Below, one piece after another: positions 1-44,061 of a stretch of 44,061 nt of DNA. The number at the start of each line of letters is the position of its first letter. Position 1 is the stretch's first letter. Source of the stretch: an uncultured Alphaproteobacteria bacterium (lineage in GTDB: Bacteria > Pseudomonadota > Alphaproteobacteria > RF32 > CAG-239); contig CALXUN010000013.1 in the NCBI GenBank assembly GCA_944391705.1, positions 1 to 44,061 on the forward strand, read 5' to 3'. The notes beneath the pieces are model-generated. The model was not told the DNA's origin. It did not search any database and saw nothing but the letters and a program-made list of their open reading frames with translations. The position numbers were made by a program, and so were the translations under genes.

Positions 1-1041
1 ATTTGCAACTTCACGAATCCCCGGAAGCTGGCTGCAGCCGCCGGTAAGAACAATCCGGTGGCTGGTAAGGTCTTTTAAGCCGTGTTCAATTAACTTACGG
101 CCAATCATTTCAAACATTTCTTCAACGCGCGGCGCTATAATGTTGATTAAATCAGCTTTATGAATCTGGCGGATGGAATTGTCATCTTCTTCGCCTACCG
201 GATAAACATTAATGCTTTCGGTTTCATCCTGGCTGATTAAAAAAGCACAACCGTGGCGGTTTTTTAAATCTTCGGCGTGGGCAAACGACGTTGTCAGCCC
301 CCAGGCGATGTCATTGGTGATATTATTGCCACCGACGGGGATGGTTGAAAAATGAATCGGAAATCCGTTTTTAAAAGTGGCGATACTGGTTGTGCCGCCG
401 CCGATATCAATGATGGTGGCGCCCAACTCTTTTTCATCATCAACCAGGCAAGCCAGTCCCGAAGCATAAGCGGAAAAAGCTCTTTCGGCAATTTCCAAAT
501 GGGCGTTTTCAATGACGGCTGCCAGGTTTTTATAAAGCATTGCCGGGTAAAATCCAAGCATGATGTCCAGACTTAAATTTTCACCATATATATCCCTGGG
601 GTCTTTTAGCGGTTCGCCCTTGTCAATCCGGTAGTTTGTCGGCAGACAGTGGATGAGTTCGTTATCGGCAAGGTTGATTTTGGAATTGCTTTTATTGATT
701 AATTTTTCAATATCCGCATCAGACACCGGCCGGTTTTTATGTAAAGAAACAGAAGTGTTGCGGACAAGACTCCGGGTTTTTTCCCCCGAAATATTGACAA
801 TAACGCGGTTTATTCTTTCATTAGCCATTTGTTCGGCTGTTTCAACAGCATTGCATACGGACAGCGTTGCCTGGTTTATATCGGTAATAATACCGTTTTT
901 TATACCGTGAGATGCGTTGTAGCCGTGACCGACAATTTCGATTCTTTTATCACGGCCGATATGCGCAATCAGACAGCATACTTTGGATGAACCGATATCC
1001 AAAGTTGCAAGAGTAGAAGGCCGGTTAAAAGAATGATTCAC
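1..1041 (-). CDS. ftsA: Cell division protein FtsA (3' end cut by window edge)
   Basis: FtsA is an actin-like ATPase that tethers FtsZ to the inner membrane and recruits later divisome proteins. The first 347 residues are visible; the C-terminus lies outside the window. The N-terminal phosphate-1 motif reads ATLDIGSSKVCCLIA, and a second nucleotide-binding stretch reads ATIIDIGGGTTSIATF. The last visible part, RIVLTGGCSQLPGI, is the adenosine motif of the actin/Hsp70 fold. I chose the GTG at 1041 because GGGAG lies just upstream, 26 bases after the ftsQ stop. It is the last visible gene of the minus-strand division cluster; ftsZ would be expected just beyond the left edge. Identity is secure from the motifs plus the ftsQ neighbour. 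Confidence 0.95.
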   Translation of the reverse strand, partial: MNHSFNRPSTLATLDIGSSKVCCLIAHIGRDKRIEIVGHGYNASHGIKNGIITDINQATLSVCNAVETAEQMANERINRVIVNISGEKTRSLVRNTSVSLHKNRPVSDADIEKLINKSNSKINLADNELIHCLPTNYRIDKGEPLKDPRDIYGENLSLDIMLGFYPAMLYKNLAAVIENAHLEIAERAFSAYASGLACLVDDEKELGATIIDIGGGTTSIATFKNGFPIHFSTIPVGGNNITNDIAWGLTTSFAHAEDLKNRHGCAFLISQDETESINVYPVGEEDDNSIRQIHKADLINIIAPRVEEMFEMIGRKLIEHGLKDLTSHRIVLTGGCSQLPGIREVAN

Positions 1042-1067
1042 TTTTTTCTCCCGCTTTCAGGTTGCTT

Positions 1068-1922
1068 TTATTCATCAAAAGCTTCCGAATCATCAATGGT
1101 TACACTTATCTTATTTTGATATCGTAAATCGATGATGGTTAATTTACGTTTAAGAAGTCCGTGCCGGGTGTTTATTTCGGAAAATTTTTCCCAGGCCTGT
1201 TTGATGTCTTTTTCCGGCAATTTAACCGTAATGCCGTTTTCAATATCATCAAAAATGACATCCCAGCGGCGGCCGGCATAAAGAACGGCTGCTTTAATCC
1301 TTTGATGCAATTCGGGGGTGGTTGAAGTGATTTTTAACAAATCGTTGATTTTTTCAGGGGCTTTTCGGCCGACAATAACCAGCACCGGCTGATGCGGGGT
1401 GTATACGGCATCAATCAGATTACCGCCGCTATCAACCGGATAAAATTTGTTTCCGTACTGCCACAAAGCGATGACCTTTTTTTCCTGCAGATTAATTTGA
1501 AGAATGTTCGGGAAAAACCGACGTCTTATTTCTGCACTTTTAACCCAGGGCAGTTCTTCCAAACCATTTTTGAGTTTCTGTAAGTCTATTTGCAAAATGT
1601 TATTGTTTCGGTCTAAGGGGATTTGTTTTTTTATCTCGGAAAGGGTGGTTTTTTGTCTGCCCTGGATTAAAATATCATCTACCGCCCACCCGTGTTTTAA
1701 TGAAAAAGCATAAAAATCGTTCATTATATTATCGATTTTTTTATTGACCAAATCATCCCTTATGGTGATTAAAATGGCAGAAATTGCAGCAATTACCAAT
1801 AAAATCAAAAGATTTCCGAGTATACGTTTAGGGCTTTCGGCAGGCAGGGATATGCGATTTTTACCCTGGAAAGGTTTGTCACGTTTTTTTTCTGAGAATT
1901 TTCTTATAACACCTTGCAGCAT
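1068..1922 (-). CDS. ftsQ: Cell division protein FtsQ
   Basis: FtsQ is a bitopic inner-membrane protein that links early and late divisome proteins through FtsB/FtsL. The 284-residue product has a basic cytoplasmic tail (about 1-32), one membrane helix (about 34-53, LGNLLILLVIAAISAILITI), a POTRA-like domain beginning near VDDILIQGRQKTT, and then the FtsQ domain (LPWVKSAEIRRRFFPNIL). Length and layout match alphaproteobacterial FtsQ. The ATG follows the murB stop by one base, so the two are probably translationally coupled. No ddl gene separates murB from ftsQ, unlike the usual order. Confidence 0.93.
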   Translation of the reverse strand: MLQGVIRKFSEKKRDKPFQGKNRISLPAESPKRILGNLLILLVIAAISAILITIRDDLVNKKIDNIMNDFYAFSLKHGWAVDDILIQGRQKTTLSEIKKQIPLDRNNNILQIDLQKLKNGLEELPWVKSAEIRRRFFPNILQINLQEKKVIALWQYGNKFYPVDSGGNLIDAVYTPHQPVLVIVGRKAPEKINDLLKITSTTPELHQRIKAAVLYAGRRWDVIFDDIENGITVKLPEKDIKQAWEKFSEINTRHGLLKRKLTIIDLRYQNKISVTIDDSEAFDE

Positions 1923-1923
1923 A

Positions 1924-2844
1924 TCACTTGTTAATTCCCATTTTTTTAACCTCCCATTCCAAAGTGATGGAAGTTTGTTCTTTTACTTTTTTGACAATTG
2001 TATCGCCCAAAGTTTCAATGTCTGCTGCTGAGGCTTTTCCGGTATTGATTAAAAAGTTGCAATGTTTTTCGGAAACTTTGGCACCGCCGATGTGCAAATC
2101 AGCACAGCCGGATTTCTTGATTAACTCCCAGGCCCTTAATCCTTCCGGGTTTTTAAAAGTCGAGCCGGCGGTTTTTTCATTGTAAGGCTGGTTTTTAATG
2201 CGGTATTCTTTTTGTTCTTCTAAAATTTTGTTAATTTGTTCTTTAGTGCTTTTTTCGGTTTTTAACGTGATTGAAACAATAATCCAGTCGTCCGGAAATA
2301 AGCTGTTGCGGTAAGACAGCTGCAAGTCGTCGGGAAGTATTTCCTTGACTTCGCCGTTGCCGTCAACGATTGTTGCACAAAGCAATACGTCTTTAATGCA
2401 TTTGCCAAAACAGCCGGCATTGGTTTTGATTGATCCGCCGATGCATCCCGGAATGGAGCATAAAAATTCAAGTCCGCCCAGTTCTTCGTTTAACAGGATT
2501 TTTTTTAAGTCAATATTTTTTAGGCCGGCAAAACAGGTGATGGAATTTTCATTGACTTTTATCTGCCGGAAATACGGGCTGTCCAATTTTATGACAACCC
2601 CGGGGATACCGCCGTCGCGTATCAAAAGGTTGGAGCCGCCGCCGATAAGACAAATCGGAACATTATAAGGACGTCTTAACAGAAAATGGCTTAAATCCTC
2701 CAAGTCTTCCGGTATAAACATGACTTCGGCCGGACCGCCGACACCAAACCAGGTATGCTTGCTTAAAGGAACATTTTTTAAATATTTTCCCCGTACCTTG
2801 GGAAGTATGTCTGTCAAAGTTTTTTTAAATAAGCTGTTAAACAT
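1924..2844 (-). CDS. murB: UDP-N-acetylmuramate dehydrogenase MurB
   Basis: MurB is the cytoplasmic FAD enzyme that reduces UDP-GlcNAc-enolpyruvate to UDP-MurNAc with NADPH in peptidoglycan precursor synthesis. The 306-residue protein shows the FAD-binding segment HTWFGVGGPAEVMF, the dinucleotide-contacting GGGSNLLIRDGGIPG, the SYRNSLF segment, the catalytic-serine region GSTFKNPEG, and a C-terminal SEKHCNFLIN. These fit the shorter MurB type that has the Tyr-Arg-Asn loop. It lies 18 bases after ftsW and 1 base before ftsQ. murG and murC, which normally sit between ftsW and murB, are absent. Confidence 0.95.
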   Translation of the reverse strand: MFNSLFKKTLTDILPKVRGKYLKNVPLSKHTWFGVGGPAEVMFIPEDLEDLSHFLLRRPYNVPICLIGGGSNLLIRDGGIPGVVIKLDSPYFRQIKVNENSITCFAGLKNIDLKKILLNEELGGLEFLCSIPGCIGGSIKTNAGCFGKCIKDVLLCATIVDGNGEVKEILPDDLQLSYRNSLFPDDWIIVSITLKTEKSTKEQINKILEEQKEYRIKNQPYNEKTAGSTFKNPEGLRAWELIKKSGCADLHIGGAKVSEKHCNFLINTGKASAADIETLGDTIVKKVKEQTSITLEWEVKKMGINK

Positions 2845-2862
2845 CTGATATCCTTTCTTTTG

Positions 2863-3996
2863 TTAAAAAGGTCCGTCCTTGTCTTCTGCCGAGGAATTTT
2901 TCCGGGTTATGGCCAGAAGCATGCCGATGGTTATGGCAGAAGCAAACAAAGAAGATCCGCCATATGAAATAAAGGGAAGGGTCATGCCTTTGGTCGGCAT
3001 CAGGTGTAAGGTAGAGGCCATGTTGATAATTGCCTGCAATCCGAAAGATGCCGCCAAACCGGCAGAGGCATAGACGATAAACAAATTATTGTCTTTTAAG
3101 GAAAGCATAAGCGAACGGATGACAATAATGCCAAACAAAGCAACTAAAATCAGACATAACCAGATACCGAATTCTTCCCCGGCAACGGCAAATATAAAAT
3201 CCGTATGCGCATCGGGCAGGTTGAGTTTGACCGTCCCTTCGCCGGGACCGCGGCCCAAAAGATTGCCGTTGGCAAAAGCTTCTAAGGATTTGCGAACCTG
3301 GTATCCCAAATTGTCACCTGAGGCAAGAAACTGCTGTACACGGTCATGGACATGGTCAAAGGTAAAATACGCCCCGATGGCACCTGCAACAGCTACAAGC
3401 CCCAGAATTCCGACAAGAGCCATGGGCAGTCCGGCCAGGAAAAGCTGAAATCCCCAAATACATGATACAACAATCGTCATACCGACATCGGGCTGTAAAA
3501 GGAGCATACCTGCCGTTAAGGCAAACAAACCGGCAGACAGCAGTCCGCCCGGAAAATCTTCAAATTTTTTGCTGCCGTCCAGGAGCCAGGCCGAAACAAC
3601 GACAAATGTGGGTTTAATAAATTCAGAAGGCTGTAAAGAAAATCCAAAAAGTCTGATCCAACGTGATGCGCCTTTGGTTTCATATCCGGCAAAAAGCGTA
3701 AACATCATCAGTATAAGGGTGAGAGCATAACCGATAATGGCTATCCGCCGGATGGTTTTCAGCCGTTGGAGAGATAAGGCAAAAATAATAAAAAGCGAAA
3801 TGAAAATAAATAAAAGCTGTCTTTTGATAAAATGGTAATCGGCAAAACCAATCCTCCTTGCTACGGACGGACTGGCCGAAAAAACCAGGAAGGCACCGAT
3901 AAAAATCAAGACCAAGGTCAGGCTTAAGGTAACTTTGTCAACAGTCCACCACCAATTTGCCAAACGGCTTTTGCTTAACCTTGAAAATGCAAACAC
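2863..3996 (-). CDS. ftsW: Peptidoglycan glycosyltransferase FtsW (SEDS family)
   Basis: FtsW is the septal SEDS glycosyltransferase that polymerises lipid II with its partner class B PBP. The 377-residue protein has about ten hydrophobic segments. It shows the SEDS signatures PSEFIKPTFVVVSAW and GPGEGTVKLNLPDAHTDFIF followed by AVAGEEFG, and the C-terminal LPFISYGGSSL. FtsW rather than RodA is supported by position, between mraY (16-base gap) and murB (18-base gap). No murD precedes it and no murG follows it in this window. Confidence 0.93.
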   Translation of the reverse strand: MFAFSRLSKSRLANWWWTVDKVTLSLTLVLIFIGAFLVFSASPSVARRIGFADYHFIKRQLLFIFISLFIIFALSLQRLKTIRRIAIIGYALTLILMMFTLFAGYETKGASRWIRLFGFSLQPSEFIKPTFVVVSAWLLDGSKKFEDFPGGLLSAGLFALTAGMLLLQPDVGMTIVVSCIWGFQLFLAGLPMALVGILGLVAVAGAIGAYFTFDHVHDRVQQFLASGDNLGYQVRKSLEAFANGNLLGRGPGEGTVKLNLPDAHTDFIFAVAGEEFGIWLCLILVALFGIIVIRSLMLSLKDNNLFIVYASAGLAASFGLQAIINMASTLHLMPTKGMTLPFISYGGSSLFASAITIGMLLAITRKNSSAEDKDGPF

Positions 3997-4012
3997 GATG
4001 TCTGTTCTCCTT

Positions 4013-5059
4013 TTATATCAATGCCGACAATGCAATTAAGGCAAAGACGAATCCTGCTGCCCAGAAACGGGTGACAACGGTTGTTTCTTTCCAGCCGAGT
4101 TGCTCAAAATGGTGGTGAATCGGCGCCATTTTAAAAAAGCGTTTACCGGTTTTTTTATACCAAAATACTTGTATGATGACGGATAATGTTTCAATGACAA
4201 ACATGCCGCCGGCAATAGCCAGTAAAATTTCCTGTTTGACAATGACGGCAACCGTACCCAGCAAGGCACCCAAAGCAAGCGATCCGGTATCACCCATAAA
4301 AACTTTTGCTTTCGGTGCATTAAACCATAAAAAGCCTAAGCAGGATCCGACAATGGCCGCACAGACAACAGTCATTTCGGCACTGCGCGGAATATAAACA
4401 AAGGAAAAGTTTTCTGCCAGCGGAGAGCCTGCAATAAAAGCGATGACGGCGAAAAAGGAAAAGGCTAAGATAAGCAGACCTGCTGCCAGTCCGTCAAGCC
4501 CGTCACTTAAGTTGACGCCGTTTGAAGCTCCGGAGATAACAATGACGGCAAACGGAATATACAGCCAGGACAGGTTAAATACGGTTTTAAAATAAGGAAT
4601 GGATAAAACCGTGTCCGAAGCATTGGGTGTCGCGGCGGTAATAATTGTTACGGCGGCAACAGCCGTCATAAACTGGAGAAATAACTTTGCTTTGGCAGTC
4701 ATGGCATTCGGAGTTTCTTTGGTGACTTTGATATAGTCATCAATAAAACCGGTCAGTCCGTAAGCAAGCAGCACCAAAAGGCTTACCCAGACAAAATGGT
4801 ACCTAATGTTGGCAAATAAAATTATGGAAAGTACGGACGTTCCCAAAATAAGCAAACCACCCATGGTCGGTGTTCCCTGTTTGGTAGCCAGGTGGCTTTG
4901 CGGACCGTCAGCACGGATGGGTTGGCCGTGGTGCTGATGGCGGTGTAAAAGTCCGATAACTTTCCCGCCTAAGGCCAGTGATAAAATCAATGCCGTTAAG
5001 AATGCAGCAACGGCTCTGATAAGTACGGGGATTTCAATTCCATTCCAAAACAGTAACAT
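4013..5059 (-). CDS. mraY: Phospho-N-acetylmuramoyl-pentapeptide transferase MraY
   Basis: MraY transfers phospho-MurNAc-pentapeptide to undecaprenyl phosphate, making lipid I at the inner membrane. The product is about 348 residues with roughly ten membrane helices. Motifs include the start of the family signature GTPTMGGLLIL, the Asp-rich FIDDYIK, the loop NLSDGLDGLAAG, KVFMGDTGSLALGALLG, and the C-terminal PIHHHFEQLGW. The reading frame stays open to 5092, but I start at the ATG at 5059 because AAGGAAG lies about six bases upstream. It is the first visible gene of the minus-strand operon and diverges from folA across 172 bases. Confidence 0.95.
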   Translation of the reverse strand: MLLFWNGIEIPVLIRAVAAFLTALILSLALGGKVIGLLHRHQHHGQPIRADGPQSHLATKQGTPTMGGLLILGTSVLSIILFANIRYHFVWVSLLVLLAYGLTGFIDDYIKVTKETPNAMTAKAKLFLQFMTAVAAVTIITAATPNASDTVLSIPYFKTVFNLSWLYIPFAVIVISGASNGVNLSDGLDGLAAGLLILAFSFFAVIAFIAGSPLAENFSFVYIPRSAEMTVVCAAIVGSCLGFLWFNAPKAKVFMGDTGSLALGALLGTVAVIVKQEILLAIAGGMFVIETLSVIIQVFWYKKTGKRFFKMAPIHHHFEQLGWKETTVVTRFWAAGFVFALIALSALI

Positions 5060-5178
5060 TTTATCTTCCTTTATTTGATTTATGTAACACAAGATAATCT
5101 TAAATATTAAATTAAGTCTTAATGTAAAGATGTTTTCCGTTTGTTTTCACAGGGATTGTATATAACAATAAAAAGCGT

Positions 5179-5206
5179 TTGAAATTTTATGTTCGCTTGC
5201 TATGCT
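5179..5206 (+). promoter_or_regulatory. Predicted sigma-70-type promoter of folA-thyA
   Basis: TTGAAA (5179-5184), a 16-base spacer, and TATGCT (5201-5206) lie 25 bases before the folA start. The SD AAAAGGAG is at 5216-5223. This is read by eye from the consensus; no start site is known. Confidence 0.5.
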
Positions 5207-5231
5207 TAAAAAAGTAAAAGGAGTTTGAAAC

Positions 5232-5825
5232 ATGACAATTGTTGCTGTATGGTGCCGGCATAAAGATGATAATATTATCGGCATCGGGCCGCATATCCCA
5301 TGGCGTGTATCTTCTGATTTTAAACGTTTCCGCCGTTTAACGGAGGGACAGAATCTGATTGCCGGTGAAAAAACCTATGAAAGTTTTCCCAACCGGACGC
5401 TGCCGAACCGCAAAATTTATGTCTTGAGTTTTAATCCGAAGTATGAGGTTTCGGATCCGGAAAACCATTTTGTCGTAACGGACATCAATGAGTTTTCCGG
5501 ATTTGAAGGTGTGCTTTACCTTGCAGGCGGCGCCAGTATTTATAAGACGTTTATGACAGATTGTGAGGGTTTTCTGCCGGATATCGTGGTGGACAGTGTT
5601 TATCAGGGGGAGCTTAATCCGGAACTTAAAGGAAACCATGTTGATATTACGCCTTGCGTTGAAGCCATGTATGAAAAATACCGGAAAATATCAAAAGATT
5701 ATGAAGAGGATAATGTCATAACTTCCGTCTGGCTTAAAAAAGGCGATTTTATCGACCAGTCCGTGATTAGACATATTTTAAATGCGATTGAAAACAAAGG
5801 GGAAAATAATGCAACAGTATCTTGA
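5232..5825 (+). CDS. folA: Dihydrofolate reductase
   Basis: Reduces dihydrofolate to tetrahydrofolate with NADPH, regenerating the cofactor oxidised by the thymidylate synthase encoded next. The product is 197 residues. The N-terminal substrate loop reads [20 protein letters not shown], where the acidic Asp of the active site is in SSDFKRF. The NADP-binding segments are [18 protein letters not shown] and [12 protein letters not shown]. Family members are usually about 160-170 residues; the extra C-terminal tail partly reflects overlap with thyA. SD AAAAGGAG lies 8 bases before the ATG. The last 17 bases overlap thyA, which suggests coupled translation. Confidence 0.92.
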
Positions 5826-6594
5826 TTTATTGCGTGATGTAATGGATAACGGCGTTGATAAGATGGACCGGACCGGCGTAGGAACGCGCTCGGTTTTCGG
5901 ACGCCAGATGCGCTTTGACTTAAATGCCGGCTTCCCGCTTCTGACAACCAAAAAAATGCACTTAAAAAGCATTATTTACGAACTTTTGTGGTTTATCAAG
6001 GGCGATATCAATATTAAATATCTTCAGGATAACGGTGTGCGAATCTGGAACGAGTGGGCCGATGAAAACGGTAATCTCGGGCCGGTTTACGGTTCGCAGT
6101 GGCGTAATTGGAACGGTGAGGGGATTGACCAGCTTTCTAACGTGATTGAAACCTTAAAACATAACCCTAATGACCGGCGGATGATTGTCTCGGCGTGGAA
6201 TGTCAGTAAAATCAAAGATATGAAACTGCCGCCGTGCCATATGATGTTTCAGTTTTATGTCGCCAACGAAAAGCTTTCCTGTATGTTGTACCAGCGTTCG
6301 TGTGATATGTTTTTGGGTGTGCCGTTTAATATTGCCTCATATGCTTTGCTTACGATGATGATTGCCCAGGTTTGCGGATTGAAACTTGGCGAGTTTGTCC
6401 ATACGCTGGGTGATACGCATATTTATCATAACCATTTTGAACAGGTAAAAGAACAACTAAGCCGGACGCCTTTAGAACTTCCCAAAATGAAAATCAATCC
6501 GGATATAAAAAATATCAACGATTTTAAGTATGAAGATTTTGAATTGGAAGGCTATGAAAGCTATGGTGTCCTGAAAGGGAAAGTGGCTGTTTGA
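5809..6594 (+). CDS. thyA: Thymidylate synthase ThyA
   Basis: Converts dUMP and methylene-tetrahydrofolate to dTMP and dihydrofolate in the cytoplasm. The 261-residue protein is close to the usual 264. It shows [18 protein letters not shown], the catalytic cysteine in [12 protein letters not shown], the phosphate-binding [19 protein letters not shown], and [10 protein letters not shown] place the start at the ATG at 5809 (SD AAGGGG upstream) rather than the in-frame ATG at 5782, because homologues begin at [10 protein letters not shown]. It overlaps folA by 17 bases and is followed by a strong terminator. Confidence 0.96.
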
Positions 6595-6610
6595 TTTTGA
6601 ACCCAATCCC

Positions 6611-6646
6611 AAAAATCCCCGGTTCAAATGACCCGGGGATTTTTTT
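6611..6646. terminator. Rho-independent terminator after thyA
   Basis: The 8-bp stem ATCCCCGG/CCGGGGAT is followed by a T tract, with an A tract on the other side. It can therefore also serve the converging gene at 6656-7195. Confidence 0.85.
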
Positions 6647-6655
6647 ACTTTGTTC

Positions 6656-7195
6656 TTAAAAGAATTTGTGCCACCAGCTGGTTTTTGAGCGACAGATTTT
6701 ATATAAAATCTGAACAGATTCCTTTTCAAGGAACTCGAGAACCGATGCTTCTCCGATTTTACGGTAAATCTGCTTTAGTTCATCTTGGCTGAATCTTTCG
6801 ATGTTGCATAAGATAAACTTGGCAACATTTTCTTTTTGCGGGCAAAAAACTGCCAAATCATACCTTTGAGTTATTTGCAAGAGCCGATATTCGGCACCGG
6901 CAAAAGGCAGGTTAAAGGTAAAAACCGTCGCGGTGAAACTTGTCAGTTCTTTCATGGCCTTAACAAAAATTTCATCATGAATTCCCTGATAGTCCAGCAG
7001 AAAGTAAGCAAAACCTTTCAGTTTTTCTCTTTCTCCTTCAAGCATAAAGCGTATGTTTGCCGGGGAAAAAGGTTTTGTTTGAATCTGGCCGACTTCTTTT
7101 AAGAGAACAAGAATATCGCGGCGCAGACTGCCCAATTCTTCTAATGTCAGACAAGGAATGTTTCTTCTCATCTGAGCGTATTCAATTAAGTTCAT
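6656..7195 (-). CDS. Unknown protein, paralogue of 7304-7840
   Basis: I do not recognise this 179-residue protein. It has no signal peptide or membrane helix and looks alpha-helical and soluble. It aligns end to end with the neighbouring 178-residue product. Shared blocks are GFAYFLLDYQGIHDEIF, LPFAGAEYRLLQI, KENVAKFILCN, and a C-terminal ILYKIC...SWW..FF. Both start MNL and end in an aromatic cluster. The pair therefore arose by tandem duplication and then diverged widely. Function is unknown. Confidence 0.75.
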   Translation of the reverse strand: MNLIEYAQMRRNIPCLTLEELGSLRRDILVLLKEVGQIQTKPFSPANIRFMLEGEREKLKGFAYFLLDYQGIHDEIFVKAMKELTSFTATVFTFNLPFAGAEYRLLQITQRYDLAVFCPQKENVAKFILCNIERFSQDELKQIYRKIGEASVLEFLEKESVQILYKICRSKTSWWHKFF

Positions 7196-7269
7196 TATAA
7201 AAATATTTAAATTATATGTTTGATAAAATCATTTTAGTCATTTTGTGGATTTTGTCAACCATAAATAAA

Positions 7270-7299
7270 AAATCCCTGCTGTAAAGCGGGGATTTTTTA
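7270..7299. terminator. Terminator of the gene at 7304-7840
   Basis: The hairpin AATCCCTGCT-GTAA-AGCGGGGATT has A/T tracts on both sides. It lies between the two paralogues, so each has its own transcription unit or the upstream one is attenuated. Confidence 0.75.
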
Positions 7300-7303
7300 T
7301 TTT

Positions 7304-7840
7304 TCAGAACAATATTTGCCACCAGCTTAGTTCCCGGCAACAGGATTTGTACAACAAATTTACATTCGGTTTATCACACAGGTCTGCAATGGCAAGTGTT
7401 TCAATTCTGCAGCGGATTTGCTGTAATTCTTCTTTTTTGTAATTTTCAAAGTTACAAAGAATAAAGCCAGCAACATTTTCTTTTTCGGGATGAAGTGTTG
7501 CCAATTCAAATTTTTGGCTGATTTCCAACAGCCGGTGTTCGGCATTTGCAAACGGAATATTTCTTAAAAAAATCATTCCGGCAAAAATGGAAAACAATCT
7601 GGCCTGAGTGGCAAAAATCTTATCGTGAACGCCCTGGTAATCCAGAAGATAGTAGGCAAAACCAATGATTTTATCATGATTTTCAGCCAATATCTTTTCC
7701 TGTTCTTGCGCAGATCTAAATCCCGGTCCCTCAAGCATCACGGCTATTCCCAGCAAATTTGAAATGTCCTGTCTGAGTTCTGCATCGTTTAGGACATCAC
7801 AAGATGTACCGCGTTTTTGATAGTAGTTTAACAAATTCAT
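7304..7840 (-). CDS. Unknown protein, paralogue of 6656-7195
   Basis: This 178-residue soluble protein of unknown function is the tandem paralogue of the product at 6656-7195. Conserved blocks are GFAYYLLDYQGVHDKIF, IPFANAEHRLLEIS, KENVAGFILCNFE, and a C-terminal LLYKSCCRELSWWQILF. Its middle differs from the sister protein (AQEQEKILAENHDK versus ANIRFMLEGEREK). A terminator follows the stop. No catalytic motif is evident. The WW near the end and the LDYQG.HD block are the best handles for homologue searches. Confidence 0.75.
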   Translation of the reverse strand: MNLLNYYQKRGTSCDVLNDAELRQDISNLLGIAVMLEGPGFRSAQEQEKILAENHDKIIGFAYYLLDYQGVHDKIFATQARLFSIFAGMIFLRNIPFANAEHRLLEISQKFELATLHPEKENVAGFILCNFENYKKEELQQIRCRIETLAIADLCDKPNVNLLYKSCCRELSWWQILF

Positions 7841-7969
7841 AATGATATATTTAAGTTAATAATTAATTTTGTCGTTATTTTATCTCTACGGAAGTTTTTG
7901 TCAATAAAAAAGTTTACAGGAGATTGTCTGAAACAAAACGAAAATTCGTTGAAAAATCTTAAAAAAAAC

Positions 7970-7997
7970 TTGCAATTTCCGTGTAATATGCTATCAA
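7970..7997 (+). promoter_or_regulatory. Predicted promoter of nifJ
   Basis: TTGCAA (7970-7975), 16 bases, then TATCAA (7992-7997). This would leave a leader of roughly 100 bases before nifJ. It is read by consensus only. Confidence 0.4.
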
Positions 7998-8029
7998 ACA
8001 GGCAGAATTTTATTTCTAAACCAGAAAGG

Positions 8030-8073
8030 CCGGGAGATCAGGCGTTAAACCGTCTTGAACGATGGCTTTTTTT
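8030..8073 (+). promoter_or_regulatory. Terminator-like hairpin in the nifJ leader
   Basis: The nifJ leader contains CCGTC-TTGAAC-GATGG (8050-8065) followed by CTTTTTTT. Upstream, the GGCC and GGC segments at about 8038-8043 could pair alternatively with GGC at 8064-8066. This resembles an intrinsic terminator or attenuator inside a 5' leader. It matches no riboswitch consensus I know. The stem is short and includes a G-U pair. Confidence 0.35.
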
Positions 8074-8107
8074 ATTTGTGTAACTTAAAACTTTTAAGGA
8101 TGCTTAA

Positions 8108-11100
8108 ATGTCAGATGTGAAAATGAAAATGATGGACGGCAACGAAGCGGCCGCTTCGGTTGCCCACCGCATGAACGAAGTCTGCGTCATTTATCCGATT
8201 ACCCCGTCTTCACCGATGGGTGAATGGGCTGACGCATGGTCGGCTGCCAAACAGAAAAATCTGTGGGGCGTTGTACCTGAAGTTCAGGAAATGCAGTCTG
8301 AAGCCGGTGCGGCCGGCGCTTGCCACGGTTCTATCCAGGCCGGTGCTTTGACCACTACTTTTACGGCTTCGCAAGGTTTGCTGTTGATGATTCCGAATAT
8401 GTATAAAATTGCCGGTGAACTGTCGCCGTTTGTGATGCATGTCGCGGCCCGTTCCCTGGCTTATCATGCATTGTCAATTTTTGGCGATCACTCCGATGTC
8501 ATGGGATGCCGTCAGACCGGTTTTGCCATGCTTTGCTCAAATTCGGTGCAGGAAGCTCATGATATGGCTGCTATTGCCCAGACTTCAAGCTTGCGTTCGC
8601 GTGTGCCGTTTATGCATTTCTTTGACGGTTTCAGAACTTCGCATGAAATCAAAAAAATCAAAGTGTTGTCTGATGATGATTTGCGGGCAATGCTGGAAGG
8701 CGTTGACTATTCTTTCAATGCAAAACATGCCCTGCGTCCGGAAAAACCGGTTATCCGCGGTACGGCACAAAATCCGGATGTCTTTTTCCAAGGCCGCGAA
8801 GCTGCCAATCCGTATTACAAAAAAGTTGAAGGCATTGTGCAAGAGGAAATGGACAAGTTTGCCAAGATTTCCGGTCGTCAGTACCATGTCGTGGATTATG
8901 TCGGTCCGGAAGATGCCGAAGAAGTTATCGTCATCATGGGTTCCGGCGGTGAAACGGTTGAAGAAACCATTGCTTACTTAAATGCTAAAGGCGGTAAATT
9001 CGGTGTGATGAAAGTTCATCTGTATCGTCCGTTCCCTGAAGAATCTTTCTTAAATGTGCTGCCGAAGTCGGTTAAAGTGGTTTCAGTTTTGGATCGTACC
9101 AAAGAATCGGGCGCAACCGGTGAGCCGCTTTATCTGGATGTGGTGGCAACATTAAGCCAGGCTTATGCCAACGGCAAAATTGCATCCATGCCGAAAATTG
9201 TGGGCGGCCGTTATGGTTTGTCTTCCAAAGAATTTACACCGGGTATGGTTAAGGCCGTATTTGACAACGGGTTGTCTTCTCACCCGATTAACGGATTTTC
9301 GGTCGGTATTACCGATGATGTCAGCAAAACCTCGCTGCCTTATGACGATTCAATTGATACCGAACCGAAAGACGTTGTCCGGGCTGTGTTCTATGGTTTG
9401 GGTGCAGACGGTACGGTTGGTGCCAACAAAAACTCAATTAAAATTATTGCCGAAGATGCCGGTAAATACGGGCAGGGGTATTTTGTTTATGACTCCCGCA
9501 AATCCGGCTCCATGACAACATCGCACCTGCGTTTTTCGGACAATCCGATTAAGTCGGCTTATCTTATCAGCAAGGCTGATTTTGTGGCTTGCCATCAGTT
9601 TCCGTTTATGAACAAGGTCGATATCTTAAAAATTGCCAAGCCGGGTGCAACATTTTTGCTTAATGCGCCGTATGCGGCTGATGAAGTTTGGAATCACCTG
9701 CCGATTGAAGTTCAGGAAGAAATTATTGCCAAGAAACTGCAGTTCTATACGATTAATGCGGTTGAAGTGGCTCGTGCTACCGGTATGGGTCAACGCATTA
9801 ATACCGTTATGCAGACCTGCTTCTTTGCAATTTCCAACATTCTGCCCAAAGATGAAGCTATTGCCCAGATTAAGGCTGCAATTAAGAAAACTTACAGCAA
9901 AAAAGGTGATGCCGTTGTTGAGAAAAACTTCAAAGCGGTTGATGCTTCTTTGGAACATCTGCACAAAGTGGAATATCCGTCAAGCGTTACTTCCAAATTC
10001 CACCGTCTGCCTCCGGTTCCGGCCGATGCTCCGGAATTTGTCAAGAAACTGACCGGTGAAATTATTGCCGACCGCGGTGATCAGCTTCCGGTTTCTGCTT
10101 TTGCCGAAGTTGTTGACGGTACCTGGCCGACAGGTACAACACAATATGAAAAGCGTTGTATTGCAACCGAAATTCCGGTTTGGGATCAGGATACCTGCAT
10201 TCAATGCGGCAAATGCTCGTTGGTGTGTCCGCATGGCGTTATCCGTATGAAAGTTGCTTCCAACGATGAATTGCAGGGCGCTCCGGCAACCTTTAAGTCG
10301 GCTGATTATAAAGGTAAAGAATTTGCCGGTAAGAAATTTATCTGGCAGATTTCGCCGGAAGATTGCACCGGCTGCGGTATCTGTGTTTCGGTTTGTCCGG
10401 CTAAAAACAAAGCAGATCCTTCAAGAAAAGCCATCAATATGGATCATATTGAAAATCATCTGGAAGCTGAAAAAGCAAACTGGAAATTCTTTGAAAAACT
10501 GCCGTATGTCAAGAGAACGGAAGTCGTTAAGAATTTACCGAAAACAACCCAGCTTATCCGGCCGCTGTTTGAATATTCCGGTGCTTGCGCCGGCTGCGGT
10601 GAAACACCGTATGTCAAATTGCTGACCCAGCTGTTCGGTGACCGCATGGTTGTGGCCAATGCAACCGGCTGTTCTTCGATTTATTCGGGTAACCTGCCGA
10701 CCACGCCTTATGCAAAGGATGAAAAGGGCCATGGTCCGGCCTGGGCAAACTCTTTGTTTGAAGACAATGCCGAATTTGGTTTGGGCATGCGTTTTTCAAT
10801 TGATCAGCAGACAGCTTTTGCCAAGACTTTGCTGGATGGTTTGAAAGATAAAATCGGTGCCGAACTGGTTGAAAAGATTTTAGACAATCCGCAGTCAACC
10901 GATGCCGAAATTGATGCCCAGCGTGATAATGTTAAAGAACTGCGCGCCAAACTTTCCGGCATTTCCGGCGAAGAGGCCAAGCACTTAAATGATCTGGCTG
11001 ATTATCTGATTAAGAAATCGGTCTGGATTTTAGGCGGTGACGGCTGGGCTTACGATATCGGCTTCGGCGGTTTGGATCATGCCATTGCATCGGGTAAAAA

Positions 11101-11668
11101 TATCAATATTCTGGTTATGGATACCGGTGTTTATTCCAACACCGGCGGTCAGCAGTCCAAAGCAACTCCGATGGGTGCATCGGCTAAATTCGCAACAGCC
11201 GGTAAGGCTTTGCCGAAAAAGGATTTAGGCTTAATCGCCATGTCTTACGGCAATGTTTATGTTGCTCAGGTTTCTTTTGGCGCGAACGATATGCAGCTGA
11301 TTAAAGCTTTAAACGAAGCGGAAGCTTATGACGGTCCGTCTATCGTTATTGCTTATTCTCACTGTATCGCTCAAGGGTTCAACCTTGCAGACGGTATTGA
11401 GCACCAGAAGAATGCGGTTGAAAGCGGTTCATGGCCGTTGTATCGGTATAATCCGGAAAACATCAAGGAAGGTAAAGCACCGTTGATGCTGGATTCTAAA
11501 GCACCGACAAAACCGCTGGCCGATTATATGTCTAACGAAACGCGTTTCCAGATTGTCCATAAGGCCAATCCGGAACGTTATGAAACGCTTTTGAATAAAG
11601 CGCAGGAAAACGTTAAGGAAAAACGCCAATTGTTAGAGCATATGGCAGAACTTAAAGTTGCCGAATAA
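8108..11668 (+). CDS. nifJ: Pyruvate:ferredoxin (flavodoxin) oxidoreductase, single chain
   Basis: Oxidatively decarboxylates pyruvate to acetyl-CoA and CO2 and passes electrons to ferredoxin or flavodoxin; it marks anaerobic metabolism. The 1186-residue chain has the full domain order. First comes the pyruvate-binding N-terminal domain (YPITPSSPMGEWADAW). Two [4Fe-4S] ferredoxin motifs follow near residues 697 (CIQCGKCSLVCP) and 753 (CTGCGICVSVCP). Next is the proximal cluster motif CAGCGETPYV near 826. The TPP/Mg site is GGDGWAYDIGFGG near 976, then NTGGQQSKATPMGASAKFA. SD AAGGA precedes the ATG. It is monocistronic, with a strong terminator downstream and a hairpin in its leader. No pyruvate dehydrogenase genes are seen in the window. 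Confidence 0.97.
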   Translation: MSDVKMKMMDGNEAAASVAHRMNEVCVIYPITPSSPMGEWADAWSAAKQKNLWGVVPEVQEMQSEAGAAGACHGSIQAGALTTTFTASQGLLLMIPNMYKIAGELSPFVMHVAARSLAYHALSIFGDHSDVMGCRQTGFAMLCSNSVQEAHDMAAIAQTSSLRSRVPFMHFFDGFRTSHEIKKIKVLSDDDLRAMLEGVDYSFNAKHALRPEKPVIRGTAQNPDVFFQGREAANPYYKKVEGIVQEEMDKFAKISGRQYHVVDYVGPEDAEEVIVIMGSGGETVEETIAYLNAKGGKFGVMKVHLYRPFPEESFLNVLPKSVKVVSVLDRTKESGATGEPLYLDVVATLSQAYANGKIASMPKIVGGRYGLSSKEFTPGMVKAVFDNGLSSHPINGFSVGITDDVSKTSLPYDDSIDTEPKDVVRAVFYGLGADGTVGANKNSIKIIAEDAGKYGQGYFVYDSRKSGSMTTSHLRFSDNPIKSAYLISKADFVACHQFPFMNKVDILKIAKPGATFLLNAPYAADEVWNHLPIEVQEEIIAKKLQFYTINAVEVARATGMGQRINTVMQTCFFAISNILPKDEAIAQIKAAIKKTYSKKGDAVVEKNFKAVDASLEHLHKVEYPSSVTSKFHRLPPVPADAPEFVKKLTGEIIADRGDQLPVSAFAEVVDGTWPTGTTQYEKRCIATEIPVWDQDTCIQCGKCSLVCPHGVIRMKVASNDELQGAPATFKSADYKGKEFAGKKFIWQISPEDCTGCGICVSVCPAKNKADPSRKAINMDHIENHLEAEKANWKFFEKLPYVKRTEVVKNLPKTTQLIRPLFEYSGACAGCGETPYVKLLTQLFGDRMVVANATGCSSIYSGNLPTTPYAKDEKGHGPAWANSLFEDNAEFGLGMRFSIDQQTAFAKTLLDGLKDKIGAELVEKILDNPQSTDAEIDAQRDNVKELRAKLSGISGEEAKHLNDLADYLIKKSVWILGGDGWAYDIGFGGLDHAIASGKNINILVMDTGVYSNTGGQQSKATPMGASAKFATAGKALPKKDLGLIAMSYGNVYVAQVSFGANDMQLIKALNEAEAYDGPSIVIAYSHCIAQGFNLADGIEHQKNAVESGSWPLYRYNPENIKEGKAPLMLDSKAPTKPLADYMSNETRFQIVHKANPERYETLLNKAQENVKEKRQLLEHMAELKVAE

Positions 11669-11678
11669 AAGCAATTTG

Positions 11679-11716
11679 AAAAAATCCCCCGTGTTCTTAG
11701 AACTCGGGGGATTTTT
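11679..11716. terminator. Bidirectional terminator between nifJ and the RelA/SpoT-like gene
   Basis: The stem AAAATCCCCCG/CGGGGGATTTTT has a 13-base loop. A and T tracts flank it on both strands, so it can end both converging genes. Confidence 0.9.
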
Positions 11717-11731
11717 ATAACAGATTTTTTA

Positions 11732-13123
11732 TTAATCTCTTTCTTTGGTGGTTGGAGCAATCGGAGAAATTTCCATGGATTCCAACCTTCTCCGGAACAG
11801 AATTTTACGCTGAACAACGGGCGCATAACGATGAGCAATTTCGTTGATGCCGTTGAAACGCTCTTTTTCGGCCGGGCTTAAGCGTGAAAATTTATAATTA
11901 ACAGTCTTGTATGCATTTTCATCGGTTTCGTCAAAATCGGAATCTATTTTACCGATCATCCTAAGAAAACAAAGTTTGTTAATTTCATTATCAGCGGAAA
12001 AAGCTGTTTGGGGATCAAAATCATCATATGATTCTACCAAATATTCTCTGCTGATGTGCTGGCGGCACTGATTGTATGTACCGTCAGTATTATCCGGTTC
12101 TATTCTGAGCGGACGATATCCGTCATCTTCAATTCTTCTGGCTTTGTCCAAAACCATCATATTATATTTATGTATGGCATTTTCATTGATTTTGCGAATA
12201 CGGTTGTTCAAAATTTTAATTTTGGCTTCTTGTTGGCGTATTTCCACAGGATCTGTGAAAGATCTTTCTCTGGCAAGTTTAGCTTCAATAGCTCGTACTT
12301 CTTCGTATATTTTATGTGTACGCAAATCTCCTTCATAAAGAGCCTGAATTTTCAACTGAACCTCAACATTTAAATTTCTGCCTCCTTTTTGCTGGTGCAT
12401 AATCATTTTGATGTCATAGTATCTTTTTTCATTTTTGCTTAAAGGAAGGGAAAACCTGTTCCTGGTTTCATTTTCATTAATAAAAAAGATGTCCTGTCCC
12501 CGGTTTTCGCTGATAACGCGGTAAATTCTTTCCACGCCGGAAAGATATTTGCTGGTAATGGTCAGGCGCAAGATATCATTGAGTTTTGTGTTACCCTGGG
12601 GAATATCTTGAATTCTTTCACAGAAAGCTTCACGGTCCTCTTGTTCAAAATAGGCATCCAGAGCTTTTTGCATGGATTTTACATAATCTTTGTTGTATTT
12701 GCTTTCGAGTTTTTCAATTGCTCTTGAAGCTTGTTTCATGCGCGGAAAAATAACATATATCGGGTTATTAAATTTATCGACATATTCCAGACGTGTGCAG
12801 GTAAAAGGGGTCACGGCTTTAAGTCCGTAGTCTATCGGTTTACCGTTGCCGTCACGTTCAATTTTTCCGGTTTTTGGGTCAAATGCACAGGTTCTGTCCG
12901 GCCTTTTGAAACTTTCGTATAAGGCACGATATATCTCGCGGTAAACGCCCATACCGTCTGAATAAAAGTCAATCAGATAATTGCGATCCTGCGAGGTAAT
13001 ACGATGCCCTTCATAGGCTTTTTCGATAAGCTCCAAATTTTCGGCATTAATTGTTTCCTGAATGCGATCAATTTCTTCAGTTGGTAAATTTACAATTTTT
13101 TTGACTTCGTATTCCTCTTCCAT
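11732..13123 (-). CDS. Predicted RelA/SpoT-like nucleotidyltransferase without hydrolase domain
   Basis: The 463-residue protein is divergent, but its middle carries the ordered elements of the (p)ppGpp-synthetase fold. These are an Arg/Lys ATP-site motif PRMKQASRAIEKLESKY (about residues 127-143), the metal-binding Asp in KLNDILRLTI (D183), the aromatic block KRYYDIKMIM (Y235/Y236), and the Glu strand NVEVQLKI (E254) followed by THKIYEEVR. No HD hydrolase, TGS or ACT region is visible. The 120-residue N-terminus and helical C-terminus are unfamiliar. I start at the ATG at 13123 (SD AAAGGATG), because the TTG at 13147 would fall at the predicted transcription start. It could be an alarmone synthetase or a relative with another target, such as a toxSAS-type toxin. 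Confidence 0.6.
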   Translation of the reverse strand: MEEEYEVKKIVNLPTEEIDRIQETINAENLELIEKAYEGHRITSQDRNYLIDFYSDGMGVYREIYRALYESFKRPDRTCAFDPKTGKIERDGNGKPIDYGLKAVTPFTCTRLEYVDKFNNPIYVIFPRMKQASRAIEKLESKYNKDYVKSMQKALDAYFEQEDREAFCERIQDIPQGNTKLNDILRLTITSKYLSGVERIYRVISENRGQDIFFINENETRNRFSLPLSKNEKRYYDIKMIMHQQKGGRNLNVEVQLKIQALYEGDLRTHKIYEEVRAIEAKLARERSFTDPVEIRQQEAKIKILNNRIRKINENAIHKYNMMVLDKARRIEDDGYRPLRIEPDNTDGTYNQCRQHISREYLVESYDDFDPQTAFSADNEINKLCFLRMIGKIDSDFDETDENAYKTVNYKFSRLSPAEKERFNGINEIAHRYAPVVQRKILFRRRLESMEISPIAPTTKERD

Positions 13124-13154
13124 TTTTCCATCCTTTATTTTGTCCAACTTCTAA

Positions 13155-13183
13155 AATATGACACAAATTGTCGATTTTGGCAA
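13155..13183 (-). promoter_or_regulatory. Predicted promoter of the RelA/SpoT-like gene
   Basis: On the minus strand, TTGCCA (13178-13183), a 17-base spacer, and CATATT (13155-13160) lie 30-60 bases upstream of the ATG at 13123. The placement supports that start. Confidence 0.5.
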
Positions 13184-13189
13184 GAACTT

Positions 13190-13221
13190 TTTTAAAAAAA
13201 ATCCCCGGTTATGGCCGGGGA
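13190..13221 (-). terminator. Terminator of the helical-repeat gene
   Basis: On the minus strand, the stem CCCCGG/CCGGGG is followed by ATTTTTTTT. It lies just below the stop of the gene that ends at 13233. Confidence 0.8.
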
Positions 13222-13232
13222 ACTTCTTGAAA

Positions 13233-14411
13233 TCAGTACATCCACTTTTGGCAGTATGTTTGAACTGCCTTAAGAAGACTGCGGTTTAACAAAATTTGTA
13301 CAGCTTCCGGACATGGTTTTTTCCAGATGATATATTCCGTTATTTCATCCTCATTTCCGTTATTCATCAGGAAAATTTCCAGTTCTTTGAGCGTTTCAGG
13401 CATGTTTTCACGTTGCAGACAAAAAGCAATTTCAACGTAATTGCGACGGGGAACTCTTTCGTCGCAGTTGATGGTATCCGATAAGATGTTTTCGCCTTTG
13501 CCGTTTTCATTAACGCCGAAAGCAGAGAGCAGGGATTTTACATCTTTGCATTTCCATGAGATGTAAAACATAATCAAGTCATGGTTTCCCCGCTTAAGCA
13601 GGGCTTTCTCGCCTTCAAAGGATAAATAGCGGTGTGTCCGGATATATTGCCGGATTTCCGCTTCCGAACGGGTGTTAATCATTTCGGCATGAACTTCATT
13701 CCAAAGTCCCCATTTTTCAATGTAGAAAAGGAAATCAGCCTTTGATCCGATACGGCACATCAGTAATTGTCCCAATATCGAAAATTCATGTAAAGCAACA
13801 CAGTGTTTAAATAATTCGCTGTTTTTGCTTTCCAGAACATCTTTTTCCCAGCCGGGGTGCATTCCGTGACGGGTAATGTGCAAGTCTATTTCTTCCTGAT
13901 TGCCGTCAGCACGGAGCTGATCCTGAATTTCGGGAAGAAAACCATGGCGGGAAAGGTAACGCATGCGTTGTGCATGTGTGGATGCGGCATAAAACTTGCG
14001 TTGTCCGGCAAGTCCAAACCCCTGATAGCTGATGTAAGCATCAATTTCTTCATCATTACAGCGTGACGCAATGATTTCCTGAACTTCATCAGGCAGGATG
14101 TGTTCGTTGCGATACGGATTACACCATTTATGCAAGTCCCATCCCGGAGTTGGAGCGGCCTTGCCGTATTGATGAATCATGAAAAGCAGTTCATCATGAT
14201 TACCACGACGGGCAATTCCAATTGCCTCCAAAGCATCGAGAGCACTTACATGCCAACTATGGCAATAGCCGTTAATGTAGAAATAGCTGTTTTCACATCC
14301 TTTGACATCTGAAAGTTTTTTCATGATGTCGAGATGCGTTTGAAGCTCGGCTTCCAAAGCCTCGTTCCGAAGATTTTTAGTTTCCATAATATCAATAAAA
14401 TTAGAAGACAA
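13233..14411 (-). CDS. Helical-repeat protein with about 26-residue units, unknown function
   Basis: This 392-residue protein is soluble, with no signal peptide. It contains a recurring unit of the form xGNxDEIxxYIxxxG. Copies begin near residues 69 (RGNHDELLFMIHQYG), 117 (RCNDEEIDAYISYQG), 169 (DGNQEEIDLHITRHG), 221 (IGSKADFLFYIEKWG), 247 (TRSEAEIRQYIRTHR), 274 (RGNHDLIMFYISWKC) and 351 (NGNEDEITEYIIWKK). The gaps are close to multiples of 26, so weaker units probably fill the spaces. This suggests an alpha-solenoid used for protein binding. The start is uncertain: neither the ATG at 14411 nor the in-frame ATG at 14387 has a clear SD. It may be a cytosolic scaffold or an effector; nothing in the sequence decides this. 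Confidence 0.7.
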   Translation of the reverse strand: MSSNFIDIMETKNLRNEALEAELQTHLDIMKKLSDVKGCENSYFYINGYCHSWHVSALDALEAIGIARRGNHDELLFMIHQYGKAAPTPGWDLHKWCNPYRNEHILPDEVQEIIASRCNDEEIDAYISYQGFGLAGQRKFYAASTHAQRMRYLSRHGFLPEIQDQLRADGNQEEIDLHITRHGMHPGWEKDVLESKNSELFKHCVALHEFSILGQLLMCRIGSKADFLFYIEKWGLWNEVHAEMINTRSEAEIRQYIRTHRYLSFEGEKALLKRGNHDLIMFYISWKCKDVKSLLSAFGVNENGKGENILSDTINCDERVPRRNYVEIAFCLQRENMPETLKELEIFLMNNGNEDEITEYIIWKKPCPEAVQILLNRSLLKAVQTYCQKWMY

Positions 14412-14430
14412 AATAAATTTTTACAGGGGC

Positions 14431-14458
14431 AAAGTAGCATGAATTACATAAAAGTCAA
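14431..14458 (-). promoter_or_regulatory. Predicted promoter of the helical-repeat gene
   Basis: On the minus strand, TTGACT (14453-14458), 16 bases, then TACTTT (14431-14436). Transcription would begin near 14424, just ahead of the ATG at 14411. Confidence 0.5.
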
Positions 14459-14517
14459 GAAAATTAATTGACAAAATAATATGTTCAGACGTAAGTTTGA
14501 CAACAAAGGATGAAAAT

Positions 14518-14997
14518 ATGGAAAATAAAACCAATGCCCAGCGTATGCTGGATAAAATAAAAGCACCGTACAAATGTTATCATTATGATGCTGCTGCCGG
14601 TTTGAGCGGTGCGGAAATTGCCGCTGTTTTAAAACAAAATCCTTTGCAGGTTTTTAAAACTCTGGTTACGGTTGCAAAATCAAAACAGCATTATGTTTTT
14701 ATGATTCCGGTTGAAAAGGAGCTTGATTTAAAAAAGGCGGCGGTCGTTGCCGGTGAAAAAAATCTTGAAATGATTAAACAAAAAGAATTGCTGCCGTTAA
14801 CCGGATATGTTCATGGCGGATGTTCGCCGATTGCCATGAAAAAAGTTTTTCCGACGGTTATTGACAAAAGCGCCGGCAATTTTGAAACAATTATTTTCAG
14901 CGCCGGTCGGATCGGGCTTCAGGTTGAAACTTCTTTAGAATGTTTACGGCAGATTATTCCTTTTAAATTGGCAGATGTCTGCCGGTCTGAAGATTAA
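14518..14997 (+). CDS. ybaK: YbaK/EbsC-family Cys-tRNA(Pro) deacylase
   Basis: Members of this family hydrolyse Cys-tRNA(Pro), correcting misacylation by ProRS. The 159-residue protein shows the family layout: N-terminal HYDAAAGLSGAEIAAVLK, then QVFKTLVTVAKSKQHYVFMIP with the conserved lysine, LDLKKAAVVAGEKNLEM, GYVHGGCSPIAMKK, and IIFSAGRIGLQVE. I start at the ATG at 14518, where AAAGGA lies upstream, not at an in-frame TTG at 14497. It converges with the next gene across only 8 bases. Confidence 0.9.
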   Translation: MENKTNAQRMLDKIKAPYKCYHYDAAAGLSGAEIAAVLKQNPLQVFKTLVTVAKSKQHYVFMIPVEKELDLKKAAVVAGEKNLEMIKQKELLPLTGYVHGGCSPIAMKKVFPTVIDKSAGNFETIIFSAGRIGLQVETSLECLRQIIPFKLADVCRSED

Positions 14998-15005
14998 TTT
15001 GCAAA

Positions 15006-16274
15006 TTAGCGTAAATTCTGGTTTGCAGAGATGTTTTGAATTTCACCTTTGTTTTCAGAAGCTCTCACAGGAGCATGTTCTTGATTTTTTATCGTTTTTA
15101 CCGAATGTGTCAAATCCGCCATTTTACTTTTTAATTGTTGCCACAGACCGCCGGATTCTTTTTGCAAAGGTGTGGCAGGAAAATCTGAGCTCTCTTGCTC
15201 CCGGGCTTTGCGCCAGGCTGCGTAGGCCACAATTTCCGTGCGGTTTTTAAAAGCAAACTCTTGCAGTTTTTCCCACAATTCTTCCCCTTTTTTTTGGAGA
15301 GAATCAACAAATGCCTTATCGATAAATGAACAGGCAACAATATCGCGCGTTTCTCCCAACGGGATATTGCCCAGAGAGCTTTTAACCCCGTTGATGATGG
15401 TGGTGCGAATCATTTTCATCATCATCTTTCCGTCGCCGTTTAAAAGTTTTTCATCCGGGGAAAAGCCGTTAAATTCATGCTGATCGACGTTGCCTAAAGA
15501 GGATACGTAGAACAGGTTTCCTTTTTTGCCGGCAAAAAAACTCATCGGAAGTTTTTTGTGCAGCTTATCTTTCAGGTATTTCAACGTATTTTCAAACAAA
15601 TTATTATGCGAAACGACTTTGTCTTCACCCGAAGCAAAAGAAATCATGGTTGATTTTGAGCTACCCAACGGGCAAAACGGCGCATAACCGAGGACGAGCA
15701 GATTTTTTTCTATTTTTTCCCGTTCATCCGGCAAATAGCCCAGTTCTTCCATTTTTTTTAAGGTCAGCCGCTCCAGTTTCATGGCTGTGTAACCGCCGTG
15801 GCAATGAGCGTATATATTTAATTTGCGCATACGCCGGCAGGCCTCGTCCGTTGACAGCTTTGTGCCGTTTTCATCGCACAGCCGTGGTTTTATCATCATA
15901 TCGTAGATATCTTCTATATATTGCGGGTTGATGGTTTCGGCATTAAAACCGCCGGTATGTTTTTCACCGCGGTTAAACTCATTCATAAGTTCGGTCCGGG
16001 CTGTTTCCGGATTAAGTTCACTGCCGTAATTGTTAATAATCCCCATAATTCTGACGTTTTGGCGTAAACCGTTATCATTTAGGAGCTTTTCGATTTCACT
16101 GCAATAATGATTGACGCTGGAATCGGTTGTTGTGCTTTGACCGCCCAAAACAAGGCAGACGGTGTCTTCAGGGTTTACAGCCGTTTGCCTAATCCACCCG
16201 TATGGATTTTCCGCTGTTTTTTCAATCCTTTCGCCAAGCATGGCAAAACTATGTTGAATATCGGGATTTTCCAT
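15006..16274 (-). CDS. Predicted alpha/beta-hydrolase-like protein with cysteine nucleophile
   Basis: The protein is about 422 residues, without signal peptide or membrane helix. I do not recognise it as a named family, but the order of elements suggests an alpha/beta hydrolase fold. An early strand VCLVLGGQS (about 39-47) is followed by a nucleophile-elbow-like LNIYAHCHGGYTAMKLE with Cys158 where Ser usually sits. An acid-loop-like SGEDKVVSH (D218) and a late QHEFNGF (H266) follow. Cys nucleophiles are known in dienelactone hydrolase. The C-terminal 100 residues are charged and low in complexity. I start at the ATG at 16274 (AAGG upstream) because the frame above it has only a TTG at 16349. 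The catalytic assignment is inference. Confidence 0.5.
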   Translation of the reverse strand: MENPDIQHSFAMLGERIEKTAENPYGWIRQTAVNPEDTVCLVLGGQSTTTDSSVNHYCSEIEKLLNDNGLRQNVRIMGIINNYGSELNPETARTELMNEFNRGEKHTGGFNAETINPQYIEDIYDMMIKPRLCDENGTKLSTDEACRRMRKLNIYAHCHGGYTAMKLERLTLKKMEELGYLPDEREKIEKNLLVLGYAPFCPLGSSKSTMISFASGEDKVVSHNNLFENTLKYLKDKLHKKLPMSFFAGKKGNLFYVSSLGNVDQHEFNGFSPDEKLLNGDGKMMMKMIRTTIINGVKSSLGNIPLGETRDIVACSFIDKAFVDSLQKKGEELWEKLQEFAFKNRTEIVAYAAWRKAREQESSDFPATPLQKESGGLWQQLKSKMADLTHSVKTIKNQEHAPVRASENKGEIQNISANQNLR

Positions 16275-16479
16275 GATTTTTTTGACCTTATTATTTATAA
16301 TTGTGTTTAGAATATAACTTTTTTCACCATAAATCAATTCTTTTGTCAAAACGTTATAATCATATCAAAAGAAATACATACGTAAATATCCCGAGGGAAA
16401 ATGAAAGCTATATTATTTTATTACGAATTTATTATAGTTTATCATAAGTTTAATGCGTTAAATTTTTTATGGGGGTGCT

Positions 16480-17655
16480 ATGTTGTTTAATTATAAAATA
16501 ATTCCGGTGTTTCTGATTACATTGTTGTTGACCGGTTGTTACGATGATGGCGCTGATAAGCAGCAAAATCTTTTGAATGCGGGGGTCGTTGTTATTTCGC
16601 CGCAAAATATTCCTCTTACTTTTGAATTTGCCGCCCGGGCTCAAGGGTCAAAGGAAACGGAAGTCCGGGCCCGAGTCGGTGGTATTTTGTTGAAACGCAA
16701 CTATATTGAAGGTTCAGAGGTCAAAGAAGGCAGCATTTTGTTTGAAATTGATCCGGAGCCTTATCAGGTGGCTCTCAATCAGGCTAAGGCAAAATTGGAA
16801 CAAAGTAAGGTTGAATTGAAAAATGCCAAAACCCAGTTAAACCGGACGGAAAAATTATACAAGCAAAAATATGCCAGTGAAAAATCATATGATGATGCGG
16901 TTGCTACTTATGATTCCTTGCAGGCAGCTTTATTGCTGGCTCAGGCTGAAGTTGATGCCGCCCAGCTTAATTTGGATTACACCAAGGTTAAAGCACCGAT
17001 AAGCGGCCTAACCAGTATGGAGGCGCAGTCGGAGGGAAGCCTGATATCAACATCCGGTGATGGCGGTCTTTTGACGCATATTATACAATTGGATCCGATT
17101 TATGTGATGTTTTCATTATCAGAAAACGAAATGATGACAATGGCCCGGATGGTTTCAAGCGGCCAGATTAAAAATCCCCAGGATAAAGATGCCGTTAAGG
17201 CAATTTTGCATTTTGATGCAGATCATACTTACGATTATCCGGGAAAAATTAATTTTGTTAACCCCAGTATTGATTCATCAACGGGTACAATTAAATTGCG
17301 CGCCGTTTTCCCCAATCCTGAAAAACGTCTGCGGCCGGGACAGTTTATGCGTCTGACGGTTGAAGGGCTGGTTCGTTCCAATGCGCACGTACTTCCGCAG
17401 GAGGCCGTTATGCAGGGGGCCAATGGCTCTTATGTTTACCGTCTGAAAGATGATAATACGGTTGAGACAGTTCCGGTTGTGACAGGTTTTTCAACCAAAA
17501 ACAGTGAATGGATTATAGATGACGGACTAAAGCCGGGTGACAGAATCGTTGTTGATAATTTGCTTAAAATCCGTCCCGGTATGAAAATTAATCCGGAAAT
17601 ACTGTCTTCCGAGGTATCATCTGATATGACGCAAACGACGATGGAGAAAAAATAA
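16480..17655 (+). CDS. RND efflux periplasmic adaptor (AcrA/MexA type) lipoprotein
   Basis: Periplasmic membrane-fusion protein linking an inner-membrane RND pump to an outer-membrane channel. The 391 residues start with a lipoprotein signal ending LLLTGC, with Cys20 for lipidation. The barrel-sandwich half-motifs are VRARVGGILLKRNYIEGSEV and DYTKVKAPISG. A coiled-coil hairpin lies between them (about 100-165, AKLEQSKVELKNAKTQLNRT). A beta-barrel and membrane-proximal domain follow (LRPGQFMRLTVEG). The stop overlaps the pump's start codon (TAATG). No TolC-like gene or divergent regulator is adjacent. Confidence 0.93.
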   Translation: MLFNYKIIPVFLITLLLTGCYDDGADKQQNLLNAGVVVISPQNIPLTFEFAARAQGSKETEVRARVGGILLKRNYIEGSEVKEGSILFEIDPEPYQVALNQAKAKLEQSKVELKNAKTQLNRTEKLYKQKYASEKSYDDAVATYDSLQAALLLAQAEVDAAQLNLDYTKVKAPISGLTSMEAQSEGSLISTSGDGGLLTHIIQLDPIYVMFSLSENEMMTMARMVSSGQIKNPQDKDAVKAILHFDADHTYDYPGKINFVNPSIDSSTGTIKLRAVFPNPEKRLRPGQFMRLTVEGLVRSNAHVLPQEAVMQGANGSYVYRLKDDNTVETVPVVTGFSTKNSEWIIDDGLKPGDRIVVDNLLKIRPGMKINPEILSSEVSSDMTQTTMEKK

Positions 17656-20600
17656 TGTTTTCAAAGTTTTTTATTAACCGGCCTATTTTCGCAACGGTTA
17701 TTTCTTTGATTATTGTTTTGGCCGGGTTGGTATCCATGAAAGTTCTTCCGGTTGAGCAGTATCCGAATATCGTACCGACGGAAATTCAGGTCAGCGCTGT
17801 TTATCCCGGAGCAACGGCCGAAGTTCTGGCCGATACGGTGGCAGCTCCCCTGGAACAGGAGATTAACGGCGTTAAGAATATGATTTATATGTATTCTAAC
17901 GCAACATCTTCCGGGTATTTAACCATCGGTGTGGTTTTTGATATCGGAACGGATCCGGATCAGGCAACCATTGACGTTAATAACAAAGTTCAGATGGCGA
18001 CATCAAAACTTCCGGCAGAAGTTACAAAACAGGGCGTGACGGTAGAGCAGAAATCGAATTCTATTTTGCAGGTTATTGCCATGCGTTCAACTTCTGAATT
18101 GTATGATACGGTTTATGTTTCCAATTATGCTTTGCTTAATGTGTTGGATGAGTTGAAACGTGTTAAAGGCGTCGGTGATGCTTCGCTGTTTGCTTCTCAG
18201 GATTATTCCATGCGCATCTGGCTTTCGCCCGATAAGCTGGCAGAATATAATTTGACGCCGCAAGATGTTATTGCCGCCATTCAGGAGCAGAACTCCCAAT
18301 TTGCAGCCGGACAATTCGGACAGGAGCCTATGGATGATTCCGTAGCTTATACGTATTCCGTTAATACCAAGGGACGCTTGGTTGATGAAAAAGAGTTCGG
18401 CAATATTATTTTACGCAGCAACGAAATCGGCGGGGCTTTAAGGCTTAAAGATGTTGCCCGTATTGAGCTGGGCGCGCAGGATTACAGCGTCAGCTCCAAA
18501 TTTAACGGGGAAGAAGCCGTTGCTTTCGCCGTTTATCTGCAGCCGGGTGCGAATGCTTTGGAAACGGCTAATCTGGTTAAGGCCAAGATGGAAGAACTTT
18601 CCAAAAGTTTTCCGCAAGGAATTACCTATGCCATACCTTATGACACCACTTTGTTCGTTAACGTTTCTATCAAAGAAGTTATTCATACTTTCTTTGAGGC
18701 TGTGTTGCTGGTTATTGTGGTCGTTTATCTCTTTTTGCAGAATTTCAGAGCAACTTTAATCCCGATTTTGGCAGTTCCCGTTTCCATCATCGGGGCGTTT
18801 GCCGGAATGTATGTCATGGGTTTTTCCATTAATCTGTTAACCTTGTTTGGTCTGATTTTGGCAATTGGTATTGTGGTTGACGATGCTATTATTGTTTTGG
18901 AGAATGTTGAACGATTAATGGAAGAAGAAAAGCTGTCCCCAAAAGAAGCGGCAATTAAGGCAATGAAGGAAGTCGCGGGACCGGTAATTGCCGTGGCTTT
19001 GGTTCTTTCTTCCGTTTTTTTGCCGATAGCTTTTTTGGGCGGCATGACCGGTGTTATGTATAAGCAATTTTCCGTCACAATTGCCGTTTCTGTTTTGATT
19101 TCGGCTTTGGTGGCTTTGTCGCTGACACCGTCTCTATGTGCTTTGATTATTAAAAATAATCGTAAAAAAGAAACGTTGTCCTTTTTCCAATGGTTTAACC
19201 GTTTCTTTGAAAAGGCAACCGGGTGGTATATTTCCGGAGTAAAATTTTTCCTAAATAACAGGAAAACCGGTATCGGGGTTTTTATAGTCGTTTTGGTTTT
19301 GATTGCCGGTCTGTTTAAGATTATTCCGACCGGTTTGGTGCCGATGGAAGACCAGGGGAATTTACTTATGGCACACAGTCTGCCGGAAGCTTCTTCGCTT
19401 TCAAGAACCGAAAAGTTTACCGATGCCGTTTCCGAAATGGTCAGTAAAAATGAAAATATTGAAGATATTATGACCATTAATGGTTTTAATATGCTTTCCT
19501 CCAGTCAGAACACATATTCCGGAATTAGTTTTATCACCTTAAAAGACTGGAGTTTGCGGCAAAAATCAGAACAATCGGCCGATGCCTTATCCGGTTTGTT
19601 TACCGGGTACGGAATGAGCCGCAATGACGGAATCGGTTATGCTTTCAGCATGCCTCCGATTATGGGAATGAGCACGACCGGCGGCTTTGAAGCTTATATT
19701 CAAAACAAAGGCGGAAAAACCTCCAAGGAGCTGATGGCAAAAACCCAGGAATTTGTTGATGCGGCCAACAAACGTCCGGAACTTGCAAATGTTAAAACAA
19801 CATTTTCTGTCAGTACGCCGCAGTATCGTATTGATTTGGACCGTGAAAAGGCAAAGGCTTTGAATGTGCCGGTTGACAATGTTTATTCTGTTATGCAGGC
19901 AACTTTTGGAAGCTTATATGTCAATGATTTTACCTATATGGGAAGAAATTTCAGGGTTACGTTACAGTCAGAAGCCCATTTCAGAAGATCGCCCGATGAT
20001 TTGAGATATGTTTATGTTAAATCATCTAACGGTGATTTGGTGCCGTTATCTACGCTTATTACGGTTGAAAGGATAACCGGACCTGAACTTATTAACCGGT
20101 TTAATATTTTTCCGTCGGCCAAAGTGTTGGGTGATCCGGCGCCGGGATATTCTTCAGGTCAGGCAATTCAGGCTATGGAGGATGTCGCAGACGAAGTTCT
20201 CGGAAATGATTACAGTCTTTCCTGGATAGGCTCTGCTTATCAGGAAAAATTGACCGGCGGTGCCTCAACCCAGGCCTTTATATTCGGGTTGATTATGATT
20301 TTTTTGATTTTGTCAGCTCAATATGAAAAATGGTCTTTACCGGTGGTTGTAATTCTTTCGGTTCCTTTTGCCGTGTTGGGAGCATTATTGGCAGTTTGGA
20401 TGCGAGGCATTGAAAATGACCTGTATTTTCAAGTCGGTTTGGTTACTTTAATCGGTCTGGCAGCGAAAAATGCCATTCTGATTGTAGAATTTGCCGTTAT
20501 GAAAGTTCAGGAAGGTTTAACGTATGCTGAAGCTGCCGTTGCGGCGGCAAAACTAAGGTTTCGTCCGATTGTTATGACATCTCTGGCATTTACTTTCGGC

Positions 20601-20828
20601 GTTTTTCCTTTGGCTTTGTCAAGTGGCGCCGGAGCGGCAAGCCGGCATGCCATCGGTACCGGCATGATTGGCGGCATGGTTGTTTCTACATTTGTGGCAA
20701 CACTGTTTGTTCCGATGATGTTTGCTATAATCGGGGAATTTTTCGATGAAGAAAACATCAAACTCCGTAAAATTAATGACCGGGCCGAAAAGCTTGGCAG
20801 GCCGAAATTAAAACGGCTCATGAGATAA
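17655..20828 (+). CDS. RND multidrug efflux pump, HAE1 (AcrB/MexB) type
   Basis: Inner-membrane proton-driven trimeric exporter of hydrophobic compounds. The length of 1057 residues is typical. The N-terminus FINRPIFATVISLIIVLAG is standard for HAE1 pumps. The proton-relay Asp pair is in TM4 (LAIGIVVDDAIIVLENVER), and the TM10 lysine is in GLAAKNAILIVEFA. Two large periplasmic porter loops separate the membrane halves. The start overlaps the adaptor stop, so the two are one operon. A perfect hairpin terminator follows the stop. Substrate range cannot be read from the sequence. Confidence 0.96.
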   Translation: MFSKFFINRPIFATVISLIIVLAGLVSMKVLPVEQYPNIVPTEIQVSAVYPGATAEVLADTVAAPLEQEINGVKNMIYMYSNATSSGYLTIGVVFDIGTDPDQATIDVNNKVQMATSKLPAEVTKQGVTVEQKSNSILQVIAMRSTSELYDTVYVSNYALLNVLDELKRVKGVGDASLFASQDYSMRIWLSPDKLAEYNLTPQDVIAAIQEQNSQFAAGQFGQEPMDDSVAYTYSVNTKGRLVDEKEFGNIILRSNEIGGALRLKDVARIELGAQDYSVSSKFNGEEAVAFAVYLQPGANALETANLVKAKMEELSKSFPQGITYAIPYDTTLFVNVSIKEVIHTFFEAVLLVIVVVYLFLQNFRATLIPILAVPVSIIGAFAGMYVMGFSINLLTLFGLILAIGIVVDDAIIVLENVERLMEEEKLSPKEAAIKAMKEVAGPVIAVALVLSSVFLPIAFLGGMTGVMYKQFSVTIAVSVLISALVALSLTPSLCALIIKNNRKKETLSFFQWFNRFFEKATGWYISGVKFFLNNRKTGIGVFIVVLVLIAGLFKIIPTGLVPMEDQGNLLMAHSLPEASSLSRTEKFTDAVSEMVSKNENIEDIMTINGFNMLSSSQNTYSGISFITLKDWSLRQKSEQSADALSGLFTGYGMSRNDGIGYAFSMPPIMGMSTTGGFEAYIQNKGGKTSKELMAKTQEFVDAANKRPELANVKTTFSVSTPQYRIDLDREKAKALNVPVDNVYSVMQATFGSLYVNDFTYMGRNFRVTLQSEAHFRRSPDDLRYVYVKSSNGDLVPLSTLITVERITGPELINRFNIFPSAKVLGDPAPGYSSGQAIQAMEDVADEVLGNDYSLSWIGSAYQEKLTGGASTQAFIFGLIMIFLILSAQYEKWSLPVVVILSVPFAVLGALLAVWMRGIENDLYFQVGLVTLIGLAAKNAILIVEFAVMKVQEGLTYAEAAVAAAKLRFRPIVMTSLAFTFGVFPLALSSGAGAASRHAIGTGMIGGMVVSTFVATLFVPMMFAIIGEFFDEENIKLRKINDRAEKLGRPKLKRLMR

Positions 20829-20857
20829 GAAAAAGCCCCGGAGCTCCGGGGCTTTTT
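20829..20857. terminator. Terminator of the RND operon
   Basis: The perfect palindrome AAAAGCCCCGGAGCTCCGGGGCTTTT is followed by T residues, directly after the pump stop. Confidence 0.9.
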
Positions 20858-20881
20858 AATGTTTTGAAGTTTCCTGATTTT

Positions 20882-21013
20882 ATGTTTCCAAATGCCAAAT
20901 GGATTGTGACGATTCCGGGAACAGATTGGAAAAAACTGGAAGATGAGCTGGCAAAGGTCAAAATTATGGGTGATCGTTATCCGGCAGATCAGCAAGCACA
21001 GGTCGGAAAATAA
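20882..21013 (+). CDS. Small ORF or gene fragment, 43 residues
   Basis: The peptide starts MFPNAKWIVTIPGTDWKKLE and ends DQQAQVGK. The frame stays open upstream into the RND terminator, and no SD precedes the ATG. Its amphipathic, protein-like composition suggests the 3' remnant of a lost gene rather than chance. No family is recognised. It lies alone between the RND terminator and the MBL-fold gene. Confidence 0.3.
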   Translation: MFPNAKWIVTIPGTDWKKLEDELAKVKIMGDRYPADQQAQVGK

Positions 21014-21115
21014 AATCGGTATAAAAAATTGCTGAAATTTTATTTTTTCAATTGACTTGGAGTATGCTCTAAAAACCATAATAAATATGTTCATTAAAAA
21101 TCAGCGGAGTATATA

Positions 21116-22204
21116 ATGAAAATGTTTTTAAGCTTTTTTTTGAAATTTTTTCTTGTTGTTCTGGTTGCTGCAATCATTTTGGGTGCTTATGCCTGGCGGG
21201 AAATCGGGCAGGCGCCGTCTGAGGCGGAAATGAAAGCTTATGAAAAGCTGCCGTATTTTAAAAACGGCGAGTTTCAAAGTCCGCAGAAAATGGTCTATGA
21301 TTTTAACAATGTCCGCAACGGTCCGGCCGGCTGGAGCCGCTTTTTATTCCGTTCGCCGTTTGCGCCGGAAACATCTTTGCCGCAGATGGCGTTGAACAAA
21401 GACAGTTTCGGGAAACAACCGGAAAATTTTGCTTTTTACTGGCTTGGGCATTCATCGGCCATTATGGAGCTTGCCGGAAAGCGCGTCATTTTTGATCCGG
21501 TCTTTTATAATGCTGCACCGCTGCCGTATGTTGTGCCGCGTTATAATCCTTCGCCGCTTGCATTAAAGGATTTGCCGGATATTGATTATGTGGTGATTAC
21601 CCACAACCATTATGATCACTTGGAAAGAAAAACCGTTCAGGCTCTTAAAAAAGCGCATTTTATTGTTCCGCTCGGCATCGGGGCAGCGCTTCGCGGCTGG
21701 GGAATTCCGGCTGCGAATATAACCGAACTCGGCTGGAAAGATGTATTTGAACAAGACGGCTTGCGGATTGTTGCTGAAACCGCCGTGCATTATTCCGGAC
21801 GTGGTTTAGGTGATCGTAATAAAACATTATGGAACTCGTATGTTATTCAAGCTACCGGTCAAAATATCTATTGGGTCGGCGACAGCGGCTACGGAACGCA
21901 TTTTAAAGAAATCGGGGAAAAATACGGTCCGTTTGATTTGGTTACGATTGAAATTGACGGTTGGAATACCGGCTGGCCGAACACGCATCTGTTTCCGGGT
22001 GAAGCAGCAAAGGCCGTACGTGAGTTAAAGGCCGGGCGGATTATACCGGTTCACTGGGCGGTTTTTGATTTGGCATTGCATCCCTGGCATGAGTCAATTG
22101 ATATGCTCCTTGAAGAAATGAAAAATACGGATATTGAGGTTTTAACCCCGATGATGGGTGAAAAAATCATTCCCGGCGTCAGTAAAACAAAAAAATGGTG
22201 GTAA
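21116..22204 (+). CDS. Metallo-beta-lactamase-fold hydrolase, NAPE-PLD/UlaG-like, membrane-anchored
   Basis: The 362-residue protein has an N-terminal membrane helix (about 4-26), so the catalytic domain probably faces the periplasm. The MBL zinc motif is THNHYDHL (H163, H165, D167, H168). Further ligands are likely in WVGDSGYG and PVHWAVFDL. The block YWLGHSSAIMELAGKRVIFD is typical of the N-acylphosphatidylethanolamine-phospholipase-D-like branch. The substrate could be a phospholipid, but that is only family inference. SD GGAG lies before the ATG. The next gene starts 3 bases after the stop. Confidence 0.85.
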   Translation: MKMFLSFFLKFFLVVLVAAIILGAYAWREIGQAPSEAEMKAYEKLPYFKNGEFQSPQKMVYDFNNVRNGPAGWSRFLFRSPFAPETSLPQMALNKDSFGKQPENFAFYWLGHSSAIMELAGKRVIFDPVFYNAAPLPYVVPRYNPSPLALKDLPDIDYVVITHNHYDHLERKTVQALKKAHFIVPLGIGAALRGWGIPAANITELGWKDVFEQDGLRIVAETAVHYSGRGLGDRNKTLWNSYVIQATGQNIYWVGDSGYGTHFKEIGEKYGPFDLVTIEIDGWNTGWPNTHLFPGEAAKAVRELKAGRIIPVHWAVFDLALHPWHESIDMLLEEMKNTDIEVLTPMMGEKIIPGVSKTKKWW

Positions 22205-22207
22205 GAA

Positions 22208-22840
22208 ATGGACAGACGTAATTTTATTAAAACGACATTGGCTGCGGCGGCTTTGACGGCATTGCCCGGAGTATTGAAAAAAACGGAAGCAAAGGAGAAG
22301 AATATGAAAATTTTGGTTTTAACCGGCAGTCCGCGCAAGAATGGAAATTCCAACACTTTGGCAGATTATTTTATCAAAGGTGCGGAAGAGGCCGGACATC
22401 AGGTTGAGCGTTTTGATGCGGCTTTTAAGAATGTTCATCCGTGTATTGCCTGCAATAAGTGCGGCATGAACGGTCCTTGCGTGTTTAAGGATGATTTTGA
22501 ATTTGTCCGCAACCATATTGTGGATGCCGATGTGGTGGTTTTTGCCACGCCGATGTATTATTTCGGCGTTTCGGCGCAGTTAAAAGCCGTTATTGACCGC
22601 TTTTATGCCATAAACGGACAGATTCACCGTCCGAAAAAGGCGGTTCTTTTGATGACCTATGCCAACATGGCCGCTTCGGAAGCCGTGCCGATTGAAGCGC
22701 ATTATGATGTTTTGTTAAAATATCTCGGTTGGGAAGATGCCGGCCGGATTATTGTTCCCGGCGTCTGGCCGGCCGGTGCGGTGAAACATACCGATTATCC
22801 GGAGCATGCTTATAAGCTTGGAAAAAACATCACCGGATAA
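22208..22840 (+). CDS. Flavodoxin-fold NADPH-dependent FMN reductase with Tat-type leader
   Basis: The 210-residue protein starts with a twin-arginine leader (DRRNFIKTTLAAAALTALPG). The FMN-binding loop LTGSPRKNGNSNTL follows, then a cysteine-rich CIACNKCGMNGPC (about 79-91) and TPMYYFGVSAQLKAVIDRF. The domain is of the iron-sulfur-flavoprotein/NADPH-dependent FMN reductase type; the cysteines may bind a metal cluster. A second in-frame ATG at 22304 begins exactly at MKILVLTGSPRK and has a strong SD (AAAGGAG, 22291-22297). A cytoplasmic form without the leader may therefore also be made. It is co-transcribed with the MBL-fold gene. Confidence 0.85.
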   Translation: MDRRNFIKTTLAAAALTALPGVLKKTEAKEKNMKILVLTGSPRKNGNSNTLADYFIKGAEEAGHQVERFDAAFKNVHPCIACNKCGMNGPCVFKDDFEFVRNHIVDADVVVFATPMYYFGVSAQLKAVIDRFYAINGQIHRPKKAVLLMTYANMAASEAVPIEAHYDVLLKYLGWEDAGRIIVPGVWPAGAVKHTDYPEHAYKLGKNITG

Positions 22841-22876
22841 CTTTGCCGGCGGTTTCGTTATGTCGGCAATGATTTG

Positions 22877-23674
22877 TTACCTTGAATAATTATTATCTCT
22901 AATCGGCATATTTTGTACCGGATTGTCTTTTTGATAATTTAAAAAATTGGCATGATGAAGTTCGTTAACTTTTTCACGACTGATTTTAATTGTGCCGAGT
23001 TGCGCTGTTTTCATTGGATTTTCTGCCTGCAACAGCCTTTTGCAAACTTCCGCTGATACAATGCCGCAAACGCCTTTTTCCCGGCAGATCGGCTTGTCGT
23101 TCTGATAAGTGCTGACGCTCATGCCCTGAGTTTCAAAAATCTTCTGCAAATGTGCCAGCGTCAGATCTATTTCCTTGGAATAATCAAGCTTTCCGCCGTC
23201 TCTTAACGCATGTTGCTCTAAAATCATGATATTGATATGATTTCTGTCTTTGTGGGAATCAAAACATAGTGCCACGCCATGAGCTTCTTTATCTTCAGAG
23301 TAAATCGTCAACGGTACGACCATTTGCCGCTGGCTGACGTCTTTAAGGCTCAATGTTTGCGCCGTAATATTCATAATGCAGTTCAAAGCCAGAAAATTGT
23401 TTTCGGTCGGGGTAATGCCAATTTCTCCGGTAATCAGTTTCTCACTCATACAGGCGTCAAGTACCAAGTCGTCAGCCTTGTCGCAGTCTTTTGCTGCCAG
23501 AATATAATATTGGGTTGTATCCAAAAAAGAACATCCCTCGGTTTGTTCCGCTATTTTGGAGGCGACATAGTTTGTTGCGCGGAAATTATAGCCGCTTTTA
23601 GGAATATCTAAAGTCAGATTGGGGTTGCGGGTAATGTTGTCTAGGCTTTCTTGGTCGAGCATAAAATAATGCAT
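22877..23674 (-). CDS. Predicted YopJ-like (clan CE) cysteine protease/acetyltransferase
   Basis: The 265-residue protein has no signal peptide. The second half shows a clan-CE catalytic order: His132 in KEAHGVALCFDSH, Glu153 in NIMILEQHALRDG, and Cys203 in GVCGIVSAEVCKRLL. The last block is close in pattern to the YopJ-family nucleophile region (ECGIFSFALAKKL). The spacings His-Glu 21 and Glu-Cys 50 are also similar to YopJ (19 and 44). YopJ proteins are type III effectors that acetylate Ser/Thr/Lys of host kinases. A Ulp1/deubiquitinase-type protease is the alternative. It is the last gene of a three-gene minus-strand operon; its ATG follows the preceding stop by one base. Confidence 0.6.
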   Translation of the reverse strand: MHYFMLDQESLDNITRNPNLTLDIPKSGYNFRATNYVASKIAEQTEGCSFLDTTQYYILAAKDCDKADDLVLDACMSEKLITGEIGITPTENNFLALNCIMNITAQTLSLKDVSQRQMVVPLTIYSEDKEAHGVALCFDSHKDRNHINIMILEQHALRDGGKLDYSKEIDLTLAHLQKIFETQGMSVSTYQNDKPICREKGVCGIVSAEVCKRLLQAENPMKTAQLGTIKISREKVNELHHANFLNYQKDNPVQNMPIRDNNYSR

Positions 23675-23675
23675 T

Positions 23676-24206
23676 TCATTTCTCCAGTGTTATGTATTCC
23701 GGCGGGATAATGCCTCCTTTGATAACCAAAAGATAATAAGGAACAACGGAAAACCGCAGGCCCAGTTTCTCATCACAAACCGACCAATCCACCGGAGAAG
23801 TGTTAATATCGTTGATTGAGGCTAATTTTATCAGATGTTCATCAATGTCTTGCGGCAAATCTTTATCTAAATCCGGCCGGATTGCCGGACTGACATAAAC
23901 AGCTTCAATCAGGCCGTCTTTTTGTAAAGTTTCTAAATCAATAGAAAACAAATCGGCATTTTCAATAAAAGGTTTGAACATATTGATACTTTTGTCCGTC
24001 CATCGTATCGGTTCTGAAAAACCGCGAATAGCACGGCTGCGGCCGGCAAAACAGTTTTCAAACCATTGCACGATTCCGGCATGAGTTGTTTCTCCGCCGG
24101 TGCGTTTGTAATAATAACTTAAATCGGCATTTGGATTCATTGCAAAAGACAGGATTCCTTCTGTAAGTGCCGTATTCCCTTTGGTGATGTAATGATAAAG
24201 CTTCAT
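23676..24206 (-). CDS. Unknown protein in effector-like operon
   Basis: I do not recognise this 176-residue soluble protein. It begins MKLYHYITKGNTALTEGIL and has the blocks FENCFAGRSRAIRGFSEPIRW and VVPYYLLVIKGGIIPPEYI. The opening LYHY.T...L..GIL resembles the start of some ADP-ribosyltransferase-fold proteins, but I cannot place a catalytic triad, so this is not a call. It sits 11 bases after the metalloprotease-like gene and 1 base before the YopJ-like gene. The three are probably one transcript and may share a role. Confidence 0.7.
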   Translation of the reverse strand: MKLYHYITKGNTALTEGILSFAMNPNADLSYYYKRTGGETTHAGIVQWFENCFAGRSRAIRGFSEPIRWTDKSINMFKPFIENADLFSIDLETLQKDGLIEAVYVSPAIRPDLDKDLPQDIDEHLIKLASINDINTSPVDWSVCDEKLGLRFSVVPYYLLVIKGGIIPPEYITLEK

Positions 24207-24217
24207 AATGCTTTCCC

Positions 24218-25255
24218 TTATTTAGAACGATATTGTGTCAGTTTGGCCATTGAAAAAGCTTTATTATGAATCCTCTCGACTTCTTTACTGTTTGGATTCC
24301 GGTCTTTTTCAATTCCGGTTTTTTCGGTGAGTTGTTGCTCCATATATTCCTGTAATCCGTGAGCGTGAGTTTCGCCAGGCTGCATGGCGTATAAGTCTTT
24401 ATAGCCGGCGGATTCCTTATTGTTAATCTCGTTTTCATAAAAAGTCACGTTGTTCATGTCGCAGTCGAAAATCCGTTTAATCAGCGGATTGTTAAAATTT
24501 TCACAGTGCTGCCGCAGGTGTGTCCCCTCATGAAACATAACCGATACAGCAAAAAAGTTATCGCTTTTTTGCAAACGTTCTTCGTTAAAATAGATTTTTC
24601 CTTTGTGATAATAGGCCGCATTGATGTGTGCATTCTCGTTCAGCCCGCATTCCTTTCGTCTGGCTTCGGTAAAAAATTCAATCTTCGGTGCCGTGCCGTA
24701 TACATATTCAAAGATATTTGCCGCTTGTCGGATAACGTCTTTTTTTTCATCCAAAGACGTTTCCTGCCAGTTTTTCATTCTATTGGTAATCTCCGGCTGA
24801 TTTGCAATTAATGAAGCGTAACGGCAGGTTTGCTTCTTTTCCGTATCCCAAAAACTTTTTGGAAAATCCATATTAAACAGGCAGGCTTTGATATTTTCTT
24901 CATTTTTTTGGCAGACTTTCATTAGTTCATTAACAGTCTGCCGCCGCGGAAACAATATTTCCATATATTCAATCTTTTGTTCCAGCGGCAGTTCGGCAAC
25001 TTGCCGGGGCGTCATTGCGGAGAATTGTTCTGCTTTTTGCTGCTTGAGCTTTTGCCGTGCCATATAAAGGGATCGGTGTTGGGCTACAATCTTGTTAAAA
25101 TCATTCAGAGAGATTTTTTCCAAACCGTTGTCGGTAATAATTTTGCTGATACGTTCTTCATCTTTGTCTGAAAACGGCGTAAACGAAACATTGCCTTCAT
25201 CATTCAGCAGGATACGGCATCTGTCCATTAAATCTTCAAATTCGTTTATATTCAT
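24218..25255 (-). CDS. Predicted HEXXH zinc metalloprotease
   Basis: The protein is 345 residues without signal peptide. The zinc motif HEGTHLRQH (His242, Glu243, His246) is followed about 50 residues later by MQPGETHAHGLQEYME, where Glu295 is a good third ligand in gluzincin fashion. The N-terminal 180 residues are helical and charged (MARQKLKQQKAEQF), possibly a substrate- or partner-binding region. I start at the ATG at 25255 (SD AGGGAG), not at 25276. It is the first gene of the operon with the unknown and YopJ-like proteins. Combined with clan-CE chemistry downstream, this suggests a set of host- or competitor-directed enzymes. Confidence 0.6.
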   Translation of the reverse strand: MNINEFEDLMDRCRILLNDEGNVSFTPFSDKDEERISKIITDNGLEKISLNDFNKIVAQHRSLYMARQKLKQQKAEQFSAMTPRQVAELPLEQKIEYMEILFPRRQTVNELMKVCQKNEENIKACLFNMDFPKSFWDTEKKQTCRYASLIANQPEITNRMKNWQETSLDEKKDVIRQAANIFEYVYGTAPKIEFFTEARRKECGLNENAHINAAYYHKGKIYFNEERLQKSDNFFAVSVMFHEGTHLRQHCENFNNPLIKRIFDCDMNNVTFYENEINNKESAGYKDLYAMQPGETHAHGLQEYMEQQLTEKTGIEKDRNPNSKEVERIHNKAFSMAKLTQYRSK

Positions 25256-25276
25256 GATGCGCTCCCTAATTATCAA

Positions 25277-25514
25277 CGGTTATCTGCCGCATGGCTATAA
25301 TAAACCAACTTAGTTAAAATATAAACTATTTGTGATTAACATGCAATTAAAAATTTTCCGCAAACTTTTTTGTCAAAATGTGCTTAAGAGGCGGTTTTGC
25401 TGCTTTTGTCTGTTGTGATAATTTTTTTTGTTGGTAATTTTTGATGCCTGATTTGTAGATTGCTTCCATGAATAAAGTTATATTTTATTATTATCAGTTT
25501 AAAGGAAAGACAAT
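25277..25514. other. AT-rich intergenic region, divergent
   Basis: This stretch separates the minus-strand effector-like operon from the plus-strand FGE-domain gene and should hold promoters for both. I see no confident consensus pair, repeat or RNA in it. Confidence 0.3.
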
Positions 25515-25571
25515 ATGGACAATGCACCATCATACGACAAACTGGAAGATTTATCCGGGAATATTTATTAG
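25515..25571 (+). CDS. 18-residue leader-like ORF
   Basis: The ORF encodes MDNAPSYDKLEDLSGNIY. It has a strong SD (AAAGGAAAG, about 8 bases before the ATG) and ends 97 bases before the next start. It could be a leader peptide or the stub of a deleted gene. Confidence 0.3.
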   Translation: MDNAPSYDKLEDLSGNIY

Positions 25572-25668
25572 TATAATAATGAACTTTGGAGAAACCGGTT
25601 TCGTTTATATAATTGTAAATTGTTTTCTTATATGTTGTTAAATAGTATATTTTTTGAGAGGAAACTTT

Positions 25669-26649
25669 ATGAATAAAATTACTTTAACAAGGGTCGCTCT
25701 GGTTGTGGGTCTGTGTATGTTTGGTGAAGTTCATGCAACCGAGAGAGGTAAGATTAATCCTGAAACCCAACAATTCAGATATAGTACAACCATCGAAAAA
25801 GAGCGTCCCGAATTAAGCGAAGAAACAAAGCGTTTGATTGCCATCTATCGGAAGAGTCCGACAGAGGCAAATTATCAGGCGTTGCGTAAACAGGCGGAAA
25901 TTAATTATGATAAGGTTGTGGCAAAGAAAAAAGCTAAATTGGAAGAATTAAAGCAAACCGCCAGAGATTATTCAAAAGTAGAAGAAATGCAAATTATTGT
26001 AGATGAAATGCTGCGTGAGCGTGAGAACCGCATCAATCAGACGATGCGGCGTTTTACCGACCCCCGTTTGCGACCGAATGCCCGCCAAACAACAGACGGC
26101 TATCTGCCCGTATTTGGTGCGGCGCAAAATGTTTCCATTGCCTATATGCCGGTGACAAATGAAGAATATGCTTTATTCCTAAAAGAAACAGGAAAGGATG
26201 TTCCTGCCATACCTGCCGATAAAGCAAAACATCCTGTTGTAAATGTGTCATATTATGATGCTGTGGCCTATTGCAAATGGCTTTCAGATAAGGATGAAAC
26301 GGCGGTTTATCGGTTGCCAACCGAAGAAGAATGGGAGTTGGCTGCCGGGCATATGCCTAAAGATGCCGATATGAATTGCGGTAAAGGAAATGGAACAACT
26401 CCGGCAGACACTTATAAACAGACACTTTCTGCTGCCGGTGCCATTGATATGTGGGGAAACGTCTGGGAATGGACATCAACCGAAATTACGGCTGAGCATG
26501 GTAAAGAAAGAGGTCAAAAAGTAAAAGCTGTTAAAGGAGGTTCATGGTATTCGCACCGTACCAGTTGCCGTACCGAATATCGCGGCGAGGGACGAAAACC
26601 GGATTTTGGATATAAAACTGTCGGGTTTAGAGTAATACGGGAAAAATAA
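25669..26649 (+). CDS. Exported FGE-sulfatase (SUMF1)-domain protein, probably non-catalytic
   Basis: The protein is about 326 residues. A signal peptide (about 1-23, ending EVHA) is followed by a charged coiled-coil-like region (about 40-135). Next is a formylglycine-generating-enzyme/C-type-lectin-like domain: MPVTNEEYALFLKETG, HPVVNVSYYDAVAYCKWLS, YRLPTEEEWELAA, IDMWGNVWEWTS, KGGSWYSHRTSC and VGFRVI. In true FGE two cysteines lie in the GGSY..C....C segment; here the first is Ser and only the second is Cys, so formylglycine synthesis is unlikely. Such domains often act as binding modules. Start is the ATG at 25669 with GAGAGG upstream. A terminator follows. Confidence 0.8.
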   Translation: MNKITLTRVALVVGLCMFGEVHATERGKINPETQQFRYSTTIEKERPELSEETKRLIAIYRKSPTEANYQALRKQAEINYDKVVAKKKAKLEELKQTARDYSKVEEMQIIVDEMLRERENRINQTMRRFTDPRLRPNARQTTDGYLPVFGAAQNVSIAYMPVTNEEYALFLKETGKDVPAIPADKAKHPVVNVSYYDAVAYCKWLSDKDETAVYRLPTEEEWELAAGHMPKDADMNCGKGNGTTPADTYKQTLSAAGAIDMWGNVWEWTSTEITAEHGKERGQKVKAVKGGSWYSHRTSCRTEYRGEGRKPDFGYKTVGFRVIREK

Positions 26650-26675
26650 ATGCTTTACAGCAGCCGAATAGCATA

Positions 26676-26700
26676 AGGGGCGGGAAACCGCCTCTTTTTT
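26676..26700 (+). terminator. Terminator of the FGE-domain gene
   Basis: The stem GGGGCGG/CCGCCTC (one G-U pair) with loop GAAA is followed by TTTTTT, 30 bases after the stop. Confidence 0.85.
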
Positions 26701-26831
26701 GATAAAGGATTACAAAACGATACAAAAGATGACAAGAGTTGGCAAAAAAGTACATCATGATACAAGACAAACGGCGGGTTTTAAGTATAAAATAAGGTAC
26801 GAAATAAACATTTACGAAAGGAAAAAACAAG

Positions 26832-28061
26832 ATGTTAGGAAAAACGAATGCAACTGTAAGTTCCGGCGGCTCAGGCGGGGGCGCCACCGTAACCGCTGTT
26901 AACAAAACCGGCTCGACTATCAGCACAGGGCAGAAAGTTTGGATAAATGATGGCGGACAAGTTCAAGGAAGCAGTTATCAAATGCATGGAAGCTCTGGGA
27001 CATCCACTTATTATCTTCTAGCCAATAATGTTATCGACCCCACCGGTCAATATGGGTCCAAGAGTAGTAATGTATACAGTTTAACAGGAACTGAAGCAAC
27101 ACAAATATCAACTAGTTTTTCGGGTTCTTGCAGTGGCTTCAACTATTATTTTTATGATGGGGAAAATGAAGCCTTGTTATTAAGTAGTGTTTTCTCCCCA
27201 GCGGATGTCCAGCCTTCTTATTACAATTTAAACAATAATAATATTTACGGGCTAGTTTCTATGGTTGTTATACCTGGATATAAGAGTAATTATTGTATGC
27301 CGAATAGTTCAACTATTCGAACCTTTGATTATACAACCGGAAATTTGTCCGATGCATATACTTTGACAACGCCTAATACTGATTATAGACGAGGTTCTTT
27401 GGTTTATCTTGATGTTTATAAAACCCTATATTCCATTTATGGCAGTAGTGGTAAATATTGGGAGATTACGGATGACGGATTAGTTGAAGGAACTTGGAAA
27501 ACCCCTGGGTGGTTTACCCCTGTTGGGTGTACCCAGGATTGTCAATATATTATTTGTAAAAGTTATTTTTTAGGGGGTGCTGAGTATAATCTTAGATTGC
27601 TTAAAGTAAACAGTCAGTTGGATATTGTAGCTTTAACACAGACTGAAATGCCCGCTGATTTACAAGACTATTATGGAGCTAAATGTTCAATTACATTCAA
27701 TGCCAAGACGCAAATATTGACCTGTACAAAAACAAATTCTTCCGATTATGTCGTCATGCAATATTCCGGTGGTTCATGGACTAAGTTAAATATTGATTTA
27801 TCAACAGAATTAGCCAGTTATCCTTACTGGAGAGGGTGCTTATTTTTATCAGATGATTTGAGTAGAGCATCATTAAACGTTGGTACAGTTTCTAATGGTG
27901 CTTATTACGGAAGAATTGTAAACCTGACTGCTCAAACAGGTTACATTGCTCAAAATTATGCTACTTATAATGTAAACTCTGATACTATAACAGGCTATGC
28001 TGCTGAAAATGCTGCTATGGATGCAAGCTTTACGGCAAATGTGGCGGGAGCTGTATCATGA
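26832..28061 (+). CDS. Phage fibre/surface-like protein
   Basis: This 409-residue protein is rich in Gly, Ser, Thr, Asn and Tyr and has no signal peptide. It opens with a flexible Gly-Ser stretch (SSGGSGGGATVTAVNKTGST). The body reads as repeated beta strands with Tyr/Asp-rich turns, as in beta-propeller or fibre proteins. It ends in AAENAAMDASFTANVAGA. No catalytic motif is seen. The stop overlaps the start of a DUF1353-like phage gene (ATGA), which supports a phage structural role, such as tail fibre or adhesin. SD GAAAGGA lies upstream of the ATG. Composition is more AT-rich than the flanking genes. Confidence 0.55.
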   Translation: MLGKTNATVSSGGSGGGATVTAVNKTGSTISTGQKVWINDGGQVQGSSYQMHGSSGTSTYYLLANNVIDPTGQYGSKSSNVYSLTGTEATQISTSFSGSCSGFNYYFYDGENEALLLSSVFSPADVQPSYYNLNNNNIYGLVSMVVIPGYKSNYCMPNSSTIRTFDYTTGNLSDAYTLTTPNTDYRRGSLVYLDVYKTLYSIYGSSGKYWEITDDGLVEGTWKTPGWFTPVGCTQDCQYIICKSYFLGGAEYNLRLLKVNSQLDIVALTQTEMPADLQDYYGAKCSITFNAKTQILTCTKTNSSDYVVMQYSGGSWTKLNIDLSTELASYPYWRGCLFLSDDLSRASLNVGTVSNGAYYGRIVNLTAQTGYIAQNYATYNVNSDTITGYAAENAAMDASFTANVAGAVS

Positions 28062-28387
28062 TTATTCAATTTGCAATATATAACGGCAAGTATGTGACGC
28101 TTGAAAGTCTGAAATATAAAGATATTGAAGTGCCTTCAGGATTTGAGTTTGACGGGGTAACGGTGATGGCGCCGTTTACCCTTTTGTTCTCAAACAAAGA
28201 CTTACGGCAGGGTATTCGTGCCAGCTGCTTCCATGACTGGATGTGCCAGCATAAGGACGAATATTCACGCAAATATGCCACGAAAGTTCTGGTTGATATT
28301 TGGCAAGCGGACGGGCTTGAGGCTTTTAAGGCCTGGCTTGTTAAGGTTTGCGTTAACGCTTATCAGTGGTTTAAGGGTTGGCGCTAA
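28058..28387 (+). CDS. DUF1353-like phage protein
   Basis: The protein is 109 residues. The pattern VPSGFEFDGVTVMAPFTLLF, then the conserved HDW of ASCFHDWMCQHKDEYSR, a helix VLVDIWQADGLEAF, and a C-terminal hydrophobic helix follow the DUF1353 family. That family occurs in tailed-phage genomes near the lysis/tail-fibre end; its function is not established. It overlaps the fibre-like gene by 4 bases (ATGA). Its stop codon lies inside the left arm of a long hairpin. Confidence 0.65.
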   Translation: MIIQFAIYNGKYVTLESLKYKDIEVPSGFEFDGVTVMAPFTLLFSNKDLRQGIRASCFHDWMCQHKDEYSRKYATKVLVDIWQADGLEAFKAWLVKVCVNAYQWFKGWR

Positions 28388-28421
28388 AAAAACAATCCGG
28401 TGAATTGTTTTTTAGCGCCAA
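28378..28421. repeat. 19-bp inverted repeat spanning the DUF1353-like stop
   Basis: TTGGCGCTAAAAAAACAAT (28378-28396) pairs with ATTGTTTTTTAGCGCCAA (28404-28421), with one extra A and a 7-base loop. There is no T tract directly after it. It may protect the mRNA 3' end or mark an element edge. Confidence 0.7.
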
Positions 28422-28424
28422 TTA

Positions 28425-28483
28425 CGGAAACATTAGCGAAAGTAAACAAGCGACAGTGAAGTTTGCTTTCGCTTAAGTTTTCG
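28425..28483. ncRNA. Second long imperfect hairpin, candidate structured RNA
   Basis: AGCGAAAGTAAAC (28435-28447) pairs with GTTTGCTTTCGCT (28461-28473). A further outer stem joins GGAAAC with GTTTTC. No ORF covers it. It lies between the phage-like genes and a terminator at 28543. The ncRNA call is tentative. Confidence 0.3.
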
Positions 28484-28542
28484 GTGACCGAAGCGAGTTA
28501 ATGAGCCGAAAAACGGCGAATTTATGAGCAAGAAAAAATAAC

Positions 28543-28566
28543 GGGAGCTTTAAGCTCCCATTTTTT
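28543..28566 (+). terminator. Terminator ending the phage-like patch
   Basis: GGGAGCTTTAAGCTCCC is followed by ATTTTTT. Confidence 0.85.
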
Positions 28567-28729
28567 ATGGCGTGAAAATATGGCAAAAAAAGTTGTTAAT
28601 CCAGTGGAACGTTAAAAAATACCGTTAGGAAGGTAAAGGAAGAATGTATAGTTTCTTAAAATGTACAGAATTGATACCTTAATATAAAAAATTATCAAGA
28701 CATCCGCCCAAATGGGCAGTTTTGGGTAT

Positions 28730-28757
28730 AAAAAAAACTCTGTGGGAAACAGAGCTT
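28730..28757 (-). terminator. Terminator of the 28757-28936 gene
   Basis: On the minus strand, CTCTG-TTTCCCA-CAGAG is followed by TTTTTTT. It resembles the terminator of the neighbouring paralogue. Confidence 0.75.
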
Positions 28758-28936
28758 TACAATTTAAAAGGTTTGTGCCAATAAATTCCGCTTAAAATGA
28801 ATATCCAACTGCAGGCTAAAGAGGCCATCATTATTATAATGGATAAGTTGGTATTCATGTTAGAGCCAAAGAATAACAAAATAATAATCCCGGTCAGGGC
28901 TAAAGTTGAACTTGCAATTTTAAGTTTATTTCTCAT
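28757..28936 (-). CDS. Small two-helix membrane protein, paralogue of 29083-29265
   Basis: The protein is about 59 residues from the ATG at 28936: MRNKLKIASSTLALTGIIIL, FFGSNMNTNLSIIIMMA, then CSWIFILSGIYWHKPFKL. Two membrane helices flank a short polar loop. It aligns with the next gene (K.I.SS..LA, FG.N.N, CW...I...I.W). The frame is open further upstream to 29014, but the alignment with the paralogue fixes the start. No SD is evident. Function is unknown. Confidence 0.5.
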   Translation of the reverse strand: MRNKLKIASSTLALTGIIILLFFGSNMNTNLSIIIMMASLACSWIFILSGIYWHKPFKL

Positions 28937-29038
28937 AAATACAAAATAATTTAAGTACGTTTTTGTATATAGCATTTTTATAAGCTGAAAGCAAGGTGTT
29001 TTTTTATAAATCAATTAAATTTTTATTGCCAGAAGATT

Positions 29039-29077
29039 AAAAAAACTCTGCCTTGATGTAAAGGCAGAGTTTTTCAT
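29039..29077 (-). terminator. Terminator of the 29083-29265 gene
   Basis: On the minus strand, AAAACTCTGCC-TTTACATCAA-GGCAGAGTTTTTT. The CTCTG core matches that of the paralogue's terminator. Confidence 0.8.
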
Positions 29078-29082
29078 TTTTT

Positions 29083-29265
29083 TTAAGCAAGCCATCGATT
29101 GCGCCGCCAGTTGATGAAACGGCAGATTAGCATGAGCCAACAGCCACATCCGGCGATAATAAGCATTATGCCGGAAATTTTGTTGTTTCCGTTAAAGCCG
29201 AATATCCAAAACAGGATAATGGCTGCTATGGCAAGCACAAGACTTGAAATTTCAATTTTTTTCAT
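29083..29265 (-). CDS. Small two-helix membrane protein, paralogue of 28757-28936
   Basis: This 60-residue protein opens MKKIEISSLVLAIAAIILFW, has a loop FGFNGNNKISG, and a second helix IMLIIAGCGCWLMLICRF followed by a basic tail INWRRNRWLA. Two membrane helices are predicted, with the basic tail probably cytoplasmic. It starts just below the stop of the CoaD/HD fusion gene, on the same strand. Function is unknown; the duplicated pair, each with its own terminator, is the notable feature. Confidence 0.6.
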   Translation of the reverse strand: MKKIEISSLVLAIAAIILFWIFGFNGNNKISGIMLIIAGCGCWLMLICRFINWRRNRWLA

Positions 29266-29276
29266 AACTTAATAAT

Positions 29277-30443
29277 TTAAAATCCGTTTTTTTGCAGTTG
29301 TTGTAAACTTGCCAAAATGTTTTGCCGAGCTTGTTTTTCCAGCCGTTCATAAAAGAAAGACGTTTGAAAAATGCGCTCTTTTTTTAGCATGTTTTGTAAA
29401 AAGTCTTTGCGTCCTTGATAGTATTCTTTGTCATTAAAAAGAATATATTCTTGGCGTATGCTTTGTTCATATTGTTGCCAGACTTCAGGTTCAAAGCATC
29501 CGAGAATGCTTAAATCAAGGTCGGCAATCAATTGTTCGTCAGGTGTTTGTGCCGGTGTTTGGTGTTTTGTTGCCAATACACAGGCTTTTATCAACCGGCG
29601 ATCCCATGATTGCGGAATATATTCCGCCATTGCCGCAAATGAAGCGTCTTCATTATCCGTTCTGTTTACATCATAGATGTAATCATGAATGAATATGGCA
29701 AAAATCAGTTCCTTAGAAATTTTTTTGTTTTCTTTGTTGTAAATGCTCATCCAATTTAACATATATGCAAGATGTGCTAAATTGTGATAGCTGCGGTTTT
29801 GGTATGCCGCGTAGATTTTTTGCCAGATGGCTTTGCGCTTGTCTTCTGTCCAAAGAAATATAAAAGAGCGTTCAAAATATTGCCGCATGTATTCAGCCAT
29901 TAATGCCTGATAAGCGGCATTGCTGACATATTTGCGAACAGCAATGTATTCGCCCAATGAACATAACTGTTGAATTTGGCGGTAAGAGACAACGTCTGCC
30001 CACTTGTTTTCAGCAGTAATGATACGCGTCCTTAAACGATAACCGCGAATTTCTGCCAGATGGCGGTTGATTTCAGCCAGATTTTGCTCTTGCCCGTAAT
30101 CGTTTAGAGTTTTGCAACAACTGCGGATTAGGGCGGAAGCTTTTTCTCTGATGGCAGCATCAACAGTCATTCCATCGTATTCCTTGACACAGATTTCACA
30201 TGTGTTTTGGCTTAAGCCTGAATCCGGATGATTGTGACGATATTCATCAAGGGTTGCATTGATGATTTCGACCCTTTTTTCAAGGCTGAGTAATGTCCTT
30301 TTTCCGGGGTTGAGACATATAGCAACAACTATTTTGTCATAATCTCCACAAATGTGGTTTATGACATAGGCGTGATCCAAGGTAAAGGGATCAAAAACGC
30401 CGGCAAACAAAGCAATTCTTGGATTTTTTTTCATAATTTTCAT
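29277..30443 (-). CDS. Fusion of CoaD-like adenylyltransferase and HD-superfamily phosphohydrolase
   Basis: This is a 388-residue, two-domain protein. Residues 8-185 follow phosphopantetheine adenylyltransferase: ALFAGVFDPFTLDHAYVI (HxGH-type site; His24 kept, the preceding Gly is Asp), NPGKRTLLSLEKRVEI, ALIRSCCKTLNDYGQEQNL then INRHL, and a C-terminal NAAYQALMAEY. The canonical ISSS loop is lost (WADVVSYRQI). Residues 195-380 match a predicted metal-dependent HD phosphohydrolase family: YHNLAHLAYMLNW, FAIFIHDYIYDV, TDNEDASF, ADLDLSILG, IRQEY and GRKDFL. Fusion suggests a coupled make-and-break reaction on a nucleotide-activated metabolite, which is inference. The start could be 30443 or the ATG at 30434; neither has a clear SD. 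Confidence 0.75.
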   Translation of the reverse strand: MKIMKKNPRIALFAGVFDPFTLDHAYVINHICGDYDKIVVAICLNPGKRTLLSLEKRVEIINATLDEYRHNHPDSGLSQNTCEICVKEYDGMTVDAAIREKASALIRSCCKTLNDYGQEQNLAEINRHLAEIRGYRLRTRIITAENKWADVVSYRQIQQLCSLGEYIAVRKYVSNAAYQALMAEYMRQYFERSFIFLWTEDKRKAIWQKIYAAYQNRSYHNLAHLAYMLNWMSIYNKENKKISKELIFAIFIHDYIYDVNRTDNEDASFAAMAEYIPQSWDRRLIKACVLATKHQTPAQTPDEQLIADLDLSILGCFEPEVWQQYEQSIRQEYILFNDKEYYQGRKDFLQNMLKKERIFQTSFFYERLEKQARQNILASLQQLQKNGF

Positions 30444-30667
30444 AATTTATATTAATAATTAGGGTAATGAAACAATTATTAAATTCATTTTTGTTTTTTT
30501 GTCAAGAACAAGCTTGGGTATAAGTTGAAAATTTTAGACGCCGAATAATATTGTACACGATTTGTACAAGAAAAGTGAAAAAGACTCGCATTTTTATGTA
30601 CAATAGTGAACAAAATTGAACAATGTGTTTTATCTGATATAAACAAAAAAACCTAGGCTTTCCTAGG
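30444..30667. other. Intergenic region without a gene
   Basis: AT-rich, with TTGTACA repeated near 30553-30567 and a further GTACAA at 30598-30603. It ends in an AACCTAGG-CTTT-CCTAGGTT hairpin with a T tract (30647-30674) that looks like a terminator. Nothing else is supported. Confidence 0.4.
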
Positions 30668-30694
30668 TTTTTTGTTGGTGAGCCCGACGGGATT
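30668..30694. repeat. Duplicate of the tRNA-Lys 3' end (27 bp)
   Basis: Identical to 30867-30893, which covers the 3' end of the tRNA-Lys gene with CCA plus six T residues. The rest of the tRNA is missing; the adjoining sequence GGGTACTCCCGCAAGCGGG is unrelated and self-complementary. This is the form of an attachment-site scar or partial duplication. Confidence 0.7.
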
Positions 30695-30835
30695 GGGTAC
30701 TCCCGCAAGCGGGTCCTCCTCGCGCCGTAAGGTTCAAACATCGCATTTCGCTAAGCGATTTGCTAAGCTCAACGCTCGTTTTCACCAACTTTCCGCTCCG
30801 AACCATATGGCTTCTTGCCGTGCCGAACTCGTCAA

Positions 30836-30870
30836 CAAAAAAAACACCCTCCACAAGGGAAGGTGTTTTT
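30836..30870 (-). terminator. Terminator of tRNA-Lys
   Basis: AAAACACC and GGTGTTTT form a stem (with inner TCC/GGGA pairing), with A and T tracts on both sides, directly below the tRNA. Confidence 0.75.
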
Positions 30871-30874
30871 TTGT

Positions 30875-30950
30875 TGGTGAGCCCGACGGGATTCGAACCC
30901 ATGACCCTTTGATTAAAAGTCAAATGCTCTACCGACTGAGCTACGAGCCC
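30875..30950 (-). tRNA. tRNA-Lys (anticodon TTT)
   Basis: The cloverleaf is complete on the minus strand: acceptor GGGCTCG/CGGGCTC, D arm AGCTCAGTCGGTAGAGC, anticodon loop CTTTTAA with TTT, T arm with GGTTCGAATCC, discriminator A and encoded CCA. The 3' end lies inside a 27-bp direct repeat. Confidence 0.97.
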
Positions 30951-30967
30951 TCAAATTGATGTGCTGA

Positions 30968-30996
30968 TATATAGATGATAAAAAATATGGTGTCAA
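30968..30996 (-). promoter_or_regulatory. Promoter of tRNA-Lys
   Basis: On the minus strand, TTGACA (30991-30996), 17 bases, then TATATA (30968-30973). This near-consensus pair ends 17 bases upstream of the tRNA. Confidence 0.75.
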
Positions 30997-31106
30997 TAAA
31001 AAAAATAAAAAAAGTTAAAAAAAGTGAAAATGCTGTTTATTTATTAATAATTATATGTTATCTTCACTTACAAATAATGTGAAATTTATTGATACAGAGG
31101 TTAAAA

Positions 31107-31427
31107 ATGGCTGAAAATAAGGCTTCGTCAGGATCTAAAAGCAGGTATGATATCTTACAAAATGACAAAGGGGAAATTCTCATTATTATTCAACAACGCG
31201 GCGGCGGGGCTGAAAATCCGCTGTTTGTGTATGATGGTTCTCAATATGCTTTGTTATACCGCAGCCATGAAAGTACGGTTTATTTTGATGATATCGTGGA
31301 AGGTGCCCGCTTACCTTTGAAATCGGTTACAACTTTGCAGATTGTCGAAATTGATGATGATGAAGTGGTGCGGGAATATGCCGTGCCGGTCAGAATCGTA
31401 AAAGATGTCAAAGCCTTGATGGATTAA
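31107..31427 (+). CDS. Small unknown protein upstream of the nuo-like genes
   Basis: The 106-residue soluble protein opens MAENKASSGSKSRYDILQND. It reads as a single small beta-rich domain: GEILIIIQQRGGGAENPLF, then YALLYRSHESTVYF and REYAVPVRIVKDVKALMD. No family is recognised. I start at the ATG at 31107 (GAGG upstream), not at 31089. A terminator separates it from the NuoL-like gene, so it is probably its own unit. Confidence 0.7.
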   Translation: MAENKASSGSKSRYDILQNDKGEILIIIQQRGGGAENPLFVYDGSQYALLYRSHESTVYFDDIVEGARLPLKSVTTLQIVEIDDDEVVREYAVPVRIVKDVKALMD

Positions 31428-31447
31428 ACCGCTTTTTTTGCTTGTTT

Positions 31448-31470
31448 CAGGGGCTGTAACGCCCCTTTTT
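31448..31470 (+). terminator. Terminator before the NuoL-like gene
   Basis: GGGGC-TGTAAC-GCCCC is followed by TTTTT. It ends the small gene and leaves only about 13 bases before the NuoL-like start, so the nuo-like operon must be read through it or start close by. Confidence 0.8.
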
Positions 31471-31483
31471 AGTGAGTTTTTAT

Positions 31484-33151
31484 ATGATTGCAAATATTGT
31501 TCTGGTTTTGTTGATACTTGGTATTTTTCCTCTGTGGAAATTACGCCGGCGGTATGATAATATCATTGTCAGTATTTCTTTTTTGCTTGTTTCTGCTTTG
31601 TTTTTTTACTTTATCCGAAGTTGGCAAACCGGAACGGAAAGCTCTTTTTTAATGTTGTGGGACAGCTCGGCAAGCGGTGATATCAAAATTAGTGTTAATT
31701 CGACTTTGTTGAACTATGCTGTTATTTTCCCCTTTTTTGTCGTGGCTGTCGTTTCTTTGTTTAATAATCTGTTTTTTCGTTATGAAAAAAAGAAAAGAGC
31801 TTTTTCATCTTTAATCATTTTAATGCTGGTTTCTTTTATTATGCTGATTTCGGGGGATAATTTTATCCAGGTCATAACTTTTGTATTTGTTATTGATATT
31901 TTAAGCCAGATACTTATCCAGGATGTATATGCAGGCCGCCGTTACGGTATTTATAATCTGGCGGCAGATATGGGATTGTTTCTTGTTTTTGCTTTGATGC
32001 ACGGCAAGCTTCAAAACTTAGATATGGAATCGCTGGCGGAATATCCGAGTTTGGGAAATTACCAAATTTTGATGGCGGCAGTCGTTTTGATAAGTTTACT
32101 GATTAAATTCGGATTTTTTATTTTTCACAGTTATCTTCTTGATTTGAAAAGTGCCAGGTTTCACCGTCTGATTTTGATACCATATCTGTCAACACCGGCA
32201 GTATCGTTAATTCTTCTCTTTAAGATGAGGTCTTATCTTGTTGAATATGAAGTATTTTGTTTTATATTTAACCTGCTCCTGATGTTGACTGTCTTATGGG
32301 GGGCTGCCGGTGCGGTTATTATGAAAAATTTAAAGGAAAAATCGATATATTTCAGCATGATGATTATGGCGGTTTTGGCTAAACTGGCTGAAACGGGAAC
32401 GACATGGAATCTTTCTTTTTCCTGGCTTTTTATCTGCGGTTTTTTATTTAATATCTGCATATATTATCTTCATTATTACACGAATCGGGAAAATGCCGTT
32501 GTCTTTTCCGGCTGCCGGACCGGGTGCGGTTTATTGGCCAAATATGTTGTTTTGGCTGCATCCGTAATGGTAACGGCAGCTTTTATTTTAACCCTGTTTT
32601 CTTTTCGTACGGAAATAAATTCAGTATGGATCTGGGGATACAGCTTTTTGTTTTTGCTTGCCGGAGCAAATATGTTTAGTCAGCAGTTGCAGGAAAATAC
32701 ACTTTCACTGTTTACCCGCATGCAAGACTATCGTCCGTTGCCGGTTTTAATCTTGACGGCAGTTTTATCGTTCATCGCGGTTTATGATGTATATCCGATA
32801 TGGCAGCCGGGAGTTTGGAGCATCATTTTGTTTGCACTTTTATTGTGGCTGAAACCGGTTCGACGTGTTTTAAAAGATCAATATTGTGATAGTCTGCAAA
32901 AAGCTGATTTCTTTTCCGGTTTTTATAACGCGGTTATTGCCCGGCCGGTAAAGTTTGTCGGACGTATTTTAACCCTTTTGGTTGATTTTGTTTTTTTGGA
33001 AAAGACTTTAGTATCAACGGTTATGCTTTCAGCCGGTATCATTATCCGGAGTTTCCGCCAGATTAACCGGGAAGGGGCTTTGCGTTATTTTTTGTTCGTT
33101 TTGACAAGCTTTTTGATTCTGGCTGTTTTTTTCTTAAGGAGTAGGATTTAA
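31484..33151 (+). CDS. nuoL: Divergent NuoL-like antiporter subunit of complex I
   Basis: This 555-residue polytopic protein has about 15 hydrophobic segments. NuoL is assigned from fold layout, the C-terminal block FLEKTLVSTVMLSAGIII...R, and position before NuoM- and NuoN-like genes, birA and rnj. The TM5 block aligns ungapped with NuoL (DNLLLMYLGWEGVGLCSYLL against DNFIQVITFVFVIDILSQIL); the essential Glu144 is Phe135 here. The TM7 lysine is kept (K208, LLIKFGFFIFH). Genes nuoA-nuoK are not upstream; a terminator and unrelated gene are. The ATG at 31484 is chosen over GTG at 31472. Its final A overlaps the next ATG. Confidence 0.65.
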   Translation: MIANIVLVLLILGIFPLWKLRRRYDNIIVSISFLLVSALFFYFIRSWQTGTESSFLMLWDSSASGDIKISVNSTLLNYAVIFPFFVVAVVSLFNNLFFRYEKKKRAFSSLIILMLVSFIMLISGDNFIQVITFVFVIDILSQILIQDVYAGRRYGIYNLAADMGLFLVFALMHGKLQNLDMESLAEYPSLGNYQILMAAVVLISLLIKFGFFIFHSYLLDLKSARFHRLILIPYLSTPAVSLILLFKMRSYLVEYEVFCFIFNLLLMLTVLWGAAGAVIMKNLKEKSIYFSMMIMAVLAKLAETGTTWNLSFSWLFICGFLFNICIYYLHYYTNRENAVVFSGCRTGCGLLAKYVVLAASVMVTAAFILTLFSFRTEINSVWIWGYSFLFLLAGANMFSQQLQENTLSLFTRMQDYRPLPVLILTAVLSFIAVYDVYPIWQPGVWSIILFALLLWLKPVRRVLKDQYCDSLQKADFFSGFYNAVIARPVKFVGRILTLLVDFVFLEKTLVSTVMLSAGIIIRSFRQINREGALRYFLFVLTSFLILAVFFLRSRI

Positions 33152-34572
33152 TGGCTGAAAACCTTTTGCTTATTATTATTTTTTTGCCGCTGTTCGGGAG
33201 TTTGTTTGTTGCATTTTCCCGTGACGATGATGCCGGCGTTTCGCGTAATGCCGCCAATGTTTCTGTCTGGATTGTCTGTTGTAATATTTTGCTTATTTTA
33301 CGACTGTTTTCCTTAATTGATGTTAATCTGGATGCCATACAGGTTTTTGGGCGTATTCCCTGGCCGATTGCGCCAGGCGGAAGTCTGACGTTTGGTGCAG
33401 ATGTTTTGGCCTTGCTGATTGTTTTGGGTATTCATGTCGCATTATTGTTGGGAATTTTCGGACTTAAAGATGTAAAAGAAAGCCAAAAAGGCATTTTGTT
33501 TTCAAGTCTGTTGTTCTTAAGCGCGGCCGGAGGCTTTTTTTTGGCGGCGGATTTGTTTGCCTTTTATATCTTTTTTGTTTTGATGATTTTGCCTTTGTTC
33601 GTGCAAATCGGTTTAAGCAACGGTTCCGGTCAAAAAACGGCTTCCCGTTTCTTTTTATACAATATATTGGGCGCTTTTTTGTTTTTGATTTCTGTTGCAG
33701 CACTTTATGCGGCAAAAAACGATGCCATTATGATTGATCATATTTCAGATATTCAAATGCCCCGGAAAGCCGGAATATTCATTTGGAGCGGAGTTTTCTT
33801 AGCCTTTGTTTTAAGGCTTCCGGTATGGCCGTTTCATTACTGGATAAGTTCGGTTAATACGGCATTAAAAAATCCGCTGGTTTTTACAAGCGTCAGTCTG
33901 ATGCCGGTTTCCGGATTGTATGGTTTTATTCGTTTCTGGCCGGCCGTGGTGCCGGAAGAAATTTCTTCTTTCGTGCCGGTTTTTGAATTTTTATGCGTTC
34001 TGACGATGCTTTATCTTGCTTTCAGCGGTTATAGTTCGACCAGTTCGCGGGATAAATTGTTTTCATATATTTTCATTTATTATCTGTTATATCTTTTGGG
34101 CGTGTTCTCGCCGACCGATGTGCTGCAACGCAATATTGCCTATTCGATGTTTGCTTTTTTGCTGGTTTCTGCGGCAATGATTATGATTGTTTTTTATATT
34201 GATCGCGAAAGCGAAAAACTGCAGAATTCACCCAACGGCATTCTCTGCCTTCAACCTAAGGCTGCTCTGGCTTATGCTCTTTTAATTCTGGCCGGAGCCG
34301 GGTTCCCGGTATCGGCGCTTTTCTGGAATAATTTCGTTATTGTTTCCGAAATTTTAAATACGGATGTCTATATCGGAACAACGGCGGTTTTTACCATGTT
34401 GCTGACGGCTGTTTTTCAGTTGCAAAACTTATACGATCTGCGTGATAAATCCTGTCTTTTGCCCGGTCAGGAAAAAATACGGGATATTGATAATTTGCGT
34501 TTTGCTGCCGGAACAATTATTGTGATGGTGCTTTTTCTGTCTTTTATCAAGCCTTTGTGGTTTGTTTATTAA
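33151..34572 (+). CDS. nuoM: Divergent NuoM-like antiporter subunit of complex I
   Basis: The 473-residue membrane protein has about 14 helices and is the clearest of the three. Canonical NuoM has a TM5 FFWEMMLVPM; this protein has IFFVLMILPL, so the proton-channel Glu144 is Val143. TM7 reads FVLRLPVWPFHYWI against FAVKMPVVPLHGWL, so the key Lys is Arg222, and the following LPDAH..AP becomes ISSVNTALKN. The frame is intact, without stops or frameshifts, which argues for selection on the altered protein. It starts at the end of the NuoL-like gene and is followed 16 bases later by the NuoN-like gene. Confidence 0.75.
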   Translation: MAENLLLIIIFLPLFGSLFVAFSRDDDAGVSRNAANVSVWIVCCNILLILRLFSLIDVNLDAIQVFGRIPWPIAPGGSLTFGADVLALLIVLGIHVALLLGIFGLKDVKESQKGILFSSLLFLSAAGGFFLAADLFAFYIFFVLMILPLFVQIGLSNGSGQKTASRFFLYNILGAFLFLISVAALYAAKNDAIMIDHISDIQMPRKAGIFIWSGVFLAFVLRLPVWPFHYWISSVNTALKNPLVFTSVSLMPVSGLYGFIRFWPAVVPEEISSFVPVFEFLCVLTMLYLAFSGYSSTSSRDKLFSYIFIYYLLYLLGVFSPTDVLQRNIAYSMFAFLLVSAAMIMIVFYIDRESEKLQNSPNGILCLQPKAALAYALLILAGAGFPVSALFWNNFVIVSEILNTDVYIGTTAVFTMLLTAVFQLQNLYDLRDKSCLLPGQEKIRDIDNLRFAAGTIIVMVLFLSFIKPLWFVY

Positions 34573-34588
34573 TTGAAGGAAACTGACA

Positions 34589-35992
34589 ATGAGTGGAATG
34601 TTTGGACTTTTGAACATGTTTGCCTTATTTGCCGGTATGCTCTGGCTCGGTATACAACGGGTTTGGGGCGGCTTTTCGGCTAAAGATTATTTTTTAACAG
34701 CCAAAATTTCAGTTGTTGCCAGCATTGTATTTTCTCTGCTGATTAAGGAAGAAAATTGGGCAATCCCGTATTTTTCAGCCAATGTGCCGTCAATTTGGAC
34801 TTTTGTTTTAACGGCAGGGGTCGTGTATTTGTGGTTGGTTCTATCCTTAAAATGGTTTGTTGTCGAGGATTTACCGGCTTGTCTTTTTTGTTTTTTGTCC
34901 TTGGCTGCTTTATTATGCTGTCATACAATTGCCTCAACGGTTAATTTCGGGGTTTTGTTCGGGGCTATGGCGGTTTTGGCGCTGATTAATTATTTGTTTT
35001 TGTACTTAAGCCAGCAGACGGAAGAGCTGCATAATATCAGCAGCCGGTATGGTTTAAGTGTTTTGTTTTTTATTTTTTTGGCGGCGTTGTCATTATATTT
35101 TCTTACTCCCGAAAATTGGGATTTACAGCATTCGGCAGGAGCAGCAGCTGCCGCCGGAACGCTTAAAACGTATTTTATTCTGGCCGGAATTTTATTTATC
35201 TTTTTATTTATGCTGGCTGTTGCTCCGCTGCATTTCTGGTTTACCGATACGATTGCGCCGGCGGTGCTTCCGGTGGCGTTTTATTTTAGTCTGGTACCCC
35301 AAATATCTTTATGGACGGCTTTTATTAAAGTTAATTTACAGGTTTTGCGGCCGCTGATGGATAATCTTGATGCCATGTATCTTGTTTTGGGCGTTTTATC
35401 GGTGTTTGTCGGTGCAATCGGTGCCAACACCAGCCGCAATTTGAAAAAAATATTTGCCTGCAGCGGCATATATAATCTGGGCGTTATGCTTTTGACAACA
35501 GCGTCATTTACTGATAAGTCCGTTTTTGCCGGTCTGGTTTATATGCAGGTGTATATATTGGCGCTTGCCGGGATTTATACGGTTTTTTACGGATTCAAAA
35601 GCCGCGGCGATTATTTATACAATTTAAATATGATAGGAGGCTTTGCCAAAGTTCGTCCGTTTGCAGCCGGTGCTTTGTTGTTTTTTATGGCATCTTTAGC
35701 CGGTTTGGCGCCGCTTCCGGGATTTTGGGTAATCTGGGCGGCAATGGGCGGCTTTGCCCATACCGCGCGTTTTGGGCTGACGGCGGTTGTTTTGGGCGGA
35801 ATGTTGTTGTTAATTCCGGCCTATCTCCAAGTTGTCAGAGCGGTTTGCTTTAGTAAGAAAAATACAAATTTTGACCGGACGGAAAACAGTATTTATGCCA
35901 TTTTGGTGTTTTTAACGGTCTTGATTTTGCTTTTGGTCTGCCGGCCGCAATTGCTGGACATACAAATGCAATGGGCAGCTTTGGCGGGGTAG
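34589..35992 (+). CDS. nuoN: Divergent NuoN-like antiporter subunit of complex I
   Basis: This 467-residue polytopic protein is identified as NuoN-like by the TM7-TM8 region and by the birA-rnj genes that follow, the usual alphaproteobacterial neighbours. Aligned by hand, FKLSLVPFHLWTPDVY is FMLAVAPLHFWFTDTI, so the TM7 Lys is Met208. The TM8 Lys (ATASKI) is Gln238 (SLVPQI), and the TM5 Glu (IGIELIS) is Met127 (GAMAVL). All main protonatable channel residues are therefore replaced. SD GAAGGA precedes the ATG. The start of birA follows the stop by 3 bases. Confidence 0.7.
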   Translation: MSGMFGLLNMFALFAGMLWLGIQRVWGGFSAKDYFLTAKISVVASIVFSLLIKEENWAIPYFSANVPSIWTFVLTAGVVYLWLVLSLKWFVVEDLPACLFCFLSLAALLCCHTIASTVNFGVLFGAMAVLALINYLFLYLSQQTEELHNISSRYGLSVLFFIFLAALSLYFLTPENWDLQHSAGAAAAAGTLKTYFILAGILFIFLFMLAVAPLHFWFTDTIAPAVLPVAFYFSLVPQISLWTAFIKVNLQVLRPLMDNLDAMYLVLGVLSVFVGAIGANTSRNLKKIFACSGIYNLGVMLLTTASFTDKSVFAGLVYMQVYILALAGIYTVFYGFKSRGDYLYNLNMIGGFAKVRPFAAGALLFFMASLAGLAPLPGFWVIWAAMGGFAHTARFGLTAVVLGGMLLLIPAYLQVVRAVCFSKKNTNFDRTENSIYAILVFLTVLILLLVCRPQLLDIQMQWAALAG

Positions 35993-35995
35993 AAA

Positions 35996-36721
35996 ATGGA
36001 AAAAATCGGTATGTGGACGTGGCTTGATTTGGCTGAAACCGACAGTACCAACAATGCGGCAGATAAATTGTGTGCCGAAACAAACTGTCCGTGTATTGTA
36101 ACGGCAAAGCGCCAAACGGCGGGCAGGGGACGGCGCGGCCGCAGCTGGATAAGCGATGAAGGAAATTTGTTTATGTCGTTTGCTTTTCCGGCAGAACTTG
36201 ACAACATCGGTCAAATTGCGGTTTTAAGCGGGTTGGCAGTGTTAAAAACCGTGCGAGCCTTCTGCCCTGATGTTTCCCTTCTGCTCAAATGGCCGAATGA
36301 TGTTTTGGCCGATGGGGCGAAAATTTCGGGGATTTTATTTGAACGTGCCCGAAACGGTTTTTGGATTATGGGTATCGGTATTAATGTCGTATCACATCCG
36401 GAAACGGCGGCGGCCGGTTACCGGACTGCAGGGTTGAATGCGCTCGGAGCAGCAACCGACCGGCTAAAAGTTTTGCATAAATTTGTTGTTATATGGGATG
36501 AAATGATATTTTCCTGGCGGCAAGAAGGTTTTAATGCTTTTAAGCGGCAATGGCTTGACAACGCATATAATCTTGGTAAAACAATAATTGTTAAACAAGG
36601 GGATAAAGAAATAAGCGGCATATTGTCCGGCTTAAATGACGATGGCAGCCTGCAGCTTGAGATTGCAGGGAAAATGCATAAAATTCTGGCCGGCGATGTT
36701 TTTGCCCTTAAAGAGGAATAA
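35996..36721 (+). CDS. birA: Biotin--[acetyl-CoA-carboxylase] ligase
   Basis: Activates biotin as biotinyl-AMP and attaches it to the carrier protein of biotin-dependent carboxylases. The 241-residue protein shows TDSTNNAADKL, the biotinyl-AMP loop TAGRGRRGRSWIS, LLKWPNDVLADGAKISGIL, and a C-terminal beta-barrel (GDKEISGILSGLNDDGSLQL). It lacks the N-terminal winged helix, so it is an enzyme only and not the biotin-operon repressor. It lies between the NuoN-like gene and rnj, a common alphaproteobacterial order from which coaX appears to be missing here. Confidence 0.93.
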   Translation: MEKIGMWTWLDLAETDSTNNAADKLCAETNCPCIVTAKRQTAGRGRRGRSWISDEGNLFMSFAFPAELDNIGQIAVLSGLAVLKTVRAFCPDVSLLLKWPNDVLADGAKISGILFERARNGFWIMGIGINVVSHPETAAAGYRTAGLNALGAATDRLKVLHKFVVIWDEMIFSWRQEGFNAFKRQWLDNAYNLGKTIIVKQGDKEISGILSGLNDDGSLQLEIAGKMHKILAGDVFALKEE

Positions 36722-36723
36722 AG

Positions 36724-38382
36724 ATGAAGAAGAAAAACAAGAATGGAATTTATTTTCTGCCGCTGGGCGGCGCCGATGAAATCGGCATGAACATGTATGC
36801 ATACGGCGTGAACGGCAAATGGATTGTGATTGATGCCGGATACGGTTTTTTAAATGACGATTATCCGGGAATGGATATGTGTTATGCTTCACCGGCGTTT
36901 TTGGAGGAGCTTAGAGAAGATGTGCTGGGGCTGTTTATTACCCACGGTCATGAAGACCATATGGGTGCAATTGCGCAAATCTGGCCGGCACTGCAATGTC
37001 CGGTTTATGCCACGCCTTTTGCCGCCGGATTGATGAAAGAACGCTTAAAAGAATATAATCTCGAAAATGCCGTGGATATCAATAAAGTTCAAACGGGTTC
37101 TGAGATAACGGCCGGCGATTTTATGGTTAAATTTGTGCCGCTGGTGCATTCGGTGCCGGAAACCTGCGGGCTTTTTATCCGTACGCCGTTTGGCAATGTT
37201 TTTCATGCCACTGACTGGCGATTTGATGACGGATGTATCAAGATGCTGCCGACCGGCACGGAAGAGCTTAAAGCAGCCGGAAAAGCCGGGATTGATATGT
37301 TTGTGTGCGATTCGACCAATGTCATGCTTGACAAACCCCAGCCGAGCGAAAGTATGGTGCGAAAAAAGCTGTTGGAGCTTATTCCCAGTATAAAGGGCGG
37401 GTTAATCGTTACCTGCTTTTCATCCAACCTGATGCGGCTGGAAACCCTGATTATGGCGGCAGACCTTGCCGGACGCACGCCGGTTTTAATCGGCAAAAGC
37501 CTGATAAGCAATGTCAAGCTTGCCAAAGAGTGCGGTTATTTTCAAGATTTGCCTAATGTTCATACTCCCGAGCAGGTACAGGGCATTACCGCCGACAAGG
37601 CGCTTTATATCTGTACCGGATCGCAGGCCAATTACCGCAGCGCTTTAAGCTCAATTGTCAAGGGCGAGAGCAAATATGTTAAATTGGATAAAAACGATAC
37701 GATTATTTTTTCTTCCAAGATTATTCCCGGTAATGAAGAAAAAATCGAGCGTATGCAGGAGCTGATGATTGACCAGGGGGTTACGGTCATCACCAATGAA
37801 ACGGAGCTGGTGCATACTTCGGGACATCCGTCCAAAGAAGAATTAAAGAAAATGTATAAAATCTTAAAACCGAAAATTGTTTTTCCGGTGCACGGTGACA
37901 AGCGCTTTATCCGCGAACACAAACGTTTTGCCTTAAGCTGCGGTATCAAAGAGGTTTGTTCGGGGCAAAACGGGGATATGTTCTTTTTACAAAACGGTCA
38001 AATCATTAAAACCGAAGAGGTGGCCTCAGACGTTATCGGCGTTGACCGCGGGCGGGCGGTTGCCTTAAGTTCGGATTTGGTACATAACCGGCGCCGTATC
38101 GCATATAATTGCAGCTTGTTTATCAGCGCAGTCATCAGCCGCGATAACCGGGTGGAAGATTTGGAAATTTCTTCAATTGATATTTTGGAAGAAAAAGCAT
38201 GGGAAGAGCTTTCCGGGGAAATTAAAGAAAAAGTTATTCCGCTGATTGAGGAAAAACTTCATAACTTCGGCGGGGCCAATGCCGCAGCAAAAGAATTTAT
38301 CCGCAGCCGCATCCGTAAAATGGTTTACAAAGCAACGGATGTCAAGCCGGTAACGTTTTGCCATATTTATCAGGAAAAATAA
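36724..38382 (+). CDS. rnj: Ribonuclease J
   Basis: A 5'-to-3' exo- and endoribonuclease of the metallo-beta-lactamase/beta-CASP family, used in mRNA decay and RNA maturation. The 552 residues match the family length. Motifs: LPLGGADEIGMNMYAYG, the zinc site THGHEDHMGAI (H74, H76, D78, H79), HSVPETCGLFI, FHATDWRFD, the beta-CASP VTCFSSNLMRL, HTSGHPSKEEL, FPVHGDKRFIREH, and a C-terminal domain. It starts 2 bases after birA in one operon. Confidence 0.95.
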   Translation: MKKKNKNGIYFLPLGGADEIGMNMYAYGVNGKWIVIDAGYGFLNDDYPGMDMCYASPAFLEELREDVLGLFITHGHEDHMGAIAQIWPALQCPVYATPFAAGLMKERLKEYNLENAVDINKVQTGSEITAGDFMVKFVPLVHSVPETCGLFIRTPFGNVFHATDWRFDDGCIKMLPTGTEELKAAGKAGIDMFVCDSTNVMLDKPQPSESMVRKKLLELIPSIKGGLIVTCFSSNLMRLETLIMAADLAGRTPVLIGKSLISNVKLAKECGYFQDLPNVHTPEQVQGITADKALYICTGSQANYRSALSSIVKGESKYVKLDKNDTIIFSSKIIPGNEEKIERMQELMIDQGVTVITNETELVHTSGHPSKEELKKMYKILKPKIVFPVHGDKRFIREHKRFALSCGIKEVCSGQNGDMFFLQNGQIIKTEEVASDVIGVDRGRAVALSSDLVHNRRRIAYNCSLFISAVISRDNRVEDLEISSIDILEEKAWEELSGEIKEKVIPLIEEKLHNFGGANAAAKEFIRSRIRKMVYKATDVKPVTFCHIYQEK

Positions 38383-38404
38383 GTTTTATTTTAAGGAGAG
38401 AACA

Positions 38405-39382
38405 ATGACGATTATACCCGAAAGATTAAAAAAAGGCGATAAAATCATGATTGTGGCGCCGGCGCGCGGCTTAAAACTGATTGGCGCCGATTGCCGGCAG
38501 ATTGCCGAGGAACGTCTGGCGGGTCTGGGCTTAAAAGTTGAATTTGCGCCCAATACCACAGATGAAAATTTTGATTTAACGGGCTCGGCTTCGGTTGAAA
38601 AACGGGTTGCGGATTTAATGACGGCGTTTGCAGATAAATCTGTCAAAGCTGTTTTGACGGTTATCGGCGGGTTTAACTCCAACCAGATGGTCAAACATCT
38701 GGATTATGATGTTATCCGCCAAAATCCGAAAATTTTCATGGGCTTTTCGGACATTACGGCCTTGCATGCGGCAATTTATGCCCAAACCGGGCTTGTGACC
38801 TATTACGGGCCGCATTACAGCAGTCTGGGAATGAAAAAAGGCTGCAAATATACTTTGGAAAATATGGTCAAGGCTTTGTTTGAAGGCGGAAAACGTGAGA
38901 TTTTACCGTCGGCGGAATGGAGCGATGATTTGTGGTTTTTGGATCAGGACAAGCGTGAATTTGTTAAAAACGACGGCTGGTGGCAAATTCAAGGCGGTGA
39001 GGCCAAAGGGACAATCATCGGCGGTAATTTGTGTACATTTAATTTGCATTTAGGCACGCCGTACCGGCCGAAGTTTGAGAAAGACACGATTTTATTTTTG
39101 GAAGACGATGAAGAATCCAAGCTCGTTACTTTTGAACGCAATCTGCAGGCTTTGATTAATCAGGATGATTTTAAGAATGTCAAAGGTTTGGTTATCGGTC
39201 GTTTCCAGAATGCCTCCAAGGTAACGCGTGAAGGACTGGAATTTATTTTGAGAAACAAGCCGGCGCTTAAAAATATGCCGCTTATTGCCAATATTGATAT
39301 GGGGCATACCACGCCGATAAACACCATTCCGCTCGGCGGATATGCCGAAATCAGAAACGGCCGCATTTTTGTGGAAGGATAA
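38405..39382 (+). CDS. S66-family LD-carboxypeptidase (LdcA/MccF-like)
   Basis: Serine peptidase that removes the terminal D-Ala from muropeptide tetrapeptides, or cleaves microcin C-type adducts in MccF relatives. The 325 residues show the family start RLKKGDKIMIVAPARG, the nucleophile elbow FMGFSDITALHAAIYAQTG, YYGPHYSSLG, GTIIGGNLCTFNLHLGTPY, the acidic LFLEDDEESKL and the catalytic His in IDMGHTTPINTIPLGG. No signal peptide is seen, so it is probably cytoplasmic and acts in cell-wall recycling. SD AAGGAGAG precedes the ATG. It is the last gene before the foreign-looking block. Confidence 0.9.
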   Translation: MTIIPERLKKGDKIMIVAPARGLKLIGADCRQIAEERLAGLGLKVEFAPNTTDENFDLTGSASVEKRVADLMTAFADKSVKAVLTVIGGFNSNQMVKHLDYDVIRQNPKIFMGFSDITALHAAIYAQTGLVTYYGPHYSSLGMKKGCKYTLENMVKALFEGGKREILPSAEWSDDLWFLDQDKREFVKNDGWWQIQGGEAKGTIIGGNLCTFNLHLGTPYRPKFEKDTILFLEDDEESKLVTFERNLQALINQDDFKNVKGLVIGRFQNASKVTREGLEFILRNKPALKNMPLIANIDMGHTTPINTIPLGGYAEIRNGRIFVEG

Positions 39383-39387
39383 AAGGT

Positions 39388-39517
39388 TTGTCACCGCTTA
39401 AGAGGCAGCCGCACATTTTGTCACTGCCTGAGAGCGGGCGTGCTATTTCTTTCTTGTCACCCCTATGAGCGGGTATGCCCGCGAATATTAGGGGTCCAGA
39501 AATTTATGGCATGACAG
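39388..39517. repeat. Three degenerate TTGTCAC repeats ending in a palindromic REP/MITE-like unit
   Basis: TTGTCAC recurs at 39388, 39418 and 39454, each followed by a degenerate GAG.GGGC.TGC segment. The third copy forms a nested hairpin (CCCCTA...GCGGGTATGCCCGC...TAGGGG), continues GTCCAGAAATTT and ends ATGACA at 39511-39516. The TGTCA...TGACA ends and GGGGTCCAG core are the hallmarks of small intergenic palindromes seen in many proteobacteria. Confidence 0.55.
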
Positions 39518-39714
39518 AAAAAGAGTATTGGCTGAACTTTTTTATTTTCGTCAAAAATCGGCAAACGATATCCATAGGTATATCAGTTTATTATATACGT
39601 TCTTTTCATTGAAAAGAGGGTTTTCTAAGATTTTCGCGTTCTTGAGGACAAAAGCAACCCTTTCGTCATATTTTGTACAAAAATGCATTTTAATGTATTT
39701 TTTTGCTTGTGTTT
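39518..39714. other. Intergenic region before the Bacteroidales-like block
   Basis: This stretch is AT-rich and holds no supported gene. It contains an AGGGTTTTC...GACAAAAGCAACCCT partial dyad (39614-39662). The left boundary of the foreign DNA probably lies in or near it. Confidence 0.4.
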
Positions 39715-39743
39715 TTGACATTTTTATGCTACAGTAATAATGA
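39715..39743 (+). promoter_or_regulatory. Sigma-70-like promoter candidate for the foreign block
   Basis: TTGACA (39715-39720), 17 bases, then TAATGA (39738-39743), 130 bases before the lipoprotein start. It fits a proteobacterial promoter. I could not find a clean Bacteroidetes-type TANNTTTG element. Confidence 0.4.
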
Positions 39744-39875
39744 AAAATATTAAGTTATGTATGCTATTGTGTCGATTATTGGAAAGTTTGAAAAGATTTT
39801 TCATCACTTTGGTATGCCTTAAAAACTTTTTTGTTTTTCATTTTAAATCGAATAATAATAAAAAAAATAAAGATT

Positions 39876-42272
39876 ATGGCAAAGACAAGAAATTTCTTCA
39901 TCATGGCGATAGTTATGATGTTGACAGCTACTTTTATGGTAAGCTGCGAAGATAGCACGTTCCTCGGCATTGAGGAACCGGAGTTCGTAAAAAATGAGGA
40001 GCCTAACGGTGACAACGGTTATCGTTACAACGTTGACCTGACGATGGAATTTGATACAGTTTCCATGAAGCTGTATACAGTTCGTCAAACCATTGAGGGT
40101 GTGCGTAACATTCTTGAATACGGCGATACTCTTGCTGTTGAAGAGTTTGCACGCGATCTCAACTTAGAGGTGAACTTTAGCCTGACACCTTCCATGGTGT
40201 ACGTGGCTGAAAAAACACTCCTTAACGATGTACTGTGCAGTGATACAGTGGTATCTGTGGTTTCTGAAACCGAAGATCAGGATGATGAATTCTGCACCAT
40301 TAACAAGGAGCAGAACTATACATTCAAATTCAACGGTAACGAAACCGTCGAAGCTGCTGCCGTATGGCAGGCACTTCGTTGTGAAGTTGCTGACACTACC
40401 TTTGCATGTGTAGAAGTTAAGAACGTTGCTTACGATTCTTTCGAGGCAACTCTTAATGAAGCAATATCTAACGCCGATTCAACGGTGTATGATGTTGATC
40501 TCCGCTTTAATGTGGAGCTTGCATGCAGCGAAATGAGCTGGGACAGCACATACGTTGTCCGCGTTCCGGAAATCCGTATCTATAAGAACGGATATGTTCC
40601 AGAAGTGCCGGATGAGTATGAAACAAAGATCGAAAACAGTGATTATCGCGCTGCTTTCGAAACTGCAACTCTGTCTCTCGTGACAGACTTCCAGACCGTT
40701 TCAGGTGACATTGTTACCTATAAGAACGATGTTGAAGAAGTTAGCCGCGAGAACTTCGCGAAGGATTTGAATCTTCAGGCATTGTTTACAGCACCTGAAA
40801 GGGTGTATGTCAATAATGAAGCTCAACTCTCGCACGTTTCTTTGGCAGGATCATCACATGGTGGTGACCGTGTTTCAAGAGACGCTGACGGTCGTTTTAC
40901 CACTGCTACTTCAGCAATGGATTATAACTTCCGTTTCAATGAGGGTGAGAATGTTGTTGCTGCAACCGAGTATCAGTATCTCTCTTACGGGGATACAACT
41001 TTTGTATACTCAGCAATCCAGGACATCAACTTTAACAGAGTTGAGGTTTCTGAAAATGCTGCAGCCAGCAATGACGAGCTTCAGGTTGTAAACGTAACCC
41101 TCTACTTTGATGTAGAGGTCGTACGCGAAGACCCTGAAGATATCACGACCCGCGCAACCAGCGCGCCGGAGGTTTATGAAGTTGCCGTTCCTTACGAACG
41201 CGCCCTTCGTATTGAAGCCCCGACTGATGAGTTGACCGGAAAGACGTACAGAGATGTAACCCGTGAAATCGTTGACGCTAATACGGAGCGTATTTCATGG
41301 ACAGAAGTTGAAACTTGGTCAGTATCGGGAGAGAAGACCAATACCATCAGCTTCAATCTGTATCGTCACTTGACGAGCCCTGCTATGCAGACCGTGTACA
41401 CGGCTAATGACCAGTACAACACTGTAAGCAATGGTTCGCGCCTCGTTCGTGAAAACGAAAGCGTAAACGGAAATTGGACGGTGACAACCCGCTATATGCA
41501 GTATACTTCTACTGCTTCTAACGGCGTTAATCCTTTCAATAATGTTTACTCTTACGATTATCAGAAAGCTGTCTATACAGATGAGTACTACACTCTGACG
41601 TTTGAGTACGCTAACTGGACAATCAACGAGGGATCTTCTAATGTTACTGCTGCCGGTGAACAAACTGTTAGCGGTGTTGTTTACAACGTTTCAAACTACG
41701 TCAACAACATCAATACGGTTTATGCCGTTTCTTCTGACAGTTACGATGCATCTGCCAGCGCAGAAGCCCGTATCTATGTTGAGAAGGAAATTGATAAGAT
41801 TATTCCGGATAACTGGGGTAAGATTATCGGTGCCGGTATCAGCGCAGTGCCTACTGATCCTAACGGAGAATCAGCACAGAAATGTCTGACTATCCGTACG
41901 GATAAGGGAGCAGTAGCTGTGACCTTCTCCATGAACGCCGATATGCCGAGCGTATCAAGCATTCTTTCAGGATACTTCGTTGAAGGTAACTTCGGCGCAG
42001 AGTACAACTCTGGATACTACACCACATCTGCTAACCATGGGTCTTATGACCTTGGCAGATGGGCTCCGGCCATTGCAAAGGATGAGGCTGACAGAATTTC
42101 GTACTTTAATGGTAACACTAAAGTACGAGTTATCAGACACTCCACCCTTTCAATGTGGAACTGGAGAGATGGTAACATGTCAACAGTTGTTGACGGTTAC
42201 GAGTTCTCCGTATCAGACAACGGTGTTCTGACTATTACCGTTGACGGAAATGTTGTTATGCAGATCCGTTAA
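39876..42272 (+). CDS. Large lipoprotein of Bacteroidales type with tandem domain repeats
   Basis: The protein is about 798 residues. The signal MAKTRNFFIMAIVMMLTATF runs into MVSC, with Cys24 as the lipidation site followed by acidic residues, as in exported Bacteroidetes lipoproteins. Two homologous units of about 200 residues follow: one contains YGDTLAVEEFARDLNLEVNF, FKFNGNETVEAAAVW and ADTTFACVEV; the other VSRENFAKDLNLQALF, FRFNEGENVVAATEY and GDTTFVYSAI. A Thr/Ser/Asn/Tyr-rich C-terminal half follows. Start is the ATG at 39876; its upstream AATAAAGATT has no SD, unlike the neighbours. Surface or adhesin-type role is inference. Confidence 0.75.
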   Translation: MAKTRNFFIMAIVMMLTATFMVSCEDSTFLGIEEPEFVKNEEPNGDNGYRYNVDLTMEFDTVSMKLYTVRQTIEGVRNILEYGDTLAVEEFARDLNLEVNFSLTPSMVYVAEKTLLNDVLCSDTVVSVVSETEDQDDEFCTINKEQNYTFKFNGNETVEAAAVWQALRCEVADTTFACVEVKNVAYDSFEATLNEAISNADSTVYDVDLRFNVELACSEMSWDSTYVVRVPEIRIYKNGYVPEVPDEYETKIENSDYRAAFETATLSLVTDFQTVSGDIVTYKNDVEEVSRENFAKDLNLQALFTAPERVYVNNEAQLSHVSLAGSSHGGDRVSRDADGRFTTATSAMDYNFRFNEGENVVAATEYQYLSYGDTTFVYSAIQDINFNRVEVSENAAASNDELQVVNVTLYFDVEVVREDPEDITTRATSAPEVYEVAVPYERALRIEAPTDELTGKTYRDVTREIVDANTERISWTEVETWSVSGEKTNTISFNLYRHLTSPAMQTVYTANDQYNTVSNGSRLVRENESVNGNWTVTTRYMQYTSTASNGVNPFNNVYSYDYQKAVYTDEYYTLTFEYANWTINEGSSNVTAAGEQTVSGVVYNVSNYVNNINTVYAVSSDSYDASASAEARIYVEKEIDKIIPDNWGKIIGAGISAVPTDPNGESAQKCLTIRTDKGAVAVTFSMNADMPSVSSILSGYFVEGNFGAEYNSGYYTTSANHGSYDLGRWAPAIAKDEADRISYFNGNTKVRVIRHSTLSMWNWRDGNMSTVVDGYEFSVSDNGVLTITVDGNVVMQIR

Positions 42273-42327
42273 TGAGAAACTTCTTCTGACTGTTCATAAT
42301 TTGTTTTTGAATTGTTAGGAGTTTTAA

Positions 42328-42426
42328 GTGAAAAAAACAAGATTTTTTAACCAGGGGAGGCGGATAATTAAAATATTATCTTCTATCCGCTTCCCCTTAA
42401 ATACCAAAAAGAATGAAAAATTTTAA
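42328..42426 (+). CDS. 32-residue leader ORF overlapping the barrel gene start
   Basis: The GTG at 42328 has a strong SD (AGGAG). It encodes a very basic peptide (KKTRFFNQGRRIIKIL..., ending KKNEKF) whose stop lies 11 bases inside the next gene. It spans a 13-bp stem: GGGGAGGCGGATA (42354-42366) with TATCCGCTTCCCC (42384-42396). It may couple translation to the SD-less downstream ATG, or be chance. Confidence 0.35.
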   Translation: MKKTRFFNQGRRIIKILSSIRFPLNTKKNEKF

Positions 42427-43177
42427 TAAATATGTAGTTGCCGGTATAGCAATGCTGGCTATCTCCGTGAGTGTAAACGCCCAAGAGTCTGTAAAGGATT
42501 CTACGGATTTCGTGATTAACAAATCTGAAAGCGGGCTGAGTTCCCTTGCTGCTTATAAAGAGCAGAGAATGGAGGATTTACCATACATTCAGTTCTATCA
42601 GGCTGATGATGGTACGATTCTCAAAGCAGCCGATGCTGTCGGCTGGGGGATTGAAGTATTCGCCGGTGCAGGTTATTGCCATGCGGATCCATACTTTACT
42701 CCGGAGGCCGGGTTAAGTGTTAGATATGATGCCAAGAAGGTGTCATATCGCGTTAGTGCTTCTGCCCTGTGGCGTGAGTACAATGCAGAGAGCATAGAAC
42801 CCGGAAAAAAATACATATCATATTCGGCAGATGCTGCATTTCACGTCAATCTCCTCAATGAAGATTGGCATGTGAACGTGTTGAGTCTGTATGCCAATGT
42901 TGGCTATATGTATGGCCAGCACAGGTATGCACTTAATGCAGAAACCGAAGATGGGACATGGAGCACGGTTGTTAAGCACAACGGTTCTGGTCTCACCTTT
43001 GGTGGCGGCTTGGAATACCGCGCGCAATTCTTTGCAACCGGTAATGCCCTGACCGTCAGAGCCGGGTATAAGACCCTTCCTAATACGTATGTTAATGATA
43101 CACATACGGAAGGTATGGCCTATATCAGTATCGGCTTTAATTTTGGCATCGGCCGGCACAAAGTAAAAGCCCAATAA
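42413..43177 (+). CDS. Outer-membrane beta-barrel protein of Bacteroidales type
   Basis: The protein is 254 residues. The signal peptide MKNFNKYVVAGIAMLAISVS ends at VNA before QES, a cleavage pattern common in Bacteroidetes. The mature part has alternating amphipathic strands: WGIEVFAGAGYCHADPYFT, VSYRVSASALWREY, HVNVLSLYANVGYMYG, LTFGGGLEYRAQFFA, LTVRAGYKTLPNTY, and a last strand MAYISIGFNFGIGRH. An outer-membrane barrel is therefore likely. The ATG lacks an SD (ATACCAAAAAGA upstream). It is co-oriented with the lipoprotein gene 140 bases earlier and probably forms a surface pair with it. Confidence 0.75.
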   Translation: MKNFNKYVVAGIAMLAISVSVNAQESVKDSTDFVINKSESGLSSLAAYKEQRMEDLPYIQFYQADDGTILKAADAVGWGIEVFAGAGYCHADPYFTPEAGLSVRYDAKKVSYRVSASALWREYNAESIEPGKKYISYSADAAFHVNLLNEDWHVNVLSLYANVGYMYGQHRYALNAETEDGTWSTVVKHNGSGLTFGGGLEYRAQFFATGNALTVRAGYKTLPNTYVNDTHTEGMAYISIGFNFGIGRHKVKAQ

Positions 43178-43216
43178 AGAACCTGGGCAAGTTGTGGTTC
43201 TTAAAATTATTATACT

Positions 43217-43246
43217 AAAAACGGCGTCCTCAAGGGCGCCGTTTTT
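43217..43246. terminator. Bidirectional terminator between the foreign block and pilin-like gene
   Basis: AAAAACGGCG and CGCCGTTTTT pair around a 10-base loop; the ends suit both strands. A weaker AGAACC/GGTTCT hairpin lies at 43182-43202. Confidence 0.85.
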
Positions 43247-43257
43247 GTGTTGTTTTG

Positions 43258-43896
43258 TTATTTTCGGTTCCATAGAAAATAAAAGCTGCAACGGTCTAAT
43301 GAGTCTGAGCAATAAGAACAAAGCTCATACATTTGTTCTAAGGTTAAATCTTTCAGGCAATATATGTCATCTTTGTTGCAGTAATTGTCGCCATGGACAA
43401 CGTTCCCAAGATGTTGATCATCATCTTCTGTAGCCTTAGCAAATTCAGTTATCCAAAGCGTGCTGCTGCGGAGTTTAGCCATTTGGAATAAGTTGAGACA
43501 AATATCATAAGCATTTTTATCAATAAAGACTTCCAAGCCGTAATATTGAGCGCCACTGCTTTCTTTGTTATGGTAGAGGAAAATTTTGTTATTAAAGACA
43601 TCGTAAATATAACTGGAATTTTGCTCTTTGATCATTTCAAGAGGGATAGCGCCGAGTTTTGTAAATAACCGGGTAATATTTGTACCATTTGGAACATCTA
43701 TACGGTCCAAATCTTCATAATGCAGTGTGGCATAATCCAGGATACTGCCGATTTGTTCGGTCTGCTTGTTGAGCTTATATTTCATCATCGCCTTGGAATA
43801 ACCCGACATCGCCCCGACACTTAGCACCCCGATTATTGCCAGCACGCCGAGCATTTCCACCATACTTCTTCCGCATAGAGCCGCATCTGCTTGCAA
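43258..43896 (-). CDS. Type IV pilin/pseudopilin-like protein
   Basis: The protein is about 212 residues from a TTG at 43896 that has a strong SD (CGAGGAG, 5 bases upstream). The class III leader LQADAALCG is followed by RSMVEMLGVLAIIGVLSVGA, with Glu at position 5 of the mature protein as prepilin peptidases require; the usual Phe at +1 is Arg. A long amphipathic helix continues (YSKAMMKYKLNKQTEQIGS). A globular C-terminus has paired cysteines (YCNKDDIYCLKDLTLEQMYELC is one Cys-rich stretch, at 43300-43365). No secretion or pilus assembly gene is adjacent. The frame runs further upstream to 44040, but that stretch has no SD and reads as non-coding. Confidence 0.7.
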   Translation of the reverse strand: MQADAALCGRSMVEMLGVLAIIGVLSVGAMSGYSKAMMKYKLNKQTEQIGSILDYATLHYEDLDRIDVPNGTNITRLFTKLGAIPLEMIKEQNSSYIYDVFNNKIFLYHNKESSGAQYYGLEVFIDKNAYDICLNLFQMAKLRSSTLWITEFAKATEDDDQHLGNVVHGDNYCNKDDIYCLKDLTLEQMYELCSYCSDSLDRCSFYFLWNRK

Positions 43897-43906
43897 CTTT
43901 TCTCCT

Positions 43907-43928
43907 CGTGTACCTAATGTTGTACACG
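43907..43928. repeat. Inverted repeat upstream of the pilin-like gene
   Basis: CGTGTAC-CTAATGTT-GTACACG lies 10 bases above the TTG start and partly overlaps its 5' leader. It could be an operator or a leader hairpin that controls access to the SD. Confidence 0.5.
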
Positions 43929-44061
43929 TCGTCGAAAAGTTACGGCGCATCTGCAGCACTCTGCGCAAGAATGAAAATAAGAAGGAAATTGCGTATAACG
44001 GCACATCTAAAGCGCTTTTACGCGAAGTCAGAAAATTCACGTACGTCTTATGTACGCTAGG

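What the first reader, a model, noticed from the sequence alone, without database searches (positions are those of the whole stretch)
31484..35992. Intact NuoL/M/N homologues have lost the proton-channel residues
At the conserved nuoLMN-birA-rnj locus, all three antiporter-like subunits keep full length and membrane topology but replace the charged residues that define proton pumping. By hand alignment to E. coli: the TM5 Glu is Phe135 (NuoL), Val143 (NuoM) and Met127 (NuoN); the TM7 Lys is Arg222 (NuoM) and Met208 (NuoN); the TM8 Lys is Gln238 (NuoN). Only the NuoL TM7 Lys (K208) is clearly retained. nuoA-K are not upstream. The three open frames suggest selection for a non-pumping, structural or repurposed membrane arm, fitting a fermentative PFOR lifestyle.
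Basis: partly seen in the sequence, partly recalled or inferred. Interest (0 to 1): 0.82.

Follow-up and report, generated by a model that had tools for sequence, protein, structure and literature searches.

The report
Pump-dead orphan complex I membrane arm
A large family of gut bacteria has thrown away almost all of respiratory complex I but still keeps, under strong selection, its three big membrane "proton pump" proteins with most pumping residues rewritten, which points to a new job for a very well studied machine.

Summary
Window 31484-35992 encodes NuoL, NuoM and NuoN orthologues in a gut alphaproteobacterial family (GTDB CAG-239/RF32, names recalled). NuoB, NuoD, NuoH and NuoK are each undetected in 31 of 31 sampled family genomes, NuoD in 153 of 154 order genomes. 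Yet a NuoM-like gene persists in 142 of 153 family genomes; at 89 distinct loci NuoL lies with it in 88 and NuoN in 89. NuoM's relay is uniformly rewritten: TM7 Lys to Arg, TM8 Lys to hydrophobic, TM12 Glu to Asn, each 89/89. NuoN has lost TM7 Lys (84/86) and TM8 Lys (85/86). NuoL has lost TM5 Glu (83/83) and TM8 His (82/83) but keeps TM6 Asp/Glu (83/83) and TM7 Lys (81/83). Median dN/dS is 0.04-0.11. Two genera lack all three genes at the locus. Best reading: an L-M-N unit detached from redox chemistry, unable to pump canonically, kept for a changed function that remains unknown. A residual ion pathway is not excluded. Nine literature searches showed no prior report in their listings.

The parts
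31484..33151 (+). nuoL orthologue (555 aa from ATG 31484; GTG 31472 gives 559 aa). By my count of the model's helices about 16 TM helices plus the long lateral helix HL (480-533, GTG numbering). TM5 Glu -> Phe139, nearby Asp142, TM6 Asp166 and TM7 Lys212 kept, TM8 His -> Pro237
   Evidence: profile-profile: NuoL 99.5% against NuoM 93.8% and NuoN 94.3%, hhalign, AlphaFold pLDDT 83.2 and Foldseek hits to NuoL chains of complex I at E ~1e-13, TM 0.6-0.7 with large rmsd; no relevant Pfam/NCBIfam match alone
33151..34572 (+). nuoM orthologue (473 aa): TM5 Glu -> Val143, TM7 Lys -> Arg222, TM8 Lys -> Val253, TM12 Glu -> Asn394; His229, Asp84, Asp134, Arg261, Lys302 kept
   Evidence: Pfam PF00361 1e-18, NCBIfam TIGR01972 150.8 bits, below its 263.8 cut-off, AlphaFold pLDDT 85.6 and top Foldseek hit Paracoccus NuoM TM 0.87, residue counts
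34589..35992 (+). nuoN orthologue (467 aa): TM5 Glu -> Ala128, TM7 Lys -> Met208, TM8 Lys -> Gln238, TM12 Lys -> Ile382; His215 kept
   Evidence: Pfam PF00361 8e-18, TIGR01770 112.2 bits, below its 332.6 cut-off, profile match, residue counts
31110..31427 (+). orf112 (105 aa counted from GCT after the ATG at 31107): small conserved protein of unknown family, upstream neighbour at 22 of 26 family loci; stays behind in genomes that lack nuoLMN, so probably not a subunit
31449..31466 (+). terminator-like hairpin between orf112 and nuoL; a similar hairpin is in 48 of 75 family gaps. The window's gap itself lacks the -10-like and DnaA-box-like motifs seen in 32 and 27 of the 75
   Evidence: the consensus scan as a whole found no more terminators than shuffles (10 against 11.9)
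35996..36721 (+). birA (biotin-protein ligase), syntenic downstream marker
36724..38382 (+). rnj (ribonuclease J), syntenic downstream marker

Best explanation
The locus encodes the distal membrane arm of respiratory complex I (NuoL-NuoM-NuoN), kept as a free-standing three-protein unit after the electron-transfer arm and the proximal membrane subunits were lost. Shown: the three proteins are orthologues of L, M and N; the driver subunits tested (B, D, H, K) are undetectable; the genes are under purifying selection across the family and are absent together in two genera. Shown at sequence level: the Lys/Glu/His relay needed for canonical proton transport is broken in every subunit, and in NuoM it is replaced by a fixed new set (Arg in TM7, a hydrophobic residue in TM8, Asn in TM12). 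Inferred: the complex no longer pumps protons; it assembles in the old order, NuoL still clamping M and N with its lateral helix; and its re-wired core, centred on NuoM, does a different non-redox membrane task, most likely passive or gradient-driven movement of an ion or small solute. The substrate is not inferred with any strength.
For: Orthology: each family profile matches its own reference subunit best (NuoM 1e-52, NuoN 4e-58, NuoL 3e-22) and the matching chains in the PDB. Drivers undetected: NuoH, NuoD, NuoB and NuoK each 0 of 31 family genomes, with controls ringing in 11, 11, 11 and 13 of 14; NuoD in 1 of 154 order genomes. Retention: NuoM-like profile in 142 of 153 family genomes, 105 of 110 good-quality genomes of the order. 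Axis: NuoM Arg at K234 89/89, hydrophobic at K265 89/89, Asn at E407 89/89; NuoN K217 kept 2/86, K247 1/86; NuoL E144 kept 0/83, H254 1/83, K342 0/83. Selection: median dN/dS 0.11, 0.04 and 0.08 for L, M and N, against 0.115 for birA and 0.147 for rnj (12, 15, 22, 27 and 77 pairs). Unit: L, M and N all missing at a locus with its neighbours in place in two genera, 4 genomes, with no PF00361 or NuoM-profile match elsewhere in them. Core still constrained: mean majority-residue frequency 0.77 in TM5 and 0.74 in TM8 of NuoM against 0.58 overall; HL of NuoL 0.46 against 0.41, with P492, D505 and E510 at 95% or more. Published background: isolated antiporter modules conduct protons, with ion pairs and Lys/His/Glu residues central (PMC13220270, Introduction read).
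Against: No functional measurement. NuoL keeps TM6 Asp/Glu and TM7 Lys and often an Asp near the lost TM5 Glu; 54 of 89 NuoM keep the TM5 Glu (not this window's genus); 41 of 86 NuoN have Lys or Arg at TM12. The E. coli NuoM E407K variant still pumps at reduced stoichiometry (PMC9271201 abstract), and E133 of NuoN was reported not to matter as E144 of L and M does (PMC3046159 passage), so single losses do not prove loss of pumping. In NuoL and NuoN other conserved charges are lost about as often as axis charges; selective loss is clear only in NuoM. The dN/dS pairs are few; in the only 2 pairs usable for all five genes, NuoL and NuoN (0.06-0.10) lie above rnj (0.02-0.06) and near birA (0.08-0.17). 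Assembly of the three proteins was not predicted as a complex. HL conservation is only modestly above the NuoL mean. NuoL Foldseek matches have TM 0.6-0.7 and rmsd 5-16. A NuoL profile was not searched genome-wide.
Confidence: 0.6

Rival explanations
1. It is still an ion or proton translocator, a stripped-down Mrp-like antiporter or channel, using a partly different set of titratable residues (NuoL D142/D166/K212, NuoM Glu in TM5 where present, H229, NuoN H215) and an ion gradient as driver.
For: NuoL TM6 acid 83/83 and TM7 Lys 81/83, Asp three residues after the lost Glu 51/83; NuoM TM5 Glu 54/89 and H241 equivalent 88/89; F-type ATPase a-subunit present in G000, so a gradient may exist to couple to; MrpD structures are among the Foldseek hits.
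Against: The TM8 and TM12 residues are lost in M, TM7 and TM8 in N, TM8 His and the K342/H334/H338 group in L. Arg is not expected to release a proton as Lys does (general knowledge). No Mrp accessory genes beside nuoLMN in the window; their genome-wide absence was not tested.
Confidence: 0.2
2. A purely structural scaffold: L-M-N holds or positions another membrane or soluble enzyme and has no transport path at all.
For: Most channel charges are gone while fold and HL are kept.
Against: In NuoM the most conserved parts are core helices, and the replacements R222 and N394 are invariant in 89 loci. No candidate client: presence of L-M-N does not follow Rnf, PF01512 proteins or [FeFe]-hydrogenase, and orf112 persists without it.
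Confidence: 0.15
3. Decaying relic kept by chance or by its position in front of birA-rnj.
For: The lineage is losing complex I; two genera lack the genes altogether; 11 of 153 family genomes show no NuoM, six of these being below 90% complete.
Against: Median dN/dS 0.04-0.11; only 2 of the listed NuoM matches hold a stop and all but 7 of 142 genomes have a near full-length match; 27 NuoM positions at 98% or more identity in 89 loci. Position does not explain protein-level constraint.
Confidence: 0.03
4. A full but highly diverged complex I, its other subunits unrecognised elsewhere in the genome.
For: The sister-family genome G031 carries strongly diverged nuoA, B, C, D, H, J, K, so divergence can be large.
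Against: The same searches find those diverged G031 subunits (D 120.4 bits, B 48.9, K 55.8, H 46.8) but nothing in 31 of 31 family genomes.
Confidence: 0.02

Closest known systems
Respiratory complex I membrane arm (NuoL/M/N, ND5/ND4/ND2)
   Same: Orthologous subunits; gene order L-M-N then birA as in the alphaproteobacterial reference L064 (rnj lies beyond that stretch); fold (TM 0.87 for M); HL lateral helix in the NuoL model.
   Different: No NuoB/D/H/K detected, no nuoA-K at the locus, most axis Lys/Glu/His residues replaced.
Mrp (CPA3) Na+/H+ antiporter, MrpA and MrpD
   Same: PF00361 fold; works without redox subunits (recalled); MrpD structures among the Foldseek hits.
   Different: Sequence is closer to NuoM/N/L; no small Mrp subunit genes between or beside nuoLMN in the window; axis lysines lost.
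Ech/MBH/FHL group 4 membrane hydrogenases and 11-subunit complex I-like enzymes
   Same: Complex I-related membrane modules in anaerobes (recalled).
   Different: Those keep NuoB/D/H homologues (recalled); none was detected here.
DAB inorganic-carbon complexes (DabB is PF00361)
   Same: An antiporter-like subunit working without complex I (PMC13144422, search listing only); DabB2 is a weak PDB hit to the NuoN profile.
   Different: None of the scanned neighbours is a DabA (DabA itself was not searched for); three NuoL/M/N orthologues instead of one DabB.

Membership tests
Respiratory complex I | NuoL, NuoM and NuoN orthologues | tested here: met
Respiratory complex I | Q-module and proximal membrane subunits (NuoB, NuoD, NuoH, NuoK) | tested here: not met
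   0 of 31 family genomes each
Respiratory complex I | NADH module (NuoF type, PF01512) | tested here: not met
   absent from G000; 21 of 31 family genomes carry a PF01512 protein, by ORF length of RnfC or HydB type (my inference)
Respiratory complex I | conserved TM5 Glu, TM7 Lys, TM8 Lys/His, TM12 Lys/Glu axis | tested here: not met
   TM7 Lys of NuoL is the clear exception, and TM5 Glu of NuoM (54/89) and TM12 Lys/Arg of NuoN (41/86) are kept in part of the family
Respiratory complex I | proton pumping | not testable with these tools
   inferred lost
Mrp antiporter | MrpA-MrpD pair with small MrpB, C, E, F, G subunits | tested here: inconclusive
   no such genes between or beside nuoLMN in the window; no genome-wide search of the accessory subunits was run
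Mrp antiporter | sequence closest to MrpD/MrpA | tested here: not met
   PDB profiles rank NuoM/N/L chains first, NCBIfam ranks NuoM and NuoN first
Mrp antiporter | cation/H+ exchange | not testable with these tools
   none
Group 4 membrane-bound hydrogenase | [NiFe] large subunit (PF00346 relative) and NuoB-like small subunit | tested here: not met
   [NiFe] large-subunit family models themselves were not searched

The most novel reading that the evidence does not exclude
A new kind of non-redox membrane machine: a free NuoL-M-N heterotrimer, derived from complex I, whose central subunit has exchanged the Lys/Lys/Glu proton relay for an invariant Arg/hydrophobic/Asn core and now moves or senses something other than protons, retained across 13 of 16 sampled genera of a gut alphaproteobacterial family.
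Probability: 0.4. Interest if true: 0.85.

Novelty: new variant of a known kind. Interest (0 to 1): 0.72.

Why it matters
How the complex I membrane arm couples, and what each charged residue is for, is still debated. Here evolution has run an experiment: the arm is detached from redox chemistry, its axis residues are replaced in a largely fixed way, and it is nevertheless kept under selection in well over a hundred species (142 genomes, one per species). That gives a natural separation-of-function set for the antiporter fold (fold and HL kept, proton relay broken), testable with the isolated-module assay that already exists (PMC13220270). It also shows a possible route by which a respiratory complex is taken apart during the switch to fermentation, with a partly dismantled operon in the sister family.

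Tried and rejected
A partner gene was looked for by presence/absence: L-M-N does not follow [FeFe]-hydrogenase, PF01512 proteins or Rnf (of 18 family genomes 9 have the RnfD/E type; 8 have both it and L-M-N, 7 have L-M-N without it, 1 has it without L-M-N, 2 have neither). orf112 was considered as a subunit and rejected: it belongs to a family with 1-5 copies in the 9 genomes searched and stays where L-M-N is missing. That axis charges are lost selectively holds for NuoM (0.20 kept at 8 axis columns against 0.48 at 12 others) but not for NuoL (0.24 at 8 against 0.25 at 11) or NuoN (0.27 at 5 against 0.18 at 9) (the axis sets were chosen by me). dN/dS rests on few pairs because most species are too far apart (2 pairs usable for all five genes; pairs at or below 60% identity were dropped). 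NuoL K399 cannot be aligned reliably (gap, mixed residues). NuoL reference HMMs score only 17 of 26 family NuoL sequences, 15 best by NuoL and 2 by NuoN, and not the window's; its assignment rests on profile-profile comparison, gene order and structure. Of 106 loci examined, 17 were dropped (duplicates by NuoM, or no NuoM found); sequences cut by contig edges or under a length limit were left out of the residue counts for L and N. Model coordinates could not be read, so no axis geometry was measured; NuoN and the complex were not modelled. Literature: 9 searches showed no report of a NuoL-M-N-only locus in the rows listed; several listings were cut (20 of 29, 15 of 309, 12 of 30, 12 of 788, 12 of 86 papers), one search returned nothing, and the 7 papers with the word nuoLMN were seen as a listing only. 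The library is open-licence only. PMC12361115 (passages) has a general class of 'incomplete' complex I; PMC4967309 (passages) treats the hydrogenases of Azospirillum sp. CAG:239 and shows no mention of this locus in the passages seen; PMC8357420 gave no passage for the residues asked.
Full report
What is in the window. Three ORFs on the + strand, 31484-33151, 33151-34572 and 34589-35992, lie between a small ORF (orf112) and birA-rnj. NuoM and NuoN match Pfam PF00361; NuoL alone matches nothing relevant in Pfam or NCBIfam. Profile-profile comparison of 26 family sequences with 14-18 references places each protein with its own subunit: NuoL 99.5% (E 3e-22), NuoM 100% (1e-52), NuoN 100% (4e-58). 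AlphaFold models of NuoM (pLDDT 85.6) and NuoL (83.2) find complex I subunits first in the PDB: Paracoccus NuoM with TM 0.87; NuoL chains of E. coli and of an alphaproteobacterial supercomplex at E about 1e-13, with TM only 0.6-0.7 and large rmsd. The NuoL model keeps a long helix (residues 480-533) in the place of the lateral helix HL, and a final helix.

The organism. The genome (G000, 1.49 Mb, 100% complete) belongs to a family whose loci include Azospirillum sp. CAG:239 scaffold 10 (L098, the same 8058-base contig length as G011:C10) and many MAGs, some with titles that name rumen, cecum, colon or rectum of ruminants. The GTDB names CAG-239 and RF32 are recalled. G000 has PFOR (window 8108-11668), one [FeFe]-hydrogenase hit and an F-type ATPase a-subunit, no Rnf of the PF03116 type and no PF01512 protein.

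The rest of complex I is missing. PF00146 (NuoH), PF00346 (NuoD), PF01058 (NuoB) and PF00420 (NuoK) give no match in any of 31 family genomes, while the same searches ring in 21 or 22 of the 24 other genomes and in 11-13 of 14 controls. Over the order, NuoD is found in 1 of 154 genomes. That one, G031, is the only member held of a sister family. There orf112 is followed by diverged nuoA, B, C, D, H, J, K, a shortened M and N, then birA and rnj, with no E, F, G, I or L seen at the locus (J by position and size only). Its NuoB keeps four Cys that align with those of E. coli; its NuoM keeps TM5 Glu and TM7 Lys; its NuoN keeps TM5 Glu, TM7 Lys and TM12 Lys; but the TM8 Lys is lost in both. It is 79% complete with runs of N, so absences there are weak. 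It looks like an intermediate of dismantling, or a parallel one.

L-M-N is kept. A family NuoM profile matches 142 of 153 family genomes plus G031; among genomes of the order at least 90% complete and at most 5% contaminated, 105 of 110; 14 of 17 genera of the order, that is 13 of 16 in the family. Two matches hold one stop, and 7 of the 142 genomes have only partial matches. Of the 11 family genomes without it, 5 are of good quality. In four of these (G007 and G021 of one genus, G015 and G028 of another) the locus was read: orf112, birA and rnj are in place and L, M and N are not there (in G015 an unrelated 284-aa ORF sits in the gap). PF00361 and the NuoM profile find nothing elsewhere in these four; a NuoL profile was not searched genome-wide. 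So the genes are absent as a unit in two genera, most simply by two losses. The fifth, G119, was not read. In the 89 distinct loci read, NuoL is present in 88 (2 cut by a contig edge) and NuoN in 89 (2 cut).

The axis. In 89 distinct loci out of 106 examined: NuoM K234 is Arg in 89 of 89, K265 is Leu/Ile/Val/Met in 89 of 89, E407 is Asn in 89 of 89, E144 is kept in 54 of 89 (Val in this window), the H241 equivalent in 88 of 89, R273 and D135 in 89 of 89. NuoL (83 sequences): E144 lost in 83, H254 kept in 1, K342, H334 and H338 lost in 83, D178 acidic in 83, K229 kept in 81; an Asp three residues after the lost Glu in 51. NuoN (86): K217 kept in 2, K247 in 1, E133 in 3% (rounded), K395 Lys in 26 and Arg in 15, H224 kept in 85. 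Axis charges are kept less often than other conserved charges in NuoM (0.20 against 0.48) but not in NuoL or NuoN. Published work supports the meaning of these residues: isolated modules conduct protons, and their ion pairs and Lys/His/Glu residues are central to this (PMC13220270, Introduction). But E407K in E. coli NuoM still pumps at reduced stoichiometry (PMC9271201, abstract), and mutating E133 of NuoN did not affect function as E144 changes in L and M did (PMC3046159, passage). It is the combination that argues against pumping.

Selection. dN/dS (Nei-Gojobori, pairs above 60% identity with dS 0.05-1.5): medians NuoL 0.11 (12 pairs), NuoM 0.04 (15), NuoN 0.08 (22), birA 0.115 (27), rnj 0.147 (77). 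In the 2 pairs usable for all five genes: NuoL 0.062 and 0.091, NuoM 0.022 and 0.012, NuoN 0.080 and 0.099, birA 0.170 and 0.079, rnj 0.055 and 0.023. In NuoM 27 positions are at least 98% identical across 89 loci, including R222 and N394, and TM5 and TM8 are the best conserved helices. Decay would not leave this, and mere scaffolding would not be expected to. In NuoL the best conserved parts are TM5-TM8 and HL.

Transcription. In the window a terminator-like hairpin (31449-31466) separates orf112 from nuoL (the scan found 10 such sites against 11.9 in shuffles, so by itself it is not evidence). Of 75 family loci with the two genes adjacent, 48 have such a hairpin in the gap, 32 a TTGTTAWAWT motif and 27 a TTATNCACA (DnaA-box-like) motif, against a background of 0.066 TTATNCACA per kb (the loci are related, not independent). 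The window's own gap has the hairpin only. So L-M-N may have its own start in part of the family.

Interpretation. Shown: orthology, absence of the tested drivers, retention and joint absence under purifying selection, fixed rewriting of the NuoM core. Inferred: assembly as a trimer, loss of canonical pumping, a changed membrane task. The residual charges in NuoL leave an ion pathway open (rival 1). No partner was found: L-M-N does not follow hydrogenase, PF01512 or Rnf.

Novelty. Nine literature searches showed no report of a NuoL-M-N-only locus or of this family's rewritten axis in the rows listed; several listings were cut and only an open-licence library was searched. Because NuoL has no family match and NuoM and NuoN fall below the NCBIfam cut-offs, routine annotation could miss or misname it. 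I class it as a new variant of a known kind.

Noticed in passing
L056 (G031 C81:6000-23175), 6677-13560: Sister-family genome with a partly dismantled complex I operon (A, B, C, D, H, J, K, shortened M, N; no E, F, G, I, L seen at the locus), NuoH shortened, the HPxxH loop region of NuoD altered, NuoB cysteines kept.
   Followed up: partly
gap between orf112 and nuoL in family loci (window 31427-31484): DnaA-box-like TTATNCACA in 27 of 75 gaps, terminator-like hairpin in 48 of 75 and -10-like motif in 32 of 75; the box is well above its background density. The window's own gap has the hairpin only.
   Followed up: partly
window 31110-31427: orf112: a family of about 100-aa proteins without Pfam match, 1-5 copies in the 9 genomes searched, one copy beside nuoLMN in 22 of 26 family loci.
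   Followed up: partly
G052 C70:3000-13000 (L081): Another alphaproteobacterium has an [FeFe]-hydrogenase gene next to NuoL-, NuoH-, NuoB- and NuoD-like genes, perhaps a membrane-bound complex I-like hydrogenase with an [FeFe] head.
   Followed up: no
window 39831-42272: 813-aa ORF without any NCBIfam match at E 0.01; Pfam was not tried.
   Followed up: no
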